Positions 1-64,000 of a stretch of DNA of 64,000 nt are shown here, one piece after another. Positions within the stretch are counted from its first letter, which is position 1; each line of letters opens with the position of its first letter. Below the pieces are notes generated by a model. The model did not search any database and was not told the DNA's origin. It saw nothing but the letters and a program-made list of their open reading frames with translations. Origin of the DNA: Ruminococcus flavefaciens MA2007 (GTDB lineage Bacteria; Bacillota; Clostridia; Oscillospirales; Ruminococcaceae); the NCBI RefSeq assembly GCF_000621845.1, contig NZ_JHXF01000010.1, forward strand, positions 124,001-188,000, in the 5' to 3' direction. The position numbers and the translations under genes were made by a program.

Positions 1-1227
1 AAACGCTACTGGGACGTTCATTTCAACGCAGATGAAAAGCCAACTCTCGATGAATGGGTAAACAGGATATCAGATACATTCCACAACTCGGTTGAAGCAC
101 ATAAAATCGCAGATGTTGAAGTTGGCTCATTCCTTTCAAGCGGCGTAGATTCAAGCTATGTAGCGGCTATTGCAGATGTTGACAAGACCTTTACCGTTGG
201 CTTCGGTACTGACGAAAAGTATAATGAGATAGGCTGGGCTAAGAACTTCTCCAAGGCTATCGGCAAGGAAAATACCAGCAAGGTCATCACTCCCGAGGAA
301 TACTGGGATAACCTATCAATGATACAGTATCACATGGACGAACCGCTTGCAGATCCCTCTGCAATTGCTCTTTATTTCGTATGTAATATCGCTTCAGAAA
401 AGCTGAAAGTTGTTCTTTCGGGTGAGGGTGCAGACGAGATATTCGGCGGATATAATGTCTACAGCGATCCGAACGGAACCGTTTATGACAAGCTGCCGAG
501 AGCTGTAAAGCGCGGCATAGGTGCTGTAGCGTCAAAACTGCCTGCAAAGCGCGGTGTTAATTTCTTTGTCCGCAAGGGCAAGGACGTTGAGGAGCGCTTT
601 ATCGGCAATGCCTATATGTTCAAGCCCGAGGAGAGAAAGTCTCTTCTGAAAATAACTACAGACGCTCCTGATCCGACAGTTATTACGAAGCCATTTTATG
701 CTAATGTAAAGGATAAGGACGACGTTACAAAAATGCAGTATCTTGATCTGCATATGTGGATGGCCGGGGATATACTTCTTAAAGCTGATAAAATGAGTAT
801 GGCTAATTCACTGGAGCTTCGCGTTCCGTTCCTTGACAAAGAGGTAATGGCTTTAGCTGAGAAGATCCCTACAAAATACCGCGTTACTCACGATAAGGGC
901 ACTGACGAGACCAAGTATATCACCAAATATGCTATGCGTCTTGCCGCAAAGAAGGATACTCCCGAGCAGACTGCCAAAACTGCGGCAAAGAAGAAGCTTG
1001 GATTCCCTGTGCCTATAAGAGTATGGCTTAAAGAAGACAAGTACTACGAGCTTGTAAAGAGCTATTTTGAAAGCGACAGTTCTAAGGAGTTTTTCAATAC
1101 CGCTCCCCTGCTGAAGCTTCTTGACGACCACCGTGAGGGAAAGGCTGATAACAGCCGAAAGATATGGACTGTGTTTATATTCCTCATCTGGTACAAGGTC
1201 TATTTTGAAAATAACGGAAAATACTGA
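1..1227 (+). CDS. asnB: asparagine synthase, C-terminal synthetase part (5' partial)
   Basis: The frame is open from the first base, so the N-terminal glutaminase domain lies outside the window. What remains (408 residues) is the PP-loop ATP pyrophosphatase domain that adenylates aspartate and transfers ammonia to make asparagine. The signature FLSSGVDSSYVAA lies at residues 42-54. Further on are GEGADEIFGGY, and LRVPFLDKEVM near residues 275-285, typical of AsnB C-terminal halves. It ends 14 bases before the HD gene, whose ribosome site follows the stop, so the two are probably co-transcribed. Whether the missing N-terminus keeps the catalytic Cys1 cannot be seen; related amidotransferases of polysaccharide clusters share this domain. 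Confidence 0.9.
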   Translation, partial: KRYWDVHFNADEKPTLDEWVNRISDTFHNSVEAHKIADVEVGSFLSSGVDSSYVAAIADVDKTFTVGFGTDEKYNEIGWAKNFSKAIGKENTSKVITPEEYWDNLSMIQYHMDEPLADPSAIALYFVCNIASEKLKVVLSGEGADEIFGGYNVYSDPNGTVYDKLPRAVKRGIGAVASKLPAKRGVNFFVRKGKDVEERFIGNAYMFKPEERKSLLKITTDAPDPTVITKPFYANVKDKDDVTKMQYLDLHMWMAGDILLKADKMSMANSLELRVPFLDKEVMALAEKIPTKYRVTHDKGTDETKYITKYAMRLAAKKDTPEQTAKTAAKKKLGFPVPIRVWLKEDKYYELVKSYFESDSSKEFFNTAPLLKLLDDHREGKADNSRKIWTVFIFLIWYKVYFENNGKY

Positions 1228-1241
1228 TAAACGGAGATAAT

Positions 1242-1910
1242 ATGGCAAGTAAGGTTACCTATAAGTACATTAAACAGAACCCTGATATAATGGAATATAT
1301 CCGCAGAGCTGACAATGCGCTTGAAGCTCTCGGATATACCGAGCATTCATTTCCACACGTTGAGCGTGTGGCTCATACCTCAGCGCTTATACTTGAAACT
1401 CTCGGATACGACGAGAGGACAGTGGAGCTGGCTAAGATAGCCTCCATAATGCATGATATCGGCAATGTTATAAACCGTGTCGACCACGCACAGAGCGGAG
1501 CTGTAATGGCTTTCAGGCTTCTTGATAATCTCAGTATGCCTGCTGACGAGATATGTTCGATAATCTCGGCTATAGGCAATCACGATGAAGGCACAGGACA
1601 GCCGCTGGACGCTATTTCCGCGGCTATGATAATCGGTGATAAGACTGACGTGCGCAGAAGCCGTGTCCGCAATACAGACCTGCTCACATTCGATATCCAT
1701 GATCGAGTAAACTATGCTGTTGTACAGTCGGCTGTAAAATTCAACGATGACAAATCTTCAATAATCCTTGAGCTTCAGATAGATACTGAAATATCCTCTG
1801 TTCTTGAATATTTTGAGATATTTATGAAGCGTATGCTCCTTTGCAGGAGAGCTTCCGAGTTCCTCGGAGTTCAGTTTGAAATGATAATAAATGACAGTAA
1901 AATACTGTAA
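1242..1910 (+). CDS. HD-domain phosphohydrolase
   Basis: A 222-residue cytosolic protein of the HD metal-dependent phosphohydrolase superfamily. The metal-binding pattern is visible: FPHVERVAHTS near residue 37, then SIMHDIGN around residue 70 (the HD pair), then a further GNHDEG motif near residue 109 and IGDKTD near 132. No signal peptide or membrane segment is seen. The start ATG follows a GGAG site. The gene sits between asnB and pyrB, 22 bases before the pyrB start, suggesting a shared transcript. The substrate is unknown; the family includes nucleotidases and (p)ppGpp hydrolases, and nothing in the sequence decides between them. Confidence 0.8.
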   Translation: MASKVTYKYIKQNPDIMEYIRRADNALEALGYTEHSFPHVERVAHTSALILETLGYDERTVELAKIASIMHDIGNVINRVDHAQSGAVMAFRLLDNLSMPADEICSIISAIGNHDEGTGQPLDAISAAMIIGDKTDVRRSRVRNTDLLTFDIHDRVNYAVVQSAVKFNDDKSSIILELQIDTEISSVLEYFEIFMKRMLLCRRASEFLGVQFEMIINDSKIL

Positions 1911-1932
1911 AAATATAACGGAGGTACAAAAT

Positions 1933-3015
1933 ATGATTTCGGAATATCAGCATCTTATTGACCTGAACGATTATCCTGTTTCATGGTGGAAAAAGGTGGT
2001 AGAGCTTGGTGAAAAGATATATCAGTCCCCTGCCGATTTTGCCCATGAGTGTGACGGGAAGATAATGGCTACCCTTTTCTATGAGCCCTCCACACGTACA
2101 CAGATGTCATTCCAGACAGCTATGATACGTCTTGGCGGACAGATAATAGGTTTCGATAACCCTGCAAACTCGTCTGTTTCAAAGGGCGAGACCATAAAGG
2201 ATACTACTAAGATCGTCAGCAATTATGCAGATGTTCTCGTTATACGTCACCCTATTGCAGGAGCGGCTAAGGCGGCTTCTCTTACGGCTGACTGCTCTGT
2301 TATCAATGCAGGTGACGGCGGACACCTCCACCCGACACAGACACTCACAGACCTGCTCACTCTGAAGATAGAGAAAAAGACTCTCTCAGGACTTACAATA
2401 GGTATGTGCGGAGACCTTCTCAACGGCAGAACAGTTCATTCTCTCTGCAAGGCACTGAGTATGTTCCCAGACAATAAGTTTGTGTTCATTTCTACAAAAG
2501 AGCTTGGTATGCCTGCCTACATAAAGGATATTATCAAGGCAAACGGAAGCAAGTTCAAGGAAGTCAAGACTATTGAAGAAGCTATCGGCAGTCTTGATGT
2601 TCTCTACATGACAAGGATACAGCAGGAGCGCTTTGCAAGTGAGGAAGAGTACCTTGCTCAGAAGAATACCTATGTTCTTGACAGAAAGAAAATGCTCGGA
2701 GCAAAGAAAGACATGATAGTTATGCATCCCCTTCCGAGAGTTGATGAAATAACAGTTGACGTTGATGACGATGAGCGCGCAATGTATTTTAAGCAGGCTA
2801 AATACGGTATGTATGTGCGTATGGCGCTTATAATGACTATTCTGAAGGAAAAGAAGTCATCTGAGACTCTCAAGGGCAAGATATTCAGCGGAGTTCGCTG
2901 CTCGAATCCGAAATGTATCACAAATCATGAGGAGTATCTTCCAAAGAGCTTCCGTTCAAGCGGTGATGAAACCCTTCTTGAATGTGAGTACTGCGATGAA
3001 AGAAAGCTTATATAA
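1933..3015 (+). CDS. pyrB: aspartate carbamoyltransferase fused to PyrI-type zinc domain
   Basis: Catalyses carbamoyl phosphate plus aspartate to N-carbamoylaspartate, the first committed pyrimidine step. The catalytic part (about residues 1-316) shows the carbamoyl phosphate loop FYEPSTRTQMSFQTA, the HPIAGAA and HLHPTQTLTDL motifs and MHPLPRVDEI. The last 45 or so residues (VRCSNPKCITNHEEYLPKSF, then LLECEYC) match the four-cysteine zinc domain of PyrI, the regulatory chain, but the nucleotide-binding allosteric domain is absent. The start at 1933 is chosen because GGAGGT lies seven bases upstream; an upstream ATG at 1891 overlaps the HD gene and lacks a good ribosome site. A strong bidirectional terminator follows. 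pyrE lies 36 kb away. Confidence 0.95.
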   Translation: MISEYQHLIDLNDYPVSWWKKVVELGEKIYQSPADFAHECDGKIMATLFYEPSTRTQMSFQTAMIRLGGQIIGFDNPANSSVSKGETIKDTTKIVSNYADVLVIRHPIAGAAKAASLTADCSVINAGDGGHLHPTQTLTDLLTLKIEKKTLSGLTIGMCGDLLNGRTVHSLCKALSMFPDNKFVFISTKELGMPAYIKDIIKANGSKFKEVKTIEEAIGSLDVLYMTRIQQERFASEEEYLAQKNTYVLDRKKMLGAKKDMIVMHPLPRVDEITVDVDDDERAMYFKQAKYGMYVRMALIMTILKEKKSSETLKGKIFSGVRCSNPKCITNHEEYLPKSFRSSGDETLLECEYCDERKLI

Positions 3016-3020
3016 GTTTA

Positions 3021-3047
3021 AAAGCCACAGCTTTAAGCTGTGGCTTT
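3021..3047. terminator. bidirectional terminator between pyrB and rnfB
   Basis: A 13-base perfect inverted repeat (AAAGCCACAGCTT and its complement) flanked by A and T runs. It lies between the convergent ends of pyrB and rnfB and can serve both. Confidence 0.85.
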
Positions 3048-3052
3048 TGTGT

Positions 3053-3844
3053 TTATGGCTCACATCTGTGAATTACCTTTACAGGGCATGATTCAATGCA
3101 TATTCCGCAGTTCGAGCAGTTGCTGTGATCAATAGAAGCATGGAAGTTATTGACGATAATAGCTTCATTGGGGCACTTCTTTTCGCATATCTTACAGCCG
3201 ATACAGCCGTTCTTGCATACGAGCTTTGTGACCTTGCCGTTGTCTCCTGACGAGCACAAAACGTCAATGCACTTTGATACGGGCTTTATCTCTATAAGCT
3301 GGTTAGGACAGACTGCTGCGCATTGTCCGCAGGCTCCGCATAGAGCGGGTGTTACTTTAGCGATACCGTTGACGATTTTTATAGCGTCATGTTCGCATAC
3401 GGTCACGCAGTCTCCGAGACCGATACAGCCGTATTTGCACATACCGCTGCCGCCGTAAAAACGCTTTACAGCCTTACAGGACTGCACTCCATCAAATAGA
3501 AAAGCCTTTTCTGTAGCGTTACAGTCACCGCTGCAATGAACAACTGCTGTCATTGGAACAACTTCTGCTGCTTTTGTTCCGAGAATAGCTGCAATATTAT
3601 TTGCGGCTTCACTTCCTCCGGGGCGGCAAAGATTGGTTGCTGCGCCCTTATTTATTATTGCGGAAGCGTAGTCCGAGCAGCCTGCAAAGCCGCAGGCTCC
3701 GCAGTTTGCCTGTGGCAGAGCTTCGTTTATTTTCTCTATTCTTTCATCGACCTTTACATAGAATACCTTTGCAGCTATGGTAAGAAGAACTCCTGCGAGA
3801 ATACCGCAGCCGCCGAGTATAAGAGCAGGGATAAGATAAGTCAT
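3053..3844 (-). CDS. rnfB: Rnf complex ferredoxin-type subunit B
   Basis: Subunit of the membrane Rnf complex that oxidises reduced ferredoxin, passes electrons to NAD+, and pumps Na+ or H+. RnfB is the likely entry point for ferredoxin electrons. The 263-residue protein starts with one membrane helix, followed by the RnfB-specific cluster motif ANCGACGFAGCSDYA near residues 45-60, then a run of ferredoxin motifs (CGACGQCAAVCPNQ, CIGCKICEKKCPNE, CSNCGICIESCPVK). This is more clusters than the short proteobacterial RnfB has and is usual in Clostridia. The start at 3844 is supported by GAGGAGGT seven bases upstream, inside the end of rnfA; an upstream in-frame start is unlikely. It is the last gene of rnfCDGEAB. 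Confidence 0.95.
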   Translation of the reverse strand: MTYLIPALILGGCGILAGVLLTIAAKVFYVKVDERIEKINEALPQANCGACGFAGCSDYASAIINKGAATNLCRPGGSEAANNIAAILGTKAAEVVPMTAVVHCSGDCNATEKAFLFDGVQSCKAVKRFYGGSGMCKYGCIGLGDCVTVCEHDAIKIVNGIAKVTPALCGACGQCAAVCPNQLIEIKPVSKCIDVLCSSGDNGKVTKLVCKNGCIGCKICEKKCPNEAIIVNNFHASIDHSNCSNCGICIESCPVKVIHRCEP

Positions 3845-3857
3845 ATCGAATACCTCC

Positions 3858-4436
3858 TCACTTGATAAGTCCTGCAAAGCCCATAAAGCTTATTGAGACT
3901 ATAGAGGCAGCAATAAGAGTAGCAGGAACTCCCTTGAATGTCTCGGGAATATCTGCATATTCAAGCTTTTTGCGTACTCCCGAGAAAATGACAAGCACTA
4001 TCATGAAGCCGAGTCCGCCGAAGAGAGCATTGATAATGGACTGGAAAAAAGTGTAATTGTTGTCGATGTTGAGTACTGTAACGCCGAGAACAGCGCAGTT
4101 TGTAGTTATAAGCGGCAGATACACGCCAAGAGAGCTGTACAGTGACGGTACGCACTTTTTCAGGAAATTCTCCACCAGCTGAACGAAAAGAGCGATTACA
4201 AGGATAAATACCACAGTATCGAAGTATTCAAGTCCGTTGGGAACGAGTATGCCGTGATGTATCGGGTATGTAACTATAGTTGCGCATATCATTACGAAAG
4301 TAACTGCGACACCCATTCCTGCTGCGCTGTCAAGCTTCTTTGATACACCGAGGAACGGACAAATTCCCATGAATTTTGAAAGGACAAAGTTATCTGTCAG
4401 CATTGCTGAGAGCATAATTGCAAGTATTGTCTTCAA
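3858..4436 (-). CDS. rnfA: Rnf complex membrane subunit A
   Basis: A 192-residue integral membrane protein with about six helices, homologous to RnfE and to NqrE/NqrD. In Rnf/Nqr structures the two halves form a pseudo-symmetric pair around a buried iron-sulfur centre. Seen here are the N-terminal NFVLSKFMGICPFLGV and the second-half LITTNCAVLGV, the two cysteine-containing half-helices of the family. Length is normal. Its start overlaps the rnfE stop by four bases, so translation is probably coupled. Confidence 0.95.
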   Translation of the reverse strand: MKTILAIMLSAMLTDNFVLSKFMGICPFLGVSKKLDSAAGMGVAVTFVMICATIVTYPIHHGILVPNGLEYFDTVVFILVIALFVQLVENFLKKCVPSLYSSLGVYLPLITTNCAVLGVTVLNIDNNYTFFQSIINALFGGLGFMIVLVIFSGVRKKLEYADIPETFKGVPATLIAASIVSISFMGFAGLIK

Positions 4437-5107
4437 TGACAGTCACCTTCCTTTCCGCAGTTCTTAGCATTCGGACAGCCGCTGCAGCCGAGTTCCTGAG
4501 GCGGCTTTTTATTTTTGAGCTTATTTACAGCCGCAATTATCATACCAAGAGTGAAAAATCCGCCAGCAGGCATGATAAAGAACAGCATTGGATTTTCGCT
4601 GAGTACAGGTAATTTTATTCCCATCCACTGACCTGCGCCGATTATCTCACGTACAGAGCCCATGAGGAATAAAGCCAGAGTAAAGCCTGCGCCCATGCCT
4701 AAAGCGTCAAATGCAGAGGCTAAAATGCCGGTTTTGCTTGCGAACATCTCTGCTCTGCCGAAAATGATACAGTTTACGGTAATAAGCGTGAGATAAATAC
4801 CAAGGCTGTCATAAAGACTTGGCACGAAGCCTTCAAGAAGGAAGCCTATGAGAGTTACAAAGCTTGCGATAATAACGATAAACGCGGGGATTCGCACCTT
4901 GTCGGGAATAACCTTTCTGAGTGCGGAAATAACTATATTAGAACCAAGGAGAACGAATGTGGTCGCAAGTCCCATGCCTATTCCGTTCATAGCCTGTGTG
5001 GTAACGGCAAGAGTAGGACACATACCCAGAAGCATAACAAGGGTTGGGTTCTCCTTGATTATGCCTTTTGTAAGCTCTTTTACGAGGGGAGTTTTCTTAT
5101 CAGCCAC
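4433..5107 (-). CDS. rnfE: Rnf complex membrane subunit E with Cys-rich tail
   Basis: Integral membrane subunit paralogous to RnfA (224 residues). Family motifs NPTLVMLLGMCPTLAVT and LITVNCIIFGRAEMFAS carry the cysteines of the membrane iron-sulfur site. I place the start at GTG 5107, nine bases after AGGAGG, overlapping the rnfG stop by eight bases; the ATG at 5131 lies before the ribosome site. The C-terminus is unusual: after the last helix comes GCSGCPNAKNCGKEGDCH, with four cysteines and a terminal histidine. It could bind a metal or cluster, but this is not a known RnfE feature to me. Confidence 0.93.
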   Translation of the reverse strand: MADKKTPLVKELTKGIIKENPTLVMLLGMCPTLAVTTQAMNGIGMGLATTFVLLGSNIVISALRKVIPDKVRIPAFIVIIASFVTLIGFLLEGFVPSLYDSLGIYLTLITVNCIIFGRAEMFASKTGILASAFDALGMGAGFTLALFLMGSVREIIGAGQWMGIKLPVLSENPMLFFIMPAGGFFTLGMIIAAVNKLKNKKPPQELGCSGCPNAKNCGKEGDCH

Positions 5108-5627
5108 CGAGTATCGCCTCCTTGTTTTCATTGTATGCTTTAAGCGCAGTATCTACTGCGTGTTTCATTCCATTGGAAGAAAAAGTTGCGCCGCTTATAG
5201 CGTCAAAGCTGTCTGACGGCTGTGAAAGTCCATAGAATTGCTTTCTGAAATCAGCTTCATCACGAACCTTAGAGCCAAGACCTGGGGTTTCGCCAAGAGA
5301 AACGAACTCGATTCCTGAGATGATTCCCTGTGCGTCAAAGCCCACAAGTATGTTTATACCGTCCTTTGAGTAGCCGTCTGTGATAACTTGTATAACAGTT
5401 TTCTTATCAGGAGTTACAGCAATAGTCTGTATCTCATCATAGCCGCATTTTATGTTTACGACCTTACTTTCGGTCTTGCCGAAAAGAGCTTCAACACTGC
5501 TGCTGAACTTCTGAGACTTCTGCTCTGCTATGCTGTCTTTGGTAAGCTCATAAGCGAATACAAGAAGCAGAGAAGCTATCACGCATATTATAGTAAGTAC
5601 AACGGTAGGCTTTACCTTATCCTTCAT
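5100..5627 (-). CDS. rnfG: Rnf complex FMN-binding subunit G
   Basis: A 175-residue subunit with one N-terminal membrane helix and an extracytoplasmic FMN-binding domain. The flavinylation motif DAISGATFSS is visible near residues 144-153; the threonine of SGAT receives FMN by a phosphoester bond from an ApbE transferase, which is not encoded in this window. The ATG at 5627 follows AGGAGG, which lies inside the end of rnfD; the two genes overlap by 11 bases. Length and architecture are standard for clostridial RnfG. Confidence 0.94.
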   Translation of the reverse strand: MKDKVKPTVVLTIICVIASLLLVFAYELTKDSIAEQKSQKFSSSVEALFGKTESKVVNIKCGYDEIQTIAVTPDKKTVIQVITDGYSKDGINILVGFDAQGIISGIEFVSLGETPGLGSKVRDEADFRKQFYGLSQPSDSFDAISGATFSSNGMKHAVDTALKAYNENKEAILGG

Positions 5628-6558
5628 TCTTCTCAGCCTCCTTTGCACCAAGTACCTTAGTTCTTGTAAGCTGCTCGATATACGGAGTAAGAACGTTCAT
5701 AAGGAGTATTGAGAACGAAACGCCCTCGGGATAAGAGCCGAAACGTCTTATGATAAACGTTATGATACCGCAGCCGAGTCCGAATACTATCTTGCCCTTT
5801 GTTGTTATAGGAGTTGTTGCGTAGTCTGTAGCCATGAAAAATGCTCCGAGGAATACGCCTCCTGCGAGTATCTGATATACAGGATCAGAGCTGCTGATCC
5901 AGCTGAGAATGAACAGACTGCCGATGAATGAGAGTGGAGCTGCAAGGGAGATTATCTTTCTTGCTGCGAGATAAAGTCCGCCTATGAGAAGTGCAAGAGC
6001 GCAGGTCTCACCGAGACAGCCGCCTGTTTTTCCAAGAAACAGGTCGAGGTATGATACGGCATTGTCAGTTCCGGCGAGAGGGAGCGGTGTTGCGCTTGAT
6101 ATAGCGTCAAGGTCTGTGTGTGTGAATGGCTCTACCCATTTTGTCATTGCCGCAGGGAAACTTATCATAAGCACAATACGTGCGGTTATGGCAGGGTTTG
6201 CGAAGTTCTGTCCAAGTCCGCCGAAGAGCTGCTTAACAATGACTATTGCTACAAATGAGCCTATGACAGCCATCCAATACGGCAGAGTCGATGGCAGATT
6301 CATAGCAAGTATAAGACCTGTGACAACAGCTGAAAGGTCTCCGATAGTATTGCTGCGTTTCATCATTGTGCGGCATACGTATTCAAAAAATATGCAGCTT
6401 CCGATACAGACCGCAGTCAGCGGAATAACGCGTAAACCGAAGAAATATACCGCTGCTCCCCATGCAGGAAGAAGAGCGATTATAACATTCAGCATTATAT
6501 TTGTGGTTTTAGTGTAGTTCTCGTCATGTGGGGACGGAGATACAATAAGCTTATCCAT
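5617..6558 (-). CDS. rnfD: Rnf complex membrane subunit D
   Basis: A 313-residue NqrB/RnfD-family integral membrane protein with about nine or ten helices, which carries covalent FMN in studied homologues. The expected flavinylation site is present as DAISSATPLP near residue 155. The glycine before Ala in the usual SGAT is serine here, while the acceptor threonine is kept. Other family features are FGGLGQNFANPA and FMATDYATTPIT. Start ATG follows GGAGGCGG. Normal length; overlaps rnfG by 11 bases. Confidence 0.94.
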   Translation of the reverse strand: MDKLIVSPSPHDENYTKTTNIMLNVIIALLPAWGAAVYFFGLRVIPLTAVCIGSCIFFEYVCRTMMKRSNTIGDLSAVVTGLILAMNLPSTLPYWMAVIGSFVAIVIVKQLFGGLGQNFANPAITARIVLMISFPAAMTKWVEPFTHTDLDAISSATPLPLAGTDNAVSYLDLFLGKTGGCLGETCALALLIGGLYLAARKIISLAAPLSFIGSLFILSWISSSDPVYQILAGGVFLGAFFMATDYATTPITTKGKIVFGLGCGIITFIIRRFGSYPEGVSFSILLMNVLTPYIEQLTRTKVLGAKEAEKNEG

Positions 6559-6573
6559 TGGTCATCCGCCTCC

Positions 6574-7851
6574 TTACTTTCTTGGGATAAGTGCTTTTGC
6601 AAGCTGATTGGTCTCTGCAAGCTTTCTGTTTGCAGGACAGACATATGTACAGCTGCCGCAGTTCATGCAGAGCATGACTTTAAGCTGCTTGAGTTCTTCT
6701 ATATTACGTATTTTATAAGCTCTGTCGATATCTGCGGGCATAAGTCCGAGGGGACAAACTCTTACACATCGTCCGCAGCGTATACAGTTCGATGTTTTGC
6801 GCTCGTCATAATGATTGAAAGCAAGGAGTGCGTTTGATGTCTTTACTACAGGCATATTTATATCAGGAACGCTCATTCCCATCATAGGACCGCCTGCGAT
6901 GAGTTTTTTTATAGACGGGATATCGGCTTTGCAGAATTCAAGAAGTTCTTTGAAGGACGTACCGATAACAGTGCGGACATTTTTAGGCTCCCCTACTGCA
7001 TTTCCGTCAATTGTAAGGCGGCGTGTGACAAGGGGCATACCTGTCTGCATATAGCGATAGAGAAATGCAACGGTTGACACATTCATAACAATTACGCCTG
7101 CGTCGGCTGGCAGTGAGCCCTCGTTGACAATTCTTCCCGTTGAGTTATAGATGATTACCTTTTCAGCGCCCTGCGGATATGCAGAGGGCAGAGTTATGAT
7201 GTCTATAGTATCATCATTTTCAGCCATAGCCGTGAAATTCCTGATAGCTTCGGGCTTGTTTGCTTCGATAGCGAGCTTTGCTGACTTTATGCCCAGCTGA
7301 GACTTTACCATATTTATACCGTTGATAATATCCTGTGGATTTTCTATCATCTCTCGGTAATCGGCAGTTATGTAAGGCTCGCATTCAGCCGCATTAATTA
7401 TCAGTGTATCAATATCAGCTTTTGGATTCAGCTTTATATGTGTAGGGAATCCTGCGCCGCCAAGTCCGCAGGCGCCGCTCTGACGAACAGCTTTTACAAA
7501 ACTTTCCTTATCCGTAACAACAGGCGGCTTGACTTCATCTGATACAGTCTGAAGTCCGTCTGTTTCTATCTCTATCATTTTGCAGACTATTCCCATAGCG
7601 TTTCGATAATCGCTTATGGCAGTTACCTTTCCTGAAACGCCTGAGTGTACTGGAGCACTGAATGCAGCGTCGGTATCGCCTATCATCTGACCGACTGCAA
7701 CTGTGTCCCCTACCTTTACAAGAGGCTGACACGGAGCGCCCATAGTCATTGACATAGGTATAGTGACTTTGGAAGGAACAGGAAAATCTACAGTAGAGCT
7801 GTTTTCCGTATTTTTACGGTGTTTAAGCTTTATACCGTTAAGCTTTTTCAT
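6574..7851 (-). CDS. rnfC: Rnf complex NADH-side subunit C
   Basis: The peripheral subunit that exchanges electrons with NAD+. The 425-residue protein has the glycine-rich nucleotide/FMN site GACGLGGAGFPTHIKLNP near residues 125-142 and two C-terminal [4Fe-4S] motifs, CIRCGRCVRVCPLG and CMNCGSCTYVCPAN. ATG 7851 is chosen because AGGAG lies just upstream and the protein aligns with family N-termini there; an upstream extension would be unusual. It is the first gene of rnfCDGEAB, with a strong promoter about 95 bases upstream. Confidence 0.95.
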   Translation of the reverse strand: MKKLNGIKLKHRKNTENSSTVDFPVPSKVTIPMSMTMGAPCQPLVKVGDTVAVGQMIGDTDAAFSAPVHSGVSGKVTAISDYRNAMGIVCKMIEIETDGLQTVSDEVKPPVVTDKESFVKAVRQSGACGLGGAGFPTHIKLNPKADIDTLIINAAECEPYITADYREMIENPQDIINGINMVKSQLGIKSAKLAIEANKPEAIRNFTAMAENDDTIDIITLPSAYPQGAEKVIIYNSTGRIVNEGSLPADAGVIVMNVSTVAFLYRYMQTGMPLVTRRLTIDGNAVGEPKNVRTVIGTSFKELLEFCKADIPSIKKLIAGGPMMGMSVPDINMPVVKTSNALLAFNHYDERKTSNCIRCGRCVRVCPLGLMPADIDRAYKIRNIEELKQLKVMLCMNCGSCTYVCPANRKLAETNQLAKALIPRK

Positions 7852-7946
7852 ATATTTCTCCTTGATATAACGGCTTGATGTTAGCCATTTTGTTTTCGGT
7901 AATAATGTAGCATTGAAAGCAGGGCGAAATGAGCCCATACAATAAT

Positions 7947-7975
7947 ATTATATATGAAAACAGTATAATATTCAA
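7947..7975 (-). promoter_or_regulatory. rnf operon promoter
   Basis: On the minus strand, TTGAAT and TATAAT are separated by exactly 17 bases. The predicted start gives a leader of about 90 bases before rnfC, with a small GGGC/GCCC hairpin at its 5' end. Confidence 0.75.
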
Positions 7976-8028
7976 GAGTTTTTTACAAAAAAATTCATAT
8001 TCTATTAAAGAAAATAAAGGAAAAATTA

Positions 8029-8050
8029 AAAGGCACCCGAAAGTGCCTTT
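8029..8050 (-). terminator. second terminator after the tRNA operon
   Basis: Inverted repeat AAAGGCAC/GTGCCTTT with a six-base loop, followed on the minus strand by an AT-rich TAATTTTT. It is a backup behind the hairpin at 8066 and insulates the rnf operon. Confidence 0.65.
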
Positions 8051-8065
8051 AAAAACAAAAATAAA

Positions 8066-8089
8066 AAGCATCTGCTGTTGCAGATGCTT
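8066..8089 (-). terminator. tRNA operon terminator
   Basis: A ten-base perfect stem (AAGCATCTGC) with a four-base loop, followed on the minus strand by a T-rich run just after tRNA-Cys. Confidence 0.85.
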
Positions 8090-8093
8090 CGAG

Positions 8094-8164
8094 AGGCGCC
8101 ACCCAGATTTGAACTGGGGATCAGGGTGTTGCAGACCCACGCCTTACCACTTGGCTATAGCGCC
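8094..8164 (-). tRNA. tRNA-Cys (GCA)
   Basis: Cloverleaf on the minus strand with acceptor stem GGCGCTA/TGGCGCC, anticodon loop CTGCAAC giving GCA, T-loop TTCAAAT and discriminator U as expected for Cys. The 3' CCA is not encoded (CTC follows), so it must be added by the CCA enzyme; the other three tRNAs of the operon do encode it. Last gene of the operon. Confidence 0.95.
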
Positions 8165-8169
8165 GCAAT

Positions 8170-8245
8170 TGGAGCGGATTACGAGGCTCGAACTCGCTAC
8201 CTCCACCTTGGCAAGGTGGCGCTCTACCAGATGAGCTAAATCCGC
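8170..8245 (-). tRNA. tRNA-Gly (GCC)
   Basis: Acceptor stem GCGGATT/AATCCGC, anticodon loop TTGCCAA giving GCC, T-loop TTCGAGC, discriminator U, and an encoded CCA included in these coordinates. Confidence 0.97.
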
Positions 8246-8249
8246 ATAA

Positions 8250-8326
8250 TGGCGACCCCGAACAGATTCGAACTGTCGACCTCCTGCGTGACAGGCAGGC
8301 GTTCTAACCAACTGAACTACGAGGCC
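8250..8326 (-). tRNA. tRNA-Asp (GTC)
   Basis: Acceptor stem GGCCTCG/CGGGGTC, anticodon loop CTGTCAC giving GTC, T-loop TTCGAAT, discriminator G as expected for Asp, and an encoded CCA. Confidence 0.97.
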
Positions 8327-8333
8327 AAAGAAT

Positions 8334-8409
8334 TGGTGGGGACTACAGGGCTCGAACCTGTGACCCTCTGCTTGTAAGGCAGATGCTCTCCCAGCTGAGC
8401 TAAACCCCC
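8334..8409 (-). tRNA. tRNA-Val (TAC)
   Basis: Acceptor stem GGGGGTT/AGTCCCC, anticodon loop CTTACAA giving TAC, T-loop TTCGAGC, discriminator A and encoded CCA. First gene of the Val-Asp-Gly-Cys operon. Confidence 0.97.
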
Positions 8410-8454
8410 ACTTTTTCTTCCGTTCATCGGTTAATCAGTTCCGACGACTTTAAT

Positions 8455-8483
8455 ATTATACCACGATATTTTATGTTTGTCAA
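8455..8483 (-). promoter_or_regulatory. tRNA operon promoter
   Basis: Consensus TTGACA and TATAAT 17 bases apart on the minus strand, about 45 bases before tRNA-Val. This is a perfect housekeeping promoter, as expected for stable RNA. Confidence 0.9.
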
Positions 8484-8555
8484 GCAATTTTTTGAAATTT
8501 TTCAAAAAAATTTTTGTAAACGATAAAAGCACGGTATATCGTTAAAATACAATGG

Positions 8556-9512
8556 TCAGATAATATAGAACCAGCTTTCATCAGGATCGACTTCTTCTTT
8601 CTGGATAGAGATCTGAGAGTCAAAGTAATATCTGAGCTCCTGATTCTTGATACTTACCTTTGCTCCCTCAGGGATAGAGCGTGTGATAAATGCGTTACCG
8701 CCTATTACAGCATTTTTTCCGACAACTGTCTCGCCGCCAAGTATAGAAGCTCCTGAGTAGATAGTGACATTGTCTTCGATTGTAGGGTGACGCTTTTTGT
8801 TGCGAAGTGACTGACCGCCTCTTGTTGAGAGCGCACCAAGTGTAACGCCCTGATATACCTTAACGTTGTCCCCTATTACTGTAGTTTCACCGATAACTAT
8901 GCCTGTTCCGTGGTCAATGAAAAAGTATTTTCCGATAGTAGCACCAGGGTGTATATCAATACCGGTTTTGCTGTGAGCGTGCTCTGTCATTACACGAGGG
9001 ATAAGTGGCACCCCAAGTAGAAACAGCTCGTGTGCCAGTCTGTTTACCAGTATAGCATATAATCCGGGATAAGAATAGATTATCTCATCCTTATTATATG
9101 CGGCAGGGTCACCGTCATATGCAGCCTGAACGTCAGTTTCGATATAGCTTCTTATTTTTGGTATCTTATCGAGAAATTCAAAGGTTATCCTTTCAGCGTT
9201 CTCGTTTATTTCGTTTTCACTGAGATTGACATATTTTTCATCATAGCGCAGTACAATAGAAATCTGACGTATAAGCTTAAAGATAACATCTTCAAGTATC
9301 ATAGAGATGTTATTGCGGACCGTGTAGACGCGATAGCTCTTATTTCGGAAATATCCCGGAAAAACAATTCTTCTCAGAGACTCGATTATATCAATGATAT
9401 TTTCGTTATCAGGGTGGTCAAATGTTTTGACCTCATCTATAGTTCTGTTATCCTGATAGTCAAGAAGTATCTTTTTTGACAGATTATTGATATTTTCTTC
9501 AAGCTTATGCAT
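8556..9512 (-). CDS. cysE: serine O-acetyltransferase, long form
   Basis: Acetylates serine with acetyl-CoA to give O-acetylserine for cysteine synthesis. The 318-residue cytosolic protein has an N-terminal helical part (1-165) and a C-terminal left-handed beta-helix. The helix shows hexapeptide repeats and the SAT motifs HSKTGIDIHPGATIG, FIDHGTGIVIGETT and GVTLGALS. This is the longer type found in many anaerobes rather than the roughly 230-residue B. subtilis form. The start at 9512 has GAGGT eight bases upstream; a GTG three codons earlier overlaps that site. It is transcribed alone from a consensus promoter. Confidence 0.9.
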   Translation of the reverse strand: MHKLEENINNLSKKILLDYQDNRTIDEVKTFDHPDNENIIDIIESLRRIVFPGYFRNKSYRVYTVRNNISMILEDVIFKLIRQISIVLRYDEKYVNLSENEINENAERITFEFLDKIPKIRSYIETDVQAAYDGDPAAYNKDEIIYSYPGLYAILVNRLAHELFLLGVPLIPRVMTEHAHSKTGIDIHPGATIGKYFFIDHGTGIVIGETTVIGDNVKVYQGVTLGALSTRGGQSLRNKKRHPTIEDNVTIYSGASILGGETVVGKNAVIGGNAFITRSIPEGAKVSIKNQELRYYFDSQISIQKEEVDPDESWFYII

Positions 9513-9570
9513 TCTTGCCACCTCACGCGAAAATTATATGTACTGTTATGCTATAAATATATCATATATA

Positions 9571-9599
9571 ATTATACAACAATTCACTTATATAGTCAA
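9571..9599 (-). promoter_or_regulatory. cysE promoter
   Basis: TTGACT and TATAAT 17 bases apart on the minus strand, about 60 bases before the start codon. It is arranged back to back with the ttcA-like promoter. Confidence 0.8.
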
Positions 9600-9622
9600 T
9601 AGGCATTATATGCGTATTTTAC

Positions 9623-9651
9623 TTGACTTTGTTCAGAATTAGCGTTATAGT
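9623..9651 (+). promoter_or_regulatory. promoter of the ttcA-like/EamA pair
   Basis: TTGACT and TATAGT separated by 17 bases, about 30 bases before the ATG at 9683. Confidence 0.75.
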
Positions 9652-9682
9652 ATTATATGAATAATACTAAGTGAGGGTTATC

Positions 9683-10552
9683 ATGAACAGCAGTATAGAC
9701 AACTCCATAACAGGAGAATTCAGCAAGAGCATATGGTCGAAATTCCGTAAAGGCATTGAGGAATACAGGCTTATCGAAAATAACGATAAAATAGCTGTAT
9801 GCATTTCAGGCGGCAAGGACTCCATGCTCATGGCTAAATGTATTCAGAGACTACAGAAATACGGCAATATTGACTTTGATGTCGAGTACATAGTTATGGA
9901 TCCCGGGTACGCCGACGAAAACAGGAAGAAAATCGAGGATAATGCTAAGCTTCTTGATATTCCGATAAAAATTATGAATACGAGGATATTTGAATCTACG
10001 GAGAAAGTTGAAAAGAATCCCTGCTTTCTGTGCGCAAGACTTCGCAGAGGCTGGCTTTATAAAACTGCTCAGGAGCTTGGCTGCAATAAAATAGCACTGG
10101 GACACCATTTTGACGATGTTATCGAAACTATTCTTATGGGAATGCTGTACGGCTCACAGGTGCAGACCATGATGCCAAAGCTTCACAGCGAGAATTATGA
10201 GGGAGTGCAGGTCATTCGTCCATTGTATCTTGTGAGAGAAAGTGATATTATCCGCTGGTGTGAATACAATGGGCTTGATTTTATACAGTGTGCCTGCCGT
10301 GTCGCTAAAAGCGAGGGCAGTTCAAAGCGTGCTGAGATAAAACAGCTTTTGCAGCAGCTTCGCATGACTAATCCTGCTGTTGATATGAATATTTTCCGCA
10401 GTGTAGAGAATGTCAATCTTCAGACGCTCATATCCTATCATCGCGGCAGCGAATATCATCATTTCCTTGATGATTTTGAAAAAGGATTCAGTATCAAGGG
10501 CACAAATAACTTTTCGGATAAAAAAGATGAAACGGAGCAGGAGCAATGCTGA
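9683..10552 (+). CDS. TtcA-family tRNA thiolation PP-loop protein
   Basis: A 289-residue PP-loop ATPase of the TtcA/TtuA group, which activate a tRNA base with ATP and insert sulfur using a [4Fe-4S] cluster. Visible are the PP-loop SGGKDSM near residue 42, CFLCARLRRGWLY near residue 114, GHHFDDVIETILMG and a second cysteine motif QCACRVAKSEGSSKR near 200. TtcA makes 2-thiocytidine at position 32. The second motif here is CAC, not the CxxC of E. coli TtcA, so the exact base is not certain. Start at 9683 follows GAGGG; an in-frame GTG at 9671 lies over that site. Overlaps the EamA gene by seven bases. Confidence 0.8.
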   Translation: MNSSIDNSITGEFSKSIWSKFRKGIEEYRLIENNDKIAVCISGGKDSMLMAKCIQRLQKYGNIDFDVEYIVMDPGYADENRKKIEDNAKLLDIPIKIMNTRIFESTEKVEKNPCFLCARLRRGWLYKTAQELGCNKIALGHHFDDVIETILMGMLYGSQVQTMMPKLHSENYEGVQVIRPLYLVRESDIIRWCEYNGLDFIQCACRVAKSEGSSKRAEIKQLLQQLRMTNPAVDMNIFRSVENVNLQTLISYHRGSEYHHFLDDFEKGFSIKGTNNFSDKKDETEQEQC

Positions 10553-11460
10553 AAAAATTACGCGGCAGTTTAATGCTTCTCACAGCGGCTTTCATATGGG
10601 GAACAGCTTTTGTGGCTCAAAGCAAGGGTATGGACTATGTTGCTCCCTTTACTTATAATGCTGTACGTACACTTATTGGCGGAGTTGTCCTTATCCCGAT
10701 GGTTTTCTTATTCGGACAAAAAAGCCGCAGAAAAGTTTCGGAAAATAATAATAAAATAAGCTTTATTGGCGGAATTATCTGCGGACTGGTGCTTTTTGCT
10801 GCAAGTTCATTTCAGCAGTTGGGTATAAGTCTTACATCTGCGGGGAAGGCTGGCTTTATTACTGCACTTTATGTTGTTATTGTTCCCGTAATCAGCATAA
10901 TATTTGGGCAAAAATCAAACCTCAAGATGTGGATTTGCGCTTTTACTGCGATCATCGGATTCTATCTCTTGTGTATAAAAGAGGGCTTCAGACTTTCCAA
11001 AGGCGATTTATATGTTCTTATTTGCGCAGTATTTTATTCAGTTCACATCATAGTTATTGATCATTTCAATTCAAAGGGCGCTGAGCCTGTAAAAATGTCC
11101 TGTGTGCAGTTTTTTACCGCAGGAAGCATTATGATGATATGTATGTTTATTTTTGAGTCCCCTGCCCTGTCGGCTGTTTGGGCTGCAAAGTATACCATAT
11201 TATATGCAGGAGTAATGTCCTGTGGAGTTGCTTATACATTGCAGATTATCGGACAAAAATACACTGAATCTACTGCCGCTGCGCTTATAATGAGCCTTGA
11301 ATCAGTATTTGCTGCACTTGCTGGCTGGATAATTCTAAGTGAACATATGAGCATGAAGGAATTTGCAGGCTGTATTTTAGTATTTGCAGCTGTTGTTTTT
11401 TCACAGCTCGATATAAGCTTCAAAAACAGAATACACATCAAAGAAAAGGGCAATACATGA
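10546..11460 (+). CDS. EamA/DMT-superfamily transporter
   Basis: A 304-residue integral membrane protein with ten predicted helices in two EamA repeats. The family pattern FIWGTAFVAQ sits in helix 1 and repeat-two features include AALIMSLESVFAALAGW. Members export amino acids, metabolites or drugs; the substrate cannot be told. Its start overlaps the ttcA-like stop, indicating coupled translation. The stop codon lies in the loop of a strong terminator hairpin. Confidence 0.85.
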   Translation: MLKKLRGSLMLLTAAFIWGTAFVAQSKGMDYVAPFTYNAVRTLIGGVVLIPMVFLFGQKSRRKVSENNNKISFIGGIICGLVLFAASSFQQLGISLTSAGKAGFITALYVVIVPVISIIFGQKSNLKMWICAFTAIIGFYLLCIKEGFRLSKGDLYVLICAVFYSVHIIVIDHFNSKGAEPVKMSCVQFFTAGSIMMICMFIFESPALSAVWAAKYTILYAGVMSCGVAYTLQIIGQKYTESTAAALIMSLESVFAALAGWIILSEHMSMKEFAGCILVFAAVVFSQLDISFKNRIHIKEKGNT

Positions 11461-11475
11461 GTATTGCCCTTTTAT
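11445..11475. terminator. bidirectional terminator
   Basis: Inverted repeat AAAGGGCAATAC/GTATTGCCCTTT with the EamA stop codon in its loop and A/T runs on both sides. It serves the EamA gene on plus and the ClpA/C-type gene on minus. Confidence 0.85.
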
Positions 11476-13808
11476 ACTGTTATATTTTTAGTTATGAGCA
11501 CATTGTCGTTCTCAATGTCAAGTTTTATGCTGTCTCCTTTTGTGATTTCGGAACTTATTATCATATTTGCTAGCCTGTTCTCGAACATTTCAACAGCCTT
11601 TCGCTTTATTTGACGTGCTCCGTATTGATATGTGCCGTTTACTGAAGCTAATGATTCAATAACCCTATCCGTAAATTCAATATTGATCCCGATTGAATCT
11701 GAGCGCTTTTTCAGGTCTTCAAGAGCTTGTCGGCTTATTTTTAACAGGTCATTTTTTTCAAACGGTCCAAAAACGACAATTTCATCTATTCGGTTAAGAA
11801 ATTCAGCTGAGAAATAGTTTTTTACAGCTTCAATAGCTCTGTTTTCAAGGCTTTCATGACTGTTTTCGGTAAAACCAAGCGATGATCTCATTATCATATC
11901 CTCTGCGCCTATATTTGAAGTCATTATTATTATGCAGTTTCTGAAGCTTATTTTTCTCATAAGTGAATCAGTCAGCATACCGTAATCAAGAATCTGGAGC
12001 AGGATATTCAGTACCTCTTTCTCGGCTTTCTCAATTTCATCGAATAGTATCAATGAATATGGATTTCTTCTAACCTTTTCGCAAAGATTATTATCGTTGT
12101 TGTCGTAGCCTGCATAGCCGGGAGGTGCGCCAATAAGCTTTGCAACTGAATGTTTTTCCATGTATTCCGACATATCGACTCGTATCAGATTATTTTCACT
12201 GTCAAAAAGGCATTCTGCGACAGCCTTGGAAAGTTCTGTCTTGCCTACTCCTGTAGGACCTGCGAACAAAAGCGAAGCAATTGGTCTGTTTGTATCACGA
12301 AGCCCTACCTTAGCTCGATATATAGCGTTTGTGACTTTTTCGACGGCGTGTTCATGTCCTATTATGCGCCTTGAAATAACAAATTTCAGTCTGCTGAGCT
12401 TTTCTGATTCGTGTGAGGATATTTTGCTTGTTGGTATGCCTGTTTTAAGAGAAATTACAGTGTTCAGGTCGTCTTCCGTTACACAGCAGTTTTTAGGTGC
12501 TTCGATGACTTTGTTGAGCCTTGACAGTTTTACTCCTTCCATATCAATGAGTTCAGTATCTTTTTTCAGCTTCTGGCAGCTGTTTTTTATCTTTGCCCAT
12601 GCGCAGGCTTCGTCAAGTATGTCGATAGCCTTATCAGGCAGAAATCGGTCAGTTATATAGCGTTTTGAAAGCTCCACTGAAAGTCGGATAATATCGTCGT
12701 TTATTTTTATATCATGGAATGATTCGTAGTTTTTTCGCAGTCCCTTTATTATCTCGATACAGCTGTGATTATCGGGCTCGTTTACCTTTACGGGCTGAAA
12801 ACGGCGCTCTAAGGCAGCGTCCTTTTCTATTGTTTTTCTGTATTCGTCAAATGTTGTAGCTCCTATAAGCTGGAGCTGTCCCCTTGCGAGCTGAGGCTTC
12901 ATTATATTTGCCGCGTCAATTGCTCCTTCCGCAGCTCCTGCGCCGACAATAGTGTGTATCTCGTCTATGAAAAGAATGATATTCTTTGCTTCTGCGGCTT
13001 CTTCTATGCAGGATTTAACCCTTTCCTCGAAGTCTCCGCGGTATTTGGCTCCCGAAAGCATGGAAGTAAGGTCGAGTGAGAAAATATACTTGTTTTTCAG
13101 ATTATCAGGGACGAGATTTCGTATGAACATAGCGGCAACTCCCTCGACTATAGCTGTCTTACCGACGCCTGCTTCTCCTATCAGACAGGGATTGTTCTTT
13201 GTTCTGCGTGAAAGGATCTGTAAAACCCGTTCTATTTCTCTTTTTCGTCCGATAAGAGGATCATTTTGATTGATAACTGAAATGTCCGTGATATTCTTTC
13301 CGAATCTGAAAAGATTCGGATACTGCGAGGGCTTGGGTTTTAACGATTCGTAGAGCTTTATATTCATTTCTTCATCGGTAATGCTTCTGAGTCTTTCACA
13401 TAAATATGGTATATCAGCATCTGCACGTTTCAGCACTGTACAGGCACTGCATGATGATTCTTTTATTATAGCTGCAAGAATATGCTCGGGAGAGGCTTTT
13501 TTTACTCCTGTATTTATTGCGGCTGAATAGGCTGTTTCGAGAATATGTTTAGTTGCTGTTGTAAAAAAGCGCTGATTCAGTATTGACGGTGTCCCCCTTC
13601 CTACCATATTAATTATCTCTTTTTCTGCAAGGTCATAGGATATGCCGCTTTCAATAAGCATTTTGGCAGCATCTGAGATTTCGTCGTCAAGCATAGAAAG
13701 CAGGATATGCTCGCTGCCTACATACGTATGTCCGAGCTCAGAGGCGTGGTCAATTGCTCCTTCTATCATTTGTATTGCTTTACGTGTGAATTTTTCGTTG
13801 TTTATCAT
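11472..13808 (-). CDS. Clp protease ATP-binding subunit, ClpA/ClpC type
   Basis: A 778-residue Hsp100 unfoldase expected to feed substrates to ClpP. It has an N-terminal double Clp-N repeat (1-150), AAA-1 with GEAGVGKTAIVEG and ILFIDEIHTIVGAG, and AAA-2 with [26 protein letters not shown] and the pore motif GAPPGYAGYD. The LGF of SSLGFTENS (about residue 615) is the likely ClpP-docking loop. The linker between the AAA domains is only about 45 residues, lacking the coiled-coil M domain of classical ClpC, so it is ClpA-like in shape. It stands alone, 2 kb from clpXP. No McsA/CtsR neighbour is present. Confidence 0.88.
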   Translation of the reverse strand: MINNEKFTRKAIQMIEGAIDHASELGHTYVGSEHILLSMLDDEISDAAKMLIESGISYDLAEKEIINMVGRGTPSILNQRFFTTATKHILETAYSAAINTGVKKASPEHILAAIIKESSCSACTVLKRADADIPYLCERLRSITDEEMNIKLYESLKPKPSQYPNLFRFGKNITDISVINQNDPLIGRKREIERVLQILSRRTKNNPCLIGEAGVGKTAIVEGVAAMFIRNLVPDNLKNKYIFSLDLTSMLSGAKYRGDFEERVKSCIEEAAEAKNIILFIDEIHTIVGAGAAEGAIDAANIMKPQLARGQLQLIGATTFDEYRKTIEKDAALERRFQPVKVNEPDNHSCIEIIKGLRKNYESFHDIKINDDIIRLSVELSKRYITDRFLPDKAIDILDEACAWAKIKNSCQKLKKDTELIDMEGVKLSRLNKVIEAPKNCCVTEDDLNTVISLKTGIPTSKISSHESEKLSRLKFVISRRIIGHEHAVEKVTNAIYRAKVGLRDTNRPIASLLFAGPTGVGKTELSKAVAECLFDSENNLIRVDMSEYMEKHSVAKLIGAPPGYAGYDNNDNNLCEKVRRNPYSLILFDEIEKAEKEVLNILLQILDYGMLTDSLMRKISFRNCIIIMTSNIGAEDMIMRSSLGFTENSHESLENRAIEAVKNYFSAEFLNRIDEIVVFGPFEKNDLLKISRQALEDLKKRSDSIGINIEFTDRVIESLASVNGTYQYGARQIKRKAVEMFENRLANMIISSEITKGDSIKLDIENDNVLITKNITV

Positions 13809-13978
13809 AGCTTGCTCCTTTTATATTGTTCTACATATATTATGCCACTATATCTGTGCGATAACTGTCGAAACAGCGATTGCAATAAAATCTGTAACAC
13901 TTTTTTTGCTATGGCATAATATGTACTATAAAGCGAACAGAAAACGCTTTAAATACATTATTCAAGGAGCTTTTAATT

Positions 13979-14125
13979 ATGTGTAATTCATGCTTTGGCG
14001 GAAACAATTGCTGGTGTATCATTCTCTTAGTACTTCTCGTTATCATTCTCTTTTCGGGCTGTGGTAACAATGGCTGCGGCTGCGGTGACTGCGGCAACAA
14101 TAACGGCTGTGGCTGCGGCTGTTAA
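13979..14125 (+). CDS. 48-residue Cys/Gly-rich small membrane protein
   Basis: A small gene with AAGGAG eight bases before its ATG. The product begins MCNSCFGGNNCWC, continues with a single hydrophobic helix (about residues 14-25, only I, L, V, F), and ends in a Gly/Asn/Cys tail with GCGCGDCG and a final GCGCGC. It has eleven cysteines in 48 residues. I do not recognise a family. The tail could bind metal or form a cross-linked surface layer, but that is speculation. A terminator follows immediately, so it is a complete one-gene transcript. The opposite strand also has an open frame, which lacks a ribosome site. Confidence 0.7.
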   Translation: MCNSCFGGNNCWCIILLVLLVIILFSGCGNNGCGCGDCGNNNGCGCGC

Positions 14126-14133
14126 GAAAAAGA

Positions 14134-14159
14134 AAAGGGGCTGCATTTGCAGTCCCTTT
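14134..14159. terminator. bidirectional terminator
   Basis: Eleven-base stem AAAGGGGCTGC/GCAGTCCCTTT (one G-T pair) with loop ATTT, between the small Cys-rich gene on plus and clpX on minus. Confidence 0.8.
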
Positions 14160-14162
14160 CGT

Positions 14163-15449
14163 TTATTCAGCTTTTAAAAGCTTGTTTCTTCTGTTTATAA
14201 GCAGCGGCTGTGTTTCATTGATAACGCAGTCTGCTGTTACAGTTACCTTAGCTATGCTGCCGTCAGACGGAACGGTAAACATAGTTTTCATAAGGATAGA
14301 CTCAAGAATGGAGCGGAGTCCTCTTGCGCCTGTTTTCTGAGCTATAGCTTTCTTAGCTATCTCGGTAAGAGCTTCATCGTCTATTTCAAGCTCAATGTCA
14401 TCGTATCTGAAAAGCTTCTTGTACTGCTTGATAAGAGCGTTCTTTGGCTCGGTAAGTATTCTTACCAGTGAAGCTTCATCAAGCTCCTCAAGAACGGATA
14501 TAACAGGAAGTCTGCCTACAAACTCAGGTACCATACCGAATTTTACAAGGTCCTTTGGAACGACCTTCTTGAAGATATTTTCAGTCTCGATGTTATGAGT
14601 ATTGATATCTCCGCCGAAGCCGATAGGAGCCTTTCCGATACGCTTCTGAATCTGCTTTTCAAGTCCGTCAAAGGCGCCGCCGCAGATAAACAGGATATTC
14701 TTTGTGTTTATCTGGATAACCTCCTGATTAGGGTGCTTTCTACCGCCCTGAGGAGGTACGTTTGAAACAGTACCCTCGATTATTTTGAGGAGAGCCTGCT
14801 GAACGCCTTCACCGCTTACATCACGGGTAAGTGATGTGTTCTCGGATTTTCTTGCGATCTTGTCTATCTCATCAATGTAGATGATTCCGCGCTCTGCTGA
14901 TTTTATATCAAAGTCAGCTGCCTGAATAAGTCTGAGCAGAACGTTCTCAACGTCATCGCCGACGTATCCTGCTTCCGTTATAGTAGTTGCGTCAGCTATA
15001 GCGAAAGGAACGTTCAGAAGCTTTGCAAGAGTCTGAGCAAGGAAGGTCTTACCAACACCTGTAGGTCCGAGAAGAAGAACGTTGCTCTTCTGGAGCTCAA
15101 CTCCATCTTTATCGGAAAAATCCTTGGTGTTCTCCTGACTCATTATACGCTTATAATGATTATAAACTGCGACAGAAAGCGATATTTTTGCATCGTCCTG
15201 TCCAATTACATACTCATCGAGAAAAGCCTTTATCTCCGTAGGCTTCATGAGTTTCATTGAAGAAACATCATTTTCTGTATCTGCTTTCGATGCTTTTCTA
15301 TGCGCTTTAGCTACTCCAGAGCCATAGAGCATTTCGTAGCAGTAAGTTACGCATTCATCACAAATATTAGATGAACCTGCTGAGAACATACTGCGAACTC
15401 TGTTTTCCCCTTTGCCGCAAAAGCTGCACGATTTAAACGTTTCAGCCAT
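14163..15449 (-). CDS. clpX: ClpX unfoldase
   Basis: ATP-dependent substrate-recognition subunit of ClpXP (428 residues). The N-terminal zinc-binding domain shows CSFCGK and ICDECV; the AAA domain has [15 protein letters not shown], the pore loop [10 protein letters not shown] and Walker [17 protein letters not shown] near residue 275 is the IGF loop that docks to ClpP. Full length. It lies 10 bases after clpP in a tig-clpP-clpX order, standard in Firmicutes. Confidence 0.97.
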
Positions 15450-15459
15450 TTAATAACCC

Positions 15460-16050
15460 CTACCTTTTTGTGATGACCTTATCAATAAGTCCGAATTCAA
15501 GAGCCTCCTGGGCTGTCATATAATTATCTCTCTCGCAAGCGGCATGTATTTCTTCCACGCTCTTGCCTGTATTAGCTGCGATTATTTCTTCGAGTCTGTC
15601 TCTTGTACGCTCAAGATTCTTAGCGTGTATCATGATATCGGTCTGCTGACCGCCAAGTCCGCCGCCTATAAGAGGCTGGTGTATCATGATCTCGCTGTTT
15701 GGAAGAGCTATTCTCTTGCCCTTTGCTCCTGATGAAAGCAGAAATGCTCCCATTGAAGCTGCCATACCGATACATATCGTTGAAACATCGCATTTAATGT
15801 AATTCATAGTGTCATAAATAGCCATTCCCGCAGTTACAGAACCTCCGGGGCTGTTTATATAAAGTGAAATGTCCTTTTCTGAATCCTGGCTTTCAAGATA
15901 AAGAAGCTGAGCAACAACAACACTTGCTGTAGCATCGTTGACCTGATCAGAAAGCATTATGATTCTGTCATTGAGCAGACGGGAATAGATATCATAGGAT
16001 CTTTCGCCTCTGCTTGTCTGTTCTACGACATAAGGTACCAGTACGCTCAT
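15460..16050 (-). CDS. clpP: ClpP protease subunit
   Basis: Serine peptidase that forms the tetradecameric barrel used by ClpX and ClpA/C. The 196-residue protein has the serine in [19 protein letters not shown] and the histidine in MIHQPLIGG, with the aspartate further on in [15 protein letters not shown]. Start ATG 16050 follows AAAGGGCG; the upstream extension to 16104 runs back through the tig-clpP hairpin and is rejected. The gene is complete and separated from tig by a terminator-like hairpin. Confidence 0.96.
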
Positions 16051-16067
16051 TTTTATCGCCCTTTCTT

Positions 16068-16103
16068 TAAAAACAGTTGTCCCACATAAGCTGCGGGACA
16101 ACA
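16068..16103 (-). terminator. intercistronic hairpin between tig and clpP
   Basis: On the minus strand, GTTGTCCC and GGGACAAC pair around an 11-base loop and are followed by CTGTTTTT, with the clpP ribosome site just downstream. It looks like a partial terminator that would make clpXP less abundant than trigger factor on a shared transcript, or it separates two units. Confidence 0.6.
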
Positions 16104-16152
16104 TGATATTTTTTATGATTGATTGTCGAAAAAGCTGTTATTCAGCCATTTC

Positions 16153-17445
16153 TTATGCAACAGAATTGTCTACTACAGCGTTTTCCTTAACGAGCTCGAT
16201 AGCCTTCTGAACTCTGAGGTCAGTGATATAATCCTCAACAGGGATAAACTTCTTAACTGTTTCAACATCAATGTTATTAGCAGCTGCGATCTCGCCAAGG
16301 CTGTTGTTGAGATCTTCGTCAGAGATCTGGATATTCTCGAGGTCTGCGATCTTCTCAAGAGCGAGTCTGAGCTTAACTTCGTTTACAGCTCTGTCTCTGT
16401 ATGTCTCTCTGAATGAATCCATATCCATACCTGTGTACTGGAAGTAGAGCTTGATGTCCATGCCCTGCTGCTGGAGCTGCTGCTCGAATGATCTCATAAG
16501 AGAATCGATTCTCTGCTCATACATACAATTCGGGATAGGAGCGTCAACCTTGCTGATAAGAGCTTCCATAACAGCGTTCTCAAAGCCTGACTCAGCCTGC
16601 TGTGCAGCAGCCTCTTCGAGCTTTGTCTTGATGTCTTCCTTGTATTCTGCAACAGTCTCGAACTCTGTAGCGTCCTTAACGAGGTCATCGTTGATCTCAG
16701 GGAGCTCTTCGTAGCTGATAGACTTGAGTTTGCACTTGAATGTAGCGTCCTTGCCTGCGTAATCTGTCATCTGGTAGTCCTCAGGGAACTTAACGTTTAC
16801 GTCGAACTCGTCGCCGATGTTGTGACCAACGATCTGATCCTCAAAGCCTGGAATGAACTGACCGCTGCCGAGACGAAGAGGATGATCCTCGCCCTTGCCG
16901 CCTTCAAATGCCTCGTCACCGAAGAAGCCCTCGAAGTCGATGATAACTTCATCGTCCATCTGAGCTGCTCTGTCTTCAACAGAAACGATACGAGCGTTCT
17001 TCTTCCTGATGATATCGATCTGCTTGTCAATATCTTCATCAGTGATCTCCTTAACTTCCTTAGCAGCCTTGATGCCCTTGTAATCAGAGATCTCAATCTC
17101 CGGCTTTGTAACGCAGATAGCCTTGAGCTCTACGCCCTGCTCCTTATCGATAGAAGTAACTTCAACGTTAGGTCTGTCAACGAGAACAAGTCCTGTCTCC
17201 TTAACAGCTGCGTCTATTTCAGGTCCGAGGAGTGAGTTGATAGCGCCCTCATAGAAAGCACCCTCGCCGAACTCTCTCTCAGCAAGCTTTCTTGAAACCT
17301 TGCCCTTTCTGAAGCCTTTGATCTGGATATTTTTCTTCTGACGCTGATATTCTTTTTCAACAGCAGCCTCAAAAGCGTCTGCGTCAATTGAAATTACTAA
17401 CTCGGTAGTATTTACATCTGTCTTGTTTGATGATTTTAAACTCAT
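16153..17445 (-). CDS. tig: trigger factor
   Basis: Ribosome-bound chaperone and prolyl isomerase (430 residues). It has an N-terminal ribosome-binding domain with the signature IKGFRKGKVSRKLAEREFG near residues 42-60 (equivalent to GFRxGKxP), a central FKBP-type domain (DDEVIIDFEGFFGDEAFEGG and GSGQFIPGFEDQIVG), and a helical C-terminal arm. Full length. First gene before clpP and clpX. Confidence 0.96.
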   Translation of the reverse strand: MSLKSSNKTDVNTTELVISIDADAFEAAVEKEYQRQKKNIQIKGFRKGKVSRKLAEREFGEGAFYEGAINSLLGPEIDAAVKETGLVLVDRPNVEVTSIDKEQGVELKAICVTKPEIEISDYKGIKAAKEVKEITDEDIDKQIDIIRKKNARIVSVEDRAAQMDDEVIIDFEGFFGDEAFEGGKGEDHPLRLGSGQFIPGFEDQIVGHNIGDEFDVNVKFPEDYQMTDYAGKDATFKCKLKSISYEELPEINDDLVKDATEFETVAEYKEDIKTKLEEAAAQQAESGFENAVMEALISKVDAPIPNCMYEQRIDSLMRSFEQQLQQQGMDIKLYFQYTGMDMDSFRETYRDRAVNEVKLRLALEKIADLENIQISDEDLNNSLGEIAAANNIDVETVKKFIPVEDYITDLRVQKAIELVKENAVVDNSVA

Positions 17446-17485
17446 ATTGATACGTCCTCCAATATTTATATAACATACTTGGTAT

Positions 17486-17491
17486 ATTATA
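17486..17491 (-). promoter_or_regulatory. tig promoter -10 element
   Basis: An extended -10 (TGGTATAAT on minus) about 40 bases before tig. The -35 at 17-base spacing is poor (TAGAAA), as can happen with extended -10 promoters. No clear CIRCE or CtsR operator is seen. Confidence 0.55.
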
Positions 17492-17546
17492 CCACATTTC
17501 CAAAAATTTTTCTACTGATTTCCAACACTTCTGCATTATGCACAAT

Positions 17547-18239
17547 TTACAGAACTTTCTCCGGGATAAATTGTAGATAATCGCCTGCGATAAGATGAAA
17601 ATTTACGTCATCATAGGTGTTTTTTACGCAAAGCTCATGGGCAGAACGTCCGTGTATATGACCATAGTAGCAATCTTTTATCTTGTAGCGATAAAGAATT
17701 TCAAGTATGTCATAATTAAAATTTGTTGCAAAAATAGGCGGATAGTGCAGAAAAACAATGGGTTCCAGGTTTTCTGCCAGTGCGGAACGGATAGAGGTCT
17801 CCAGACGCTGTACTTCCCTTTTGAGCACCTTTTCGTCCTGAGATTCGCCCGGCATATTCACCCAGCCTCTTGTACCGCAAATCCCGTATTTTTCATATGC
17901 ATAATGGTTATTATGCAGTATTTTTATTGTATCAAGCTTCTCGGCGGCAAGGAATTCTTCCATTTTTTTCATGGTTGTCCACCAGTAATCGTGGTTTCCT
18001 TTGATGATTATCTTCTGCCCGGGGAGCTCGTTTATAAAATGAAAGTCAGGTGCTGCTTCGGCAAGGGACATTCCCCACGAAATATCCCCGGGGAGCACCA
18101 CTGTATCATTTTCATTTATCAGTTCATGCCAGTTCCTTTCGATCCGCTCCTGATAGTTCTCCCAGCCATTGAAAATACTCATGGTCTTTTCGGGAGCGCC
18201 TTTGCACAGATGCAGATCAGCAAGTACAAACAAGCTCAT
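17547..18239 (-). CDS. metallophosphoesterase
   Basis: A 230-residue calcineurin-like phosphoesterase. The di-metal motifs are visible: LFVLADLHL (D-x-H) at residues 3-11, VVLPGDISW near 50, KGNHDYWW near 80, FLHYPP near 165 and YYGHIHGRS near 195. No signal peptide, so it is cytosolic. It begins one base after the thrC stop, suggesting co-transcription. The substrate is unknown. Confidence 0.85.
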   Translation of the reverse strand: MSLFVLADLHLCKGAPEKTMSIFNGWENYQERIERNWHELINENDTVVLPGDISWGMSLAEAAPDFHFINELPGQKIIIKGNHDYWWTTMKKMEEFLAAEKLDTIKILHNNHYAYEKYGICGTRGWVNMPGESQDEKVLKREVQRLETSIRSALAENLEPIVFLHYPPIFATNFNYDILEILYRYKIKDCYYGHIHGRSAHELCVKNTYDDVNFHLIAGDYLQFIPEKVL

Positions 18240-18240
18240 T

Positions 18241-19734
18241 TTATTTGCTCAGAGTTCTGAGCACATAATCCTTCTGGTCTGACTTATCTATAACATCATT
18301 GAAGCGCTCGGGCTTGTTTCTGAGGTCAGCAAGTGCCGCAGGAACAGGTATATCTGAAAGCTCAGCTATCTTGTCGACCTTGTCGTATTCGTCGATATCA
18401 GATACCTTTCCTTCAAGAGCTTCAAGAACAGCAGCACTGAACTTGTAAGGACTTGCAGTTGAAGCGATAACAGTTTTTGTTGTATCGCCTGTAGCGTTTT
18501 TATAATCGTTATAGACCTTTACTGCAACAGCTGTGTGTGTGTCACAGGTATAGGAGTATTTCTCATAGATAGAGTGGATAGTTTCCTTGGTCTGTGCGTC
18601 GTCACAGAAGCCTGCGGCAAATTCTTCGGCAAGCTTTGCCTTTACATCAGCATTTACTTCATACTTGCCCTCAGAAGCGAGCTTTCCGAACCAGTCACGG
18701 ATAAGAGCGTCGTTCTTTCCTGTCATGAGGTAAAGAAGTCTTTCAAGATTGCTTGAAATGAGGATATCCATAGACGGTGAAACAGTAGCATAGAACTGTC
18801 TGTTTCTGTCATAAACGCCTGTGTTTATGAAGTCAGTGAGAACGTTATTGATGTTTGAAGCACAGATAAGCTTGTTTACGGGAACTCCCATGTGCTTTGC
18901 ATAGTAAGCAGCAAGGATATTTCCGAAGTTTCCTGTAGGAACTACGATGTTTATCTTATCGCCGAGAGCTATCTCGCCGTCCTTAACAAGCTCAGCATAA
19001 GCTGAAACGTAGTAAACTACCTGAGGAACAAGACGTCCCCAGTTGATAGAGTTTGCGCTTGAGAACATCATGCCCTTTTCTTCCAGAGCTTTCTTTACGT
19101 CGTCATTGGTGAAAATAGCCTTTACACCGTTCTGGCAGTCGTCGAAGTTGCCCTTGATAGCGCATACACCGACATTTGAGCCTTCCTGAGTCTTCATCTG
19201 TCTCTTCTGCATCGGGCTTACGCCGTCCTCAGGATAGAAAACAAGGATAGAAGTTCCCTCGACGTCCTTAAAGCCCTCAAGAGCAGCTTTACCTGTATCG
19301 CCTGATGTAGCAACGAGGATAACTATCTTCTTGTCAAGCTTTATCTTCTTTGCGGAAGTAGTAAGGAAGTATGGGAGGATCTGGAGCGCCATATCCTTGA
19401 ATGCACAGGTCGGACCGTGCCAGAGCTCCAGCATATATGTACCATCGAAGAGATGTGCCATCTCTGCAATGCTTTCTGTTTCAAAGTTCTTTGTGCTGTA
19501 CGCGTTGTCTGTACAGTAGTGTATCTCAGCATCTGTAAAGTCTGTGAGATACTTAGCAAACACATAAGCAGCTCTGTCGGCATACTTCATGTCACCGATA
19601 GCTTTTATCTCGTCAAGAGTGAGCTGAGGAATGCTCTCGGGAACAAAAAGTCCGCCCTCTGCTGAAATACCCTGTGTAATGGCTTCAGCGCTGCTGACCT
19701 TGACACTGCTGTTTCTTGTGCTGTTATAGAACAT
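18241..19734 (-). CDS. thrC: threonine synthase
   Basis: PLP enzyme converting O-phosphohomoserine to threonine. The 497-residue protein is the long type. PLP-lysine motif HGPTCAFKDMALQ lies near residues 104-116, the phosphate-binding VPTGNFGNILAAYYAK near 255, and VATSGDTGKAA near 145. The start at 19734 follows AAAGGTGAT; a GTG three codons upstream overlaps that site. It stands apart from other threonine genes in this window. Confidence 0.94.
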   Translation of the reverse strand: MFYNSTRNSSVKVSSAEAITQGISAEGGLFVPESIPQLTLDEIKAIGDMKYADRAAYVFAKYLTDFTDAEIHYCTDNAYSTKNFETESIAEMAHLFDGTYMLELWHGPTCAFKDMALQILPYFLTTSAKKIKLDKKIVILVATSGDTGKAALEGFKDVEGTSILVFYPEDGVSPMQKRQMKTQEGSNVGVCAIKGNFDDCQNGVKAIFTNDDVKKALEEKGMMFSSANSINWGRLVPQVVYYVSAYAELVKDGEIALGDKINIVVPTGNFGNILAAYYAKHMGVPVNKLICASNINNVLTDFINTGVYDRNRQFYATVSPSMDILISSNLERLLYLMTGKNDALIRDWFGKLASEGKYEVNADVKAKLAEEFAAGFCDDAQTKETIHSIYEKYSYTCDTHTAVAVKVYNDYKNATGDTTKTVIASTASPYKFSAAVLEALEGKVSDIDEYDKVDKIAELSDIPVPAALADLRNKPERFNDVIDKSDQKDYVLRTLSK

Positions 19735-19746
19735 ATTTATCACCTT

Positions 19747-20124
19747 TCAAAATATGAAGTTGTAGCCTGTTGTATCATAGGCATTGGTTATATAATCAAT
19801 GCTGAGCACTTTGCCCTCCGAAATGATGACTTGTGCGACATCGAATCTCGGCTGTAGCATATTAGGGTGCTTACAGCAATAATCAGCGGCAGTTTTTATA
19901 ATCAGACCGCGTTTTCTTGTGTTGACAGCCTCAAAGCCTGTGACCATGCTGTCAGGCTTTCTGGCTTTTACTTCAACAAAAGCGATATAGTCGCCGTTTT
20001 CAGCGATTATATCTATCTCACCGCCCTTTATCCTGTAATTTCGGGCGATGATATTATATCCTCGCTCGGTCAGATAAGCGCAAACGCTTTCTTCTCCGAG
20101 TTTTCCTATTTCACTTTTAGTCAT
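19747..20124 (-). CDS. yraN: YraN-family (UPF0102) nuclease-fold protein
   Basis: A 125-residue protein with the restriction-endonuclease-like fold residues [20 protein letters not shown] (E/D-ExK pattern) at 32-51. The family is widely linked with rnhB and its role is not settled; a DNA-processing role is only inferred from the fold. It overlaps the rnhB stop by eight bases and belongs to the rplS-lepB-rbgA-rnhB-yraN block. Confidence 0.88.
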
Positions 20125-20734
20125 ATAATTTTTTCAGAAATGTCTTGCGATGAACTTCTGATATACCGAATTCCGCTATTTTTTCATAGTGTAGCTTCGT
20201 TCCGTAGCCCTTGTGCTGCGAAAAGCAGTACTCAGGGTACTTTTCGTCGAGCTCGCGCATATAGCGGTCTCGTGAGACCTTTGCAAGTATGGACGCAGCC
20301 GCTATTGAAGCTGAAACAGCGTCGCCGTGGATAACAAACTGACTCTTGCAGTTGAGCTGGGGCAGCCTGTTTCCGTCTATCAGAGCTAAATCGGGATTTA
20401 CGCCAAGTCCGTCAACAGCTCTTCTCATAGCAAGCATTGTTGCCTGCAAAATGTTGAGTTCATCTATTTCCTGTACGCTTGCTGTTGCTACGCAGTATGC
20501 GTCGGCTTTTGCGATAACTTCGTCATAAAGAAGCTCTCTGCGCTTTTCTGATATCTTTTTGCTGTCGTTGAGATAGTCTATAAGAACAGAATCGTTGAGG
20601 ATAACTGCGGCGGCGTAAACATCGCCTGCAAGCGGTCCCCTGCCTGCTTCATCGACTCCGCAGATAACGGGATATTCCTTTCGGAGCTCAGTATCGTAGT
20701 CAAAAAGCTCCTTGTGAAGAACTATTCTTGCCAT
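20117..20734 (-). CDS. rnhB: ribonuclease HII
   Basis: Cleaves RNA in RNA-DNA hybrids and initiates ribonucleotide excision. The 205-residue protein has the HII signature [18 protein letters not shown] at residues 26-43, [10 protein letters not shown] near 115 and [15 protein letters not shown] near 147. Acidic catalytic residues D27, E28, D119 and D156 are in place. It touches rbgA by one base and overlaps yraN. Confidence 0.95.
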
Positions 20735-21615
20735 TACTGCTCCTTCTGCGGCGGAGCTTCGAGAGTTATCTTTCCGAGCTTGCCGCTTCTGAATTCATCA
20801 AGAACTGTTATTGCAGCTCGCTCGGTGTTTATCTCACCGCCTGATATCATCATGCCGCGCTTCTTTCCGACTTTTTCAAGGAGCTCCAAGCCCGTGTCTT
20901 CGTCGGAAAGCTCAATTTTGTATCTCTCGGTTATAGAAGTTGGATAATTCTCAGCAAGATAGCTTAAAAGCTTCATGGCGAGTGTTTCGATATCAAGTAT
21001 ATCGTCGCTTATAGCTCCTGTAAATGCAAGTCTTATTGCGACGTCCTGATCCTCGAATTTTGGCCACAAAACACCGGGCATATCAAGAAGCTCTGTGTTG
21101 TTATCGAGCTTTACCCACTGCTTTGTACGGGTAACACCTGGCCTGTCCTCTACTTTTGCACGCTTAGAGCCTGCTAACTTGTTTATAAGCGAGGACTTTC
21201 CTACATTCGGGATACCTACTATCATAAGGCGTATTGCCGCGCCTGTCATGCCGTTTTTTGCGCGCTTGTCCATTAACTCTTTTAAAACAGTGCTTTTTAT
21301 AGTGGGGAGAATGAATTTCAGGCCTTTTCCCGACTTACAGTCCACTGACAAAGCAGCGCAGCCGCAGTTTTTGAAATAATTTATCCAGAGCTGAGTTGTT
21401 TTGTCGTCAGCAAGATCACACTTGTTGAGCAGAACCATTCTCGGCTTGTTTCTTGTGAGCTTATCCATTTCGGGATTTCGGCTGCTTAGCGGAGTTCGTG
21501 CGTCCAATATCTCTACAACAGCGTCAACAAGAGAGAGATTAGAAGTTATCAATCGCCTTGTTTTCGCCATATGACCAGGAAACCACTGGATCTGTTTCAT
21601 ATCGCTGTTATCCAT
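20734..21615 (-). CDS. rbgA: ribosome biogenesis GTPase RbgA/YlqF
   Basis: Circularly permuted GTPase needed for late 50S assembly. The 293-residue protein opens with [14 protein letters not shown], has G4 LLNKCDLAD before G1 [16 protein letters not shown], and G3 [10 protein letters not shown], i.e. the order G4-G5-G1-G2-G3. The C-terminal helical RNA-binding domain is intact. It sits directly downstream of lepB. Confidence 0.95.
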
Positions 21616-21649
21616 AATTGCCTCCTGTTCGTATTATTATGTTGATTTA

Positions 21650-22393
21650 TCAGAAATTAAGGAATTTGAATTCCTTGATAGGTGAATATCTGATAAGTGC
21701 TTTTCCGTATATCTGTTCTTTCTTTATAAGGCCAACATCGCCGCTTCGGCTGTCGGAAGAATTTCTTCTGTTATCGCCCATAACGAAATAGTAACCCTCG
21801 GGTATTGTTATGGGGAAGTCAAACATTCCGCCGTCGGAAATGACAGTCTCCTTTATGTAAGGCTCGTCGAGGACCTTTCCGTCAACGATTACCTGCTCGT
21901 TTTCAGCGTCAATGTCGATAGTCTGACCGGGCTCGGCAATAACTCTTTTGATTATGCATTCTTTAAGAGATGAGCCGGTAATATCTCTTTCATATATGCT
22001 TCCGTCTTCATTGAGAAGATATGCTTCATCATTATTGATAACGACGATATCTCCGTAATGAGGACCGCCGTAGATAGTTGTCATGAAGATCCTGTCCTTG
22101 TCCATGAGAGTATCGTTCATTGAACGTCCCACAACGTTTACAGGGTGAAGCAGATATGTAAATATCATTACGATAACAAACACGGTAACAAGAGTCGATT
22201 CGATTATCTCAAGGATATCGTCAACGATCTTGCTTTCCTTTTCCTCTGCCTTTTTTTCTTCATCAGCTTTATCTTCTGAAGCTTTTTCGGTATTTTCAAC
22301 AGCTTCTTCTGCTTTTTCTTCGGCTTCAACATCAGTTTCGGATACTACTTCTTCCTCTGTGTTTTCGGATAAATCTTTTACTTCATCAGCCAT
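21650..22393 (-). CDS. lepB: type I signal peptidase with acidic N-terminal extension
   Basis: Membrane serine-lysine protease that removes Sec signal peptides. Residues 1-55 are an unusually long Glu/Lys-rich cytoplasmic tail. One membrane helix follows (about 63-83), then the catalytic serine in VVGRSMNDTL, the lysine in CIIKRVIAEPGQ and the MGDNRRNSSDSR motif. At 247 residues it is longer than B. subtilis SipS (about 185) by roughly that tail. The acidic tail has biased composition and is probably disordered. Confidence 0.93.
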   Translation of the reverse strand: MADEVKDLSENTEEEVVSETDVEAEEKAEEAVENTEKASEDKADEEKKAEEKESKIVDDILEIIESTLVTVFVIVMIFTYLLHPVNVVGRSMNDTLMDKDRIFMTTIYGGPHYGDIVVINNDEAYLLNEDGSIYERDITGSSLKECIIKRVIAEPGQTIDIDAENEQVIVDGKVLDEPYIKETVISDGGMFDFPITIPEGYYFVMGDNRRNSSDSRSGDVGLIKKEQIYGKALIRYSPIKEFKFLNF

Positions 22394-22433
22394 ATTTGCT
22401 GCCTCCAGACCATATTAAATATCATAATGTAGC

Positions 22434-22455
22434 AAAAAAGGGACTTTAAGTCCCT
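22434..22455 (-). terminator. rplS terminator
   Basis: Stem AGGGACTT/AAGTCCCT followed by a T run on minus, between rplS and lepB. Read-through is possible because lepB follows closely. Confidence 0.75.
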
Positions 22456-22469
22456 CAAGGAAAGAAGAT

Positions 22470-22498
22470 GAGTCAGCCGAAATTGATCGGCTGAACTC
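22470..22498 (-). repeat. inverted repeat after rplS
   Basis: GAGTTCAGCCGA pairs with TCGGCTGACTC (one unpaired base) around a six-base loop, just after the rplS stop. It has no T run, so it is more likely a 3' mRNA-protecting hairpin than a terminator. Confidence 0.55.
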
Positions 22499-22511
22499 AG
22501 TCTGCAACCTG

Positions 22512-22856
22512 TTAGCGGATCTGTTCCTTGACCTTAGCAGCCTTACCAACTCTGTCTCTGAGGTAGTAGAGCTTAGCTCTGCGAACTTTACCGTATCTTA
22601 CGACCTCTACCTTGTCAACAACAGGAGAGTGAAGTGGGAATACTCTTTCGATACCGCAGCCGTGAGCAACACGTCTTACAGTGAAAGTCTCGCTGATACC
22701 GCCGTGCTTCTTAGCGATAACAGTTCCCTCGAAAACCTGAATACGGCTTTTGTCGCCTTCCTTGATCTGTACGTGAACCTTTACTGTATCACCTACATTG
22801 AATTCGGGAACGTTTTCCTTCATGCTTGATTCGCTGATTAACTTGAGTGCATCCAT
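22512..22856 (-). CDS. rplS: 50S ribosomal protein L19
   Basis: A 114-residue ribosomal protein at the 30S-50S interface. The family pattern is clear: [52 protein letters not shown] and [26 protein letters not shown] precedes the ATG. It is the first gene before lepB-rbgA-rnhB-yraN and has a long leader of about 205 bases. Confidence 0.97.
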
Positions 22857-23063
22857 TTTATTTTCCTCCTAAAATTTCCGAACATTCTTACCTGTTCCGC
22901 AGCAGCCGTTCAGCATTCGGCTTGTGCAGAAATAATATAATAATATGTGTACTTATAAGTACAAAGGCTCAAAATGAGCATCAGGCAGCGGACTATCCGA
23001 TTTAATGTCTTTCGGCATTAACCCTCATTCGGGCATAAAAATACCCGAACGGATTTCAAATGC
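22857..23063 (-). promoter_or_regulatory. structured rplS 5' leader
   Basis: About 205 bases lie between the predicted transcription start and the rplS ATG, with several inverted repeats on minus. They include TTCGGGTA...TGCCCGAA near 23029-23051, a GGCTCA/TGAGCC element near 22970-22985, and GAACA/TGTTC nested inside CCGAA/TTCGG near 22875-22920. A short L19 autoregulatory leader is known in Firmicutes and the promoter-distal part could be that element. The rest is unexplained. No open frame of note is present. Confidence 0.5.
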
Positions 23064-23069
23064 TTTTAT

Positions 23070-23098
23070 ATCATACCACACTCTGACAAAAAATGCAA
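23070..23098 (-). promoter_or_regulatory. rplS promoter
   Basis: TTGCAT and TATGAT, 17 bases apart on minus, with TGG before the -10 (extended -10). Confidence 0.65.
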
Positions 23099-23132
23099 GT
23101 GTTTTTTGTGCAAAAATATATATTTAATATAT

Positions 23133-23924
23133 TTACTTCTTTCTGAGTATCGCCATTGCCGCATGATGAAGTATTTCAAGGTCATTTGAGGGAGTTTTTG
23201 CAAGCATTTCCATGTGCTCATGCTCCCAAGCTGATATTTCTTCTTCACTGAGTGAAGCTCCGACGCCGCGGCAGGCTTTCATTCTTCCGTTCCAGCTTTC
23301 ACGGGTAAATGGTACCATCAGGTCATAATCCTCGGCGTGTTCAATGTCGAAATACTCTTTTGCTATCTCAGGAACAAATACAGGCTGACGGGTATATCCT
23401 CCTCCTGTCCACTTAGGATTGTACCTGAGAACAAGTCTTTCGCTGTCCCCTGCTATTTTATCCTCGTCAGGCAGCCAAGCCATGAATAATATGACCAGTC
23501 TGCCGCCTTTTTTCAATAATCGAGCCAGTTTAGGTATTACTACGTCATAATCAAAGTAGAAAAAACACTGACAAGCGGTTATTACATCAAAAGTTTCATC
23601 AGGAAAGTCGAGCTTCTCTGTGGCTGAAACTACAAAATCAATGTTCATTCCGCTGCTTTGAGCAAGCATTTTTGCCTGTGCTATCTGGTTTTCGGAAATA
23701 TCGGCGCCTGTCCATTCTGCTCCGTAATGATACATATTGCGCGGTACAACGCCTGTGCCTGTACCGATATCAAGAACACGCTGGCCTTTGACACAGAGTC
23801 CTCTTTCGGCGACCTTGTCAAAGAAAAGGGGCGGGTATATATCTCTGAATTTAGCATAATCGGAAGATGTACGTCCCCAGTCGAAGGCTTTTCCGCCGTC
23901 GATATCATTTTTCTGTATATCCAT
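23133..23924 (-). CDS. class I SAM-dependent methyltransferase
   Basis: A 263-residue cytosolic protein with a Rossmann methyltransferase domain: motif I RVLDIGTGTGVVPRNM near residue 45, an acidic SAM-ribose position in WTGADISENQI, and FDVITACQCFFYFD as motif IV region. C-terminal residues resemble ubiquinone/menaquinone-type or small-molecule methyltransferases, but the substrate cannot be assigned. It is the last gene of a seven-gene minus-strand unit starting near 28003. Confidence 0.85.
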   Translation of the reverse strand: MDIQKNDIDGGKAFDWGRTSSDYAKFRDIYPPLFFDKVAERGLCVKGQRVLDIGTGTGVVPRNMYHYGAEWTGADISENQIAQAKMLAQSSGMNIDFVVSATEKLDFPDETFDVITACQCFFYFDYDVVIPKLARLLKKGGRLVILFMAWLPDEDKIAGDSERLVLRYNPKWTGGGYTRQPVFVPEIAKEYFDIEHAEDYDLMVPFTRESWNGRMKACRGVGASLSEEEISAWEHEHMEMLAKTPSNDLEILHHAAMAILRKK

Positions 23925-23939
23925 TTTTTACTCCTTTTG

Positions 23940-24599
23940 TTATTCAAATACTGTGTTATCGGCGCATAAAATCGCTGTTCTGCGTATGTTTTTTGTCTCA
24001 AACGGGATCTCTGTTGTTTTTTTCAATGCTTCAATAAAAAGTGTTGGATTGTAGTTGGTCTGAGTACCTGCAGGCAGATACATTGAAATATCAATGGAAT
24101 TTTCTGTCTTGTTACAGGTGAGTATCTCCATATCGGGCTTTATATCCACTGTTTTTAAGCCTTTTTTAGTTTTTTTCTCAATAAATATCTCGGGACTTGC
24201 AATAAGCTCCTGCACAGCGGTGAAAAGTTCGCCTGTTTCATCGGAAACAAGAGAAAAACTGTATTCAGCCTTGGCGATTGCAGTTATTTTCTGCTTTTGC
24301 TCAGCGACTTTAACTATCCGCATTCCCTCAGGCATTACGGCGTTGAGCTTGTCCCGTATTTCATCAAAAGGGATGTCCTCATTGAGGTTGAAGTCCAGTA
24401 TCTCGCAGCTGCTCTCAAATCCAAGCGAAAGTGCCAGTGCAAAGCTGTAATACGGGTGCGGATTGAAACCCTCGGTATACCATATAGGCAGACGTGAACG
24501 CCTGAATGTTCTCAGCATACAGCGGTTAAGGTCAAGGTGGGAAATGTATTTTGCGCGTCCGCACTTTTCGAATGTAGCTCTTACACGTATCAAAAGCAT
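23940..24599 (-). CDS. TIGR03936/DUF2344 radical-SAM-associated protein
   Basis: A 219-residue protein that always partners the TIGR03960 radical-SAM enzyme. The family start RVRATFEKCGRAKYISHLDL and WYTEGFNPHPYYSFALALS are visible. In some bacteria it is fused to its partner; here the two genes overlap by 10 bases. The function of the pair is not established; it is commonly found near ribosomal or RNase genes. Confidence 0.88.
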   Translation of the reverse strand: MLLIRVRATFEKCGRAKYISHLDLNRCMLRTFRRSRLPIWYTEGFNPHPYYSFALALSLGFESSCEILDFNLNEDIPFDEIRDKLNAVMPEGMRIVKVAEQKQKITAIAKAEYSFSLVSDETGELFTAVQELIASPEIFIEKKTKKGLKTVDIKPDMEILTCNKTENSIDISMYLPAGTQTNYNPTLFIEALKKTTEIPFETKNIRRTAILCADNTVFE

Positions 24600-26428
24600 T
24601 CCCTCCCGACTTTTTTATTAACTCCGCAGCCTGAACATCTCAGGCGGCAGTTTGGTGTTGTTTTGGATTGATGAGCTGTTTTGTTCTCGCGGATAAGAAA
24701 TTCCTTTGATACAAGATAATCAAGATGATCCCACGGGAGTATCTCGTCGTACTCAAATCTGCGGTTTGCATAGAATGAAGTATCTATGCCGCATTCCTCG
24801 AAAGCCTCCAGCCACTTGTCAAAATGGAAGTATTCGTCCCAGCTGTCGAATTTACAGCCTTTTTTCCATGCAGTGTAAACTGCCTTGCACAGTCTGCGGT
24901 CTCCCTTGGCAAGTATGACTTCAAGCATACTTACATCGGGATTGTGATAGCTTACCTTTATTTTCTTTGTTTTCACGGAATCAAGGAGAAGCTTCTGCTT
25001 GTGTTCTATCATTTCACGAGTATCCTGCGGCTCGAACTGAAACGGAGTAAAGGGCTTAGGAACGAATGTAGCACAGCTTATTGATATCTGTACTCCCCTG
25101 CCCTTCGGACGATTCTCTATGCTGTAATACAGGTCGATTATACGGTTTGCAAGCTCGGCGATACCTACGATATCCTCATCGGTTTCAGTGGGGAGTCCCA
25201 TCATGAAATAGAGCTTTACCGATGAATAGCCGCCTTCAAAAGCTATTCGGCAGGTATTCATTATCTCTTCTTCGCTGACATTCTTGTTTATAACGTCGCG
25301 GAGACGCTGTGTACCGCCCTCTGCCGCGAATGTAAGACCACTCTTGCGGACTCTTTTTATCTTTTCCAGCAGAGATTCCGAGAAGTTATCAACTCTCAGT
25401 GACGGAAGCGAGAGATTTATCTTTTCGCTTACCGTATAGTCAAGAAGCTGTGTCAGAAGAGGATCAATTTCCGAATGGTCGCTGGTACTCAGTGAGGCAA
25501 GAGAAATTTCGTCATATCCTGTATTTTCACAGAGACTTTTGGCTGATTTGCATATTGTATCAGCGTGTTTTTCACGGAAAGGTCTGTAGATAAATCCTGC
25601 CTGACAGAATCGACAGCCTCTTATACAGCCGCGAAGCACTTCAACGGAAACTCTGTCCTGAACTATCTCAGTGAACGGAACTACGAAATTGTCCGGATAA
25701 TAGACCTTGTCAAGGTCTTTGATTATGCGCTTGCGGACTACCGCGGGGGCGCCGTTTGTGGTTTCAACGTGATCTATAGTTCCGTCGTCTTTATAGATAA
25801 ATTCGTAGAATTTCGGTACATATACGCCCTCAATTTGACAGGCTTTGCGAAGAAAATCATCCCTTGAAGCGCCCTGCTTCTTCATTTCGTGGTAAAGGTC
25901 CATGAGTTCGAGGTTTACTTCCTCGCCCTCTCCGAGAACGCATATATCAAAGAAATCGGCAAGGGGCTCGGGATTACAGACGCAGGGACCGCCTGCAATG
26001 ACTATCTGGGTGAGCTCCTGCGTTCTGTCCTTAGAAAATATGGGGATCCCTGCAAGATCAAGCATATTGAGGACGTTTGCGTAGGAAAGCTCATACTGCA
26101 TAGTGAAGCCGATAAAATCGAAATCCTTTATTGGATCAAGGCTCTCCAGTGCATAGAGAGGAATATCATTTTCACGCATTACGGCTTCAAAATCCTCGCT
26201 TGGAGCAAAACAACGCTCACACCAGTAATTCTCACGCTCATTTGTAAGAGAATAAAGTATCTTCATGCCAAGGTGTGACATTCCGATGTCATATGTATCG
26301 GGAAAGCAGAAAGCGAATCGGACGTCTATTTTTGATTTGTCCTTTATAACGCTTCCGACTTCTCCGCCTATATATCGCGAGGGCTTCTGAACTTCCAGAA
26401 GATGTTTTTCGATTTTATCTCTAAGCAT
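24590..26428 (-). CDS. TIGR03960 B12-binding/radical-SAM protein
   Basis: A 612-residue enzyme with an N-terminal cobalamin-binding-like domain (about 1-200, CFPDTYDIGMSHLGMKILYS) and a radical SAM domain whose cluster motif is CIRGCRFCQAG (CxxxCxxC) near residues 277-287. A glycine-rich SAM region FAAEGGTQRLR and a Cys-rich C-terminus CRLRCSGCGVNKK follow. The substrate is unknown; a tRNA or protein modification has been suggested for the family. Overlaps its DUF2344 partner. Confidence 0.9.
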   Translation of the reverse strand: MLRDKIEKHLLEVQKPSRYIGGEVGSVIKDKSKIDVRFAFCFPDTYDIGMSHLGMKILYSLTNERENYWCERCFAPSEDFEAVMRENDIPLYALESLDPIKDFDFIGFTMQYELSYANVLNMLDLAGIPIFSKDRTQELTQIVIAGGPCVCNPEPLADFFDICVLGEGEEVNLELMDLYHEMKKQGASRDDFLRKACQIEGVYVPKFYEFIYKDDGTIDHVETTNGAPAVVRKRIIKDLDKVYYPDNFVVPFTEIVQDRVSVEVLRGCIRGCRFCQAGFIYRPFREKHADTICKSAKSLCENTGYDEISLASLSTSDHSEIDPLLTQLLDYTVSEKINLSLPSLRVDNFSESLLEKIKRVRKSGLTFAAEGGTQRLRDVINKNVSEEEIMNTCRIAFEGGYSSVKLYFMMGLPTETDEDIVGIAELANRIIDLYYSIENRPKGRGVQISISCATFVPKPFTPFQFEPQDTREMIEHKQKLLLDSVKTKKIKVSYHNPDVSMLEVILAKGDRRLCKAVYTAWKKGCKFDSWDEYFHFDKWLEAFEECGIDTSFYANRRFEYDEILPWDHLDYLVSKEFLIRENKTAHQSKTTPNCRLRCSGCGVNKKVGRECF

Positions 26429-26442
26429 ATTTCCTCCAAATA

Positions 26443-26940
26443 TCAGTATCTTTTATCAGCAGGTATCAGTGACATAAAGTCTCTGTACTCTCCGTGCCAG
26501 CCTATGGGTACGAAATTTTCAAAGCTTTCCGGCTTCGGAAACTGAGAATACAAGGTATTTCTGTCAAAATCAATGAATAAAGCCGCGTCATAATCCTTTT
26601 TGCGGTCATCATGGGCTACCATGCGGAGCAGTCTGAGCTCGTCTGCTGAATATCTGCATTTGAACAGATGCGCAAGAAAATTATTTGCTGTAAAACCATC
26701 AATAACCTCGATATTCCAGCGCTTTTCGCAGAATTGCTCATAGGTTCCTATGTCAGTCTCGAGCTGTTCCTTGGTTTTGCCTCCTTTTTTATAGGCGAGC
26801 TCCCAGATGGAATAAAGCTTTTTATAATCCATTTTCCATAGATTCTTTGGAGCGACATACCATTCAAAATGCCGTTTGAACATTACACCGACTACTATAT
26901 TTTCACCGTATTTCGGCAATACTTTCTCTATCTGTTCCAT
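26443..26940 (-). CDS. uncharacterised protein
   Basis: A 165-residue soluble protein I do not recognise. It is rich in aromatic and charged residues (KRHFEWYVAPKNLWKMDYKK; DAALFIDFDRNTLYSQF) and has no membrane segment. I prefer ATG 26940 because AAGGAG lies just upstream within the end of the GNAT gene; an in-frame TTG at 26964 would put that site inside the gene. It overlaps the GNAT gene by 38 bases and sits in the middle of the 23-28 kb unit. Confidence 0.6.
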   Translation of the reverse strand: MEQIEKVLPKYGENIVVGVMFKRHFEWYVAPKNLWKMDYKKLYSIWELAYKKGGKTKEQLETDIGTYEQFCEKRWNIEVIDGFTANNFLAHLFKCRYSADELRLLRMVAHDDRKKDYDAALFIDFDRNTLYSQFPKPESFENFVPIGWHGEYRDFMSLIPADKRY

Positions 26941-27397
26941 AATTATCGGAAAGCTCCTTTTCAAAACATATCATATCACACAGTTGAACACCTGCTTCGT
27001 ATATCGGGTGATCATAGTTATCAATAAAAAAGTTCTTGATAACGCCGCATTTTCTGAAGCCGCATTTTTCATAAAACGGAACAGTCAGCGGACTGTCACC
27101 TGTTCCGAGAATAAGTCTTTTGAAAGCGCCTGCGAATTTATTTTCAACATAAGAGATAAGCGCTCTGCCGAATCCTTGACGCTGAAATTTTTCAGATACA
27201 GCGATGTTTTTCAGTTCAAGGGTAAAATCTCCCTCGTCGGTAACTATGCAGACTGCACATACCGTATCGTCACTTTTCATTACGAAAAGCCTGCCGCGGT
27301 CAAGGTATTTCATTATCATTTCTTCCTGCTCATCGCCCAGCAGAAGAAGTTCCATATATTCGGATTTATGTGCTGATACTTCGGCTATTCGTATCAT
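26903..27397 (-). CDS. GNAT-family N-acetyltransferase
   Basis: A 164-residue acetyl-CoA-dependent acyltransferase. The acetyl-CoA loop is visible as NIAVSEKFQRQGFGRALISY near residues 63-82 (Q/RxxGxG/A pattern), followed by PLTVPFYEKCGF. The substrate is unknown. Its start overlaps the cdd stop by four bases. Confidence 0.83.
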   Translation of the reverse strand: MIRIAEVSAHKSEYMELLLLGDEQEEMIMKYLDRGRLFVMKSDDTVCAVCIVTDEGDFTLELKNIAVSEKFQRQGFGRALISYVENKFAGAFKRLILGTGDSPLTVPFYEKCGFRKCGVIKNFFIDNYDHPIYEAGVQLCDMICFEKELSDNYGTDRESIAEIR

Positions 27398-27786
27398 TTC
27401 ATGCTGTCCTCGTTGAAGCGTTTGGGAAGAAAATCAGAGAGGCTGTATTCGCCGTCGGAGAGAATTATCCTGAAACTGTCGCCGCAAAATTCGCTTAATA
27501 CCTGTAAGCAGGCTCCGCAGGGAAAGCATGGCTTGGAGAAATCATCGTTTCCGCTTCCTGCGATAGCGATCGCTTCAAAATCGGTATATCCCTCGGAGAC
27601 TGCCTTGAATACAGCAGTACGCTCGGCGCATATAGTCAATGAGTAAGAGGCATTTTCAATATTGCAGCCTGTAAATACTCTGCCGTCAGATGTGAGAAGA
27701 GCTGCTCCCACAGTGAAATGAGAGTAGTTGGAATATGATTTTTCGGCAGCCTTTACAGCTGCTGCATAGAGCTCGTCATTGCTCAT
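27394..27786 (-). CDS. cdd: cytidine deaminase
   Basis: Zinc enzyme deaminating cytidine and deoxycytidine to the uridines for pyrimidine salvage (130 residues). The zinc/catalytic motifs are CAERTAVFKA (C and catalytic E) and PCFPCGACLQVL (CxxC), with the substrate loop FTGCNIENASY. Complete; starts four bases after the DUF896 gene. Confidence 0.95.
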   Translation of the reverse strand: MSNDELYAAAVKAAEKSYSNYSHFTVGAALLTSDGRVFTGCNIENASYSLTICAERTAVFKAVSEGYTDFEAIAIAGSGNDDFSKPCFPCGACLQVLSEFCGDSFRIILSDGEYSLSDFLPKRFNEDSMK

Positions 27787-27790
27787 GGAC

Positions 27791-28003
27791 TCACCTTCCC
27801 TTGCCTACCTTACGCTTTTTGCCGTCAGGCGTCATAATGTATGTGTTTTCAAGCTGTGCAGCGAGATTGCCTGTTACAGCTCTTCTGTATTCGTTTCTGA
27901 GCTCGGTCTGTTCAGCCTTTTCAGCTTCTGTAAGTCCCTCAGACTTGGATTTGTGAGCAAGCTCGTTGATACGATCAATTTTTTTCTGATCCAATTTAAA
28001 CAC
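27791..28003 (-). CDS. DUF896 (YnzC/YneB-type) small protein
   Basis: A 70-residue helical protein of the DUF896 family: RINELAHKSKSEGLTEAE then QTELRNEYRRAVTGNLAAQL. Homologues in Firmicutes are often linked to SOS or cell-division genes, with no proven activity. It is the first gene of the minus-strand unit and has a good promoter. Confidence 0.85.
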   Translation of the reverse strand: MFKLDQKKIDRINELAHKSKSEGLTEAEKAEQTELRNEYRRAVTGNLAAQLENTYIMTPDGKKRKVGKGR

Positions 28004-28024
28004 TCCTATAATGATATATTTTAT

Positions 28025-28053
28025 ATTGTAACATGGATTCGCAGTAATTTCAA
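28025..28053 (-). promoter_or_regulatory. promoter of the DUF896-cdd unit
   Basis: TTGAAA and TACAAT separated by 17 bases on minus, about 20 bases before the DUF896 gene. Confidence 0.65.
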
Positions 28054-28062
28054 GTATTGGAC

Positions 28063-28091
28063 TGGATTTTTAGCTTATATTATGATATAAT
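28063..28091 (+). promoter_or_regulatory. candidate promoter of the SDR gene
   Basis: TATAAT at 28086 with a weak TGGATT 17 bases upstream. The -10 is good and the -35 poor. Confidence 0.45.
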
Positions 28092-28124
28092 TACTTTAAA
28101 TAACGCTTTAGTAAGGAGAAATAT

Positions 28125-28829
28125 ATGAAAAAGGCACTTGTTACAGGCGGAGCAGGCGGTATCGGTGAAGCAATATGCCAACGTCTTGCGGCTGACGGAT
28201 ATTTTGTATATGTAAACTACGCTCATTCAGCTGAAAAAGCAAAGAAAATCGCAGAGGACATAGGTGGAGAAGCGGTCTGCTTCGATGTTTCGGACGTTAA
28301 TGCTGTAAAAGAAGCGTTTAATACTATCGGAAAGCTCGATCTTCTCGTAAATAATGCGGGAGTTTCGGATATCGACCTTTTTACGGCAATTTCGCAGGAT
28401 TCAGCTGATAAAATACTGAATATAAATCTTAAAGGCGCTATGAACTGCGCAAGAGCAGCTCTGCCATATATGATCAATGAAAAATCAGGAAACATCATCA
28501 ATATTTCCTCAATGTGGGGACAGTGCGGAGCTTCCTGCGAGGTTGACTATTCTGCTTCAAAGGCAGGAATGATAGGCTTTACAAAGGCTCTTGCCAAGGA
28601 AGTTGCACCGTCGGGGATACGTGTGAACTGTGTATCTCCTGGATTTATAATGACGGAAATGAACAGCCGCTTCTCGGACGAAGATCTGGAGCTTATAAAG
28701 GAAGATATCCCGCTCGGGATATTTGGTGAGCCGCGACATATCGCAGACGCAGTTGCATTTCTTGCATCGGGAAGCGCTGAATACATTACAGGTCAGGTTC
28801 TCGCTGTAAACGGCGGAATGGTGATTTGA
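28125..28829 (+). CDS. short-chain dehydrogenase/reductase
   Basis: A 234-residue classical SDR resembling FabG/YmfI. The nucleotide-binding LVTGGAGGIGEAICQRL is at residues 5-21, NNAGVS at 77, and the catalytic Ser-Tyr-Lys in NISSMWGQCG and DYSASKAG. The C-terminus ends AEYITGQVLAVNGGMVI, typical of 3-oxoacyl-ACP reductases. No fatty-acid genes are nearby, so the substrate stays open. The HD gene follows within ten bases. Confidence 0.87.
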   Translation: MKKALVTGGAGGIGEAICQRLAADGYFVYVNYAHSAEKAKKIAEDIGGEAVCFDVSDVNAVKEAFNTIGKLDLLVNNAGVSDIDLFTAISQDSADKILNINLKGAMNCARAALPYMINEKSGNIINISSMWGQCGASCEVDYSASKAGMIGFTKALAKEVAPSGIRVNCVSPGFIMTEMNSRFSDEDLELIKEDIPLGIFGEPRHIADAVAFLASGSAEYITGQVLAVNGGMVI

Positions 28830-28839
28830 GGTGATAAGT

Positions 28840-29424
28840 ATGAAAGAAAGACTTGAAAAGCAGATCAATTTTATATTAGAACTGGATAAAATGAAGAATC
28901 TGTACCGTCAGACCTACGTACTTCATGAGGACAGAAAGGAAAACGACGCAGAGCACAGCTGGCATATCGCAATAATGGCGATATTGCTGTCAGAATATGC
29001 AAATTCGGAGATAGATACTGCAAAGGTCATAAAAATGCTGCTTCTGCATGATGTTATTGAGATAGACGCAGGCGATACATACTGCTATGACGCTGTCGGA
29101 AACTCCACTAAGGCTGAGCGTGAAGAAAAGGCTGCACGAAGAATATTCGGACTTCTGCCCGAAGATCAGTGCACAGAGTTTTATGAGCTTTGGCGCGAAT
29201 TTGAGGACAGCGTCACTAAAGAAGCTCGATTTGCAGCTGTTCTTGACCGTTTGCAGCCTCTTATGCTCAATTACACTAAAGGCGGTATTTCATGGCAGGA
29301 ACATGGTATACATAAAGAACAGGTACTAAAGAGAAATGAGAATTACTTCGGTGAAGCTGATGAGCTTGCAGAGCTTATCAGATCGGTTATTGATGATGCG
29401 GAAAAGAAGGGATGGCTCAAATAG
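28840..29424 (+). CDS. HD-domain protein, YfbR/HDDC2-like
   Basis: A 194-residue HD phosphohydrolase. Metal motifs: ENDAEHSWHIAIMA near residue 33 and KMLLLHDVIEIDAGD near 67, the arrangement of the HDDC2/YfbR 5'-deoxynucleotidase group. It may hydrolyse deoxynucleoside monophosphates, as family members do. Start ATG 28840 follows GAGGTGAT; an in-frame GTG at 28831 overlaps that site. Co-transcribed with the SDR. Confidence 0.83.
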   Translation: MKERLEKQINFILELDKMKNLYRQTYVLHEDRKENDAEHSWHIAIMAILLSEYANSEIDTAKVIKMLLLHDVIEIDAGDTYCYDAVGNSTKAEREEKAARRIFGLLPEDQCTEFYELWREFEDSVTKEARFAAVLDRLQPLMLNYTKGGISWQEHGIHKEQVLKRNENYFGEADELAELIRSVIDDAEKKGWLK

Positions 29425-29520
29425 CTGTGCGCAAAATGCACAAATTTCATCTGCTGTTGCCGTACACTATTACTAAAGCGCTGAATTTCGTGAACAAACG
29501 GTGATATTTCTTTTGATAAC

Positions 29521-29549
29521 TTGAAGTTTATGGCGTATTATGTTATATT
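29521..29549 (+). promoter_or_regulatory. candidate promoter of the LTA-synthase-like gene
   Basis: TTGAAG and TATATT 17 bases apart; an overlapping alternative (TTGATA-17-TATTAT) exists eight to nine bases upstream. Confidence 0.45.
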
Positions 29550-29606
29550 TATAATGTTAGATAATATAAATACCAGTATTTGTGTTTGAAAAAGGATGAT
29601 AACAGT

Positions 29607-31544
29607 ATGAAGAAAAAAATAAATGTGAACGTCGATGTATCTGATGAAAAAGATAAAAAGACGTTTATAAAAGATATAAACGATCCTATAGAGGCTGCTA
29701 TTGAACCAAAATCAGAAGGTAAGGAGCATTTTTCACGATTCAGGAGATTCAATCAGAAGCGCGAGGAAAATACGGCTAAGTATCATAAATTCAATTCGCT
29801 TCTTATGCTTGTCTTCCCTATTTTTATCTGCTTTATGGCGGAGATAAATCAGGGAAAGTACATAAAGCCGTTCCTTGTTTTTGCTGCTGACCGACCTACT
29901 GTTATTCTGTTCGATATTCTTCTGACGGCGGTAGTTTTTGCTTTCTTCCTTGGCATTTTCAAAAAAGGCTGGATCGCTATGCTTGCTCATAGTATTTTAT
30001 ATATGGCGCTGAGTACAACTGAGCTTTTTAAATACGGAACTAACGGAAATCATCTTATTCTTTCTGATATGAAGCTTCTCAGGAGCGTAAAAAGCCTTAC
30101 TTCCTTTGCCTATATCAAGATAACGCCGAGGCTTCTTATCTATTATGCCATAGTTTTGCTTTTTGTTACTGTGGCTATGTACTTTAATCCGAAATTAAAA
30201 GCAACTCCTATGCGCAGAGTGGCTATTTGCTGCGGCTGCCTGCTGCCGTTTGCAGCACTTGTGGTCCTGCCTGCATTTTACAATCCTGTATACAAGACTT
30301 TCAAGGTTGACACAACAAGTGCAACTAACGCATTCAAGCTCAATGAAAAATTTGATAATAACCGTTTTCTTGCCTTCCTTGTTCAGACTGCAAGCGAAAG
30401 CTATTCCAACAGAATAGTTGTTCCTGAGGACTACAGCGAGGAGTACATTGATGAAATAATGGATATCCCTGTTGATACAGACGAGGACTTCAATGGTGGC
30501 AAAAAGCCCAATGTTATCGTTATAATGAGCGAATCATACGCTGATTTCCGTGCTTTTGACCAGCTCAATATTGATAAGAAATACTATCAGAAATTTGACA
30601 ATGCCATATCCGAAGGTCAAGGCGGAATCGCTATCACACCTACTTATGCAAGCTGGACTGTACGCTCTGAGTTTGAGCTGCTTTTCGGTCTCCCTGTAAG
30701 AGGTCTCAATACTCCTAATATGCCGCAGAGAGAGCTTGCTGACCGTGCACAGCCTGCACTTGCTCAGTATTATAAGGCATGGGGCTACAATACTGTTTAC
30801 GTTCACCCGTTCCAGAGCACTTTCTACAGCAGATCAAGAATATACGGACATTTTGGTTTTGAAAAGATGATATTCCACGATGATTCGACCAATACTACGG
30901 ATTTTACCGTTCCTGTTGAGCATTTTGGTACATATGTGGACGATTCAACTGTATTTGACCAGATAATCAAAGAGATAAAGACTTCAAAGAAGCCTGTTTA
31001 TCTCCATACTACAACAATGCAGAATCATCAGCCCTATGATCAGGGGGATGATCCTGAAGATGAATTCGGCAATTATCTTACATGGATCAGTCATACAAAT
31101 GACGGTCTTGAAAAGTTCCTTTCGGAGCTTGATGATATAAAGGAACCTACACTTGTTTTCTTTGTAGGAGATCATTTCCCGTCACTGAGAGGAGAAACAA
31201 GCGTATATAACCAGCTTGGACTTACAGGTACTAACTGTGATACTCTTTATCAGCAGAAATATTTCTTCTGGAGCAATTATGACGCTGATTTCTCCTATAT
31301 TCCTGAAAATGAGGTCTCATTCTTCTATATTCCGTATGTTATCCTCAATATCATTGACGCTCCAAGAGATGCCTTTATTGAAAAGATGAACGGATTCATG
31401 GAAAGCCTGCCTGTGTACTCTAATGAGTATAACAGCGAGATTCCGAGAAACGAAGAGCTGGATATTCTTACTCTCGACAGAGTTGTAATGGAGGAGTATT
31501 CCCCTTCGCCTATTCCCGAAGAAGAACTTACTACTCAGGATTAA
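29607..31544 (+). CDS. LTA synthase-family sulfatase-domain membrane protein
   Basis: A 645-residue protein: Lys/Asp-rich cytoplasmic N-terminus (1-60), five membrane helices (about 65-235), then an extracellular sulfatase/alkaline-phosphatase-fold domain. The metal motif NVIVIMSESYADFRAF lies near residue 295, the likely catalytic threonine in WTVRSEFELL near 345, and VFFVGDHFPSLRG near 520. LtaS-type enzymes move glycerol phosphate from phosphatidylglycerol to a growing surface polymer; related enzymes modify other glycans, so the polymer is uncertain. Start 29607 follows AAGGATG. Confidence 0.87.
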   Translation: MKKKINVNVDVSDEKDKKTFIKDINDPIEAAIEPKSEGKEHFSRFRRFNQKREENTAKYHKFNSLLMLVFPIFICFMAEINQGKYIKPFLVFAADRPTVILFDILLTAVVFAFFLGIFKKGWIAMLAHSILYMALSTTELFKYGTNGNHLILSDMKLLRSVKSLTSFAYIKITPRLLIYYAIVLLFVTVAMYFNPKLKATPMRRVAICCGCLLPFAALVVLPAFYNPVYKTFKVDTTSATNAFKLNEKFDNNRFLAFLVQTASESYSNRIVVPEDYSEEYIDEIMDIPVDTDEDFNGGKKPNVIVIMSESYADFRAFDQLNIDKKYYQKFDNAISEGQGGIAITPTYASWTVRSEFELLFGLPVRGLNTPNMPQRELADRAQPALAQYYKAWGYNTVYVHPFQSTFYSRSRIYGHFGFEKMIFHDDSTNTTDFTVPVEHFGTYVDDSTVFDQIIKEIKTSKKPVYLHTTTMQNHQPYDQGDDPEDEFGNYLTWISHTNDGLEKFLSELDDIKEPTLVFFVGDHFPSLRGETSVYNQLGLTGTNCDTLYQQKYFFWSNYDADFSYIPENEVSFFYIPYVILNIIDAPRDAFIEKMNGFMESLPVYSNEYNSEIPRNEELDILTLDRVVMEEYSPSPIPEEELTTQD

Positions 31545-31554
31545 GGAGCAAACT

Positions 31555-31944
31555 ATGAAAGAACTTACAAAAGGAATCACAGGAACATCTGAACTGACTG
31601 TTTCAGACAGCGAGCTTGCAGTAAATGTAGGCAGCGGCAGTCTTGAAGTCTTCGCTACTCCTGTAATGGTAATGCTTATGGAAAAAGCGGCTTGCAGCTG
31701 TATTTCCGAATACCTTGAGGGCGATGAAACAACTGTCGGCACTGAGATGAATGTAAAGCATATATCTGCAACACCAAAGAATATGAAAGTCTGCGCAGAA
31801 GCAGAGCTTATCGAGATAAATGGCAGAGAACTTGTTTTTTCTGTAAAAGCTTATGATGAAGCAGGAGACATCGGTGAGGGAATACATAAACGCTTCCTTG
31901 TTTATGGCGAGAAATTCACTGCTAAAACTTACTCAAAGATATAA
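31555..31944 (+). CDS. FlK-like hotdog thioesterase
   Basis: A 129-residue hotdog-fold protein of the fluoroacetyl-CoA-thioesterase-like group (VFATPVMVMLMEKAACSCI; TTVGTEMNVKHISATP). The Thr-Glu-His type residues of FlK are approximately in place (T42, E47, H73 region), but the natural acyl-CoA is unknown; most homologues do not see fluoroacetate. It follows the LTA-synthase-like gene by ten bases and ends at a shared terminator. Confidence 0.82.
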   Translation: MKELTKGITGTSELTVSDSELAVNVGSGSLEVFATPVMVMLMEKAACSCISEYLEGDETTVGTEMNVKHISATPKNMKVCAEAELIEINGRELVFSVKAYDEAGDIGEGIHKRFLVYGEKFTAKTYSKI

Positions 31945-31948
31945 AATA

Positions 31949-31977
31949 AAAAGTTCACTCATTTCGAGTGAACTTTT
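31949..31977. terminator. bidirectional terminator
   Basis: AAAGTTCACTC/GAGTGAACTTT with a five-base loop and A/T flanks, between the thioesterase gene (plus) and htrA (minus). Confidence 0.85.
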
Positions 31978-31980
31978 CTT

Positions 31981-33441
31981 TTAGTTTTCTGAAGTGTTTG
32001 GATCACTTTTGGGATCTTTCATATCCTCGGATACATATTTTACTTCCTGCAGGGTTACTTTTATTTTGATATCTCTTCCGTTTCGGGATACTGTAATGGT
32101 AACTGTGTCCCCTGCTTTATATTTATCTCTTATTTCGTTAAGTTCCTGAGCAGTTGATACTGCTTCACCTTCGATGTCGATTATTACGTCTCCGATCTCG
32201 ATTCCTGCAAGATCGGCAGCACTTCCCTCCTGAACAGTTCTTACATAAACGCCTACAGGAATGTTCCAGTAACGGGACTGAGCTTCACTGATATCGTTTG
32301 TAGTGATACCGATCCGAGGTCTACCTGTAACGTATTTATAATTGATAAGGTCATCTATTATGGCTTTAGCTTCCTTTATAGGAATAGCAAAGCAGAGACC
32401 TTCAACACTTGCCAGATTGCTGCTGTAGCTTGTTGACATTTTTGCGGAGTTTATACCTATTACCTGTCCGCAGCTGTTGAGAAGAGGGCCGCCTGAGTTA
32501 CCGCTGTTTATAGCTGCGTCTGTCTGTATAAGGTTCATTTTTCTTGCGTTTATGTCTATTTTTCTGTTTAATGCGGAAACGATTCCACTTGTAACTGTTC
32601 CGAACAGGTCAAATCCGAGAGGATTGCCGACAGCGATAACGAGCTCGCCGACTCTCAGATCTTCGCTGTCACCGAGAACAGCTGGTTTTAATCCTTTTTC
32701 GTTGACTTTAAGGACTGCAATATCAGTATCGGGATCGAAAGCAATTATACTTGCTTCGTGCTCTGATTCATCGCTGAACAGAACTGAAACTTCAGCAGCT
32801 TTGCCTGCCTTGTATTCCTCGTCGTAAACAACATGAGAGTTTGTAACGATATATCCGTCTTCAGTGATTATGAAGCCTGTTCCTGTTGCTCTGAACTGCT
32901 GTGTTTGCGGCTGAGGATTCCAGCCCCATATGCTGAAAGGCTGTTCCTGTTCGTACTCAAAGGTCGAAGCTACGCCTACGACTGACGGCATAATAGAATC
33001 AACTATATCGGGGAGTGGTTTTGCGTCCGACCTTGAAGCGAGCTCTATCAGACTTGGCAATGGTTTCTTATCGGTATCCTTTGGCTTCTCTTCATCGACT
33101 ATTTTTGTAACTGTGCGTGATGGATCACCAGTGTATTCGGCTACCAATTCGTCTTTGGTAACGCTTAAAAACTTATATACCTTTACTCCACAGGCACATA
33201 ATACCGCAACCGCGAGGACAGCAACTGCGCTCCTCAGGATAATATTTACCTTCCTTTTTGAAGATTTTGAAGTGTTTTCAGAAGTAAAAGCATATGATGA
33301 ACCTGAATCAAACTGGGCTTCACTATTGCTTGATCTGTAGTCAAAAGAATTCTCGGTCTTGTCAGAAGAGTTGCTGCCAAATATATCACTTGATGTACTG
33401 CCTGATGACAGATGATCTCTATCATTGTAATTGTCTGACAT
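31981..33441 (-). CDS. htrA: HtrA/DegP-like serine protease
   Basis: A 486-residue membrane-anchored quality-control protease. A Ser/Asn-rich cytoplasmic N-terminus (1-65) precedes one membrane helix (about 68-90). The trypsin domain has the catalytic triad in YIVTNSHVVYD, DPDTDIAVLKV and INSGNSGGPLLN. A single C-terminal PDZ domain follows (GVYVRTVQEGSAADLAGIE). This is the Gram-positive HtrA layout with cytoplasmic tail and one PDZ. It is transcribed alone. Confidence 0.95.
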   Translation of the reverse strand: MSDNYNDRDHLSSGSTSSDIFGSNSSDKTENSFDYRSSNSEAQFDSGSSYAFTSENTSKSSKRKVNIILRSAVAVLAVAVLCACGVKVYKFLSVTKDELVAEYTGDPSRTVTKIVDEEKPKDTDKKPLPSLIELASRSDAKPLPDIVDSIMPSVVGVASTFEYEQEQPFSIWGWNPQPQTQQFRATGTGFIITEDGYIVTNSHVVYDEEYKAGKAAEVSVLFSDESEHEASIIAFDPDTDIAVLKVNEKGLKPAVLGDSEDLRVGELVIAVGNPLGFDLFGTVTSGIVSALNRKIDINARKMNLIQTDAAINSGNSGGPLLNSCGQVIGINSAKMSTSYSSNLASVEGLCFAIPIKEAKAIIDDLINYKYVTGRPRIGITTNDISEAQSRYWNIPVGVYVRTVQEGSAADLAGIEIGDVIIDIEGEAVSTAQELNEIRDKYKAGDTVTITVSRNGRDIKIKVTLQEVKYVSEDMKDPKSDPNTSEN

Positions 33442-33556
33442 ACTGCTCGTCCTTTCTACATAAAGTCACTATTTTATATTATAAACATTTTTGTGATAAA
33501 TATATGATAACATAAAGAAAAATACAAATTTATATATTGTATCTCTGTATTCAACA

Positions 33557-34189
33557 GAAAAGCCCCGACAGATTTACATCGGGGCTTAAAAAATTCTGTT
33601 TTTTTAATAATATAAAGCGACTTTCATCACTTTGCTAAATTACCCTTTGGACTCACCCTTTCGGATTAGATATTCAATGTGTACCACTTTTTCATGTACA
33701 TCATTCCTTTTCTTCAAAAGTAATTAAGCGATGTAGTTTTTCTCCATTGGAATCACCTATAAAGTTGTATTTATCCGATCTGATCCTCGGATAGTTGCAA
33801 TTTCATAAAGTAATAACCTATCTTCTCATTGGACTCTACCTCTTGTGAAAGATTTTTTCGCAATATATCTAAAGACTCATTGTCGAAATTTCAGATAACT
33901 CTGTATCTAAATATGTTGGACATGAAGCCGTTTAGATCAGCAATACGTCAGCCTTGTAATCGAATTATAAAGCCATATTGAGCTATTTTCAATGGAACAA
34001 GCACGAAGCCTATATTCCCTTTTTCACTGAATCCAATTACTCAGCAAGCCCGCCGGCTTCACGCAGCTGTGCGAACTTTTCTTCCATTGGACTCACACTC
34101 CCTTCCGCGTATTATCATTTACATTGAGGCTTTCACCTCAGTCCAAGTAAATACAGCTTGGATCGCTCATCTGAGCTCTCCTTTTCTTT
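33557..34189 (-). ncRNA. candidate long structured non-coding RNA (about 630 nt)
   Basis: A gene-free stretch with a strong promoter at 34196-34224 and a terminator at its other end. No frame codes for a plausible protein. The minus-strand transcript can form many local hairpins: GCTCA/TGAGC, CCAAG/CTTGG and TGAGG/CCTCA in the first 60 bases, AAGCC/GGCTT inside CAGC/GCTG near 34036-34072, ATCCGA/TCGGAT near 33775-33795, and a GAAA-loop hairpin TCC-GAAA-GGG near 33658. A GTGAGTCCAATGGA-like motif occurs four times. A few tiny frames with ribosome sites exist (10 and 16 codons near the 5' end), so a peptide-coding leader cannot be excluded. It matches none of RNase P, tmRNA, SRP RNA, T-box or M-box that I can recognise; the size is like ROOL, GOLLD or OLE RNAs. 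Confidence 0.6.
33559..33588. terminator. terminator of the long ncRNA
   Basis: Nine-base stem AAGCCCCGA/TCGGGGCTT with a ten-base loop, followed on minus by TTCTGTTG. It lies between the ncRNA candidate and the htrA promoter region. Confidence 0.75.
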
Positions 34190-34195
34190 GATTAT

Positions 34196-34224
34196 ATATT
34201 ACCACATTTCTTGTGCATTGTCAA
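34196..34224 (-). promoter_or_regulatory. promoter of the long ncRNA
   Basis: Consensus TTGACA, a 17-base spacer ending in TGG, and TAATAT on minus. No gene of normal size lies downstream for about 730 bases, until htrA. Confidence 0.85.
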
Positions 34225-34333
34225 TAGAAATCACATAATTATCACGGAACTTTAGTGTAATTCGGCGTATATCACAATGAAAGTTACTTCCCATTGACAA
34301 TTTTATCAATAAACTTATTACTCAATTTCCCTC

Positions 34334-34362
34334 TTGATTTTTTTACTGTATTAGTGTATAAT
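34334..34362 (+). promoter_or_regulatory. promoter of the DUF1292 gene
   Basis: TTGATT and TATAAT separated by 17 bases, about 40 bases before the gene. Confidence 0.7.
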
Positions 34363-34400
34363 TAAAACATCAAATAGCGTAAGCTGGAATGGAGAATACT

Positions 34401-34691
34401 ATGTCAGAAATGAATGAATACACACCTGAGCTCTTTGAGCTTATAGATGAAGAAGGAAATAAAAAACAGTTTGAACTTTTTGATTGCGCAGAGATCGAGG
34501 GCGAGCAGTATTTTGCTATGCTTCCTGCCGTTGAAGATGATGATTTCCTTAACTCCGACTGTGAGCTCGTTATACTTAAATCCATAGAAGAGGACGGAGA
34601 AGAGATCCTTGCTTCTATTGATGATGACGACGAGTTTGAAACGGTTTCTGCATTCTTTATGGAAAGATTACAGGACGCCCTTGAAGAATAA
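34401..34691 (+). CDS. DUF1292 (YrzB-like) protein
   Basis: A 96-residue very acidic protein of the DUF1292 family: FELIDEEGNKKQFELFDCAE, then EQYFAMLPAVEDDDF and LVILKSIEEDGEEILASI. In Firmicutes it often sits next to yrrK and yrzL; here it stands alone before the 6S RNA candidate. Function unknown. The start 34401 has GGAG six bases upstream; the ATG at 34389 would use that site as coding sequence. Confidence 0.85.
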   Translation: MSEMNEYTPELFELIDEEGNKKQFELFDCAEIEGEQYFAMLPAVEDDDFLNSDCELVILKSIEEDGEEILASIDDDDEFETVSAFFMERLQDALEE

Positions 34692-34733
34692 GACAATTTC
34701 ATCAAATTTTAATAATTTTACATAGATTTGCTA

Positions 34734-34762
34734 TTGATTTTTTGAAATCTTTATGGTATAAT
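34734..34762 (+). promoter_or_regulatory. promoter of the 6S RNA candidate
   Basis: TTGATT and TATAAT at 17-base spacing with TGG before the -10 (extended -10). Confidence 0.75.
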
Positions 34763-34768
34763 ATATAT

Positions 34769-34964
34769 AGAAAAAGAAAATATTCTGCCTTGTTCGGGTA
34801 AATATAGTTTTTATAATCCAACACATAATTCAAGGGAATTCAGCTCCGTATGTGGACTGCAGACCTCCCGCTTTGCGGACGAAGGGAGCGAGAAGCATAA
34901 GGGCGGGTACCCACCTGCTTCGTGCGGGTTTTATGCACTATATGACGGCAAGGCGGATTTTTTT
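34769..34964 (+). ncRNA. ssrS: probable 6S RNA
   Basis: A promoter-driven non-coding unit of about 190 bases. CTGCCTTG at 34785 pairs with CAAGGCGG at 34949-34956 to close the molecule, and the long rod between is interrupted by a bubble: ATCCAACACATA faces TATGTGGA, CTCCCGC/GCGGA, GGGTACCCACCTG, and CCTGCTTCGTGCGGG. A T run follows the closing stem. Length, closing stem and rod shape agree with 6S RNA, which binds sigma-A RNA polymerase by mimicking an open promoter. The assignment is by pattern, not by a covariance search. Confidence 0.7.
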
Positions 34965-34972
34965 ACCTAAAT

Positions 34973-35008
34973 AAAAAACGGTTTCCATACATTGGAAACC
35001 GTTTTTTT
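34973..35008. terminator. bidirectional terminator
   Basis: A long perfect stem AAAAAACGGTTTCCA and its complement with a short loop, at the end of nrdG and just behind the 6S candidate. Confidence 0.85.
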
Positions 35009-35013
35009 GTGTT

Positions 35014-35514
35014 TTATGGTTCTGTTTCGATTGCTTTACCGTTTTTCAGACTCTCCTGACAGTTGATATACCTCTGATTGGAGCTTCCGCGAAATTTTAT
35101 CTCCCAATCCTTTTGTTCAAGGATGAAAGGTCCGTCGATAAGGAAATCGGTGACTTCAAGGAGCTCACCCCAGTGGTTCTGGCGGCGCTCTTCATAAAGC
35201 TTTTCAAAGGTATAGCCTGTATAGGTTATTATATCAAGTCCGAGCTTTTTGATCTCTTTGCCGAGAACAGAAAGAGCTTCTGCCTGACAAAATGGCTCTC
35301 CGCCGCTGAACGTAACACCGTCAAGGAGCGGATTGCCTTTTATTTTTTCGAGGAGAGCTTCTGTTGTAGTAACAGTTCCTCCCTCGAAATCGTGAGTCTG
35401 AGGATTGTGGCAGCCCTTGCAGTTATGAGGACAGCCTTGTACAAATATAGTAAATCGTATTCCGGGACCGTCAACGATTGAGTCGTTGACGGTTCCCGCA
35501 ATTCTTATTTCCAT
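35014..35514 (-). CDS. nrdG: anaerobic ribonucleotide reductase activase
   Basis: Radical-SAM enzyme that generates the glycyl radical on NrdD. The 166-residue protein has the cluster motif CPHNCKGCHNPQTHDF (CxxxCxxC) at about residues 29-44 and GVTFSGGEPFCQAE as the SAM-binding GGE motif. Complete. It starts nine bases after nrdD in the usual nrdDG order. Confidence 0.96.
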   Translation of the reverse strand: MEIRIAGTVNDSIVDGPGIRFTIFVQGCPHNCKGCHNPQTHDFEGGTVTTTEALLEKIKGNPLLDGVTFSGGEPFCQAEALSVLGKEIKKLGLDIITYTGYTFEKLYEERRQNHWGELLEVTDFLIDGPFILEQKDWEIKFRGSSNQRYINCQESLKNGKAIETEP

Positions 35515-35523
35515 TATATCACC

Positions 35524-37842
35524 TTACACATCATGCTTAACTCGGTCATGCTCTTCAGCACGCTTACCGTTGTTGAAGCGGTCAAGTGTACCAACAAGAT
35601 AGCCTGTGATTCTGCGTATCCTGTCGAATGCGACGTTGTTGGAATGTTCTTTTCTACCGCAGCAAGGACAAGTCTCGCCGATGATACCTGTGTAGCCGCA
35701 GCAAGGATCACGGTCTACAGGGTGATTGATAGCACCGTAGCCTATTCCTGATTCCTTCATGCAGCGAACTATCTTTTCAAACGCGCTGAGGTTCTCAAGA
35801 GGATCACCGTCAAGCTCGATATAGCTGATGTGACCTGCGTTTGTGAGCTCGTGGTAAGGAGCTTCTATCTTGATCTTCTCAAATGCGCTGATAGGATAGT
35901 AAACTGGTACGTGGAATGAGTTTGTGTAGTATTCACGGTCTGTAACGCCCTCGATTACGCCGTACTTCTTGGCGTCCATACGTACAAAACGTCCTGAAAG
36001 TCCCTCGGCAGGAGTTGCCAGAAGTGAGAAGTTGAGACCTGTTCTCTTGGATTCTTCGTCGAGACGCTTTCTCATGGAAGAAACTATCTCAAGACCAAGC
36101 TCGCGGGCTTCTTCGCTTTCACCGTGATGAGCTCCGATAAGAGCCTTTAATGTCTCTGCAAGTCCGATAAAGCCAACTGAGAGAGTACCATGTTTAAGTA
36201 CCTCGCCTACTGTGTCGTCAGGACCGAGCTTGTCGGAGTCTATCCATATACCCTGTCCCATAAGGAACGGATAATTTCTTACTCTCTTCTGTGACTGGAT
36301 ATTGAATCTGTGCATGAGCTGGTCAATGACGAGCTCCATTTTTTCCTCGAGCATTTCAAAGAAAAGACCTACGTTATGGTCTGCCTTGATAGCAAGACGA
36401 GGAAGATTTATAGATGTAAAGCTGAGATTTCCTCTGCCTGTAACTATTTCTCTTGAAGGATCATAGTTGTTTCCGATAACTCTTGTACGACATCCCATGT
36501 AAGCTATCTCTGTATCGGGATTGCCCTCCTTGTAGTACTGGAGGTTGTATGGTGCGTCGATAAAAGAGAAATTTGGGAAAAGGCGCTTTGCAGAAACTCT
36601 GCAAGCCAGCTTGAATAAGTCATAGTTAGGATCGGTAGGGTTATAGTTGATGCCCTCTTTGATCTTGAATATGTGTATCGGGAAGATAGGAGTCTCGCCG
36701 TTGCCGAGACCTGCCTCCTGAGCAAGAAGTACATTCTTGATGACCATTCTTCCTTCAGGAGATGTATCTGTACCGTAGTTTATAGAGCTGAAAGGTGTCT
36801 GAGCACCTGCACGGCTGTTCATAGTATTGAGGTTATGGATAAGTGCCTCCATAGCCTGATAAGTAGCTCTGTCGGTCTCTTTTTCAGCATTTCTTGTAGC
36901 GAAAGCCTGAATTTTCTCCGCAGTTTCCTTATCGGTGTACTTCAGTAGAAGCTCCATTTCCTTTTCTTTGTAGCCGTTATCATTAGCAAGAGTTGGCTTG
37001 AGTCCGAAGTTTTCTGACATTTCTTTCTTTATTTCGTCTACTGCTTCAAACTCGTTCTCTACTCCGCCTATCAGAGAGAGAGCTCTTGCGACATTCTGTG
37101 TATATCTTGACGCATAAGTTTTCTTTACGCCGTCAGCCATTGCATAGTCAAATGTAGGGATACTCTGTCCGCCGTGCTGATCGTTCTGGTTGGACTGGAT
37201 AGCGATACAGGCAAGAGCTGAATAGCTTGCTATATCGTTTGGCTCTCTTAGGAAGCCGTGTCCTGTTGAAAAGCCGTTGGTGAACAGCTTATGCAGGTCG
37301 ATCTGAGTACAGGTGGTAGTCAGAGTATAGAAGTCGAGGTCGTGTATATGGATATCGCCCTCGCGGTGAGCCTTTGCGTGTGCAGGCTCAAGGACATACA
37401 TTTCGTAGTATTCCTTAGCGGATACAGAACCGTACTTTAACATAGTACCCATTGCTGTATCACCATCTATATTAGCGTTCTCACGCTTTATATCACTGTC
37501 TTTTGCAGGACTGAAAGTCAGCTCGTTAAGTACGCACATCAGATTGGTCTTCATCTCACGTGAGCGTGTACGCTCGTAACGATAGAGAATATATGCCTTT
37601 GCTGTTTTTGCGTGACCTTTTTCGATAAGGACTTTCTCGACGAGATCCTGAATCTCTTCAACAGTTGGAGTTTTTCCCGGATTCTGTTCCTCATACAATC
37701 TGCACACCTCGACTGCAACGTCCATAGCAACGTTGAAATCTGTACCCCCACGCGCCTGTGCAGCCTTAAAGATAGCGTTTGCGATCTTCTCTATATTAAA
37801 AGGAACTTTTCTTCCGTCTCTTTTAATAATGTGGATTATCAT
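35524..37842 (-). CDS. nrdD: anaerobic (class III) ribonucleoside-triphosphate reductase
   Basis: Oxygen-sensitive glycyl-radical enzyme reducing NTPs to dNTPs. The 772-residue protein begins with an ATP-cone allosteric domain (IIHIIKRDGRKVPFNIEKIA). The catalytic barrel includes GRGNLSFTSINLPRLA and the C-terminal zinc site CCGYTGIIGETCPCCGRKE. The glycyl radical motif RRITGYL is 25 residues from the end. Full length. Expression is probably repressed by NrdR, with a box just downstream of the promoter. Confidence 0.97.
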   Translation of the reverse strand: MIIHIIKRDGRKVPFNIEKIANAIFKAAQARGGTDFNVAMDVAVEVCRLYEEQNPGKTPTVEEIQDLVEKVLIEKGHAKTAKAYILYRYERTRSREMKTNLMCVLNELTFSPAKDSDIKRENANIDGDTAMGTMLKYGSVSAKEYYEMYVLEPAHAKAHREGDIHIHDLDFYTLTTTCTQIDLHKLFTNGFSTGHGFLREPNDIASYSALACIAIQSNQNDQHGGQSIPTFDYAMADGVKKTYASRYTQNVARALSLIGGVENEFEAVDEIKKEMSENFGLKPTLANDNGYKEKEMELLLKYTDKETAEKIQAFATRNAEKETDRATYQAMEALIHNLNTMNSRAGAQTPFSSINYGTDTSPEGRMVIKNVLLAQEAGLGNGETPIFPIHIFKIKEGINYNPTDPNYDLFKLACRVSAKRLFPNFSFIDAPYNLQYYKEGNPDTEIAYMGCRTRVIGNNYDPSREIVTGRGNLSFTSINLPRLAIKADHNVGLFFEMLEEKMELVIDQLMHRFNIQSQKRVRNYPFLMGQGIWIDSDKLGPDDTVGEVLKHGTLSVGFIGLAETLKALIGAHHGESEEARELGLEIVSSMRKRLDEESKRTGLNFSLLATPAEGLSGRFVRMDAKKYGVIEGVTDREYYTNSFHVPVYYPISAFEKIKIEAPYHELTNAGHISYIELDGDPLENLSAFEKIVRCMKESGIGYGAINHPVDRDPCCGYTGIIGETCPCCGRKEHSNNVAFDRIRRITGYLVGTLDRFNNGKRAEEHDRVKHDV

Positions 37843-37861
37843 TTCTTTATCATACCTCCAA

Positions 37862-37877
37862 ACACAATATATAGTGT
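37862..37877 (-). promoter_or_regulatory. NrdR box, promoter-proximal
   Basis: ACACAATATATAGTGT matches the NrdR box pattern (acaCwAtATaTwGtgt). It lies about 20 bases downstream of the predicted nrdD transcription start, a position that would block elongation or initiation. Confidence 0.8.
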
Positions 37878-37900
37878 CTCTCTTTCAATCGTTCTTTATA

Positions 37901-37929
37901 AGTATAGAACATAATTCATAGATTGTCAA
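37901..37929 (-). promoter_or_regulatory. nrdDG promoter
   Basis: TTGACA and TATACT, 17 bases apart on minus, just upstream of the proximal NrdR box. Confidence 0.8.
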
Positions 37930-38053
37930 TGTAAGCTTTAGACAACTAACCAGAAGAAATGGTGCTTGTTTTTGGAGGAAATGTGCATAAATCATTTATA
38001 AAATGGACTTTTAGCGATATTTCGAGCTTTGAAAAGGTCTACAGATAGTAAAT

Positions 38054-38083
38054 CGGTCAAACACTATATATAGTGTTTGACCG
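38054..38083 (-). promoter_or_regulatory. distal NrdR box in a 30-bp palindrome
   Basis: A perfect 30-base palindrome whose core ACACTATATATAGTGT at 38061-38076 is a consensus NrdR box. Its centre is about 199 bases from that of the proximal box, far more than the usual three-turn spacing. It lies between nrdD and the end of the SGNH-like gene and has no T run, so it is not a normal terminator. Between it and the promoter (37930-38053) I see nothing else. Confidence 0.75.
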
Positions 38084-38088
38084 AAAAA

Positions 38089-38940
38089 TTATACAGTATG
38101 ACAAAGCACGTAATCAGCAATGGTTTTATATGCTTTTTCAGTAAGAGCTCCTGACTCTGAGTCAATAAATTCTTTTGAAATATTTCCGTCTACTCCCTTG
38201 AGAGCTGTGTTGGTATCTATGCAGTAAACGTTATTTGTATTAGCAATTGTTAAAAGCTTTGTATTGAATTCGTTTATGACGCCGTTGTCGATAGCACTTC
38301 CCTCTCCTGACGGCGGCAGCTGCATGATATAGATATCTGCGCCGGTGAGATATCCTCTTACATTTTTTACAAACTCGGTATAGTTTGAGATCATATCGTC
38401 TACAGAAGAGGTACCGATGTCATCTCCAAGCATGATATAAACCTTTTCAGGCTTTTTGGTCTGCAATATTTCGTAGGCTGTCTTTGTTCCGTATGAGGAA
38501 TCCATTGTATATGTGTTGCAGTTTGCAGCACCAAGTTCACCGCTGCCGATTATATCGGTAAGTCCTGTATACTTTCCCATATCTATGAGAGTATTATCGG
38601 TCACAAGGCAGCATGAACCGAGATACGAAGCGTCCTTTGGCTGAGACTGGCCGATAGGATTTGTCACAGATGAACCGCTCTGCTGAACGATCTGTTCAGT
38701 GTCAGATGAATTGCCTAAGCTTTCGTTGTTCTGTTCGGCAGACGTTTTATCTTCGACAACTACTTTTTCAAATTCATCGCTGAAAAAGTTTTCGTTAAAG
38801 TTTGCGGCTACCATATAAAGAATGAAGCATGTTGCAAATGAGAGCATAAAAATAACGATTAGTCCCCAGAAGCTGAATCTTATCTTTGGTCTGCCACGCT
38901 TTTTATCTGAAATACGTGTAATACTTTTCTTTTTAGCCAT
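38089..38940 (-). CDS. membrane-anchored SGNH/GDSL-like protein
   Basis: A 283-residue protein with a basic N-terminus (KKRGRPKIRF), one membrane helix (about residues 27-50) and an extracellular part. After a Ser/Gln/Asn-rich linker the domain shows LGSCCLVTDN, VYIMLGDDIGTSSVDDMISNY and VYCIDTNTAL, like the blocks of SGNH hydrolases that edit surface polysaccharide. The catalytic serine of the first block is not clearly in place, so activity is doubtful. ATG 38940 follows CAGGAG; a longer reading to 39048 crosses the promoter and is rejected. Confidence 0.65.
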   Translation of the reverse strand: MAKKKSITRISDKKRGRPKIRFSFWGLIVIFMLSFATCFILYMVAANFNENFFSDEFEKVVVEDKTSAEQNNESLGNSSDTEQIVQQSGSSVTNPIGQSQPKDASYLGSCCLVTDNTLIDMGKYTGLTDIIGSGELGAANCNTYTMDSSYGTKTAYEILQTKKPEKVYIMLGDDIGTSSVDDMISNYTEFVKNVRGYLTGADIYIMQLPPSGEGSAIDNGVINEFNTKLLTIANTNNVYCIDTNTALKGVDGNISKEFIDSESGALTEKAYKTIADYVLCHTV

Positions 38941-39019
38941 ATTAACTCCTGATATAATAAAGCGCTCCCCTGTAATCAGGATAATGCGCCGTAATTTTGC
39001 CGTTGCGGCAGTTATTAAT

Positions 39020-39048
39020 ATTATACCTCTTTTTCTTGCTGTTTGCAA
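39020..39048 (-). promoter_or_regulatory. promoter of the SGNH-like gene
   Basis: TTGCAA and TATAAT with a 17-base spacer on minus; about 75 bases of leader with a GCCG/CGGC hairpin. Confidence 0.7.
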
Positions 39049-39086
39049 GACTTTTAAGAAGTTTTATTTTATTTTTGCGTATCGGC

Positions 39087-39115
39087 TTGAATTCTGTTTC
39101 AAAATAGACTATAAT
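39087..39115 (+). promoter_or_regulatory. promoter of the zinc-ribbon gene and pyrE
   Basis: TTGAAT and TATAAT with a 17-base spacer, about 30 bases before the TTG start at 39148. Confidence 0.75.
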
Positions 39116-39147
39116 AGTACTATAATGTTTTAAGGAGGGATGATCTG

Positions 39148-39498
39148 TTGTTCCATTGCGGCAAACCGATGATGAAAGGCTATTTTAAAATTGAAAAGCG
39201 CGGTATTCCTACAAAGGGCTCTTCACTTGAATATCCTGTCTCAACGTTTTATGACGGAGACAATAAAATATGCGAAGTTCCCGTGGATAAAACGCTTGGA
39301 TATTACTGTACGGAATGCGGTATGCTTATCGGAGTTTTTCCTGTGACTCACCCAACAGGCTTTGCAGGAAAATACAATCAGGATATCGACGATAAAATTG
39401 ATATTCTGCCGAAAAAGGTCTGCATCGAGTGCGGCGCAGAGATCGACGTTGATTATCCCCGCTGTCCATTTTGCGGTCATATCTATGAAGCAATATAA
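39148..39498 (+). CDS. zinc-ribbon protein
   Basis: A 116-residue protein with paired cysteines: FHCGKPM at the start, YYCTECGMLIG near residue 54, CIECGAE near 91 and RCPFCGH near 107. These fit two zinc ribbons around a small beta domain, like the PF20097/DUF6487 type. The likely start is TTG 39148, nine bases after AAGGAGG; the only nearby ATG (39140) is out of frame and soon stops. No function can be named. It precedes pyrE by 38 bases and probably shares its transcript. Confidence 0.7.
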   Translation: MFHCGKPMMKGYFKIEKRGIPTKGSSLEYPVSTFYDGDNKICEVPVDKTLGYYCTECGMLIGVFPVTHPTGFAGKYNQDIDDKIDILPKKVCIECGAEIDVDYPRCPFCGHIYEAI

Positions 39499-39536
39499 CA
39501 GCATAAAACGATAATACTATATTGGAGGTACATAAA

Positions 39537-40190
39537 ATGACTTACAAGGAAAGCTTTATAAAGTTTATGGTGGACTGCGGAGTTCTTACATTCGGCGAGT
39601 TTACTCTTAAAAGCGGAAGAAAGGCTCCATACTTCATCAACTGCGGAAACTATAAAACAGGTGCTCAGCTTGCTAAACTTGGTGAATATTATGCGGAGTG
39701 CATAAATGCTAATCAGATACCAGTTGATACCCTCTTCGGACCTGCATACAAGGGAATCCCGCTTGCTGTATCAGCTGTTGTTGCCCTCAGCAATAAGTTT
39801 GGCATTGATGTTTCCTACTGTTTTGACAGAAAAGAAGCTAAAGACCACGGTGAGGGCGGAATGTTTGTCGGCAAGACTCTTACAGATAATGAAAGAGTAG
39901 TTATTATCGATGATGTTATGACTTCTGGAAAGGCTCTGCGCGAGTCTATGCCAAAGCTTATGACTGCTGCTGATGTAAACGTAACAGGTATGGTAATAAC
40001 TGTTGACCGTATGGAAAAGGGCACAGGCGAGCTTTCTGCTGTACAGGAAGTTAAGCGTGACTTTGGTGTTATCGTATATCCTATCGTTACAATGGAGGAT
40101 ATTATTGAAGCAATAAAGAACGATATTGTTCCAGGTAAGGAATATCTTGACAAGATGCTTGAATACAGAGAAAAGTACGGTGTAAAATAA
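39537..40190 (+). CDS. pyrE: orotate phosphoribosyltransferase
   Basis: Joins orotate and PRPP to give OMP in pyrimidine synthesis. The 217-residue protein has the N-terminal FGEFTLKSGRKAPYFINCG and the PRPP-binding motif RVVIIDDVMTSGKALRES near residues 120-137. Start 39537 follows GGAGGTACATAAA, nearly the same ribosome site as pyrB. Complete; followed by a strong terminator. Confidence 0.96.
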   Translation: MTYKESFIKFMVDCGVLTFGEFTLKSGRKAPYFINCGNYKTGAQLAKLGEYYAECINANQIPVDTLFGPAYKGIPLAVSAVVALSNKFGIDVSYCFDRKEAKDHGEGGMFVGKTLTDNERVVIIDDVMTSGKALRESMPKLMTAADVNVTGMVITVDRMEKGTGELSAVQEVKRDFGVIVYPIVTMEDIIEAIKNDIVPGKEYLDKMLEYREKYGVK

Positions 40191-40196
40191 AAGGTT

Positions 40197-40222
40197 AAGC
40201 GCTTCCGCAAAGGAAGCGCTTT
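40197..40222. terminator. pyrE terminator (bidirectional)
   Basis: AAGCGCTTCC/GGAAGCGCTT with loop GCAAA, then TTTCTT; it also ends the minus-strand exchanger gene. Confidence 0.85.
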
Positions 40223-40226
40223 TTCT

Positions 40227-41438
40227 TTACTTGAATAAGATTATCAGGAACTGGGATACCAGAACAATTGAGATAAGTGCGACAGGATATGTTGCTGCAT
40301 AGGCAGAAGCAACGTTCTCTGTACCTGCTGTACTGATAAGAGTTCCGAGGGCGGGTGTTGATGTCATACCGCCTGTAATAGAGCCAAGATTGTTGAGAAG
40401 ACTGAGCTTCAGAACATATTTAGCAAAGAGATAACCGATTATCATGGGAAGTATAGTCATTATCATGCCGTATACGAAGTATACTGCGTCAAAATACTGA
40501 ACGAACTTAGCTCCGCCCGATACTCCTGCACCGATAAGGAAGAACATGAGTCCGAGCTCGCGGAATACCTTGAGAGTTGAATCCTTTGGCGTTATGGAGT
40601 ACTTTCCGATTCGTCCGAAGTGTCCGAATATAAGGGATACAAGCAGACAGCCGCCAGTTGTTGACAGTGAGAAGTTGCCGAACTTGAATGAACCGATGAT
40701 TATTCCAAAAAAGGCAGCCATTGAAAACGGCATGATACCAAAGCTGTCCATTTCGATGAGCTTGAACATCTTCTTCTCTTTAGTATCCTTCTTAGCTGTC
40801 GGAGCAAGCTGCTCTCTTTCCTTAGCCATATCTGCCTTTGTGAGCTTAGGGATTATCTGAACGAATAAAACAACGCCGATAACTCCGAAAATATAAGCAA
40901 TAGCATAGCCTACTGAAACGATACTCTGTAAGTGGTCACTGCCGACTGCGTCCTTTGCAGCAGAGAAACCGGGGGTGCTTGTAAGTGCACCTGAAAGGAT
41001 ACCTGTCAGCATAGCAGTGAATTCCTCACTGTTAAGGTCAGTAAAGTTTCTGCCTACCATAATGCAGCCTGCACAGGCAAGTCCACCGCTTAAAATAATA
41101 ATTATTGCGAGAATAACATAGGATTTGAAGTTTTTCTTGAAGTTTCCGAAGAAATTAGGTCCTGCAATGAAACCAACTGCTGTAACAAAGAGTATAAGTC
41201 CGAGGTTGTCAACTATTTTCAGCGCATTTCCCACAAAGTCGGTATTTATTTCGGCTGAAAGCTCTTTATAGAAAACGCAGCCGTAAATAAGAGCGACAAT
41301 GAATACGCCCGCTGTACCGAGAGAAATGCCTTTTATTGTTATTCTGCCGAGTATATAGCCGAGAGCAGCTATGGCGATAACTGATATCATAAGAAAGGAA
41401 ACGCCGTGAATCGACAGAATTCCGTTAAAACAATCCAT
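40227..41438 (-). CDS. AspT-like (AAE family) carboxylate exchanger
   Basis: A 403-residue integral membrane protein with about ten to eleven helices in two halves, each with the AspT-type hairpin motif: GALTSTPGFSAAKDA (near 147) and GGMTSTPALGTLIS (near 362). The central TrkA-C/RCK domains of AspT are missing, giving a short version. AspT exchanges aspartate and alanine; relatives move succinate and other dicarboxylates. The place behind frdA suggests succinate or fumarate export, which is inference. A hairpin separates it from frdA, so it may be partly independent. Confidence 0.75.
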   Translation of the reverse strand: MDCFNGILSIHGVSFLMISVIAIAALGYILGRITIKGISLGTAGVFIVALIYGCVFYKELSAEINTDFVGNALKIVDNLGLILFVTAVGFIAGPNFFGNFKKNFKSYVILAIIIILSGGLACAGCIMVGRNFTDLNSEEFTAMLTGILSGALTSTPGFSAAKDAVGSDHLQSIVSVGYAIAYIFGVIGVVLFVQIIPKLTKADMAKEREQLAPTAKKDTKEKKMFKLIEMDSFGIMPFSMAAFFGIIIGSFKFGNFSLSTTGGCLLVSLIFGHFGRIGKYSITPKDSTLKVFRELGLMFFLIGAGVSGGAKFVQYFDAVYFVYGMIMTILPMIIGYLFAKYVLKLSLLNNLGSITGGMTSTPALGTLISTAGTENVASAYAATYPVALISIVLVSQFLIILFK

Positions 41439-41478
41439 TATTTATCACTTGACTTTCTTTTATAGTATACATACTTAC

Positions 41479-41500
41479 GGGACGTCTTTTACGACGTCCC
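41479..41500. terminator. hairpin after frdA
   Basis: Eight-base GGGACGTC/GACGTCCC stem with loop TTTTAC. The T run after it on minus is weak, so it may attenuate rather than end transcription into the exchanger gene. Confidence 0.55.
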
Positions 41501-41509
41501 ATAGTTTTA

Positions 41510-43111
41510 TTATTTCTTTCTTGCGTAACGAGGGAGAAGCATTGGTGAAGCTGTATTGCTTGCAGCGCCTGCTGCTTCGAGCTCCTTATTGAACTTCTCA
41601 ATATGAGCAAGGGTAAGCTTTGCAGGAGAAGCTGTCTCCTTAGCCTTTGCGGCTGCGTAGATACCTGCATTTCTGCCGAATACGATAACATCAAGAAGCG
41701 AATTGCCCATGAGTCTGTTTCTGCCGTGGATACCGCCTGCTACCTCGCCTGCTGCATAGAGGTTCTCAACTCCTGTAGCACAGTCATCGGATATCTCCAG
41801 ACCGCCGTTCTGATAGTGGAGAGTCGGATAAACGAGGATAGGCTCCTTGCGGATATCAATTCCGTACTTGCCGAACATTCTCATCATTGCAGGAATGCGC
41901 TTTTCAATAGTGCCCTCGCCGTTCTTGTACTCTATCATAGGTGTGTCGAGCCATACAGCCTTGCCGAGAGAAGTCTCGATACCCTTGTTGCGCTCTGTAC
42001 ACTCACGGATAATTGAAGCCGCTGTAACGTCACGAGTCTCAAGTGGGTGCATGAATACATCGCCGTCGATATTTACAAGCTTTGCACCGAGAGAACGAAC
42101 CTTCTCTGTAACCAGTGCACCGAATATCTGCTCGGGATAGCCTGTACCTGTTGGATGATACTGTAATGTATCAGCATAAAGGAGCTTTGCGCCTACACGG
42201 TAGCCGAGGATAAGTCCGTCAGCTGTAGCACCGTAATGGTTTGAAGTCGGGAAGCCCTGATAGTGAAGTCTGCCTGCGCCGCCTGTAGCGATAATTACAG
42301 TCTTTGCCTTGGCAACGAGGAGCTCCTTGGTCTCCATATTCATGAGAACAGCGCCTGCAGCTCTGCCGTTTTCATCAAGTATTATCTCAATAGCAGCTGT
42401 AAAGTCGATAACCGGGATACCGCGATTGATGACCTCATCGCGGAGAGTACGCATTATCTCAGCGCCTGAGTAGTCCTTTGCAGCGTGCATTCTCTTACGT
42501 GATGTACCGCCGCCGTGAGTTGTTACCATAGTGCCGTCGGGCTCTTTGTCGAACTCAACGCCAAGCTTATTGAGCCACTGGATAGCTTCTGGAGCCTTTG
42601 TAACCAGCTTCTTTACAAGCTCGGGCTTTGCTGCGAAATGTCCGCCGCCGAAAGCGTCGAGGAAGTGTATAGCAGGAGAATCATTAGGCTTATCAGCAGC
42701 CTGAATACCGCCCTCAGCCATCATTGTATTAGCGTCGCCGATACGAAGCTTTGTAACTATCATAGCCTTAACGCCTGCTTCATCAGCTTCGATAGCAGCA
42801 GAAGCACCTGCGCCGCCGCCGCCGATGATAAGAACGTCAGTTTCATAATCAGGAGCAGTAAGGTCTACGTCAGAAGCGCTGATACGGCTCTTGCCCTGTA
42901 AAAGCTCAGCAAGCTGTGTAGGAACTTTGTCGCCCTTGTTTACACCGGCGGAGAGAACTGTGAACTCCTCCTGCTTGTAATCGGGGTGGAAATGAGCGAG
43001 AAGCTCGTCCTTTTCCTCGGCTGTCATACGTCTGGGTTCAAGAGCAGCATTTTCGGCTCTCTTAGCTGCAACTACCTTTGCAAGCTCGTTAAGTTTATCT
43101 ATCTTGTACAT
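41510..43111 (-). CDS. frdA: soluble fumarate reductase flavoprotein subunit
   Basis: FAD subunit of the succinate dehydrogenase/fumarate reductase family (533 residues). FAD motif VLIIGGGGAGASAAIEA lies at about 92-108. Substrate residues of FrdA are conserved: His in QYHPTGTG, Arg in TEKVRSLG, His in PTLHYQNGGLE and Arg in GRNRLMGNSLLD. The histidine that binds FAD covalently in membrane FrdA/SdhA is replaced (DANTMMAEGG), as in thiol:fumarate reductase and aspartate oxidase, so FAD is non-covalent. There is an extra 90-residue N-terminus. It lies 14 bases after frdB with no anchor gene, so the enzyme is cytosolic. Confidence 0.9.
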   Translation of the reverse strand: MYKIDKLNELAKVVAAKRAENAALEPRRMTAEEKDELLAHFHPDYKQEEFTVLSAGVNKGDKVPTQLAELLQGKSRISASDVDLTAPDYETDVLIIGGGGAGASAAIEADEAGVKAMIVTKLRIGDANTMMAEGGIQAADKPNDSPAIHFLDAFGGGHFAAKPELVKKLVTKAPEAIQWLNKLGVEFDKEPDGTMVTTHGGGTSRKRMHAAKDYSGAEIMRTLRDEVINRGIPVIDFTAAIEIILDENGRAAGAVLMNMETKELLVAKAKTVIIATGGAGRLHYQGFPTSNHYGATADGLILGYRVGAKLLYADTLQYHPTGTGYPEQIFGALVTEKVRSLGAKLVNIDGDVFMHPLETRDVTAASIIRECTERNKGIETSLGKAVWLDTPMIEYKNGEGTIEKRIPAMMRMFGKYGIDIRKEPILVYPTLHYQNGGLEISDDCATGVENLYAAGEVAGGIHGRNRLMGNSLLDVIVFGRNAGIYAAAKAKETASPAKLTLAHIEKFNKELEAAGAASNTASPMLLPRYARKK

Positions 43112-43125
43112 ACTCTCTCCCCTCC

Positions 43126-43809
43126 TTACTTCTCGATCTCGCGGTGGTTGTACATATCTTTTATTTCTTCGATATTGTCAACTGCCTTAGTCATGAGTTC
43201 TTCGATCTCCTTATCGAAGATACCCTCGTTTACTTCCTTTACTCTGTCGGAGAGATGTCCGCACTCAGGCTCTATATACTTGCCGTTGAGACGTCTTGCA
43301 AGCATAGCTACCTGTGGGTGGGAAATACCTGCTGGACATCGTGACGAACATACTCCGCACATTACACAGTCAAAGCTCTCCTCTGCACACTTGTCGTACT
43401 CGCCTCTCTGAGCATATGCGATATACTGCATAACGTTGAGTTCCTGGGTACAAGCTTTTGTACAGGCATTACAGCCGATACAGCTGTATATCTCGGGATA
43501 AAGCTGCATCATTATCTGCTGAGTGGGCTTTATCTCCTCGATGTTGTAAATCCTCTTTTCAAGCGGGAAGAAAGGCAGAGTTGCTACGTACATTCCCTCC
43601 TGAATCTCTGTCTGACAGGCAAGACAGCCGTGAAGCTCTATCTCGCCCTTTATTCTGTATATGGTAGCACAGGCTCCGCAGAAGCCGTTGCGGCAGCCGC
43701 AGCCTCTTACAAGGTCGTAGCCTGCATATTCCATAGCTGTCATTATTGTAAGACCTGCGGGCACTTCGTACTTCTTGCCGAACAGGTAAACATTCAACAT
43801 ATTATCCAT
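43126..43809 (-). CDS. frdB: fumarate reductase iron-sulfur subunit
   Basis: A 227-residue electron-transfer subunit. The [2Fe-2S] motif RGCGCRNGFCGACATIY with GCLAC is at residues 35-65; two ferredoxin motifs follow, CIGCNACTKACTQ and CVMCGVCSSRCPAG. Two four-cysteine cubane motifs differ from the [4Fe-4S]/[3Fe-4S] pair of quinone-linked SdhB/FrdB. It resembles the N-terminal part of TfrB (thiol:fumarate reductase) but lacks TfrB's C-terminal CCG domain, whose role may be taken by the separate HdrB in this operon. Confidence 0.88.
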   Translation of the reverse strand: MDNMLNVYLFGKKYEVPAGLTIMTAMEYAGYDLVRGCGCRNGFCGACATIYRIKGEIELHGCLACQTEIQEGMYVATLPFFPLEKRIYNIEEIKPTQQIMMQLYPEIYSCIGCNACTKACTQELNVMQYIAYAQRGEYDKCAEESFDCVMCGVCSSRCPAGISHPQVAMLARRLNGKYIEPECGHLSDRVKEVNEGIFDKEIEELMTKAVDNIEEIKDMYNHREIEK

Positions 43810-43824
43810 GCGAGTATCTCCTTA

Positions 43825-44652
43825 TTAATATTCGTCGGGCAGTTCGCCGAGCTGGTCAAAGCGGAAAACAGGACCGTCCTTGCAGACATACTTGTTGCCG
43901 ATGTTGCAGCGTCCGCATTTGCCTACTCCGCACTTCATGCGAAGCTCCATAGTAGTATAGACCTGAGTTTCCTTGAAACCAAGTTCTTTAAGTCCTGCAA
44001 GAGTGAACTTTATCATTATGGGAGGTCCGCAGATAAGAACAGTCTTGTTTATGGAAGGATCAAGCTCCTTTACATAGTTAGGAACGAAGCCTACATGACC
44101 GTCCCAGCCCTCCTGCGGATTATCAATGGTAAGGTTTACTTCAATACCAGTGTCATTCATCCACTCGTCAATTATCTCTTTATAATCAACAAGGTCATCT
44201 TTAGAACGTGAACCGTATATTATCTGTACGTCGCCGTAGTTAGCGCGGTTGTCGCGCACATAGTTGATGACCGAGCGGAGCGGAGCAAGACCGATACCGC
44301 CTGCAATAAAGAGGAGGTCCTTGCCTTTCAGCTCTGTCTCAACAGGGAAAGCATTGCCGTAAGGTCCGCGGATAGTTATCTGCTGACCTACGTCCATAGC
44401 ATGAAGCCATGTTGTAAGACAGCCGCATTTCTTTATGCTGAACTCCATGAATTCCTTGTTTGTAGGAGAAGATGTTATAGAGAACATAGCCTCTCCGACA
44501 CCGGGAATCGAGAGCATTGCGCACTGTCCGGGCATATGATCGAAAACCTTGCCACCCTCGGGAGAAACAACTCGGAATGTCTTTACATCGGGAGTATCCT
44601 GTCTTATATCGGTAACTACACCAATGTAAGGTATCAATGTATCATTATTCAT
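43825..44652 (-). CDS. flxA: FlxA-type FAD/NAD(P)H oxidoreductase subunit
   Basis: A 275-residue ferredoxin-NADP+ reductase-fold protein related to AsrB and PyrK. FAD part: MPGQCAMLSIPG and SITSSPT; nucleotide part: LLFIAGGIGLAPLRSVINYV near residue 111; C-terminal [2Fe-2S] binding KCGVGKCGRCNIGNKYVC. In Desulfovibrio FlxABCD-HdrABC this subunit takes electrons from NADH. Start 44652 is the ATG overlapping the flxB stop (TGATG), with GGAGGT eight bases upstream; a longer reading to 44718 runs inside flxB. Confidence 0.88.
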   Translation of the reverse strand: MNNDTLIPYIGVVTDIRQDTPDVKTFRVVSPEGGKVFDHMPGQCAMLSIPGVGEAMFSITSSPTNKEFMEFSIKKCGCLTTWLHAMDVGQQITIRGPYGNAFPVETELKGKDLLFIAGGIGLAPLRSVINYVRDNRANYGDVQIIYGSRSKDDLVDYKEIIDEWMNDTGIEVNLTIDNPQEGWDGHVGFVPNYVKELDPSINKTVLICGPPIMIKFTLAGLKELGFKETQVYTTMELRMKCGVGKCGRCNIGNKYVCKDGPVFRFDQLGELPDEY

Positions 44653-45671
44653 CACTTTACCTCCAATGCTTTCATTACCTTGACGATATTCATGGAAATA
44701 GGACATTTTGCAAGGCATCTTCCACAGCCAACACAGCCGAATTCTCCGTTGTTGTTTGCCGGGAAGTACACAAGCTTATGCATAAATCTCTGGCGGAAGC
44801 GCTCAAGCTGAGTAAGTCTCGGGTTTCCGTGAGCCATCTTTGTAAAATCGGAGTACATACATGAATCCCAGCAGCGGAAACGCTTTATGCCATGACCGGT
44901 GTTGAAATCCTTGATGTCATAGCACTGACAGGTAGGGCATACGAATGTGCAGGTACCGCAGCCGAGGCAGCTCTCGGAGAGTTCTCCCCACTTATCGGAA
45001 TTGAAGTACTCATTGAGCTTGTCGCCGCCGAAATTATCGGTAGTAAGGTTTGCGAGAGGAAGTTTTTTGAGTATCTCTCTTGTCTTAGCACGAACAGCTT
45101 CAAGCTTTGCTGTGTCGCCTTCTTCAAGAAGAGAAGATATCGAGTCGATGAACTTCTGTCCTTTTTCGTTATGGGCCTCGATGAATAAGCTCTCGCCGTC
45201 GCTGTAGCAGGCAGCGTCGCCCTCTGGGGCAGCTGCGTCAATGCCAAATGTACCGCAGAAGCAGGTCTCGGCAGGACGTGCACAAGCCATAGTAACTACT
45301 GTGCCGTGGTCACGGCGGTTCTTATAGTAGCTGTCAACAGGCTCGGCAAGGAACACCTTATCGAGTATTGTAAAGCTTCTTGCGTCGCAGGCACGAACTC
45401 CGAATATTACGAAATCCTCGGATTCCTCACGTACATCAATGACTTCGATGTTTTTGCCTTCCATTTTGAAATCGACAAGATTTTCTGTCTGTGGGAAGAA
45501 GAAATCCTTTGCGCTGCGCAGAGTATTGAGAGCACTGCTGAGCTTCATGCCGCTTTCGTACTTTTTGTACTCAGCCGCACCGTCCTCACGGTCAACAGGG
45601 ATATAGAGAGTCTGTGAAGCTGAGATAGCTTCAAAAAGCTTGTCAAGCTTATCAAGTGATATTTTCAGCAT
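44652..45671 (-). CDS. flxB: Flx-type (AsrA-like) iron-sulfur subunit, copy 1
   Basis: A 339-residue cytosolic protein of the AsrA/4Fe-4S dicluster family. An N-terminal domain with FGVRACDARSFTILD and MACARPAETCFCGTFG is followed by two ferredoxin motifs, CLGCGTCTFVCPTCQC near residue 240 and CVGCGRCLAKCPIS near 320. It would relay electrons between FlxA and FlxD/HdrA. It is paralogous to the next gene. Which of the two corresponds to FlxB and which to FlxC is tentative. Touches its neighbours by one base on each side, indicating coupled translation. Confidence 0.82.
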   Translation of the reverse strand: MLKISLDKLDKLFEAISASQTLYIPVDREDGAAEYKKYESGMKLSSALNTLRSAKDFFFPQTENLVDFKMEGKNIEVIDVREESEDFVIFGVRACDARSFTILDKVFLAEPVDSYYKNRRDHGTVVTMACARPAETCFCGTFGIDAAAPEGDAACYSDGESLFIEAHNEKGQKFIDSISSLLEEGDTAKLEAVRAKTREILKKLPLANLTTDNFGGDKLNEYFNSDKWGELSESCLGCGTCTFVCPTCQCYDIKDFNTGHGIKRFRCWDSCMYSDFTKMAHGNPRLTQLERFRQRFMHKLVYFPANNNGEFGCVGCGRCLAKCPISMNIVKVMKALEVK

Positions 45672-46642
45672 TATTCAACTCCCCTTTCGTGTACTACGGA
45701 CGCTTCGCAGTCATCCTGCTTGTAATCGTTGAGAGGAGCGCGTGATGTGGTATCCTCGCCTGCCTGATATTCGCCGTAAAGGGAGTTTATATCCTTTATG
45801 AACTTGCGATTCAGAAGGTGAAGCGGAATATGCTGTGGGCATACTCTTGAACACTCGCCGCAGTCTGTACATCTTCCTGCTACGTGGAATGCACGGATTA
45901 TATGGAACATATTCTCCTCAAAGCTGTCGGCAGGAGCCTTGTTCTCTACGCCTGAGTTCGGGTTATCGAATACGCACTTCTCGCAAGTGCAGGCCGGACA
46001 GACGTTTCTGCACGCATTGCAGCGAATGCACTTTGAAAGCTCTCCGCGCCAGAAGTCGTAGCGTTCCTGAGCAGTCATATTTTCAAGCTTCTCGACCATA
46101 TCGAAGCGATTTGAGTCAAGGACTTCACCCTCGTCACCTATGAGCTCGTCATAGACAACGTGCTTTTTGCTCTTGCAGGTCGCGCACTTATCAAGGATAG
46201 CCTCATAGAAAGGCATTGTCTCCTCGCCGTAAACGGTATCTATTTTCAGAGTGTAATTCTCGTTCTTTACGCCGAGTATGCCTGTAATGCCCTTAGCCTT
46301 TATCTTTTCTGCGTCGAGCTTAGGACCTCCGGGGATACCAACGATGTAAACGTTCTCGCGTACAACTCTGTGCTCCTTAGTGAGCTGGTTGAAGCTGTAT
46401 GTATCGCAGGGCTTCAGAAAAGCAAGTATCCTGCCTTCTTTTTTACTCTCCTTAACGAGGTACTTGGATACATTTGCAGCTGTAAAATCATCAAAAACGA
46501 ACTCTTTTTCGAGTTCTTCGGCAGTTTCAAAAACAGCAGGGGTGATATCATAAGCAAATTCTCCCCTTTTCCAGCCGATAACGCGGTCAACAGTACCGTC
46601 AGCCAGAAGCTGTTTTGCCTTATTAATCATTGCTTCCTGCAT
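45671..46642 (-). CDS. flxC: Flx-type (AsrA-like) iron-sulfur subunit, copy 2
   Basis: A 323-residue paralogue of the neighbouring subunit: FLKPCDTYSFNQLTKE near residue 75, DKCATCKSK, CIRCNACRNVCPACTCEKC near 207 and CTDCGECSRVCPQHIPL near 258. The start ATG 46642 has GGAGG seven bases upstream and overlaps flxD by 16 bases. It probably forms an electron wire with the other Flx subunits. The B/C naming is tentative. Confidence 0.82.
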   Translation of the reverse strand: MQEAMINKAKQLLADGTVDRVIGWKRGEFAYDITPAVFETAEELEKEFVFDDFTAANVSKYLVKESKKEGRILAFLKPCDTYSFNQLTKEHRVVRENVYIVGIPGGPKLDAEKIKAKGITGILGVKNENYTLKIDTVYGEETMPFYEAILDKCATCKSKKHVVYDELIGDEGEVLDSNRFDMVEKLENMTAQERYDFWRGELSKCIRCNACRNVCPACTCEKCVFDNPNSGVENKAPADSFEENMFHIIRAFHVAGRCTDCGECSRVCPQHIPLHLLNRKFIKDINSLYGEYQAGEDTTSRAPLNDYKQDDCEASVVHERGVE

Positions 46643-47070
46643 CTCAGGTCCTCCAATCTGCGGTTTGGTCCCAGCTTTTTGACAGCCTCAGTGAATTCGT
46701 TCATGGTAGCAGCGAACTTAGCGCCTTCTGCTGCCGATACCCATTCAACTCTTGTTCTGTCGCGTTCGATCCCAAGGAAATCAAGCATACTGAACAGAAG
46801 TGTCATTCTTCTTCTGGTGAAGTAGTTGCCTGATGTGTAGTGACAGTCTCCCGGGTGGCAGCCGCAGAGGATAACTCCGTCAGCGCCGCGCTGGAAGGCT
46901 CTGAGAATGAACATAGGGTTTACTCTGCATGAGCAGGGCACTCTGATTATCTTAACGTTTGTAGGATAATTAAGTCTGTTAGTGCCTGAAAGATCGGCTC
47001 CTGCGTATGAACACCAGTTACAGCAGAACGCAACGATCAGCGGCTGAAAATCTTTATTATCATTTACTTG
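46627..47070 (-). CDS. flxD: FlxD/MvhD-type [2Fe-2S] subunit
   Basis: A 147-residue protein of the MvhD family, which docks electron-donating modules onto HdrA. Cysteine motifs CCNWCSYAGAD, RVPCSCRV and GVILCGCHPGDCHYTSGN are all present. Start ATG 47070 overlaps the hdrA stop by seven bases and has GGAGGT nine bases upstream; a longer reading to 47172 lies inside hdrA. Its position directly behind hdrA is typical of Hdr complexes. Confidence 0.9.
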   Translation of the reverse strand, partial: QVNDNKDFQPLIVAFCCNWCSYAGADLSGTNRLNYPTNVKIIRVPCSCRVNPMFILRAFQRGADGVILCGCHPGDCHYTSGNYFTRRRMTLLFSMLDFLGIERDRTRVEWVSAAEGAKFAATMNEFTEAVKKLGPNRRLEDLRCRKQ

Positions 47071-49055
47071 CATATTGCGTCCACCTCCGACATGATCTGG
47101 CTGTTTGAGAAGCCGTTTAAGTCCATAGCTCCCGACGGACAAGCAACTGTACAAGCGCCGCAGCCCTGACATACAGCAGGGTTAACGCTTGCAACTCTGC
47201 GTATTGCAGTGGTTCTGTCGGGCATTCTGAATTCCTTGTCAACATATGTGATAGCTCCGTATGGACATACCTTTTCGCATGACGAGCAACCGTTGCACAT
47301 GAGCTCGTCAGAATGAGCGACACATGGATTGCAGGTTATGCTGTTCTTAACAAGAAGTCCGATAGCTTTTGCGGCTGCCGCACTTGCCTGTGCAACAGTT
47401 TCGGGGATATCCTTTGGTCCCTGACAGGCACCAGAGAGGAATATACCTGCGGTAGCGCTTTCTACAGGACGGAGCTTCGGGTGTGCTTCTGTGAAGAAGT
47501 CGTTAGTGTCCATCTGAGTTGTGAGCATTGTAGCCAGCGGACGAGCTGTCTTGTCAGGCTCGATAGCCGCTGCAAGAACTACCATATCTGCGTCGATATG
47601 GAGCTGTTCGTTTGCCAGAAGGTCAGAAGCCTGTACATCTATCTTTCCGTCTGAGCGAGGTGTTACCTTTCCTACCATGCCCTTGATGTAGTGAACATTG
47701 TACTGCTCAACTGCACGGCGGTAGAACTCATCAAAGTTCTTACCGGGGGTACGGACGTCGATATAGAACACGTAAACCTCGGTATCAGGATATTTTTCAC
47801 GGATAAGCATTGCGTGCTTGGCAGTATACATACAGCATATCTTTGAGCAGTATGGCTTGCCCTTGCTGTCGTCACATCTTGAACCCACGCACTGTACGAA
47901 TACGATCTTGTGAGGGTGAGTCTTGTCGGAAGGACGAAGCAGTGTGCCGCCGTTAGGACCTGCGGCGTTCATAAGACGCTCAAGCTCCAGCGATGTAACT
48001 ACGTCGGGACACTGGTTATATGCAAACTCATCGTACTTGTCAAGATTTATTGGATTGAAGCCTGTAGCAACTACGATAGCACCGTACTGCTGCTCGATTA
48101 TTTTGTCCTCCTGCTTGTAGTCGATAGCTCCTACAGAGCATACTGACGAGCAGATACCGCACTTGCCCTTCTGAAGCATCATGCAGTAGTTAGGATCAAT
48201 AGTTGCCACTTTTGGTACAGCCTGAGCAAAAGGGATGTATATAGCTGTACGGTTATCAAGTCCCATATTGAACTCGTTGGGGACTTTCTTCATTGGACAT
48301 TTTTCTGTACAAAGACCGCAGCCTGTACATTTTGTCTCGTCAACAAAACGAGCTTTTTTCTTTATCTTGACAGTAAAGTTACCTACAAAGCCCTTTACAT
48401 CGGCTACCTCGCTGAATGAGTGTATGGTAATACGCTCATTCTGTGAAGCCTCTACCATTTTAGGTGTAAGGATACAAGCTGCGCAGTCAAGTGTCGGGAA
48501 GGTCTTGTCAATCTGAGCCATTTTACCGCCGATAGTAGGATTCTTTTCAACGATATCAACATCGAAGCCTGCTTCTGCGATGTCAAGAGCAGTCTGTATA
48601 CCTGCGATACCTCCGCCTATAACGAGAGCACGCTTTACAACAGGACTCTCTCCTGCTGTCAGAGGCGAATTGAGATGAACCTTGGCAACTGCTGCCTTTC
48701 CGAGGATAATTGCCTTTTCTGTTGCAGAAGCGATATCCTTGTGTATCCATGAGCACTGCTCGCGGATATTTGCTATCTCAACGAGATATGGATTCAGACC
48801 TGCTGAAGCAGCAGCCTTTCTGAATGTATTCTCATGCATTCTTGGTGAACATGAGCATACAACCACACCTGTGAGTTTATGTTCTTTAATAGCGTTCTTT
48901 ACGAGATTCTGTCCCGATTCGGAACACATATACTGATAGTCCTGAGAGATAACAACTCCAGGCTCATGCCCCAGCGCTTCAGCTACGGCTTTGACGTCTA
49001 CTGTTGCAGCAATATTAGTACCGCAATGACAGACAAAAACGCCTATTCTTTTCAT
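47064..49055 (-). CDS. hdrA: heterodisulfide-reductase-type subunit A (flavin bifurcation subunit)
   Basis: A 663-residue FAD/iron-sulfur protein, about the length of methanogen HdrA. It has an N-terminal domain (GVFVCHCGTNI; VVVCSCSPRMHENTF), a thioredoxin-reductase-like FAD domain (ALVIGGGIAGIQTALDIAEA, FPTLDCAACILTPKMVE), an inserted ferredoxin (CTGCGLCTEKCPMKK, CGICSSVCSVGAI) and a C-terminal ferredoxin (CNGCSSCEKVCPYGAI, CQGCGACTVACPSGAM). HdrA FAD is where electron pairs are split in methanogens. Here it would join FlxABCD to HdrBC or FrdAB. Confidence 0.93.
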   Translation of the reverse strand: MKRIGVFVCHCGTNIAATVDVKAVAEALGHEPGVVISQDYQYMCSESGQNLVKNAIKEHKLTGVVVCSCSPRMHENTFRKAAASAGLNPYLVEIANIREQCSWIHKDIASATEKAIILGKAAVAKVHLNSPLTAGESPVVKRALVIGGGIAGIQTALDIAEAGFDVDIVEKNPTIGGKMAQIDKTFPTLDCAACILTPKMVEASQNERITIHSFSEVADVKGFVGNFTVKIKKKARFVDETKCTGCGLCTEKCPMKKVPNEFNMGLDNRTAIYIPFAQAVPKVATIDPNYCMMLQKGKCGICSSVCSVGAIDYKQEDKIIEQQYGAIVVATGFNPINLDKYDEFAYNQCPDVVTSLELERLMNAAGPNGGTLLRPSDKTHPHKIVFVQCVGSRCDDSKGKPYCSKICCMYTAKHAMLIREKYPDTEVYVFYIDVRTPGKNFDEFYRRAVEQYNVHYIKGMVGKVTPRSDGKIDVQASDLLANEQLHIDADMVVLAAAIEPDKTARPLATMLTTQMDTNDFFTEAHPKLRPVESATAGIFLSGACQGPKDIPETVAQASAAAAKAIGLLVKNSITCNPCVAHSDELMCNGCSSCEKVCPYGAITYVDKEFRMPDRTTAIRRVASVNPAVCQGCGACTVACPSGAMDLNGFSNSQIMSEVDAICK

Positions 49056-49069
49056 GGTGCTGTCTCTCC

Positions 49070-49453
49070 TTACTTTATGTATTTTCTGAATGCTGTTACG
49101 ATAGCCTGCTGCGGCAGATCATCATCGAGCATTTCGGGTATCTGATTCGGATTCATATGATTATTTCCCTGCTGGCGTACAGCTGCAAGACGTACAGCCT
49201 CAACCACCTTTGCAGGTTCAACGTTACGGGGACATCTGTCTACACAGGCAAAGCAGGTAAGACATTTGTATATGGACTTTGATTTCATCAGAGTCTCGAT
49301 ATCACCGCGTTCTACCATATATACGAACTGATGTGGATGATACTCCATTTCGTCGTATGAAGGGCAGGTTCCCGAACATTTGCCGCAGCGCATACATTTC
49401 AGCACGTTTACTCCGCTTGAGCGCAGGACCTGTTCTTTTAAGTTCTTATCCAT
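49070..49453 (-). CDS. hdrC: heterodisulfide-reductase-type subunit C
   Basis: A 127-residue ferredoxin-like protein with two [4Fe-4S] motifs, CMRCGKCSGTCPSY at residue 20 and CLTCFACVDRCPRN near 64, the complete ligand set of HdrC. It transfers electrons from HdrA to HdrB. It overlaps hdrB by eight bases and has GGAGG before its start. Confidence 0.92.
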   Translation of the reverse strand: MDKNLKEQVLRSSGVNVLKCMRCGKCSGTCPSYDEMEYHPHQFVYMVERGDIETLMKSKSIYKCLTCFACVDRCPRNVEPAKVVEAVRLAAVRQQGNNHMNPNQIPEMLDDDLPQQAIVTAFRKYIK

Positions 49454-50243
49454 TTTGAACCTCCTTCAAGCCGAGAGCCTCAGCGAGCAGATCTGTGAAG
49501 TAATACACGGGGAGCTCTGCATCTGAGTTCTTTTTTAAGTTGTAAAGACACAGTGGACAGGCTGTTATTATCATATCAGCTCCCTGATCCTTAGCCGAAC
49601 GTACAACAGCACTGCTTCTCTTAGAAGCCTGAGCCTTGTCCTCAAGAGTTATATAACCGCCGCAGCATTCGTTTCTCTGGGCGTAGATGACAGGAGTACC
49701 GCCGATCGCTTTTATAAAGTCTTCCATTATTGTCGGATTTTCAGGATCGTCCATTGCAAGTGCTTTTGAAGGACGAAGCAGCAGACAGCCGTAATATGCA
49801 GCGATCTTCTTGCCTTTAAGAGGATTAACCACCTTCTGTGCAAGGTTGTCAAATCCTACTACATCACGGAGCATTTCAAGATAATGATAAACAGTTGTTT
49901 CTCCGTTATATGGCTCCGGAAGTTTGAGATAGTTATTTACCTTTGCTGCCATTTCCTCATCATTGGAAATATCGTAATTGGTTTGCTTTATAACGTTATG
50001 ACAGGCTGAACAGACTGTGATGAGCGGTCTGTTGTTCTCTTTTGCGGAATTAAGTATTCTTACTGCTGAGAGCTTGGTAGCGATTTCGTCCTTTGCGGTG
50101 GTATATGCACCGCCGCAGCACTGCCAGTCAGCAGGTTCTTCAAGATTTATACCGAGACATTCGGCACTCTTCCTTGCATAAGTATCAAGGTCCTTAGCTT
50201 TTGTTCTAAGAGTGCACCCCGGGTAGTAAGTAAAGGTTTCCAT
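49446..50243 (-). CDS. hdrB: heterodisulfide-reductase-type subunit B with two CCG domains
   Basis: A 265-residue protein with two CCG domains that in HdrB bind the two non-cubane [4Fe-4S] clusters. First set: YYPGC at residue 10, DWQCCGG near 42, VCSAC near 79. Second: YGC near 152, NECCGG near 193, ACPLC near 230. All ligands are in place. In methanogens this is the disulfide-reducing subunit; here the acceptor may be an unknown disulfide or it may pass electrons to FrdAB. Confidence 0.92.
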   Translation of the reverse strand: METFTYYPGCTLRTKAKDLDTYARKSAECLGINLEEPADWQCCGGAYTTAKDEIATKLSAVRILNSAKENNRPLITVCSACHNVIKQTNYDISNDEEMAAKVNNYLKLPEPYNGETTVYHYLEMLRDVVGFDNLAQKVVNPLKGKKIAAYYGCLLLRPSKALAMDDPENPTIMEDFIKAIGGTPVIYAQRNECCGGYITLEDKAQASKRSSAVVRSAKDQGADMIITACPLCLYNLKKNSDAELPVYYFTDLLAEALGLKEVQNG

Positions 50244-50267
50244 ATATGTGATTCCTTTCTTGTATGA

Positions 50268-51644
50268 TCAGACCATTTCCTCTGGGTGGAATACTTCGTC
50301 GAAACGCTCGGCAGTAAGGAAACCGAGTTCAACGCAGGCTTCTTTAAGGGAAATATTGTCTTTAAATGCTTTTTTTGCTGTTTTTGCAGCATTTTCGTAG
50401 CCGATATAAGGGTTAAGAGCGGTTACCAGCATAAGAGAATTATGCAGATTATGATGCATTTTCTCCTTATTGGCTTTTATTCCTACAGCACAGTTCTTGT
50501 TGAATGATGTTATTGATTCGGCAAGAAGTCTTGCAGATTGCAGGAAATTATACGCGCATACAGGCATAAATACGTTGAGCTCAAAGTTACCCTGAGAAGC
50601 AGCCATGCCTACTGTTACGTCATTGCCCATTACCTGAACTGCGACCATAGTTACCTGCTCGCACTGTGTTGGATTGACCTTGCCGGGCATTATGGACGAG
50701 CCGGGCTCATTTTCGGGAATAAATATCTCGCCGAGACCGTCACGAGGTCCTGAAGCAAGCCATCTTACATCGTTGGCTATCTTCATCATATCGGCTGCAA
50801 GAGCTTTAAGTGCGCCGTGTGCGAATACTATTTCATCTTTTGAAGTAAGAGAGTGGAATTTATTGGGAGATGATATGAATTTTTTACCTGTAAGCTCGCT
50901 TATCTTTTCAGCTGCCTTGTCAGCAAAGCCCTTTGGCGCATTAAGTCCTGTTCCAACAGCTGTGCCGCCTACCGCGAGTTCTTTAAGCTCTTCGCAAGCA
51001 GAAAGCAGCATTTTTTTATCCTTTTCAAGCGAAGCTCTCCAGCCGCTGATCTCCTGTGAAAATTTGATAGGAGTTGCGTCCTGTAAGTGTGTGCGTCCGC
51101 TCTTAACGACGTCCTCGTTTTCAGCTTCGAGGCGCTTAAAGGTAGCTATAAGAGTGTCGATAGCAGGAACGACCTTGTCTTCAACAGCAAGAACAGCCGC
51201 AATATGCATTGCAGTCGGAAACGTGTCATTTGATGACTGGCTCATGTTGATATCATCGTTTGGGTGGAGCAGCTTTGAACCTGCAATTTCATTTCCTCTG
51301 TTGGCAATGACCTCGTTGGTGTTCATATTTGACTGAGTTCCGCTGCCTGTCTGCCATACAACAAGCGGAAAATGCTCATTAAGAGCGCCGCTTATTACTT
51401 CATCGCAAGCCTGACTGATAGCCGCAAGCTTTTCGTCTGTCATTTTTTCAGGCTTGAGCTCGTGATTTGCAAGAGCAGCAGCTTTTTTCAGTATGCCAAG
51501 TGCATGAGTTATCTCACGCGGCATTGTTTCGATACCTACGCCGATAAGAAAGTTCTCATGGCTTCGCTCGGTCTGAGCTCCCCAGTACTTATCGGCAGGT
51601 ACCTTTACTTCGCCCATAGAATCATGTTCAACGCGATAATCCAT
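50268..51644 (-). CDS. fumC: class II fumarase
   Basis: Interconverts malate and fumarate. The 458-residue protein has the superfamily signature GSSIMPGKVNPTQ near residue 317, TSTQSNMNTNEV-like GSGTQSNMNTNEVIANR near 106, and SSNDTFPTAMHI near 139. Start 51644 follows GGGAGAGGAT; a longer reading to 51692 has no good ribosome site. Placed first in the fum-hdr-flx-frd cluster, it supplies fumarate to the reductase. Unusual for a strict anaerobe, it is the oxygen-stable class II type rather than class I. Confidence 0.95.
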   Translation of the reverse strand: MDYRVEHDSMGEVKVPADKYWGAQTERSHENFLIGVGIETMPREITHALGILKKAAALANHELKPEKMTDEKLAAISQACDEVISGALNEHFPLVVWQTGSGTQSNMNTNEVIANRGNEIAGSKLLHPNDDINMSQSSNDTFPTAMHIAAVLAVEDKVVPAIDTLIATFKRLEAENEDVVKSGRTHLQDATPIKFSQEISGWRASLEKDKKMLLSACEELKELAVGGTAVGTGLNAPKGFADKAAEKISELTGKKFISSPNKFHSLTSKDEIVFAHGALKALAADMMKIANDVRWLASGPRDGLGEIFIPENEPGSSIMPGKVNPTQCEQVTMVAVQVMGNDVTVGMAASQGNFELNVFMPVCAYNFLQSARLLAESITSFNKNCAVGIKANKEKMHHNLHNSLMLVTALNPYIGYENAAKTAKKAFKDNISLKEACVELGFLTAERFDEVFHPEEMV

Positions 51645-51723
51645 TTTAATATCCTCTCCCAGAAAATTATTGGATCCTGTGTCGAAAGACATCAGAATAC
51701 AGTTTAAACTATCACATATAATA

Positions 51724-51752
51724 AGTATAACAGCATATTATGAATAATTCAA
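51724..51752 (-). promoter_or_regulatory. promoter of the fumC-hdr-flx-frd cluster
   Basis: TTGAAT and TATACT, 17 bases apart on minus, about 80 bases before fumC. Confidence 0.6.
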
Positions 51753-51763
51753 ATTCAAGTTAA

Positions 51764-51777
51764 GAATAGCGCTATTC
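51764..51777. promoter_or_regulatory. 14-bp perfect palindrome upstream of the fumC promoter
   Basis: GAATAGCGCTATTC lies 11 bases upstream of the predicted -35. It may be an operator for an unidentified regulator; its sequence is not a Rex box. Confidence 0.4.
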
Positions 51778-51782
51778 AGATA

Positions 51783-51800
51783 TTGATATATAATTAACAA
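51783..51800 (-). promoter_or_regulatory. candidate Rex box upstream of fumC
   Basis: On minus TTGTTAATTATATATCAA matches 12 of the 14 fixed positions of the Rex consensus TTGTTAAnnnnTTAACAA. It lies about 30 bases upstream of the fumC -35 and faces the rex gene. The rest of the 51801-52127 gap is A+T-rich; apart from a short TTGCAT/ATGCAA repeat near 51871-51884 I see nothing I can support there. Confidence 0.55.
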
Positions 51801-52127
51801 TGATATATTTACAAATAATTTATATAATACCTGTACAGTATATTTATTTTTATATTACTGATTTGATAGGTATTGCATTTATGCAACAAACAGTATATTT
51901 TTCATCGCATCAGTCTTACAAAACGTAATAATATAGGGAAATAAAACTAAAAAACCAGTGGTCATTCTTTGATTTTTTTACCGTGAGCGCTGTTTTATTC
52001 AGAAAAATATAGCTTTATTTTTTATGCAAAGCTTATAATTATAGATAGCTATATCGAATATGATAATTCCAAATAATATATAATAGCTGCAAATGATTGA
52101 TATTTTTTTCACAACTTATTATAAAAT

Positions 52128-52154
52128 AGAGAAGCAGTTACCTGCTTCTCTTTT
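52128..52154 (-). terminator. rex terminator
   Basis: AGAGAAGCAG/CTGCTTCTCT with loop TTAC-type four bases. It ends the acn-icd-rex unit and separates it from fumC. Confidence 0.8.
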
Positions 52155-52158
52155 ACAA

Positions 52159-52806
52159 TTATTTGTTTTCGCCTGATTCAAGATTGTTCAATCCATATGA
52201 AAGTGTTGTGAGACTGTCTCCAAGATGAACGTTCTCGACAGCGATACCCTTATGAGTTACTTTCAGGTCATAGTGGGTGAAATTCCAGAACGCCTTGATT
52301 CCACATTCAATAAGAGTGCTCGCAAGCTTTTCTGCCGCATTCATAGGAACGCAGAGAATAGCAGCTACAGGCTTGTTTTCAGCACAGAACGTACTGAGTT
52401 CGTCAGTGCTTCTGACTTTAAGTTCGCCTATCTCTTTACCTATGATATCGGGATTTACATCAAAAGCGCCTATAAGATCAAAGCCTTTGTTGTGAAAATC
52501 AATATGGGAAGCAATTGCTTTTCCGAGATTTCCCGCACCGAGAAGAATCATAGGAGTCTGCTTGTCAAGTCCGAGTATCTTGCCTATTTCAAGACGAAGA
52601 TCGCTGACATTATAGCCGTAGCCCTGCTGACCGAATTCACCGAAGCAGTTGAAATCCTGTCTTATCTGTGATGCTGTCAGTCCCATTTTTTCAGAAAGCT
52701 CTCTTGATGATATCCTTACATAGCCGTTATGTTCAAGCTCGCCGAGAAAACGATAATAACGAGGGAGTCTTCTTATTACAGAGTTTGATATTGAGTCCTT
52801 TGACAT
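52159..52806 (-). CDS. rex: redox-sensing repressor Rex
   Basis: A 215-residue repressor that releases DNA when NADH/NAD+ is high. It has an N-terminal winged helix (RRLPRYYRFLGELEHNGYVR, MGLTASQIRQDFNCFGEFG) and a Rossmann NADH domain with LLGAGNLGKAIASH near residue 90, then GAFDVNPDIIGKEIG. Full length. It follows icd by 20 bases and is the last gene of acn-traX-icd-rex. Two Rex-like boxes flank its neighbours, so it probably controls both units and itself. Confidence 0.95.
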   Translation of the reverse strand: MSKDSISNSVIRRLPRYYRFLGELEHNGYVRISSRELSEKMGLTASQIRQDFNCFGEFGQQGYGYNVSDLRLEIGKILGLDKQTPMILLGAGNLGKAIASHIDFHNKGFDLIGAFDVNPDIIGKEIGELKVRSTDELSTFCAENKPVAAILCVPMNAAEKLASTLIECGIKAFWNFTHYDLKVTHKGIAVENVHLGDSLTTLSYGLNNLESGENK

Positions 52807-52826
52807 TATTATATGCCTTCTCTCTC

Positions 52827-54038
52827 TTACATTAATTTATCAAGTCTGATCTTTATTTCATCAAGGAAGGTCTTTGAATCAACCTTTTTCTTGTTATCAA
52901 GCTTGGAAATGAGATAAAGATCGCCGGTCATTACGCCTTCCTCAATAGTCTGGATAGTAGCTTTTTCGAGCTTGTCAGCGAATGCGCAGAGCTCAGGTGT
53001 GTTATCGAGCTCTCCTCTCTTTCTGAGGGCTCCGCTCCATGCAAATATAGTAGCAACAGAGTTTGTAGATGTCTCTTCACCCTTGAGATATTTGTAATAG
53101 TGACGCTGAACAGTTCCGTGGGCAGCTTCATACTCATAGATTCCGTCAGGTGAAACGAGAACAGAAGTCATCATAGCAAGGCTGCCGTAAGCTGTAGATA
53201 CCATATCAGACATAACGTCGCCGTCGTAGTTCTTACAAGCCCAGATATAGCCGCCGTTTGAACGGATAACTCTTGCTACAGCGTCGTCGATGAGAGTATA
53301 GAAATATTCTATGCCTGCTGCTTCATACTTCTCCTTGTATTCGTTATCGTAGATCTCCTGGAAGATATCCTTGAAGCGGTGGTCGTACTTCTTTGAAATA
53401 GTATCCTTTGAAGCAAACCAAACGTCCTGCTTGAGATCAAGACCGTAATTGAGACAAGCTCTTGCAAAGCCTGCGATAGAAGCGTCAAGGTTGTGAAGTC
53501 CCTGAATGATACCGTCGCACTTTGTAAAATCATGGATAAGTTCGCGTGTCTCATTGCCGTTTTCATCAGTAACAACGAGTTCAGCCTTACTGCCCTTTTT
53601 TACGCGCATTTCAGTATTCTTGTAAACGTCGCCGTATGCGTGACGAGCAATAGTGATTGGCTTTGTCCATGTTGGGATATATGGCTCTATTCCCTTAACG
53701 ATGATAGGAGTACGGAAAACTGTACCGTCAAGAGCGGCACGTATAGTGCCGTTTGGTGACTTCCACATCTGAGAGAGGTTGTACTCAGGCATTCTTGCAG
53801 CGTTAGGTGTGATAGTTGCACACTTTACAGCTACGCCGTACTTTTTTGTAGCCTCAGCGGAGTCTATTGTTACCTGATCCTTAGTCTCTTCTCTGTGCTT
53901 GAGACCAAGATCGTAGTATTCTGTATTAAGCTCTACATATGGTTCAAGGAGAGTTTCCTTTATCCACTGCCAGAGAATCCTTGTCATCTCGTCGCCGTCC
54001 ATTTCGACAAGCGGAGTTTTCATGATTATTTTGGACAT
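52827..54038 (-). CDS. icd: isocitrate dehydrogenase (NADP-type)
   Basis: Oxidative decarboxylation of isocitrate to 2-oxoglutarate. The 403-residue protein belongs to the eukaryote-like NADP-IDH group: [19 protein letters not shown] start, [33 protein letters not shown] (phosphorylation-loop serine and substrate arginines) and [20 protein letters not shown]. Start 54038 follows GGAGGT. In a fermenter its role is glutamate supply and NADPH. Confidence 0.95.
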
Positions 54039-54080
54039 TGTTTTTACCTCCATATTAATTTGCGTTAGGTATTGAATGTT

Positions 54081-54800
54081 TTATATGTAATTATAATACA
54101 AATATCCCAGTATCAATAAATGTAAGGGATAAAAGACATAGAATACCCATTTTGATATTTTTCCTCCCCCTCTTTTGCCGTTATACAGCATAATCACTAT
54201 TCCGGGGATGTATAAACCAAACTTATACCAGTTTGCCGCAAAAATATCAAATTGACCTTTTATAAGATACTCTATAACCGGCAGACAATACCAAGTTGCA
54301 GCAATAGAGTATGCGATACATTGCTTTTTTATCGCCGCGAGCAAATTCAAACGAAAGCGTAAACACTATTGCGGTCATACCCCAATCGCATTTATCGGCA
54401 AAAAACGCGGCAATTGCAATAAGAGGAAGCTTGTATGCAATACTCAGCTTTTTTGTATTAACAATGTTGACACTCAGCAAGCATAACGTAAGCGTTGCTA
54501 TAACACTTGATTGTGTAAAACTGAAGAATGTACCGTAAAAGCCATATGAATATGCAAAATGCGAAATCACTGCGAAAAAATCATTCTTATGTAATATTTT
54601 CGCAGATTTTTTGTGTAATGATAGCCCTCGCAGATGAAATAACACATAACAGGTATTGTAAAACGGCCTATAAAACGCATTATTCCATATGCTAAGGAAT
54701 CACACGGCACAAATATATATGCAAAGTGATCGATAAACATAGCTATAATAGCTATGTACTTTAATTCGGTTGCGTAAAGTCCTCTTTTTTTAGTTTCCAT
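54081..54800 (-). pseudogene. TraX-family membrane protein, split by two frameshifts
   Basis: Three consecutive frames together make one TraX-like protein of about 240 residues: residues 1-75 from 54800 (LYATELKYIAIIAMFIDHFA), a middle part (FFAVISHFAYSYGFYGTFFS) and a C-terminal part (WYCLPVIEYLIKGQFDIF). The first frame change is at a six-base A run at 54575-54580 (one base short), the second at a six-base T run at 54325-54330 (one base extra). The shifts cancel, so the ends share a frame. It could be a recent pseudogene, a switchable gene, or two homopolymer errors in the sequence. Function of TraX relatives is poorly known (membrane acetyltransferase-like). Confidence 0.75.
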
Positions 54801-54812
54801 AAAACTAAAGGA

Positions 54813-56750
54813 TCACTTCATAGACTCTCTTGTAAAGTCAAGAAGTCCGCCTGCAAGCATGATATCCTTAGTACGTCCTGAAAGCTCGCAGAGTACAGGT
54901 ATCTCCTTGCCGTTAGTCTTGTTTACAACAGTAAGCTCGCTCTTTCCGCTCTCAACAGCCTTTCTTACATCTGCGAGAACAAGCTCATCGCCCTGTGAAA
55001 TGCTGTCGTAATCAGCTTCGTTTACGAATGTAAGAGGAAGAATACCTGCATTTATAAGGTTAGCTCTGTGGATACGAGCAAATGACTTAACGAGAACAGC
55101 CTTTACGCCGAGGTAAAGAGGTGCAAGTGCAGCGTGCTCACGTGATGAGCCCTGTCCATAGTTGGAGCCGCCTACGATAATGCTCTTGCCGAGAGATTTA
55201 GCTCTCTCGGGGAAGCTTTCATCGCATACAGCGAAGCAGTGCTGTGATATCTTTGGAATATTTGAACGAAGAGGAAGTATCTTAGCACCAGCAGGCATAA
55301 TGTGGTCTGTGGTGATATTATCGCCGACTTTAAGTGAAACAGGAGCGTCTATTGTCTCAAGAAGCGGTGCTGTCTCAGGATATGGCTTGATGTTTGGTCC
55401 GCGGAGGATCTCTACGCTGTCCATTTCCTCAACAGATGCAGGAGGAACGATCATATTATCGTTGATGACAAATTCCTCAGGAAGCTTGAATTCAGGCATA
55501 TCACCAAGCTCTCTCGGATCAGTGAGATAACCTGTAAGTGCTGAAACAGCAGCCATTTCAGGTGATACGAGGTAGATCTGACCGTCTTTAGTGCCTGAAC
55601 GGCCTTCAAAGTTTCTGTTAAAGGTTCTGAGAGAGATACCCTTTGAGTTAGGAGACTGTCCCATACCGATGCATGGACCACAAGCACTTTCGAGGATTCT
55701 TGCACCTGCGTCGATAAGTATAGAAAGGGCACCGTTCTGAGCAAGCATATTGAGGACCTGCTTAGAGCCGGGAGCTATTGCAAGCGATACATCAGGATTT
55801 ACAGTCTTGCCCTTGAGGATGTGAGCGACCTTGAGCATATCAAGAAGTGATGAGTTCGTGCATGAACCGATACATACCTGATCTATCTTGAGTCTGCCTA
55901 TCTCCTCAACGCTCTTAACGTTATCAGGAGAATGAGGACAGGCAGCAAGAGGAACAAGCTCGCTGAGGTTTATCTGAAGCTCCTCGTCGTATACAGCGTC
56001 AGGATCAGCAGCAAGAGGAGTCCATACCTCTTCACGCTTCTGAGCTTTAAGGAACTGCTTTGTTATTTCATCTGAAGGGAAGATGGAAGTTGTAGCGCCA
56101 AGCTCTGCACCCATATTTGTTATAGTAGCTCTTTCAGGAACTGAAAGAGTCTTTACGCCTTCGCCGCAGTACTCTATCACCTTGCCTACGCCGCCTTTAA
56201 CGGACATTCTTCTGAGAACTTCAAGGATAACGTCCTTAGCAGCTACCCAAGGTCTGAGCTTTCCTGTGAGTTCAACTTTAACTACTTTTGGGCAGGTTAT
56301 GTAATATGCGCCGCCGCCCATAGCTACAGCAACATCAAGTCCGCCTGCACCGATAGCGATCATACCTATACCGCCGCCTGTAGGTGTATGGCTGTCAGAG
56401 CCGATAAGAGTCTTTCCCGGGATACCGAAACGCTCAAGATGAACCTGATGACAGATTCCGTTACCGGGGCGTGAGAAGTAAATACCATGCTTCTTTGCTA
56501 CACTGCCGATGAATCTGTGATCGTCAGCATTCTCGAAACCGCTCTGGAGAGTATTGTGATCTATGTAAGCAACTGAACGCTCGGTCTTTACGCGAGGAAC
56601 GCCTATAGCTTCAAATTCGAGGTAAGCCATTGTGCCTGTAGCGTCCTGAGTAAGAGTCTGGTCGATACGGATACCGATCTCCTGACCTTTTACATATTCG
56701 CCGTCAACCAAGTGTGCTTTGAGGATCTTTTCAGTTAAAGTTAAACCCAT
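54813..56750 (-). CDS. acn: aconitate hydratase
   Basis: Isomerises citrate to isocitrate with a [4Fe-4S] cluster. The 645-residue protein is of the short bacterial/mitochondrial-like type. Cluster ligands lie in IGSCTNSSLLD and ACGPCIGMGQSPNSKG; SDSHTPTGGGIGMIAIGAGG and the C-terminal swivel domain GGSNYGQGSSREHAA are present. It is first in acn-icd-rex, the promoter of which overlaps a Rex-like box. Fixed length and motifs make LeuC/HacA unlikely. Confidence 0.93.
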   Translation of the reverse strand: MGLTLTEKILKAHLVDGEYVKGQEIGIRIDQTLTQDATGTMAYLEFEAIGVPRVKTERSVAYIDHNTLQSGFENADDHRFIGSVAKKHGIYFSRPGNGICHQVHLERFGIPGKTLIGSDSHTPTGGGIGMIAIGAGGLDVAVAMGGGAYYITCPKVVKVELTGKLRPWVAAKDVILEVLRRMSVKGGVGKVIEYCGEGVKTLSVPERATITNMGAELGATTSIFPSDEITKQFLKAQKREEVWTPLAADPDAVYDEELQINLSELVPLAACPHSPDNVKSVEEIGRLKIDQVCIGSCTNSSLLDMLKVAHILKGKTVNPDVSLAIAPGSKQVLNMLAQNGALSILIDAGARILESACGPCIGMGQSPNSKGISLRTFNRNFEGRSGTKDGQIYLVSPEMAAVSALTGYLTDPRELGDMPEFKLPEEFVINDNMIVPPASVEEMDSVEILRGPNIKPYPETAPLLETIDAPVSLKVGDNITTDHIMPAGAKILPLRSNIPKISQHCFAVCDESFPERAKSLGKSIIVGGSNYGQGSSREHAALAPLYLGVKAVLVKSFARIHRANLINAGILPLTFVNEADYDSISQGDELVLADVRKAVESGKSELTVVNKTNGKEIPVLCELSGRTKDIMLAGGLLDFTRESMK

Positions 56751-56789
56751 TGAAGATCATTCCTTTCAATACATAAAAAATACATATTT

Positions 56790-56818
56790 ATTTTACAACA
56801 TTTCACGCAGTTTGTCAA
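56790..56818 (-). promoter_or_regulatory. acn-icd-rex promoter
   Basis: TTGACA and TAAAAT on minus, 17 bases apart, about 40 bases before acn. Confidence 0.75.
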
Positions 56819-56829
56819 GAATTAAACAA
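56812..56829 (-). promoter_or_regulatory. candidate Rex box over the acn -35
   Basis: TTGTTTAATTCTTGACAA on minus matches 12 of 14 fixed positions of the Rex consensus and contains the -35 element, an ideal place for repression. Confidence 0.65.
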
Positions 56830-56846
56830 AGTTTTTTATAAGAAAC

Positions 56847-56876
56847 AAAAAGAGCCTCATGTGAAGCTCTTTTTTT
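56847..56876 (-). terminator. terminator of the ABC exporter unit
   Basis: AAAGAGCTTCA/TGAGGCTCTTT (one G-T pair) with a short loop and a T run on minus. Confidence 0.75.
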
Positions 56877-56879
56877 ACA

Positions 56880-58619
56880 TTATGAAGCGAACTGACTGTT
56901 GTACAGTTCCGCGTAAAATCCGCCTTTTTTCATAAGTTCGCCGTGACTTCCCTGCTCTATGATATTTCCCTGTTTCATGACAAGGATAACATCTGAGCTC
57001 TTGATGGTAGAAAGTCTGTGTGCTATAACGAAGCTTGTTCTGCCCTCCATAAGCTTCTGAAAAGCTTTCTGTATCCTCTGCTCGGTGCGAAGGTCTATAG
57101 AGCTTGTTGCTTCATCAAGGATAAGCATCGGCGGATCCATGAGCATAATTCGAGCTATACAGATAAGCTGTTTTTGTCCCTGAGACAGACCGCTGTCCTC
57201 ACTGATGACCGTGTCATAGCCTTGCGGCAGTCTTTTTATGAAGCCGTGCGCATAGACAGATTTTGCGGCTTCGATTATCTGCTCCCGTGTTGCATCAGGT
57301 GCTCCGTAGGCGATATTTTCAGCTACAGTGCCTGTAAACACCCATGTTTCCTGCAATACCATGCCGAAGCAGCTTCTCAGGCTGTCACGGGTGATATCGT
57401 TGATATTTTTGCCTGATATCCTTATATTTCCGCTATTTATACCGTAAAAGCGGAGCAGCAGATTTATAATTGTGGATTTACCACAGCCTGTAGGTCCTAC
57501 GATAGCTATGCGCTGACCACTTTTTACATCAAGAGTGAAGTTTTCAATAAGCTTCCTGTCGGGGGTGTACGAGAAGAAAACGCTGTCAAATTCAAGACTT
57601 CCGTCGCATGAGGTAAGCTTTTCCTTATCAGAATCGTCGGGAACTTCTTCTTCATCAAGTACATCAAATACTCGCTTCGCAGAGGCTATGGCGTTCTGAA
57701 GCTCTGCGATAACTCCTGATATTTCGTTAAAGGGCTTTGTGTACTGATTGGCATAGGCAAGAAAGCTTGACAGCTTACCTACTGACATATATCCTATTAT
57801 TGATGAATAGCCTATAACTCCGAGAGCGCCAAGCATACCTACTGCCGCGTAGATAAGTCCGTTTACAAATCTGGTGGTAGGATTTGTCATTGAGCTGAAA
57901 AACGTAGCCTTTGCGCCGATTTTGCCGTAAGCTGTATTTATTTCGTCGAAGCGCTTTTCTGCTCTTTCGTCATAGACAAAAGCCTTGACTATTTTCTGAT
58001 TTCCTGCCATTTCCTCAGCAAGTCCTACCATATCGCCGCGAAGCTTGGACTGCTTCATATATGAATCGTGAGAAGCCTTTGTTATACGCGAAGCTGCGAC
58101 AAACGAAAGAGGTGTAAGAATTACAACAACAATGGCTATCTTTACATTTATGGTCATCATAAATATAAGTGTGCCGATTATTGTAACTATACCGCTGAAA
58201 AACTGCGTAAATCCCTGCAATAAGCCGTCGGAGATTATCTCAATGTCGTTGATGACGCGGCTTGTAAGTTCACCTTTTGTATGTCCGTCGATATACTTCA
58301 GCGGAACTCTTTCAAGCTTGTTGAATATATCGGCTCTCAGGTCACGTATTGTCAGAAAAGCAAGTTTGTTTGTGCATAAACTCATTAGCCACTGAAAAAA
58401 CGTACTTGCAATTACTATAACAGCAAGAGTTATAATGATTTTCAGAAGCTTGTCGAAGTCAACGTTCCCTTTTCCGACACAACAGTCTACTGCTTCGCCG
58501 ATAAATACAGGTACAGACAGAGAAAGCGCTACGCCGAGACCTGCAAAAAGCACCGTCAAAATAAAGAATTTCATATAAGGGCGAGCGTATGAAAAAACAC
58601 GCTTTAATGTTTTAAGCAT
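56880..58619 (-). CDS. ABC exporter half-transporter with canonical ATPase site
   Basis: A 579-residue type IV (MDR-like) ABC half-transporter with six membrane helices (1-310) and an ATPase domain: Walker A GPTGCGKSTIIN, signature LSQGQ (not LSGGQ), Walker B LILDEATSSID with the catalytic Glu, and IAHRLST. ATG 58619 overlaps the upstream ABC gene by eight bases. Together they form a heterodimer; substrate unknown (drug, lipid or peptide). Confidence 0.9.
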   Translation of the reverse strand: MLKTLKRVFSYARPYMKFFILTVLFAGLGVALSLSVPVFIGEAVDCCVGKGNVDFDKLLKIIITLAVIVIASTFFQWLMSLCTNKLAFLTIRDLRADIFNKLERVPLKYIDGHTKGELTSRVINDIEIISDGLLQGFTQFFSGIVTIIGTLIFMMTINVKIAIVVVILTPLSFVAASRITKASHDSYMKQSKLRGDMVGLAEEMAGNQKIVKAFVYDERAEKRFDEINTAYGKIGAKATFFSSMTNPTTRFVNGLIYAAVGMLGALGVIGYSSIIGYMSVGKLSSFLAYANQYTKPFNEISGVIAELQNAIASAKRVFDVLDEEEVPDDSDKEKLTSCDGSLEFDSVFFSYTPDRKLIENFTLDVKSGQRIAIVGPTGCGKSTIINLLLRFYGINSGNIRISGKNINDITRDSLRSCFGMVLQETWVFTGTVAENIAYGAPDATREQIIEAAKSVYAHGFIKRLPQGYDTVISEDSGLSQGQKQLICIARIMLMDPPMLILDEATSSIDLRTEQRIQKAFQKLMEGRTSFVIAHRLSTIKSSDVILVMKQGNIIEQGSHGELMKKGGFYAELYNSQFAS

Positions 58620-60345
58620 TGTTCTCACTCTCCTTCTGTGTCATTTGCGAACGGTATATCTCATTATATACCTCACAGTTATCGACAAGTTCATCGTGAG
58701 TACCGATTCCGACGGCTTCTCCGTCGTCCATGACGATTATTTTGTCGGCGTCTTTAAGCGAAGTTGTTCTCTGAGAGATCATAACAACAGTGGTATTCGG
58801 CATATCACTGCTGAGCGCTCTTCTCAGGGCAAGGTCTGTTTTATAATCCAGAGCACTGGTCGAATCATCGAGAATTAGGATATCAGGCGAACCTATAAGT
58901 GCACGGGCAATAGCGATTCTTTGCTTCTGACCGCCTGAAAGGTTCTTTCCTCCCTGTGAAATTATTGTATCAAGTCCGTTTTTAGTTTGCTTAACAAATT
59001 CCCATGCCTGAGCGATCTTCAAAGCAGAGATTATTTCATCGTCAGTAGCGTCAGCTTTTCTCCAGCGCATATTTTCACGGATAGTTCCTGAGAAAAGAAC
59101 TGCTTTCTGCGGTACTGTGCCTATCCTGCTTCTGAGCTCGTACGAGTCGAAGTCATTGACATTTACTCCCGATACGTTCACTTCGCCGTTTGTTGCACGA
59201 TAAAAGCATGGTATAAGGTTGGCAAGTGTAGACTTTCCGCAGCCTGTGCCGCCGATTATGCCAAGCATTTGTCCTTTTCTCAGCGAAAAGCTTATATTCT
59301 TTACCGAATAATCGCCTGCGCCCTCATATGAGAAAGAAACATCGTTAAATTCGATAATGTTCGCTGATTTATTATCAAAATCAGCTACATCACCGCTTTT
59401 TTCGGCCGGAAGTACAAATACCTCGCTTATTCTGTTAGCTGAAGCAAGAGCTTTTGTGAAAATAACGATAAGATTTGCAAGAACAACAAGTGCAAGGAGT
59501 ATCTGTGTCATGTAGTTGGTAAACGCTGTCAGCTCCCCCTGAGTAAGTCCGCCGATATTTATGCGTTTTCCGCCGAACCATATTACTGCAACGATACCGA
59601 GGTTCATTACCATGAATGCTACAGGATTGAGTATTGCTGATATTTTGCCGACTGCAATGGAACAAGCGGAGATTTCGACTACGGCTTCTTTAAATTCGTC
59701 GATTTCCTCCTGCTGACGTGAAAAAGCGCGTATTACTCTTGCTCCTTCCAGTCCTTCGCGTGTTAAAGTTGATGCTCTGTCAAGACATTTCTGCGTTTTT
59801 TTGTACATAGGAACGGTCTTTTTCATTATAAGGAATGTAATTATGGAAATAAGCGGAGCAACTACAAAGAAAATAAGCGAAAGCTTAACATCTATAGTCA
59901 CAGCCATTACAGCGGCTCCTATAACAAGAAAAGGAGCTCTTACCGCAAGGCGGATAAACATATTGACACCGTTCTGAACTGTGTTTGAGTCGTTGGTCAG
60001 CCTGTTTACAAGAGAAGAAGTACCTATTTTATCAATATTGCTGTAGGAAAGCTTATTGATATGCTTATATAATGCCGAGCGAAGCTCCGTGCCAAAGCCG
60101 TAAGCACATTTTGCAGCGAGATACTGGCAGGTCAGAGCAAAACAAAGTCCGCAGACTCCAAGCAAAACTATCAGTTCGCTCATTCTGAAAATATAGGAGC
60201 TGTCGTTCCTGCCTATACCGTTGTCGATTATCTTAGCCATTACAACAGGTACTATAAGCTCAAAAATCGCTTCCAAGAGCTTGAAAAAAGGTCCGAATAT
60301 GAGCTCTTTCTTGTAATTTTTCAGATATTTCAAAAGATCCTTCAT
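58612..60345 (-). CDS. ABC exporter half-transporter with degenerate ATPase site
   Basis: A 577-residue half-transporter with six helices and an ATPase domain: Walker A GGTGCGKSTLAN, signature NLSGGQKQR, Walker B LILDDSTSALD. The catalytic glutamate after Walker B is aspartate. Its own Walker site pairs with the partner's non-standard LSQGQ, giving one degenerate and one intact site, as in LmrCD or TM287/288. It follows the nucleotidyltransferase gene by 77 bases. Confidence 0.9.
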   Translation of the reverse strand: MKDLLKYLKNYKKELIFGPFFKLLEAIFELIVPVVMAKIIDNGIGRNDSSYIFRMSELIVLLGVCGLCFALTCQYLAAKCAYGFGTELRSALYKHINKLSYSNIDKIGTSSLVNRLTNDSNTVQNGVNMFIRLAVRAPFLVIGAAVMAVTIDVKLSLIFFVVAPLISIITFLIMKKTVPMYKKTQKCLDRASTLTREGLEGARVIRAFSRQQEEIDEFKEAVVEISACSIAVGKISAILNPVAFMVMNLGIVAVIWFGGKRINIGGLTQGELTAFTNYMTQILLALVVLANLIVIFTKALASANRISEVFVLPAEKSGDVADFDNKSANIIEFNDVSFSYEGAGDYSVKNISFSLRKGQMLGIIGGTGCGKSTLANLIPCFYRATNGEVNVSGVNVNDFDSYELRSRIGTVPQKAVLFSGTIRENMRWRKADATDDEIISALKIAQAWEFVKQTKNGLDTIISQGGKNLSGGQKQRIAIARALIGSPDILILDDSTSALDYKTDLALRRALSSDMPNTTVVMISQRTTSLKDADKIIVMDDGEAVGIGTHDELVDNCEVYNEIYRSQMTQKESENNA

Positions 60346-60380
60346 TTGTTATCAAAACACCCGCTTTTTCCATACATAGG

Positions 60381-60414
60381 CAACGACACTTCTGAATCAT
60401 CAAAAGTGCCGTTG
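60381..60414 (-). terminator. hairpin between the UDPGP-family and ABC genes
   Basis: Eleven-base near-perfect stem CAACGGCACTT/AAGTGTCGTTG (one G-T pair) with a 12-base loop. There is no T run on minus, so it may be an RNA-processing or attenuation element. Confidence 0.4.
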
Positions 60415-60422
60415 TTTTACTT

Positions 60423-61655
60423 TTATATATTTACGCCGTTTGCTTTAAGAAGCTCTCTTGCAGAATCAACAGAATCAACGCCTGTTGCATTTTTTACAGG
60501 AGCAAATTCCTTTTCACGAACAACTTCGTACGCAAGGCAGCTGTCCTGCATATGTACCATATCAAGAACCAGAGTCTCGAATTTATGGCCGTTTGGCTCT
60601 GTTGGGATAACATACTCGCCGTTATCGTTCATAAAAGGTATCTTCTTGTCAACTATATGAACAGGGAGCTTTTTATCGCATATCTCTTCAAGCTTTGCAA
60701 CATTGAAAAGATAATTGAGGATAACGCCGTATTTATATGCGAGCTCTCCGTTTTCGTTTAGAAGAGTACGCATTTCTTCTGTCATCTCGTAGTATTCAAC
60801 GATAGAAGGCATACCGTCCTCAAGGCAGAGAACTCCGACCTTTTCATCAGGTGAAGCCTTGCTGACTACCTTGCCGCCTGACTGGAGACCTGATTTTATA
60901 ACAGCTCCGATGAAGCCCGGATCGGCAATGCGCTGAAGAACATTGTCAACAGCAAAGACATTGAGCCATTCTACGCCTTTTTCCTTTATCTCGTCAAGAA
61001 AACCTGCTCTTACAAGAGACGAGAACCAGCCGCCGTTTCCGTTTGGCGATATAGATATCTTTGATTCGCTCTCCATGAGTACCTTGCCGCTGAAATCAAC
61101 GGAAGGAGCCATATCCTGTATAAAGAAGCGGATATACTGAGGATCATATCCGAAATAATTCTTTTCCTTGAAGAACTCTGTTGTATCCTTGTGGTTCTTC
61201 TCGCTTGTCATGATATAGAGATGTATCCATGTATCAGCAAGCTTTACAACGTCCATCAGATTGTTGATAAGGCACTCAAAAATATAAAGTTCTTTGTTTA
61301 CGCCTATATTAAACATTCCCTTTGGCTTGTCAAAACCAAGTCTTGTGCCCTGTCCGCCTGCTAAAAGAACGGCAGCTGCCTTGCCTGCCTTTATAGCTTC
61401 GATTCCTGTTTTGATATATTCATCGCTGTTTTTTGCGATATCATCTATTGTTACAGCACCCAGCGGCTCGAATTTGCCGCGGACTGAATTGCTGTTTTTT
61501 TCAGCATTAAGATTGTGGAGAACAGAAAAATCAATTATCTCTATCTGATCAAGAAGCTCCTGCTTTCCGGCTTCGTCAAGTTCGTCATAGTGTTTTAAAA
61601 TATGTTCCTGTCCGTAATTTGAGAGAATACGGAGCGCGTTGTCTCGATTTATCAT
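60423..61655 (-). CDS. UDPGP-family sugar-1-phosphate uridylyltransferase
   Basis: A 410-residue eukaryote-like UDP-sugar pyrophosphorylase (UDPGP family: UDP-GlcNAc/UDP-glucose pyrophosphorylases). The nucleotide motif VLLAGGQGTRLGFDKPKGMF lies near residues 96-115; NGNGGWFSSL and VVSKASPDEKVGVLCLEDG follow. The UAP1-like features (PKGMF, EYYEMTEEM) suggest UDP-GlcNAc, but glucose-1-phosphate cannot be excluded. It is different from bacterial GalU and GlmU. It has its own consensus promoter. Confidence 0.87.
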   Translation of the reverse strand: MINRDNALRILSNYGQEHILKHYDELDEAGKQELLDQIEIIDFSVLHNLNAEKNSNSVRGKFEPLGAVTIDDIAKNSDEYIKTGIEAIKAGKAAAVLLAGGQGTRLGFDKPKGMFNIGVNKELYIFECLINNLMDVVKLADTWIHLYIMTSEKNHKDTTEFFKEKNYFGYDPQYIRFFIQDMAPSVDFSGKVLMESESKISISPNGNGGWFSSLVRAGFLDEIKEKGVEWLNVFAVDNVLQRIADPGFIGAVIKSGLQSGGKVVSKASPDEKVGVLCLEDGMPSIVEYYEMTEEMRTLLNENGELAYKYGVILNYLFNVAKLEEICDKKLPVHIVDKKIPFMNDNGEYVIPTEPNGHKFETLVLDMVHMQDSCLAYEVVREKEFAPVKNATGVDSVDSARELLKANGVNI

Positions 61656-61697
61656 AAACTCCTCCTTGAAAGCGGTTTTTACCGCATGATTTTATTT

Positions 61698-61726
61698 ATT
61701 ATAGCATAAGATATTAAAATAGTCAA
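61698..61726 (-). promoter_or_regulatory. promoter of the UDPGP-family gene
   Basis: TTGACT and TATAAT 17 bases apart on minus. A GCGGT/ACCGC hairpin lies in the short leader. Confidence 0.8.
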
Positions 61727-61771
61727 TGGCATTAATGTACAATATTTTGCTATTTATTGCTGTATTGATAA

Positions 61772-61801
61772 AAAAACAGCTGTCTAATCAGACAGCTGTT
61801 T
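61772..61801 (-). terminator. terminator of the sortase unit
   Basis: AAACAGCTGTCT/AGACAGCTGTTT with a four-base loop followed by a T run on minus. Confidence 0.85.
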
Positions 61802-61806
61802 GGTGA

Positions 61807-62703
61807 TCAGTCGATTTTTGTTGGCTTTACATTGGGATATTTCTTCTTTTCGTGAGCAACTCCGTAAATCACCATGAGCGAAATACCGACTACGGCAAGA
61901 GCTATGCTTGCAGCTGCAAAAGCCTCGGTATACTTATACATAAGGCTGGTAAAAGCTGTAAAAACGGGTACTTGCTTGATAGTAAAGGAGTCGTAATAAC
62001 GGACAGCAATAAGATATATACTCGGAACAGCTCCCAGTACGCCTGCTACCAGTGATGAAACACCGCACCAGTACATAGCTGTTATTTTCTTCTTGCGATT
62101 GATAAGCGTCAGAAGAATTATCATCAGTACTATCGCACCAAGAACTGCGGCAGTAGCCTCTATGCGGTGAGAATAGACCTTTGCAAGCTTTGAAAGGATA
62201 CCATGCTGATTCATGGAAGAAAACTTATACACATCACAGAAAGAACCTATGGTAGTATATGCGTTTTCTTTGGTATTGCGAAGTTTTAAGCCGAAATTAT
62301 CGTCTTTTTCATAGTTGTTCTCTTCTGCAAAAGTATTGAAAAAATTATCTATATTTTCTTCGAGCTTTGAGTTTTTAGGGTGAACAACAGACATTTTTGC
62401 TCCGCTTTCAAGAGCTTCAAAGGCTGAATCAATGTAGGATTCTTCGTATGAGCGGATATAATCTTCATCTACCGCGTCCATATAAACCTCAGCAGGGATT
62501 CCTGTTGTATTGTACTTATCCTTGTAATACTTGTTTATCTCGGGATAAATACTTGTTTCAAGGGAGTTTTTCTGTGCAAGCTTCTTTAGCTTTTCGGCAG
62601 ATATGTTTATATTCACAAGGAGCATTGCTGAGCCTGCAAGTGTCAGAAAAACAAGTAATACCGAAATTATCAGTGAGGGAAGATATGTGCTTATCCTTTT
62701 CAA
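61807..62703 (-). CDS. uncharacterised four-helix membrane protein
   Basis: A 298-residue protein with one N-terminal membrane helix (about 8-30), an extracellular helical, Lys/Glu/Asn-rich region (31-185) and three more helices near 188-207, 217-238 and 258-284, ending in a basic tail. I do not recognise a family. It overlaps the sortase gene by four bases, so it may help sortase or its substrate at the membrane. Confidence 0.7.
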   Translation of the reverse strand: MKRISTYLPSLIISVLLVFLTLAGSAMLLVNINISAEKLKKLAQKNSLETSIYPEINKYYKDKYNTTGIPAEVYMDAVDEDYIRSYEESYIDSAFEALESGAKMSVVHPKNSKLEENIDNFFNTFAEENNYEKDDNFGLKLRNTKENAYTTIGSFCDVYKFSSMNQHGILSKLAKVYSHRIEATAAVLGAIVLMIILLTLINRKKKITAMYWCGVSSLVAGVLGAVPSIYLIAVRYYDSFTIKQVPVFTAFTSLMYKYTEAFAAASIALAVVGISLMVIYGVAHEKKKYPNVKPTKID

Positions 62704-63389
62704 TTTGAACTCCCCTCTCCTGCTTTTTTATAGAACTTCTTTTCTGTAGGCTCGCAAATAACACCGATTCGTTCATCTGCATTGCCGAGTATGTCTTTTT
62801 TGCAGGTATAAAGTGTAAGCTTTGAAGAAGCCGACGGAGATACATATTTTCCGTCTTTTTTATTGAATGTTATCTGTTCTCTGACTTTATAGCTGAATTC
62901 GCCGTAATTTGTCTTTAAGGTAACGGTATCACCGATTTTCAGCTTATCAAGCTGTGAGAAAAAAGTGTCCTCGTGGGCACTGATGACTGTGTTTCCGTCC
63001 TCGCCTGCTATTTTTGAGCCAGACGACTGACAAGCTCCGCGCTCAAAAAGCTCTGAATTGCTTCCCCAGTAAACAGGAATGGAGATATCAAAGGCGGAAG
63101 TTGTGAGAACAGCATACATTTCGCCGAATTTCGGGCGTATTATTTCGCCTTTGTCATATGTCTGACCGTCGAATTCATCTATAATATCGTTATCTCTTAC
63201 AACAAGTCCTGAGCCTGCGGCTTCCGGAGTTGCTTTGAGATTATCCATGAACGCCAGATTCAGATATACCTTGAGCTTGTCCGACGGCTTTATCATTGCA
63301 GCAATGAATATGCCAACGCAAAGGAACAATACGATAAAAGGCGTTATGATATGGATAAATGCATTATCCTTTTTCTTTTTTTCAGCCAT
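62700..63389 (-). CDS. sortase
   Basis: A 229-residue transpeptidase. Basic N-terminus (AEKKKKD), one membrane helix (about 11-33), and an extracellular sortase domain with the catalytic His in VISAHEDTFFSQL near residue 138, the Cys in LTLYTCKKD near 195, and the Arg in DERIGVICEP near 205. The catalytic triad is complete. It lies between a membrane protein and a partly seen surface protein with a sorting-like C-terminus. The class (B, C, D or E) is not assigned. Confidence 0.87.
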   Translation of the reverse strand: MAEKKKKDNAFIHIITPFIVLFLCVGIFIAAMIKPSDKLKVYLNLAFMDNLKATPEAAGSGLVVRDNDIIDEFDGQTYDKGEIIRPKFGEMYAVLTTSAFDISIPVYWGSNSELFERGACQSSGSKIAGEDGNTVISAHEDTFFSQLDKLKIGDTVTLKTNYGEFSYKVREQITFNKKDGKYVSPSASSKLTLYTCKKDILGNADERIGVICEPTEKKFYKKAGEGSSN

Positions 63390-64000
63390 TATTCTTCTGC
63401 TCCATTTGCTTTAAGTTTTCGCATGACAAGAAACAGTGCAGAAATACCTATTCCGATAATTGCTGCTGCACAAGCCAAAATACCTCTTCTGTCATATCCT
63501 GTATCCTCAACAGATGCTCCTGCTGTAGAAACATTAAGAAGCTCGCCGCTGTCGTTACGCATTGCTATGGTAAGGGAACTATCGCTTATTTCGTCAACAG
63601 TGATATTAAGTCCCATTTGCTCTGCTGCCTCAGAAAGCTTTCCTACTATCTGGAGCTTCTGCTCAGAGGGGCTCTGCTTCATAAGACTTCTGTATTCCTC
63701 GGGCGTCAGATTATCGATTATAGCCTGCTGCTGAGCTTCCGGAAAGCTTCTTACATACGTCATTTTTTCATCATATGACATATTTATAAATGCAGTAACA
63801 CTTATTCTTGTGAATGTAGTTCCGTCGCTTGCAGTGAGAGTTATACCGTCATCTACTGTTGCAGGTTTCTCTGAACTATTGGCTGCAGTTGTAGTCGTAG
63901 GAGTACTCGGTACCTGCGGTCCGACTGTAATTATCTGATTTCCTGCTTCGTGAAGCTTCTGTATAGCCTTATCAAGGATTTCCGACGGATAATCCTGTGG
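63389..64000 (-). CDS. surface protein C-terminal part (5' partial)
   Basis: The frame stays open to the window edge, giving at least 203 residues; a start at 63781 would cut it and has no good ribosome site. Visible are a Thr/Pro-rich linker (VPSTPTTTTAANSSEK), a region of TRISVTAFINMSYDEKMTYV, and DNLTPEEYRSLMKQSPSEQK. The C-terminus reads SVEDTGYDRRG, then a hydrophobic helix and RKLKANGAEE, the layout of a cell-wall sorting signal with EDTG instead of LPxTG. It touches the sortase gene by one base. Function unknown; the N-terminal part is outside the window. Confidence 0.75.
   Translation of the reverse strand, partial: PQDYPSEILDKAIQKLHEAGNQIITVGPQVPSTPTTTTAANSSEKPATVDDGITLTASDGTTFTRISVTAFINMSYDEKMTYVRSFPEAQQQAIIDNLTPEEYRSLMKQSPSEQKLQIVGKLSEAAEQMGLNITVDEISDSSLTIAMRNDSGELLNVSTAGASVEDTGYDRRGILACAAAIIGIGISALFLVMRKLKANGAEE

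Follow-up and report, generated by a model that had tools for sequence, protein, structure and literature searches.

Within the window, which is the whole 64,000-nucleotide stretch of Ruminococcus flavefaciens MA2007 DNA that we analyzed, fumC, hdrBCA, flxDCBA, and frdBA lie as ten intact, tightly packed minus-strand ORFs in the ORF list. These genes and the neighboring features are as follows.

52159..52806, minus: rex, gene for an NADH/NAD+ sensing repressor (ORF, named from sequence)
51783..51800, no strand: Rex-operator-like palindrome upstream of fumC
50268..51692, minus: fumC, class II fumarase (ORF of 474 aa, named from sequence)
49446..50243, minus: hdrB, two CCG domains (PF02754, two stretches)
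49070..49453, minus: hdrC, two [4Fe-4S] motifs (Pfam/NCBIfam)
47064..49055, minus: hdrA, hub with FAD and Fe-S clusters (5odc_A by phmmer, E 9.4e-211)
46627..47073, minus: flxD, MvhD/FlpD-like connector (PF02662; start moved to an internal ATG)
45671..46642, minus: flxC, Fe-S subunit for electron entry (FdhB chains matched by its dicluster part)
44652..45671, minus: flxB, AsrA/sulfhydrogenase-beta-like Fe-S subunit (PF17179; 9nez_B, E 4.4e-44)
43825..44652, minus: flxA, FAD/NAD oxidoreductase with DHODB-type [2Fe-2S] (PF00970, PF00175, PF10418)
43126..43809, minus: frdB, one [2Fe-2S] and two [4Fe-4S] motifs (Pfam; motifs in alignment)
41510..43111, minus: frdA, soluble fumarate reductase flavoprotein (PF00890)
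40227..41438, minus: AspT-family carrier (PF06826, Asp-Al_Ex (AspT/YidE/YbjL))
3053..7938, minus: rnfCDGEAB, six consecutive ORFs

The spacing from fumC to frdA, neighbor by neighbor, is 24, -8, 14, -10, -16, -1, -1, 15, and 14 bases, with internal ATG starts used for flxD (at 47073) and flxA (at 44652). A previous sequence-only reading had described this run in the same order, with overlaps or gaps under 25 bases and without a membrane anchor; the order was confirmed as intact ORFs, the measured spacings range from -16 to +24, and no membrane subunit is present among the ten genes, nine of which have names backed by Pfam and NCBIfam. The AspT-type carrier is the run's sole membrane protein, and the anchor of a quinol:fumarate reductase, FrdABC(D), is thus missing. 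The carrier gene, which that reading did not list, is an eleventh gene, 71 bases after frdA. The span of 40227..51800 previously assigned to the cluster does contain the ten genes, but its start belongs to this eleventh gene, while its end coincides with that of the Rex-like palindrome, upstream of fumC. A terminator-like inverted repeat (40221-40197) is located 3' of the carrier gene, and an Rfam search of 37000-64000 gave no match at the gathering threshold.

Redox sites of the Hdr, Flx, and Frd subunits

The cluster ligands of HdrA, HdrB, and HdrC, which had been claimed to be kept, are invariant, namely 27 Cys in HdrA (31/31 rows), ten in HdrB (29/29), and eight in HdrC (30/30), as counted in rows passing a length filter. 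HdrB scores best against the NCBIfam profile for SdhE of 8-methylmenaquinol:fumarate reductase (150 bits; cut-off 500), followed by that for HdrB (135 bits), with both scores below cut-off. In the donor arm, FlxD matches solved MvhD-type chains (best E 3.2e-51), and the dicluster part of FlxC matches FdhB of 7bkb, 8rvu, and 9t1s, which are structures that also contain Hdr chains; FlxC and FlxD thus look like parts of Hdr complexes of known structure, namely the FdhB dicluster and MvhD, respectively. All seven subunits of HdrABC-FlxABCD, with conserved cluster cysteines, are encoded here. By homology, HdrA would carry a bifurcating site, although such homology does not prove bifurcation. Alternatively, HdrA could be a mere relay in a non-bifurcating NADH:fumarate reductase, with all electrons passing through HdrABC to fumarate. 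Every relay for this is present, and the large potential drop would make coupling unneeded; however, 27 cysteines are kept in all 31 rows of an HdrA that is near the solved HdrA of ferredoxin-reducing complexes, a nine-subunit chain would be costly without coupling, and Rnf is available as a ferredoxin user. We consequently regard this alternative as unlikely.

FrdA has an N-terminal extension of ∼88 residues, and PF02910 is not among its Pfam matches. Consistent with the earlier claim that FrdA lacks the covalent-FAD histidine, Asn128 stands at the position of the FAD-linked His of E. coli FrdA, and it is invariant in 16/16 rows. The catalytic residues are conserved in comparison with 1kf6; His319, Thr335, Glu336, Arg360, His432, and Arg466, which correspond to the residues for fumarate binding and proton delivery in E. 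coli FrdA, are invariant in 16/16 rows, as in the FrdA/SdhA superfamily. Among NCBIfam profiles, FrdA scores best against TfrA (347.4 bits; cut-off 718 bits), and an identity as L-aspartate oxidase was rejected because FrdA scores higher against TfrA than against NadB. A separate FAD_binding_2 protein, L204, appears NadB-like by eye.

FrdB contains twelve Cys that are invariant in 78/78 rows, and a Pfam search found no PF02754 (CCG domain) in it. The TfrB profile NF004898 matches FrdB at 19-92, HdrC at 132-221, and HdrB at 415-487, and, since a single profile spans all three, these parts form one chain in TfrB. Methanogen TfrAB is likewise soluble, and its TfrA is the best profile for our FrdA; nevertheless, TfrB has a fused CCG domain, which FrdB lacks, and FrdA stays below the TfrA cut-off, so TfrAB proper was rejected. 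The CCG domains also bear on a thiol route, in which a disulfide would be the acceptor for Flx-Hdr, following the Desulfovibrio proposal, and the resulting thiol would reduce fumarate at FrdAB in the manner of thiol:fumarate reductase. The CCG site of methanogen HdrB handles a disulfide, and both CCG domains, with their ten Cys, are kept in all 29 HdrB rows. Against such a route, (i) FrdB has no CCG thiol site, (ii) HdrB and FrdB go together across the class, and (iii) DsrC (PF04358), the one thiol carrier searched for, has no match in the host genome. A DsrC-linked route was rejected on this last ground, and we consider the thiol route distinctly unlikely.

UbiA has no match in the host genome (98% complete) and matches in 14/14 control genomes; MqnA/D also has no match in the host genome and matches in 4/14 controls. 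Judged by these two families, the organism-made quinone of FrdABC(D) is missing, and a membrane quinol:fumarate reductase was rejected on this ground, as well as for lack of an anchor. The covalent-FAD His of that enzyme type is also missing. SdhABE provides the best profile for HdrB, but differs in that HdrB here belongs to an Hdr set, in a host where neither of the menaquinone families searched was matched.

Linkage and gene order in other genomes

Among 291 genomes of the host's class, full-length FrdB is present in 40, HdrB in 41, and both in 39 (at E 0.001, FrdB matches 211/291 genomes, mostly through partial ferredoxin-domain hits, and the 40 full-length matches were used). The only mismatches are G071, G032, and G224, which are 75, 62, and 77% complete, respectively. 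In the 237 near-complete genomes, 32 have FrdB and HdrB, 205 have neither, and none is discordant, according to a hand tally from match listings to which a Fisher test was applied. Across 119 loci, and within what each contig covers, a single order of the nine core genes holds with one exception; these loci comprise 39 class loci and the best 80 of at least 544 confirmed relatives, a sample biased to near kin, and they are not all independent because some contigs are identical (e.g., L112 and L033, L115 and L034, L119 and L032). Among the 39 class loci, 29 show all nine genes in order, nine are truncated where a contig or the stretch ends but are otherwise in order, and one is rearranged while remaining whole (fumAB-frdBA-hdrBCA-flxDCBA). 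Moreover, flxA adjoins frdB in each of the best 80 of at least 544 relatives. Because the same order is kept in other genomes, the operon is not due to chance, and a lone local oddity was rejected.

A search for the ten genes in this order had been proposed previously as a check; the nine core genes keep their order, and the fumarase slot is occupied by two unrelated enzymes. A fumC that is 77-93% identical heads the operon in 13/39 class loci and in 58 of the best 80 of at least 544 relatives; an unrelated class I fumarase replaces it in 11/39 class loci, and neither is seen in the remaining 15, several of which are cut. Together with the catalytic and cluster residues, which are invariant in the rows compared, this conservation supports the operon as one putative functional unit.

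The AspT family includes succinate exporters, and the carrier is a probable succinate/dicarboxylate exchanger; by tblastn-recognized genes, an AspT-type gene is next after frdA in 24/39 class loci and in 61 of the best 80 of at least 544 relatives. The Rex-like palindrome within the window alone is not above chance. A Rex-like site with up to two mismatches occurs in 16/69 fumC upstream regions (window included), 15 of them from Ruminococcus and one, L104, from elsewhere, and in 25 of the best 80 of at least 544 relatives the gene immediately upstream of fumC is a rex with 70-92% identity. Rex possibly controls the operon. In the same window, RnfD exceeds its Pfam cut-off and the other five rnf genes are named from sequence; Rnf would probably consume reduced ferredoxin.

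In 38 more distant FrdBA relatives, Hdr genes are adjacent in 21, and none is found in the stretch taken in 17. Lack of association between FrdAB and Hdr/Flx, which the sequence-only reading had named as evidence against itself, is thus seen in part, as a lack of neighboring Hdr genes in these 17. FrdB can therefore probably draw electrons elsewhere, and the pattern is evidence for FrdBA as a putative module whose donor changes. Some of the 17 have frdBA beside cytochrome-like or malic enzyme-like genes, among the neighbors listed. In five distant relatives, hdrCB adjoins frdB without hdrA. Several HdrA-like parts occur in 11 loci, of which 9 show hdrCB and two, L247 and L253, are cut. At the phylum level, L252 is the only locus labeled FlxHdr that shows all nine genes; for L227, L229, L231, and L232, this label applies to stretches that end before flxA. 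The donor-module labels and the names MetF, MetV, malic enzyme, cytochrome, and HydABC were read from sequences. The FrdA tree (76 rows, quick method, midpoint root) leaves out L067 for its short length and L237 for want of frdA. The 17 relatives without adjacent Hdr genes also favor the idea that FrdAB and Flx-Hdr merely share a promoter, with FrdAB using another donor and Flx-Hdr doing a separate redox job. This would be hard to reconcile with the lack of any discordant case among the 237 near-complete genomes of the class, with a linkage that survives rearrangement, and with four class genomes without frdBA, in which a Flx-HdrA hub lies beside a MetF-like gene and has no HdrB match, and we consider it very unlikely.

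A possible route from NADH to fumarate

A quinone-free NADH-to-fumarate unit, as previously suggested, is supported by the FrdB/HdrB linkage, the invariant residues, and the lack of a match to two menaquinone-synthesis families. The reading that we favor, with somewhat better than even confidence, is that a quinone-free host uses this operon for the final two reactions of succinate fermentation, with Flx-HdrA bifurcating NADH electrons to ferredoxin and fumarate. In this scheme, FumC would supply fumarate, and FlxA would oxidize NADH, passing electrons through FlxB, FlxC, and FlxD to HdrA, whose flavin would send one electron through the HdrA ferredoxin domains to ferredoxin and the second through HdrC, HdrB, and FrdB to FrdA, which would reduce fumarate. 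The net reaction would be 2 NADH + fumarate + oxidized ferredoxin -> 2 NAD+ + succinate + reduced ferredoxin. Reduced ferredoxin would then drive an ion gradient via Rnf or be used by hydrogenase, and succinate would leave by the AspT-type carrier. Energetics permit this (-33 to -53 kJ/mol under standard conditions if the ferredoxin potential is -500 to -400 mV). The recurrence of a fumarase of either class in the operon and the residues kept in the FrdA active site speak for fumarate as the substrate. A contact between HdrB and FrdB is suggested because NF004898 covers FrdB, HdrC, and HdrB and because hdrCB adjoins frdB in the five relatives above. We infer the physical complex, direct HdrB-to-FrdB transfer, bifurcation, the transport substrate, and Rex control.

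Counting against this bifurcating scheme are the 17/38 distant relatives with no adjacent Hdr genes and published data on two ruminococci in sheep, in which high transcription of fumarate reductase genes was not observed (data unshown there) and the products listed were acetate, formate, and hydrogen, with succinate not listed (PMC8092306).

Described systems and biological meaning

Desulfovibrio FlxABCD-HdrABC has the same seven subunits; a disulfide was reportedly proposed as its acceptor, in ethanol metabolism, and frdBA is said not to be part of that description. The Desulfovibrio work (Ramos 2015) is cited in PMC7282089, a 2020 paper which, in the part available, overturns the claim that no complex with this combination had been described, since it gives the same operon and hypothesis for Pseudoclostridium thermosuccinogenes. 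Its "succinate operon" comprises a fumarase, Flx-Hdr (RS03360-30, taken as seven genes), fumarate reductase (RS03325-20, taken as two), and a possible succinate transporter, which is a hypothetical protein there. Our fumarase, hdr-flx, and frd genes form one run in that same order, and the proposal there is the same ferredoxin-coupled fumarate reduction, with a 2019 preprint that proposed bifurcation cited by its authors (10.20944/preprints201912.0288.v1). The organism is another one, and the two loci are likened by description, with no difference in kind known from the part available.

Flx-Hdr feeding a thiol:fumarate reductase was proposed earlier for tubeworm symbionts (PMC6315080, as available in part), in whose rTCA clusters Flx-Hdr genes are intermixed with a soluble fumarate reductase and direct transfer is proposed. 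The available parts of PMC6315080 and PMC11636981 indicate that those clusters differ in being of the TfrAB type, interspersed with korABCD, in a reductive TCA context, and in a tfrAB expression unlike that of the rest of the cluster. A limited literature search found no biochemical test of the ferredoxin-coupled proposal. To this the present analysis adds the setting in R. flavefaciens, the strictness of the linkage, the exchange of one fumarase for another, and the evidence of FrdBA as a donor-changing module.

The cultured cellulose degrader R. flavefaciens, from the rumen, is reported to produce succinate, and less of it beside a methanogen (PMC7174568, as available in part). Its succinate is probably made through soluble enzymes and not by way of quinones in the membrane, and energy may be saved by also reducing ferredoxin. 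A broader reading, on which our confidence is evenly balanced, is a quinone-free fumarate respiration by a soluble complex of nine subunits, with FrdBA as a plug-in acceptor on HdrB of a general Flx-HdrA hub that apparently serves methylene-THF reductase in other Clostridia, with energy saved through ferredoxin and Rnf in major fiber-degrading succinate formers of the rumen. If the operon works in the way favored above, fumarate reduction would be explained in a bacterium whose genome gave no sign of a menaquinone route, each succinate would yield reduced ferredoxin for Rnf or hydrogen release, and the ATP and hydrogen accounting of succinate and propionate formation in the rumen and gut would change.

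Gene content and conserved residues of the operon

The ten genes that the sequence-only reading had named, fumC to frdA, were all recovered as intact, tightly packed ORFs on one strand of the window, with distances of -16 to +24 bases between neighbours. An eleventh gene, 71 bases past frdA, encodes a carrier of a family that, in the available portions of PMC9527358, counts succinate exporters among its members. Genes read from the sequence as rex, isocitrate dehydrogenase and aconitase lie upstream of the operon.

Features of the window discussed here
51783-51800, candidate Rex-like palindrome
50268-51692, minus strand, fumC (ORF)
49446-50243, minus strand, hdrB (ORF)
49070-49453, minus strand, hdrC (ORF)
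47064-49055, minus strand, hdrA (ORF)
46627-47073, minus strand, flxD (ORF)
45671-46642, minus strand, flxC (ORF)
44652-45671, minus strand, flxB (ORF)
43825-44652, minus strand, flxA (ORF)
43126-43809, minus strand, frdB (ORF)
41510-43111, minus strand, frdA (ORF)
40227-41438, minus strand, AspT/YidE/YbjL-type carrier gene (family search)
3053-7938, minus strand, rnfCDGEAB operon (RnfD by Pfam, the rest by their sequence)

Residues 89-493 of FrdA align with E. coli fumarate reductase (1kf6), and H319, T335/E336, R360, H432, and R466, which we take to be the counterparts of its fumarate-binding and -reducing residues, are invariant in all 16 rows aligned. As had been claimed, FrdA lacks the FAD-linked histidine, with Asn128 at that position in 16 of 16 rows. 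FrdA has an N-terminal extension of ∼88 residues with several invariant positions; PF02910 is absent from its Pfam matches. FrdB contains (i) one [2Fe-2S] motif and (ii) two CxxCxxCxxxC motifs; its twelve cysteines are all invariant (78 of 78 rows), and a Pfam search found no CCG domain in it. Moreover, HdrB keeps ten cysteines (29/29 rows), HdrC eight (30/30), and HdrA, which closely resembles the HdrA of solved structure 5odc (E 9.4e-211), 27 (31/31). FlxD is MvhD-like, the dicluster part of FlxC resembles FdhB chains of solved complexes that also contain Hdr, and FlxB is similar to a sulfhydrogenase beta subunit; by homology, electrons would enter HdrA via FlxC/FlxD. FrdB, HdrC, and HdrB match consecutive parts of a single TfrB profile (positions 19-92, 132-221, and 415-487, respectively), and whereas thiol:fumarate reductase has one TfrB chain, the operon here has these three.

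An eight-pair hairpin at 41479-41500 separates frdA from the carrier gene and could tune carrier expression. The Rex-like pattern alone is not above chance in the window (4 matches versus 5.2 expected). Among 69 fumC upstream regions, 16 carry a site of at most two mismatches and 18 score at 5% or better against shuffles, most of these regions being from Ruminococcus. A second Rex-like palindrome (56812-56829, two mismatches) lies just upstream of the aconitase-read gene (54813-56750).

Linkage and gene order among relatives

Full-length FrdB was found in 40 of 291 class genomes (E 8.6e-77 or better; the next match is partial, at 1.7e-10), HdrB in 41, and FlxD in 45, with FrdB and HdrB together in 39. 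The three genomes in which FrdB and HdrB disagree (G071, G032, and G224) are 75, 62, and 77% complete, and a hand tally of the 237 near-complete genomes gave 32 with both, 205 with neither, and none with one alone (Fisher test). In the window's own family, 17 of 148 genomes have FrdB at E 1e-30 or better, and the operon is therefore patchy even near the window.

The expected gene order also held: the nine core genes (hdrBCA, flxDCBA, and frdBA) follow one order in 29 of 39 class loci. Nine further loci keep that order up to the point where a contig or the stretch taken ends, and the last, G269, is rearranged to class I fumarase, frdBA, hdrBCA, flxDCBA. FlxA adjoins frdB in 38 of the 39 and in all 80 named loci, which are the best 80 of at least 544 relatives and are biased to near kin; there, 60 show the full set of nine in this order, and the remaining 20 are cut short. 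An AspT-type gene follows frdA in 24/39 class loci and in 61 of these best 80. FumC was seen in 13/39 class loci, neither fumarase in 15 (several of them cut), and an unrelated class I fumarase instead in 11/39, near frdBA (L036, L037, L047, L048, L051, L054, L058, L060, L068, L069, and L070). That a non-homologous enzyme has been swapped in for the same reaction argues strongly for fumarate as a substrate handled by the operon.

FlxD occurs without FrdB in six class genomes, one of which (G032) holds a cut copy of the operon. Four others (G037, G065, G070, and G155; loci L196, L197, L198, and L199) combine a Flx-HdrA hub, made up of FlxDCBA and a long protein resembling HdrA, with HdrC and a MetF-like gene, and in three also a MetV-like gene, as named from sequence, and have no HdrB match. 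G022 carries a glycolate-oxidase-like set. The acceptor module of the Flx-HdrA hub therefore apparently varies, and in the operon here HdrB accompanies FrdBA.

Probable electron donors of FrdBA

A phylum-wide profile search of 398 genomes yielded 39 carriers, the window included. Among the other 38, hdr genes adjoin frdBA in 21, as (i) hdrBCA with flxD in five, one of them shown with all nine genes; (ii) several HdrA-like parts, FlxD, and a FlxC-like part with no FlxA/FlxB match in 11, with hdrCB seen in nine of these; and (iii) hdrCB-frdB with no hdrA in five. Because of these last loci, HdrB/HdrC are pointed to as the probable immediate donor to FrdBA where Hdr is present. The minimal HdrCB-FrdBA unit, hdrC-hdrB-frdB-frdA, was seen at L234, L237, L239, L240, and L245, the frdA of L237 lying beyond the stretch.

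Hdr genes are absent from the stretch taken around frdBA in 17 of the 38, some of which have genes read as malic-enzyme-like or cytochrome-like alongside. Such contexts count against FrdBA being always Hdr-dependent. Mapped onto a 76-row FrdA tree, the four kinds of context require 7 changes versus 29.1 in shuffles; donors are therefore inherited within clades, yet do switch. At L233 and L255, FrdBA lies next to FMN-binding-membrane-protein-like genes, with NapC/NrfH-like cytochromes also at L255, and these loci are possibly a membrane-linked version of the module.

Proposed reaction and its place in Ruminococcus

We consider it very probable that the operon forms one functional NADH-to-fumarate unit. 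Its most likely reaction would be 2 NADH + fumarate + oxidised ferredoxin -> 2 NAD+ + succinate + reduced ferredoxin, for which we computed -33 to -53 kJ/mol (standard conditions; ferredoxin at -500 to -400 mV). A single complex would bifurcate electrons and pass them from HdrB to FrdB, and the succinate would be exported; for HdrA-type bifurcation by this complex, we lean modestly in favor.

In the window's genome, which is 98.05% complete, family searches gave no match to either of two menaquinone-synthesis families, UbiA (matched in 14/14 control genomes) and MqnA/D (matched in 4/14). Two of its proteins pass the RnfD-type cut-off, and the rnfCDGEAB operon, ∼32 kb away inside the window, is a likely partner for reduced ferredoxin. 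Two proteins carry a [FeFe]-hydrogenase domain, one within a HydABC-like three-gene set; FlpD has one match, and a family search for DsrC none. Among the best 80 of at least 544 relatives, the best named FrdB match is Ruminococcus flavefaciens ATCC 19208 (98%); other genomes of R. flavefaciens or Ruminococcus give 87-97%, and R. flavefaciens FD-1 91%. The icd, rex, and fumC neighbours at the ATCC 19208 locus are 96, 91, and 93% identical to those in the window, which therefore belongs to R. flavefaciens or a near relative.

The suggestion that no such complex had been described is contradicted by the available text of PMC7282089, which describes the same succinate operon in P. thermosuccinogenes and cites a 2019 preprint proposing bifurcation. 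Expression of that operon rose ∼4-fold when CO2 was limiting, although the change did not reach significance for every subunit. In vent symbionts, Flx-Hdr has been proposed to feed a TfrAB-type fumarate reductase (excerpts of PMC6315080 and PMC11636981). Operons of this kind are thus already described; in the literature searched, as far as its accessible parts extend, we found no biochemical test of one, and the phrase 'bifurcating fumarate reductase' does not occur. Nor did the accessible parts of the literature on R. flavefaciens/Ruminococcus fumarate reductase (including PMC6776011, PMC8092306, PMC7174568, and PMC12773636) contain a description of the operon in R. flavefaciens.

For two ruminococci in sheep, the available portion of PMC8092306 notes no sign of high transcription of fumarate reductase genes (data not shown there) and gives acetate, formate, and hydrogen as products; a large flux in sheep is therefore not favored. 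According to work cited in PMC7174568, R. flavefaciens on cellulose does form succinate or propionate. The operon is real and widely conserved, and the mechanism suggested for it in the sequence-only reading, in which Flx would take electrons from NADH and HdrA would split them between ferredoxin and fumarate, is plausible and the best available.
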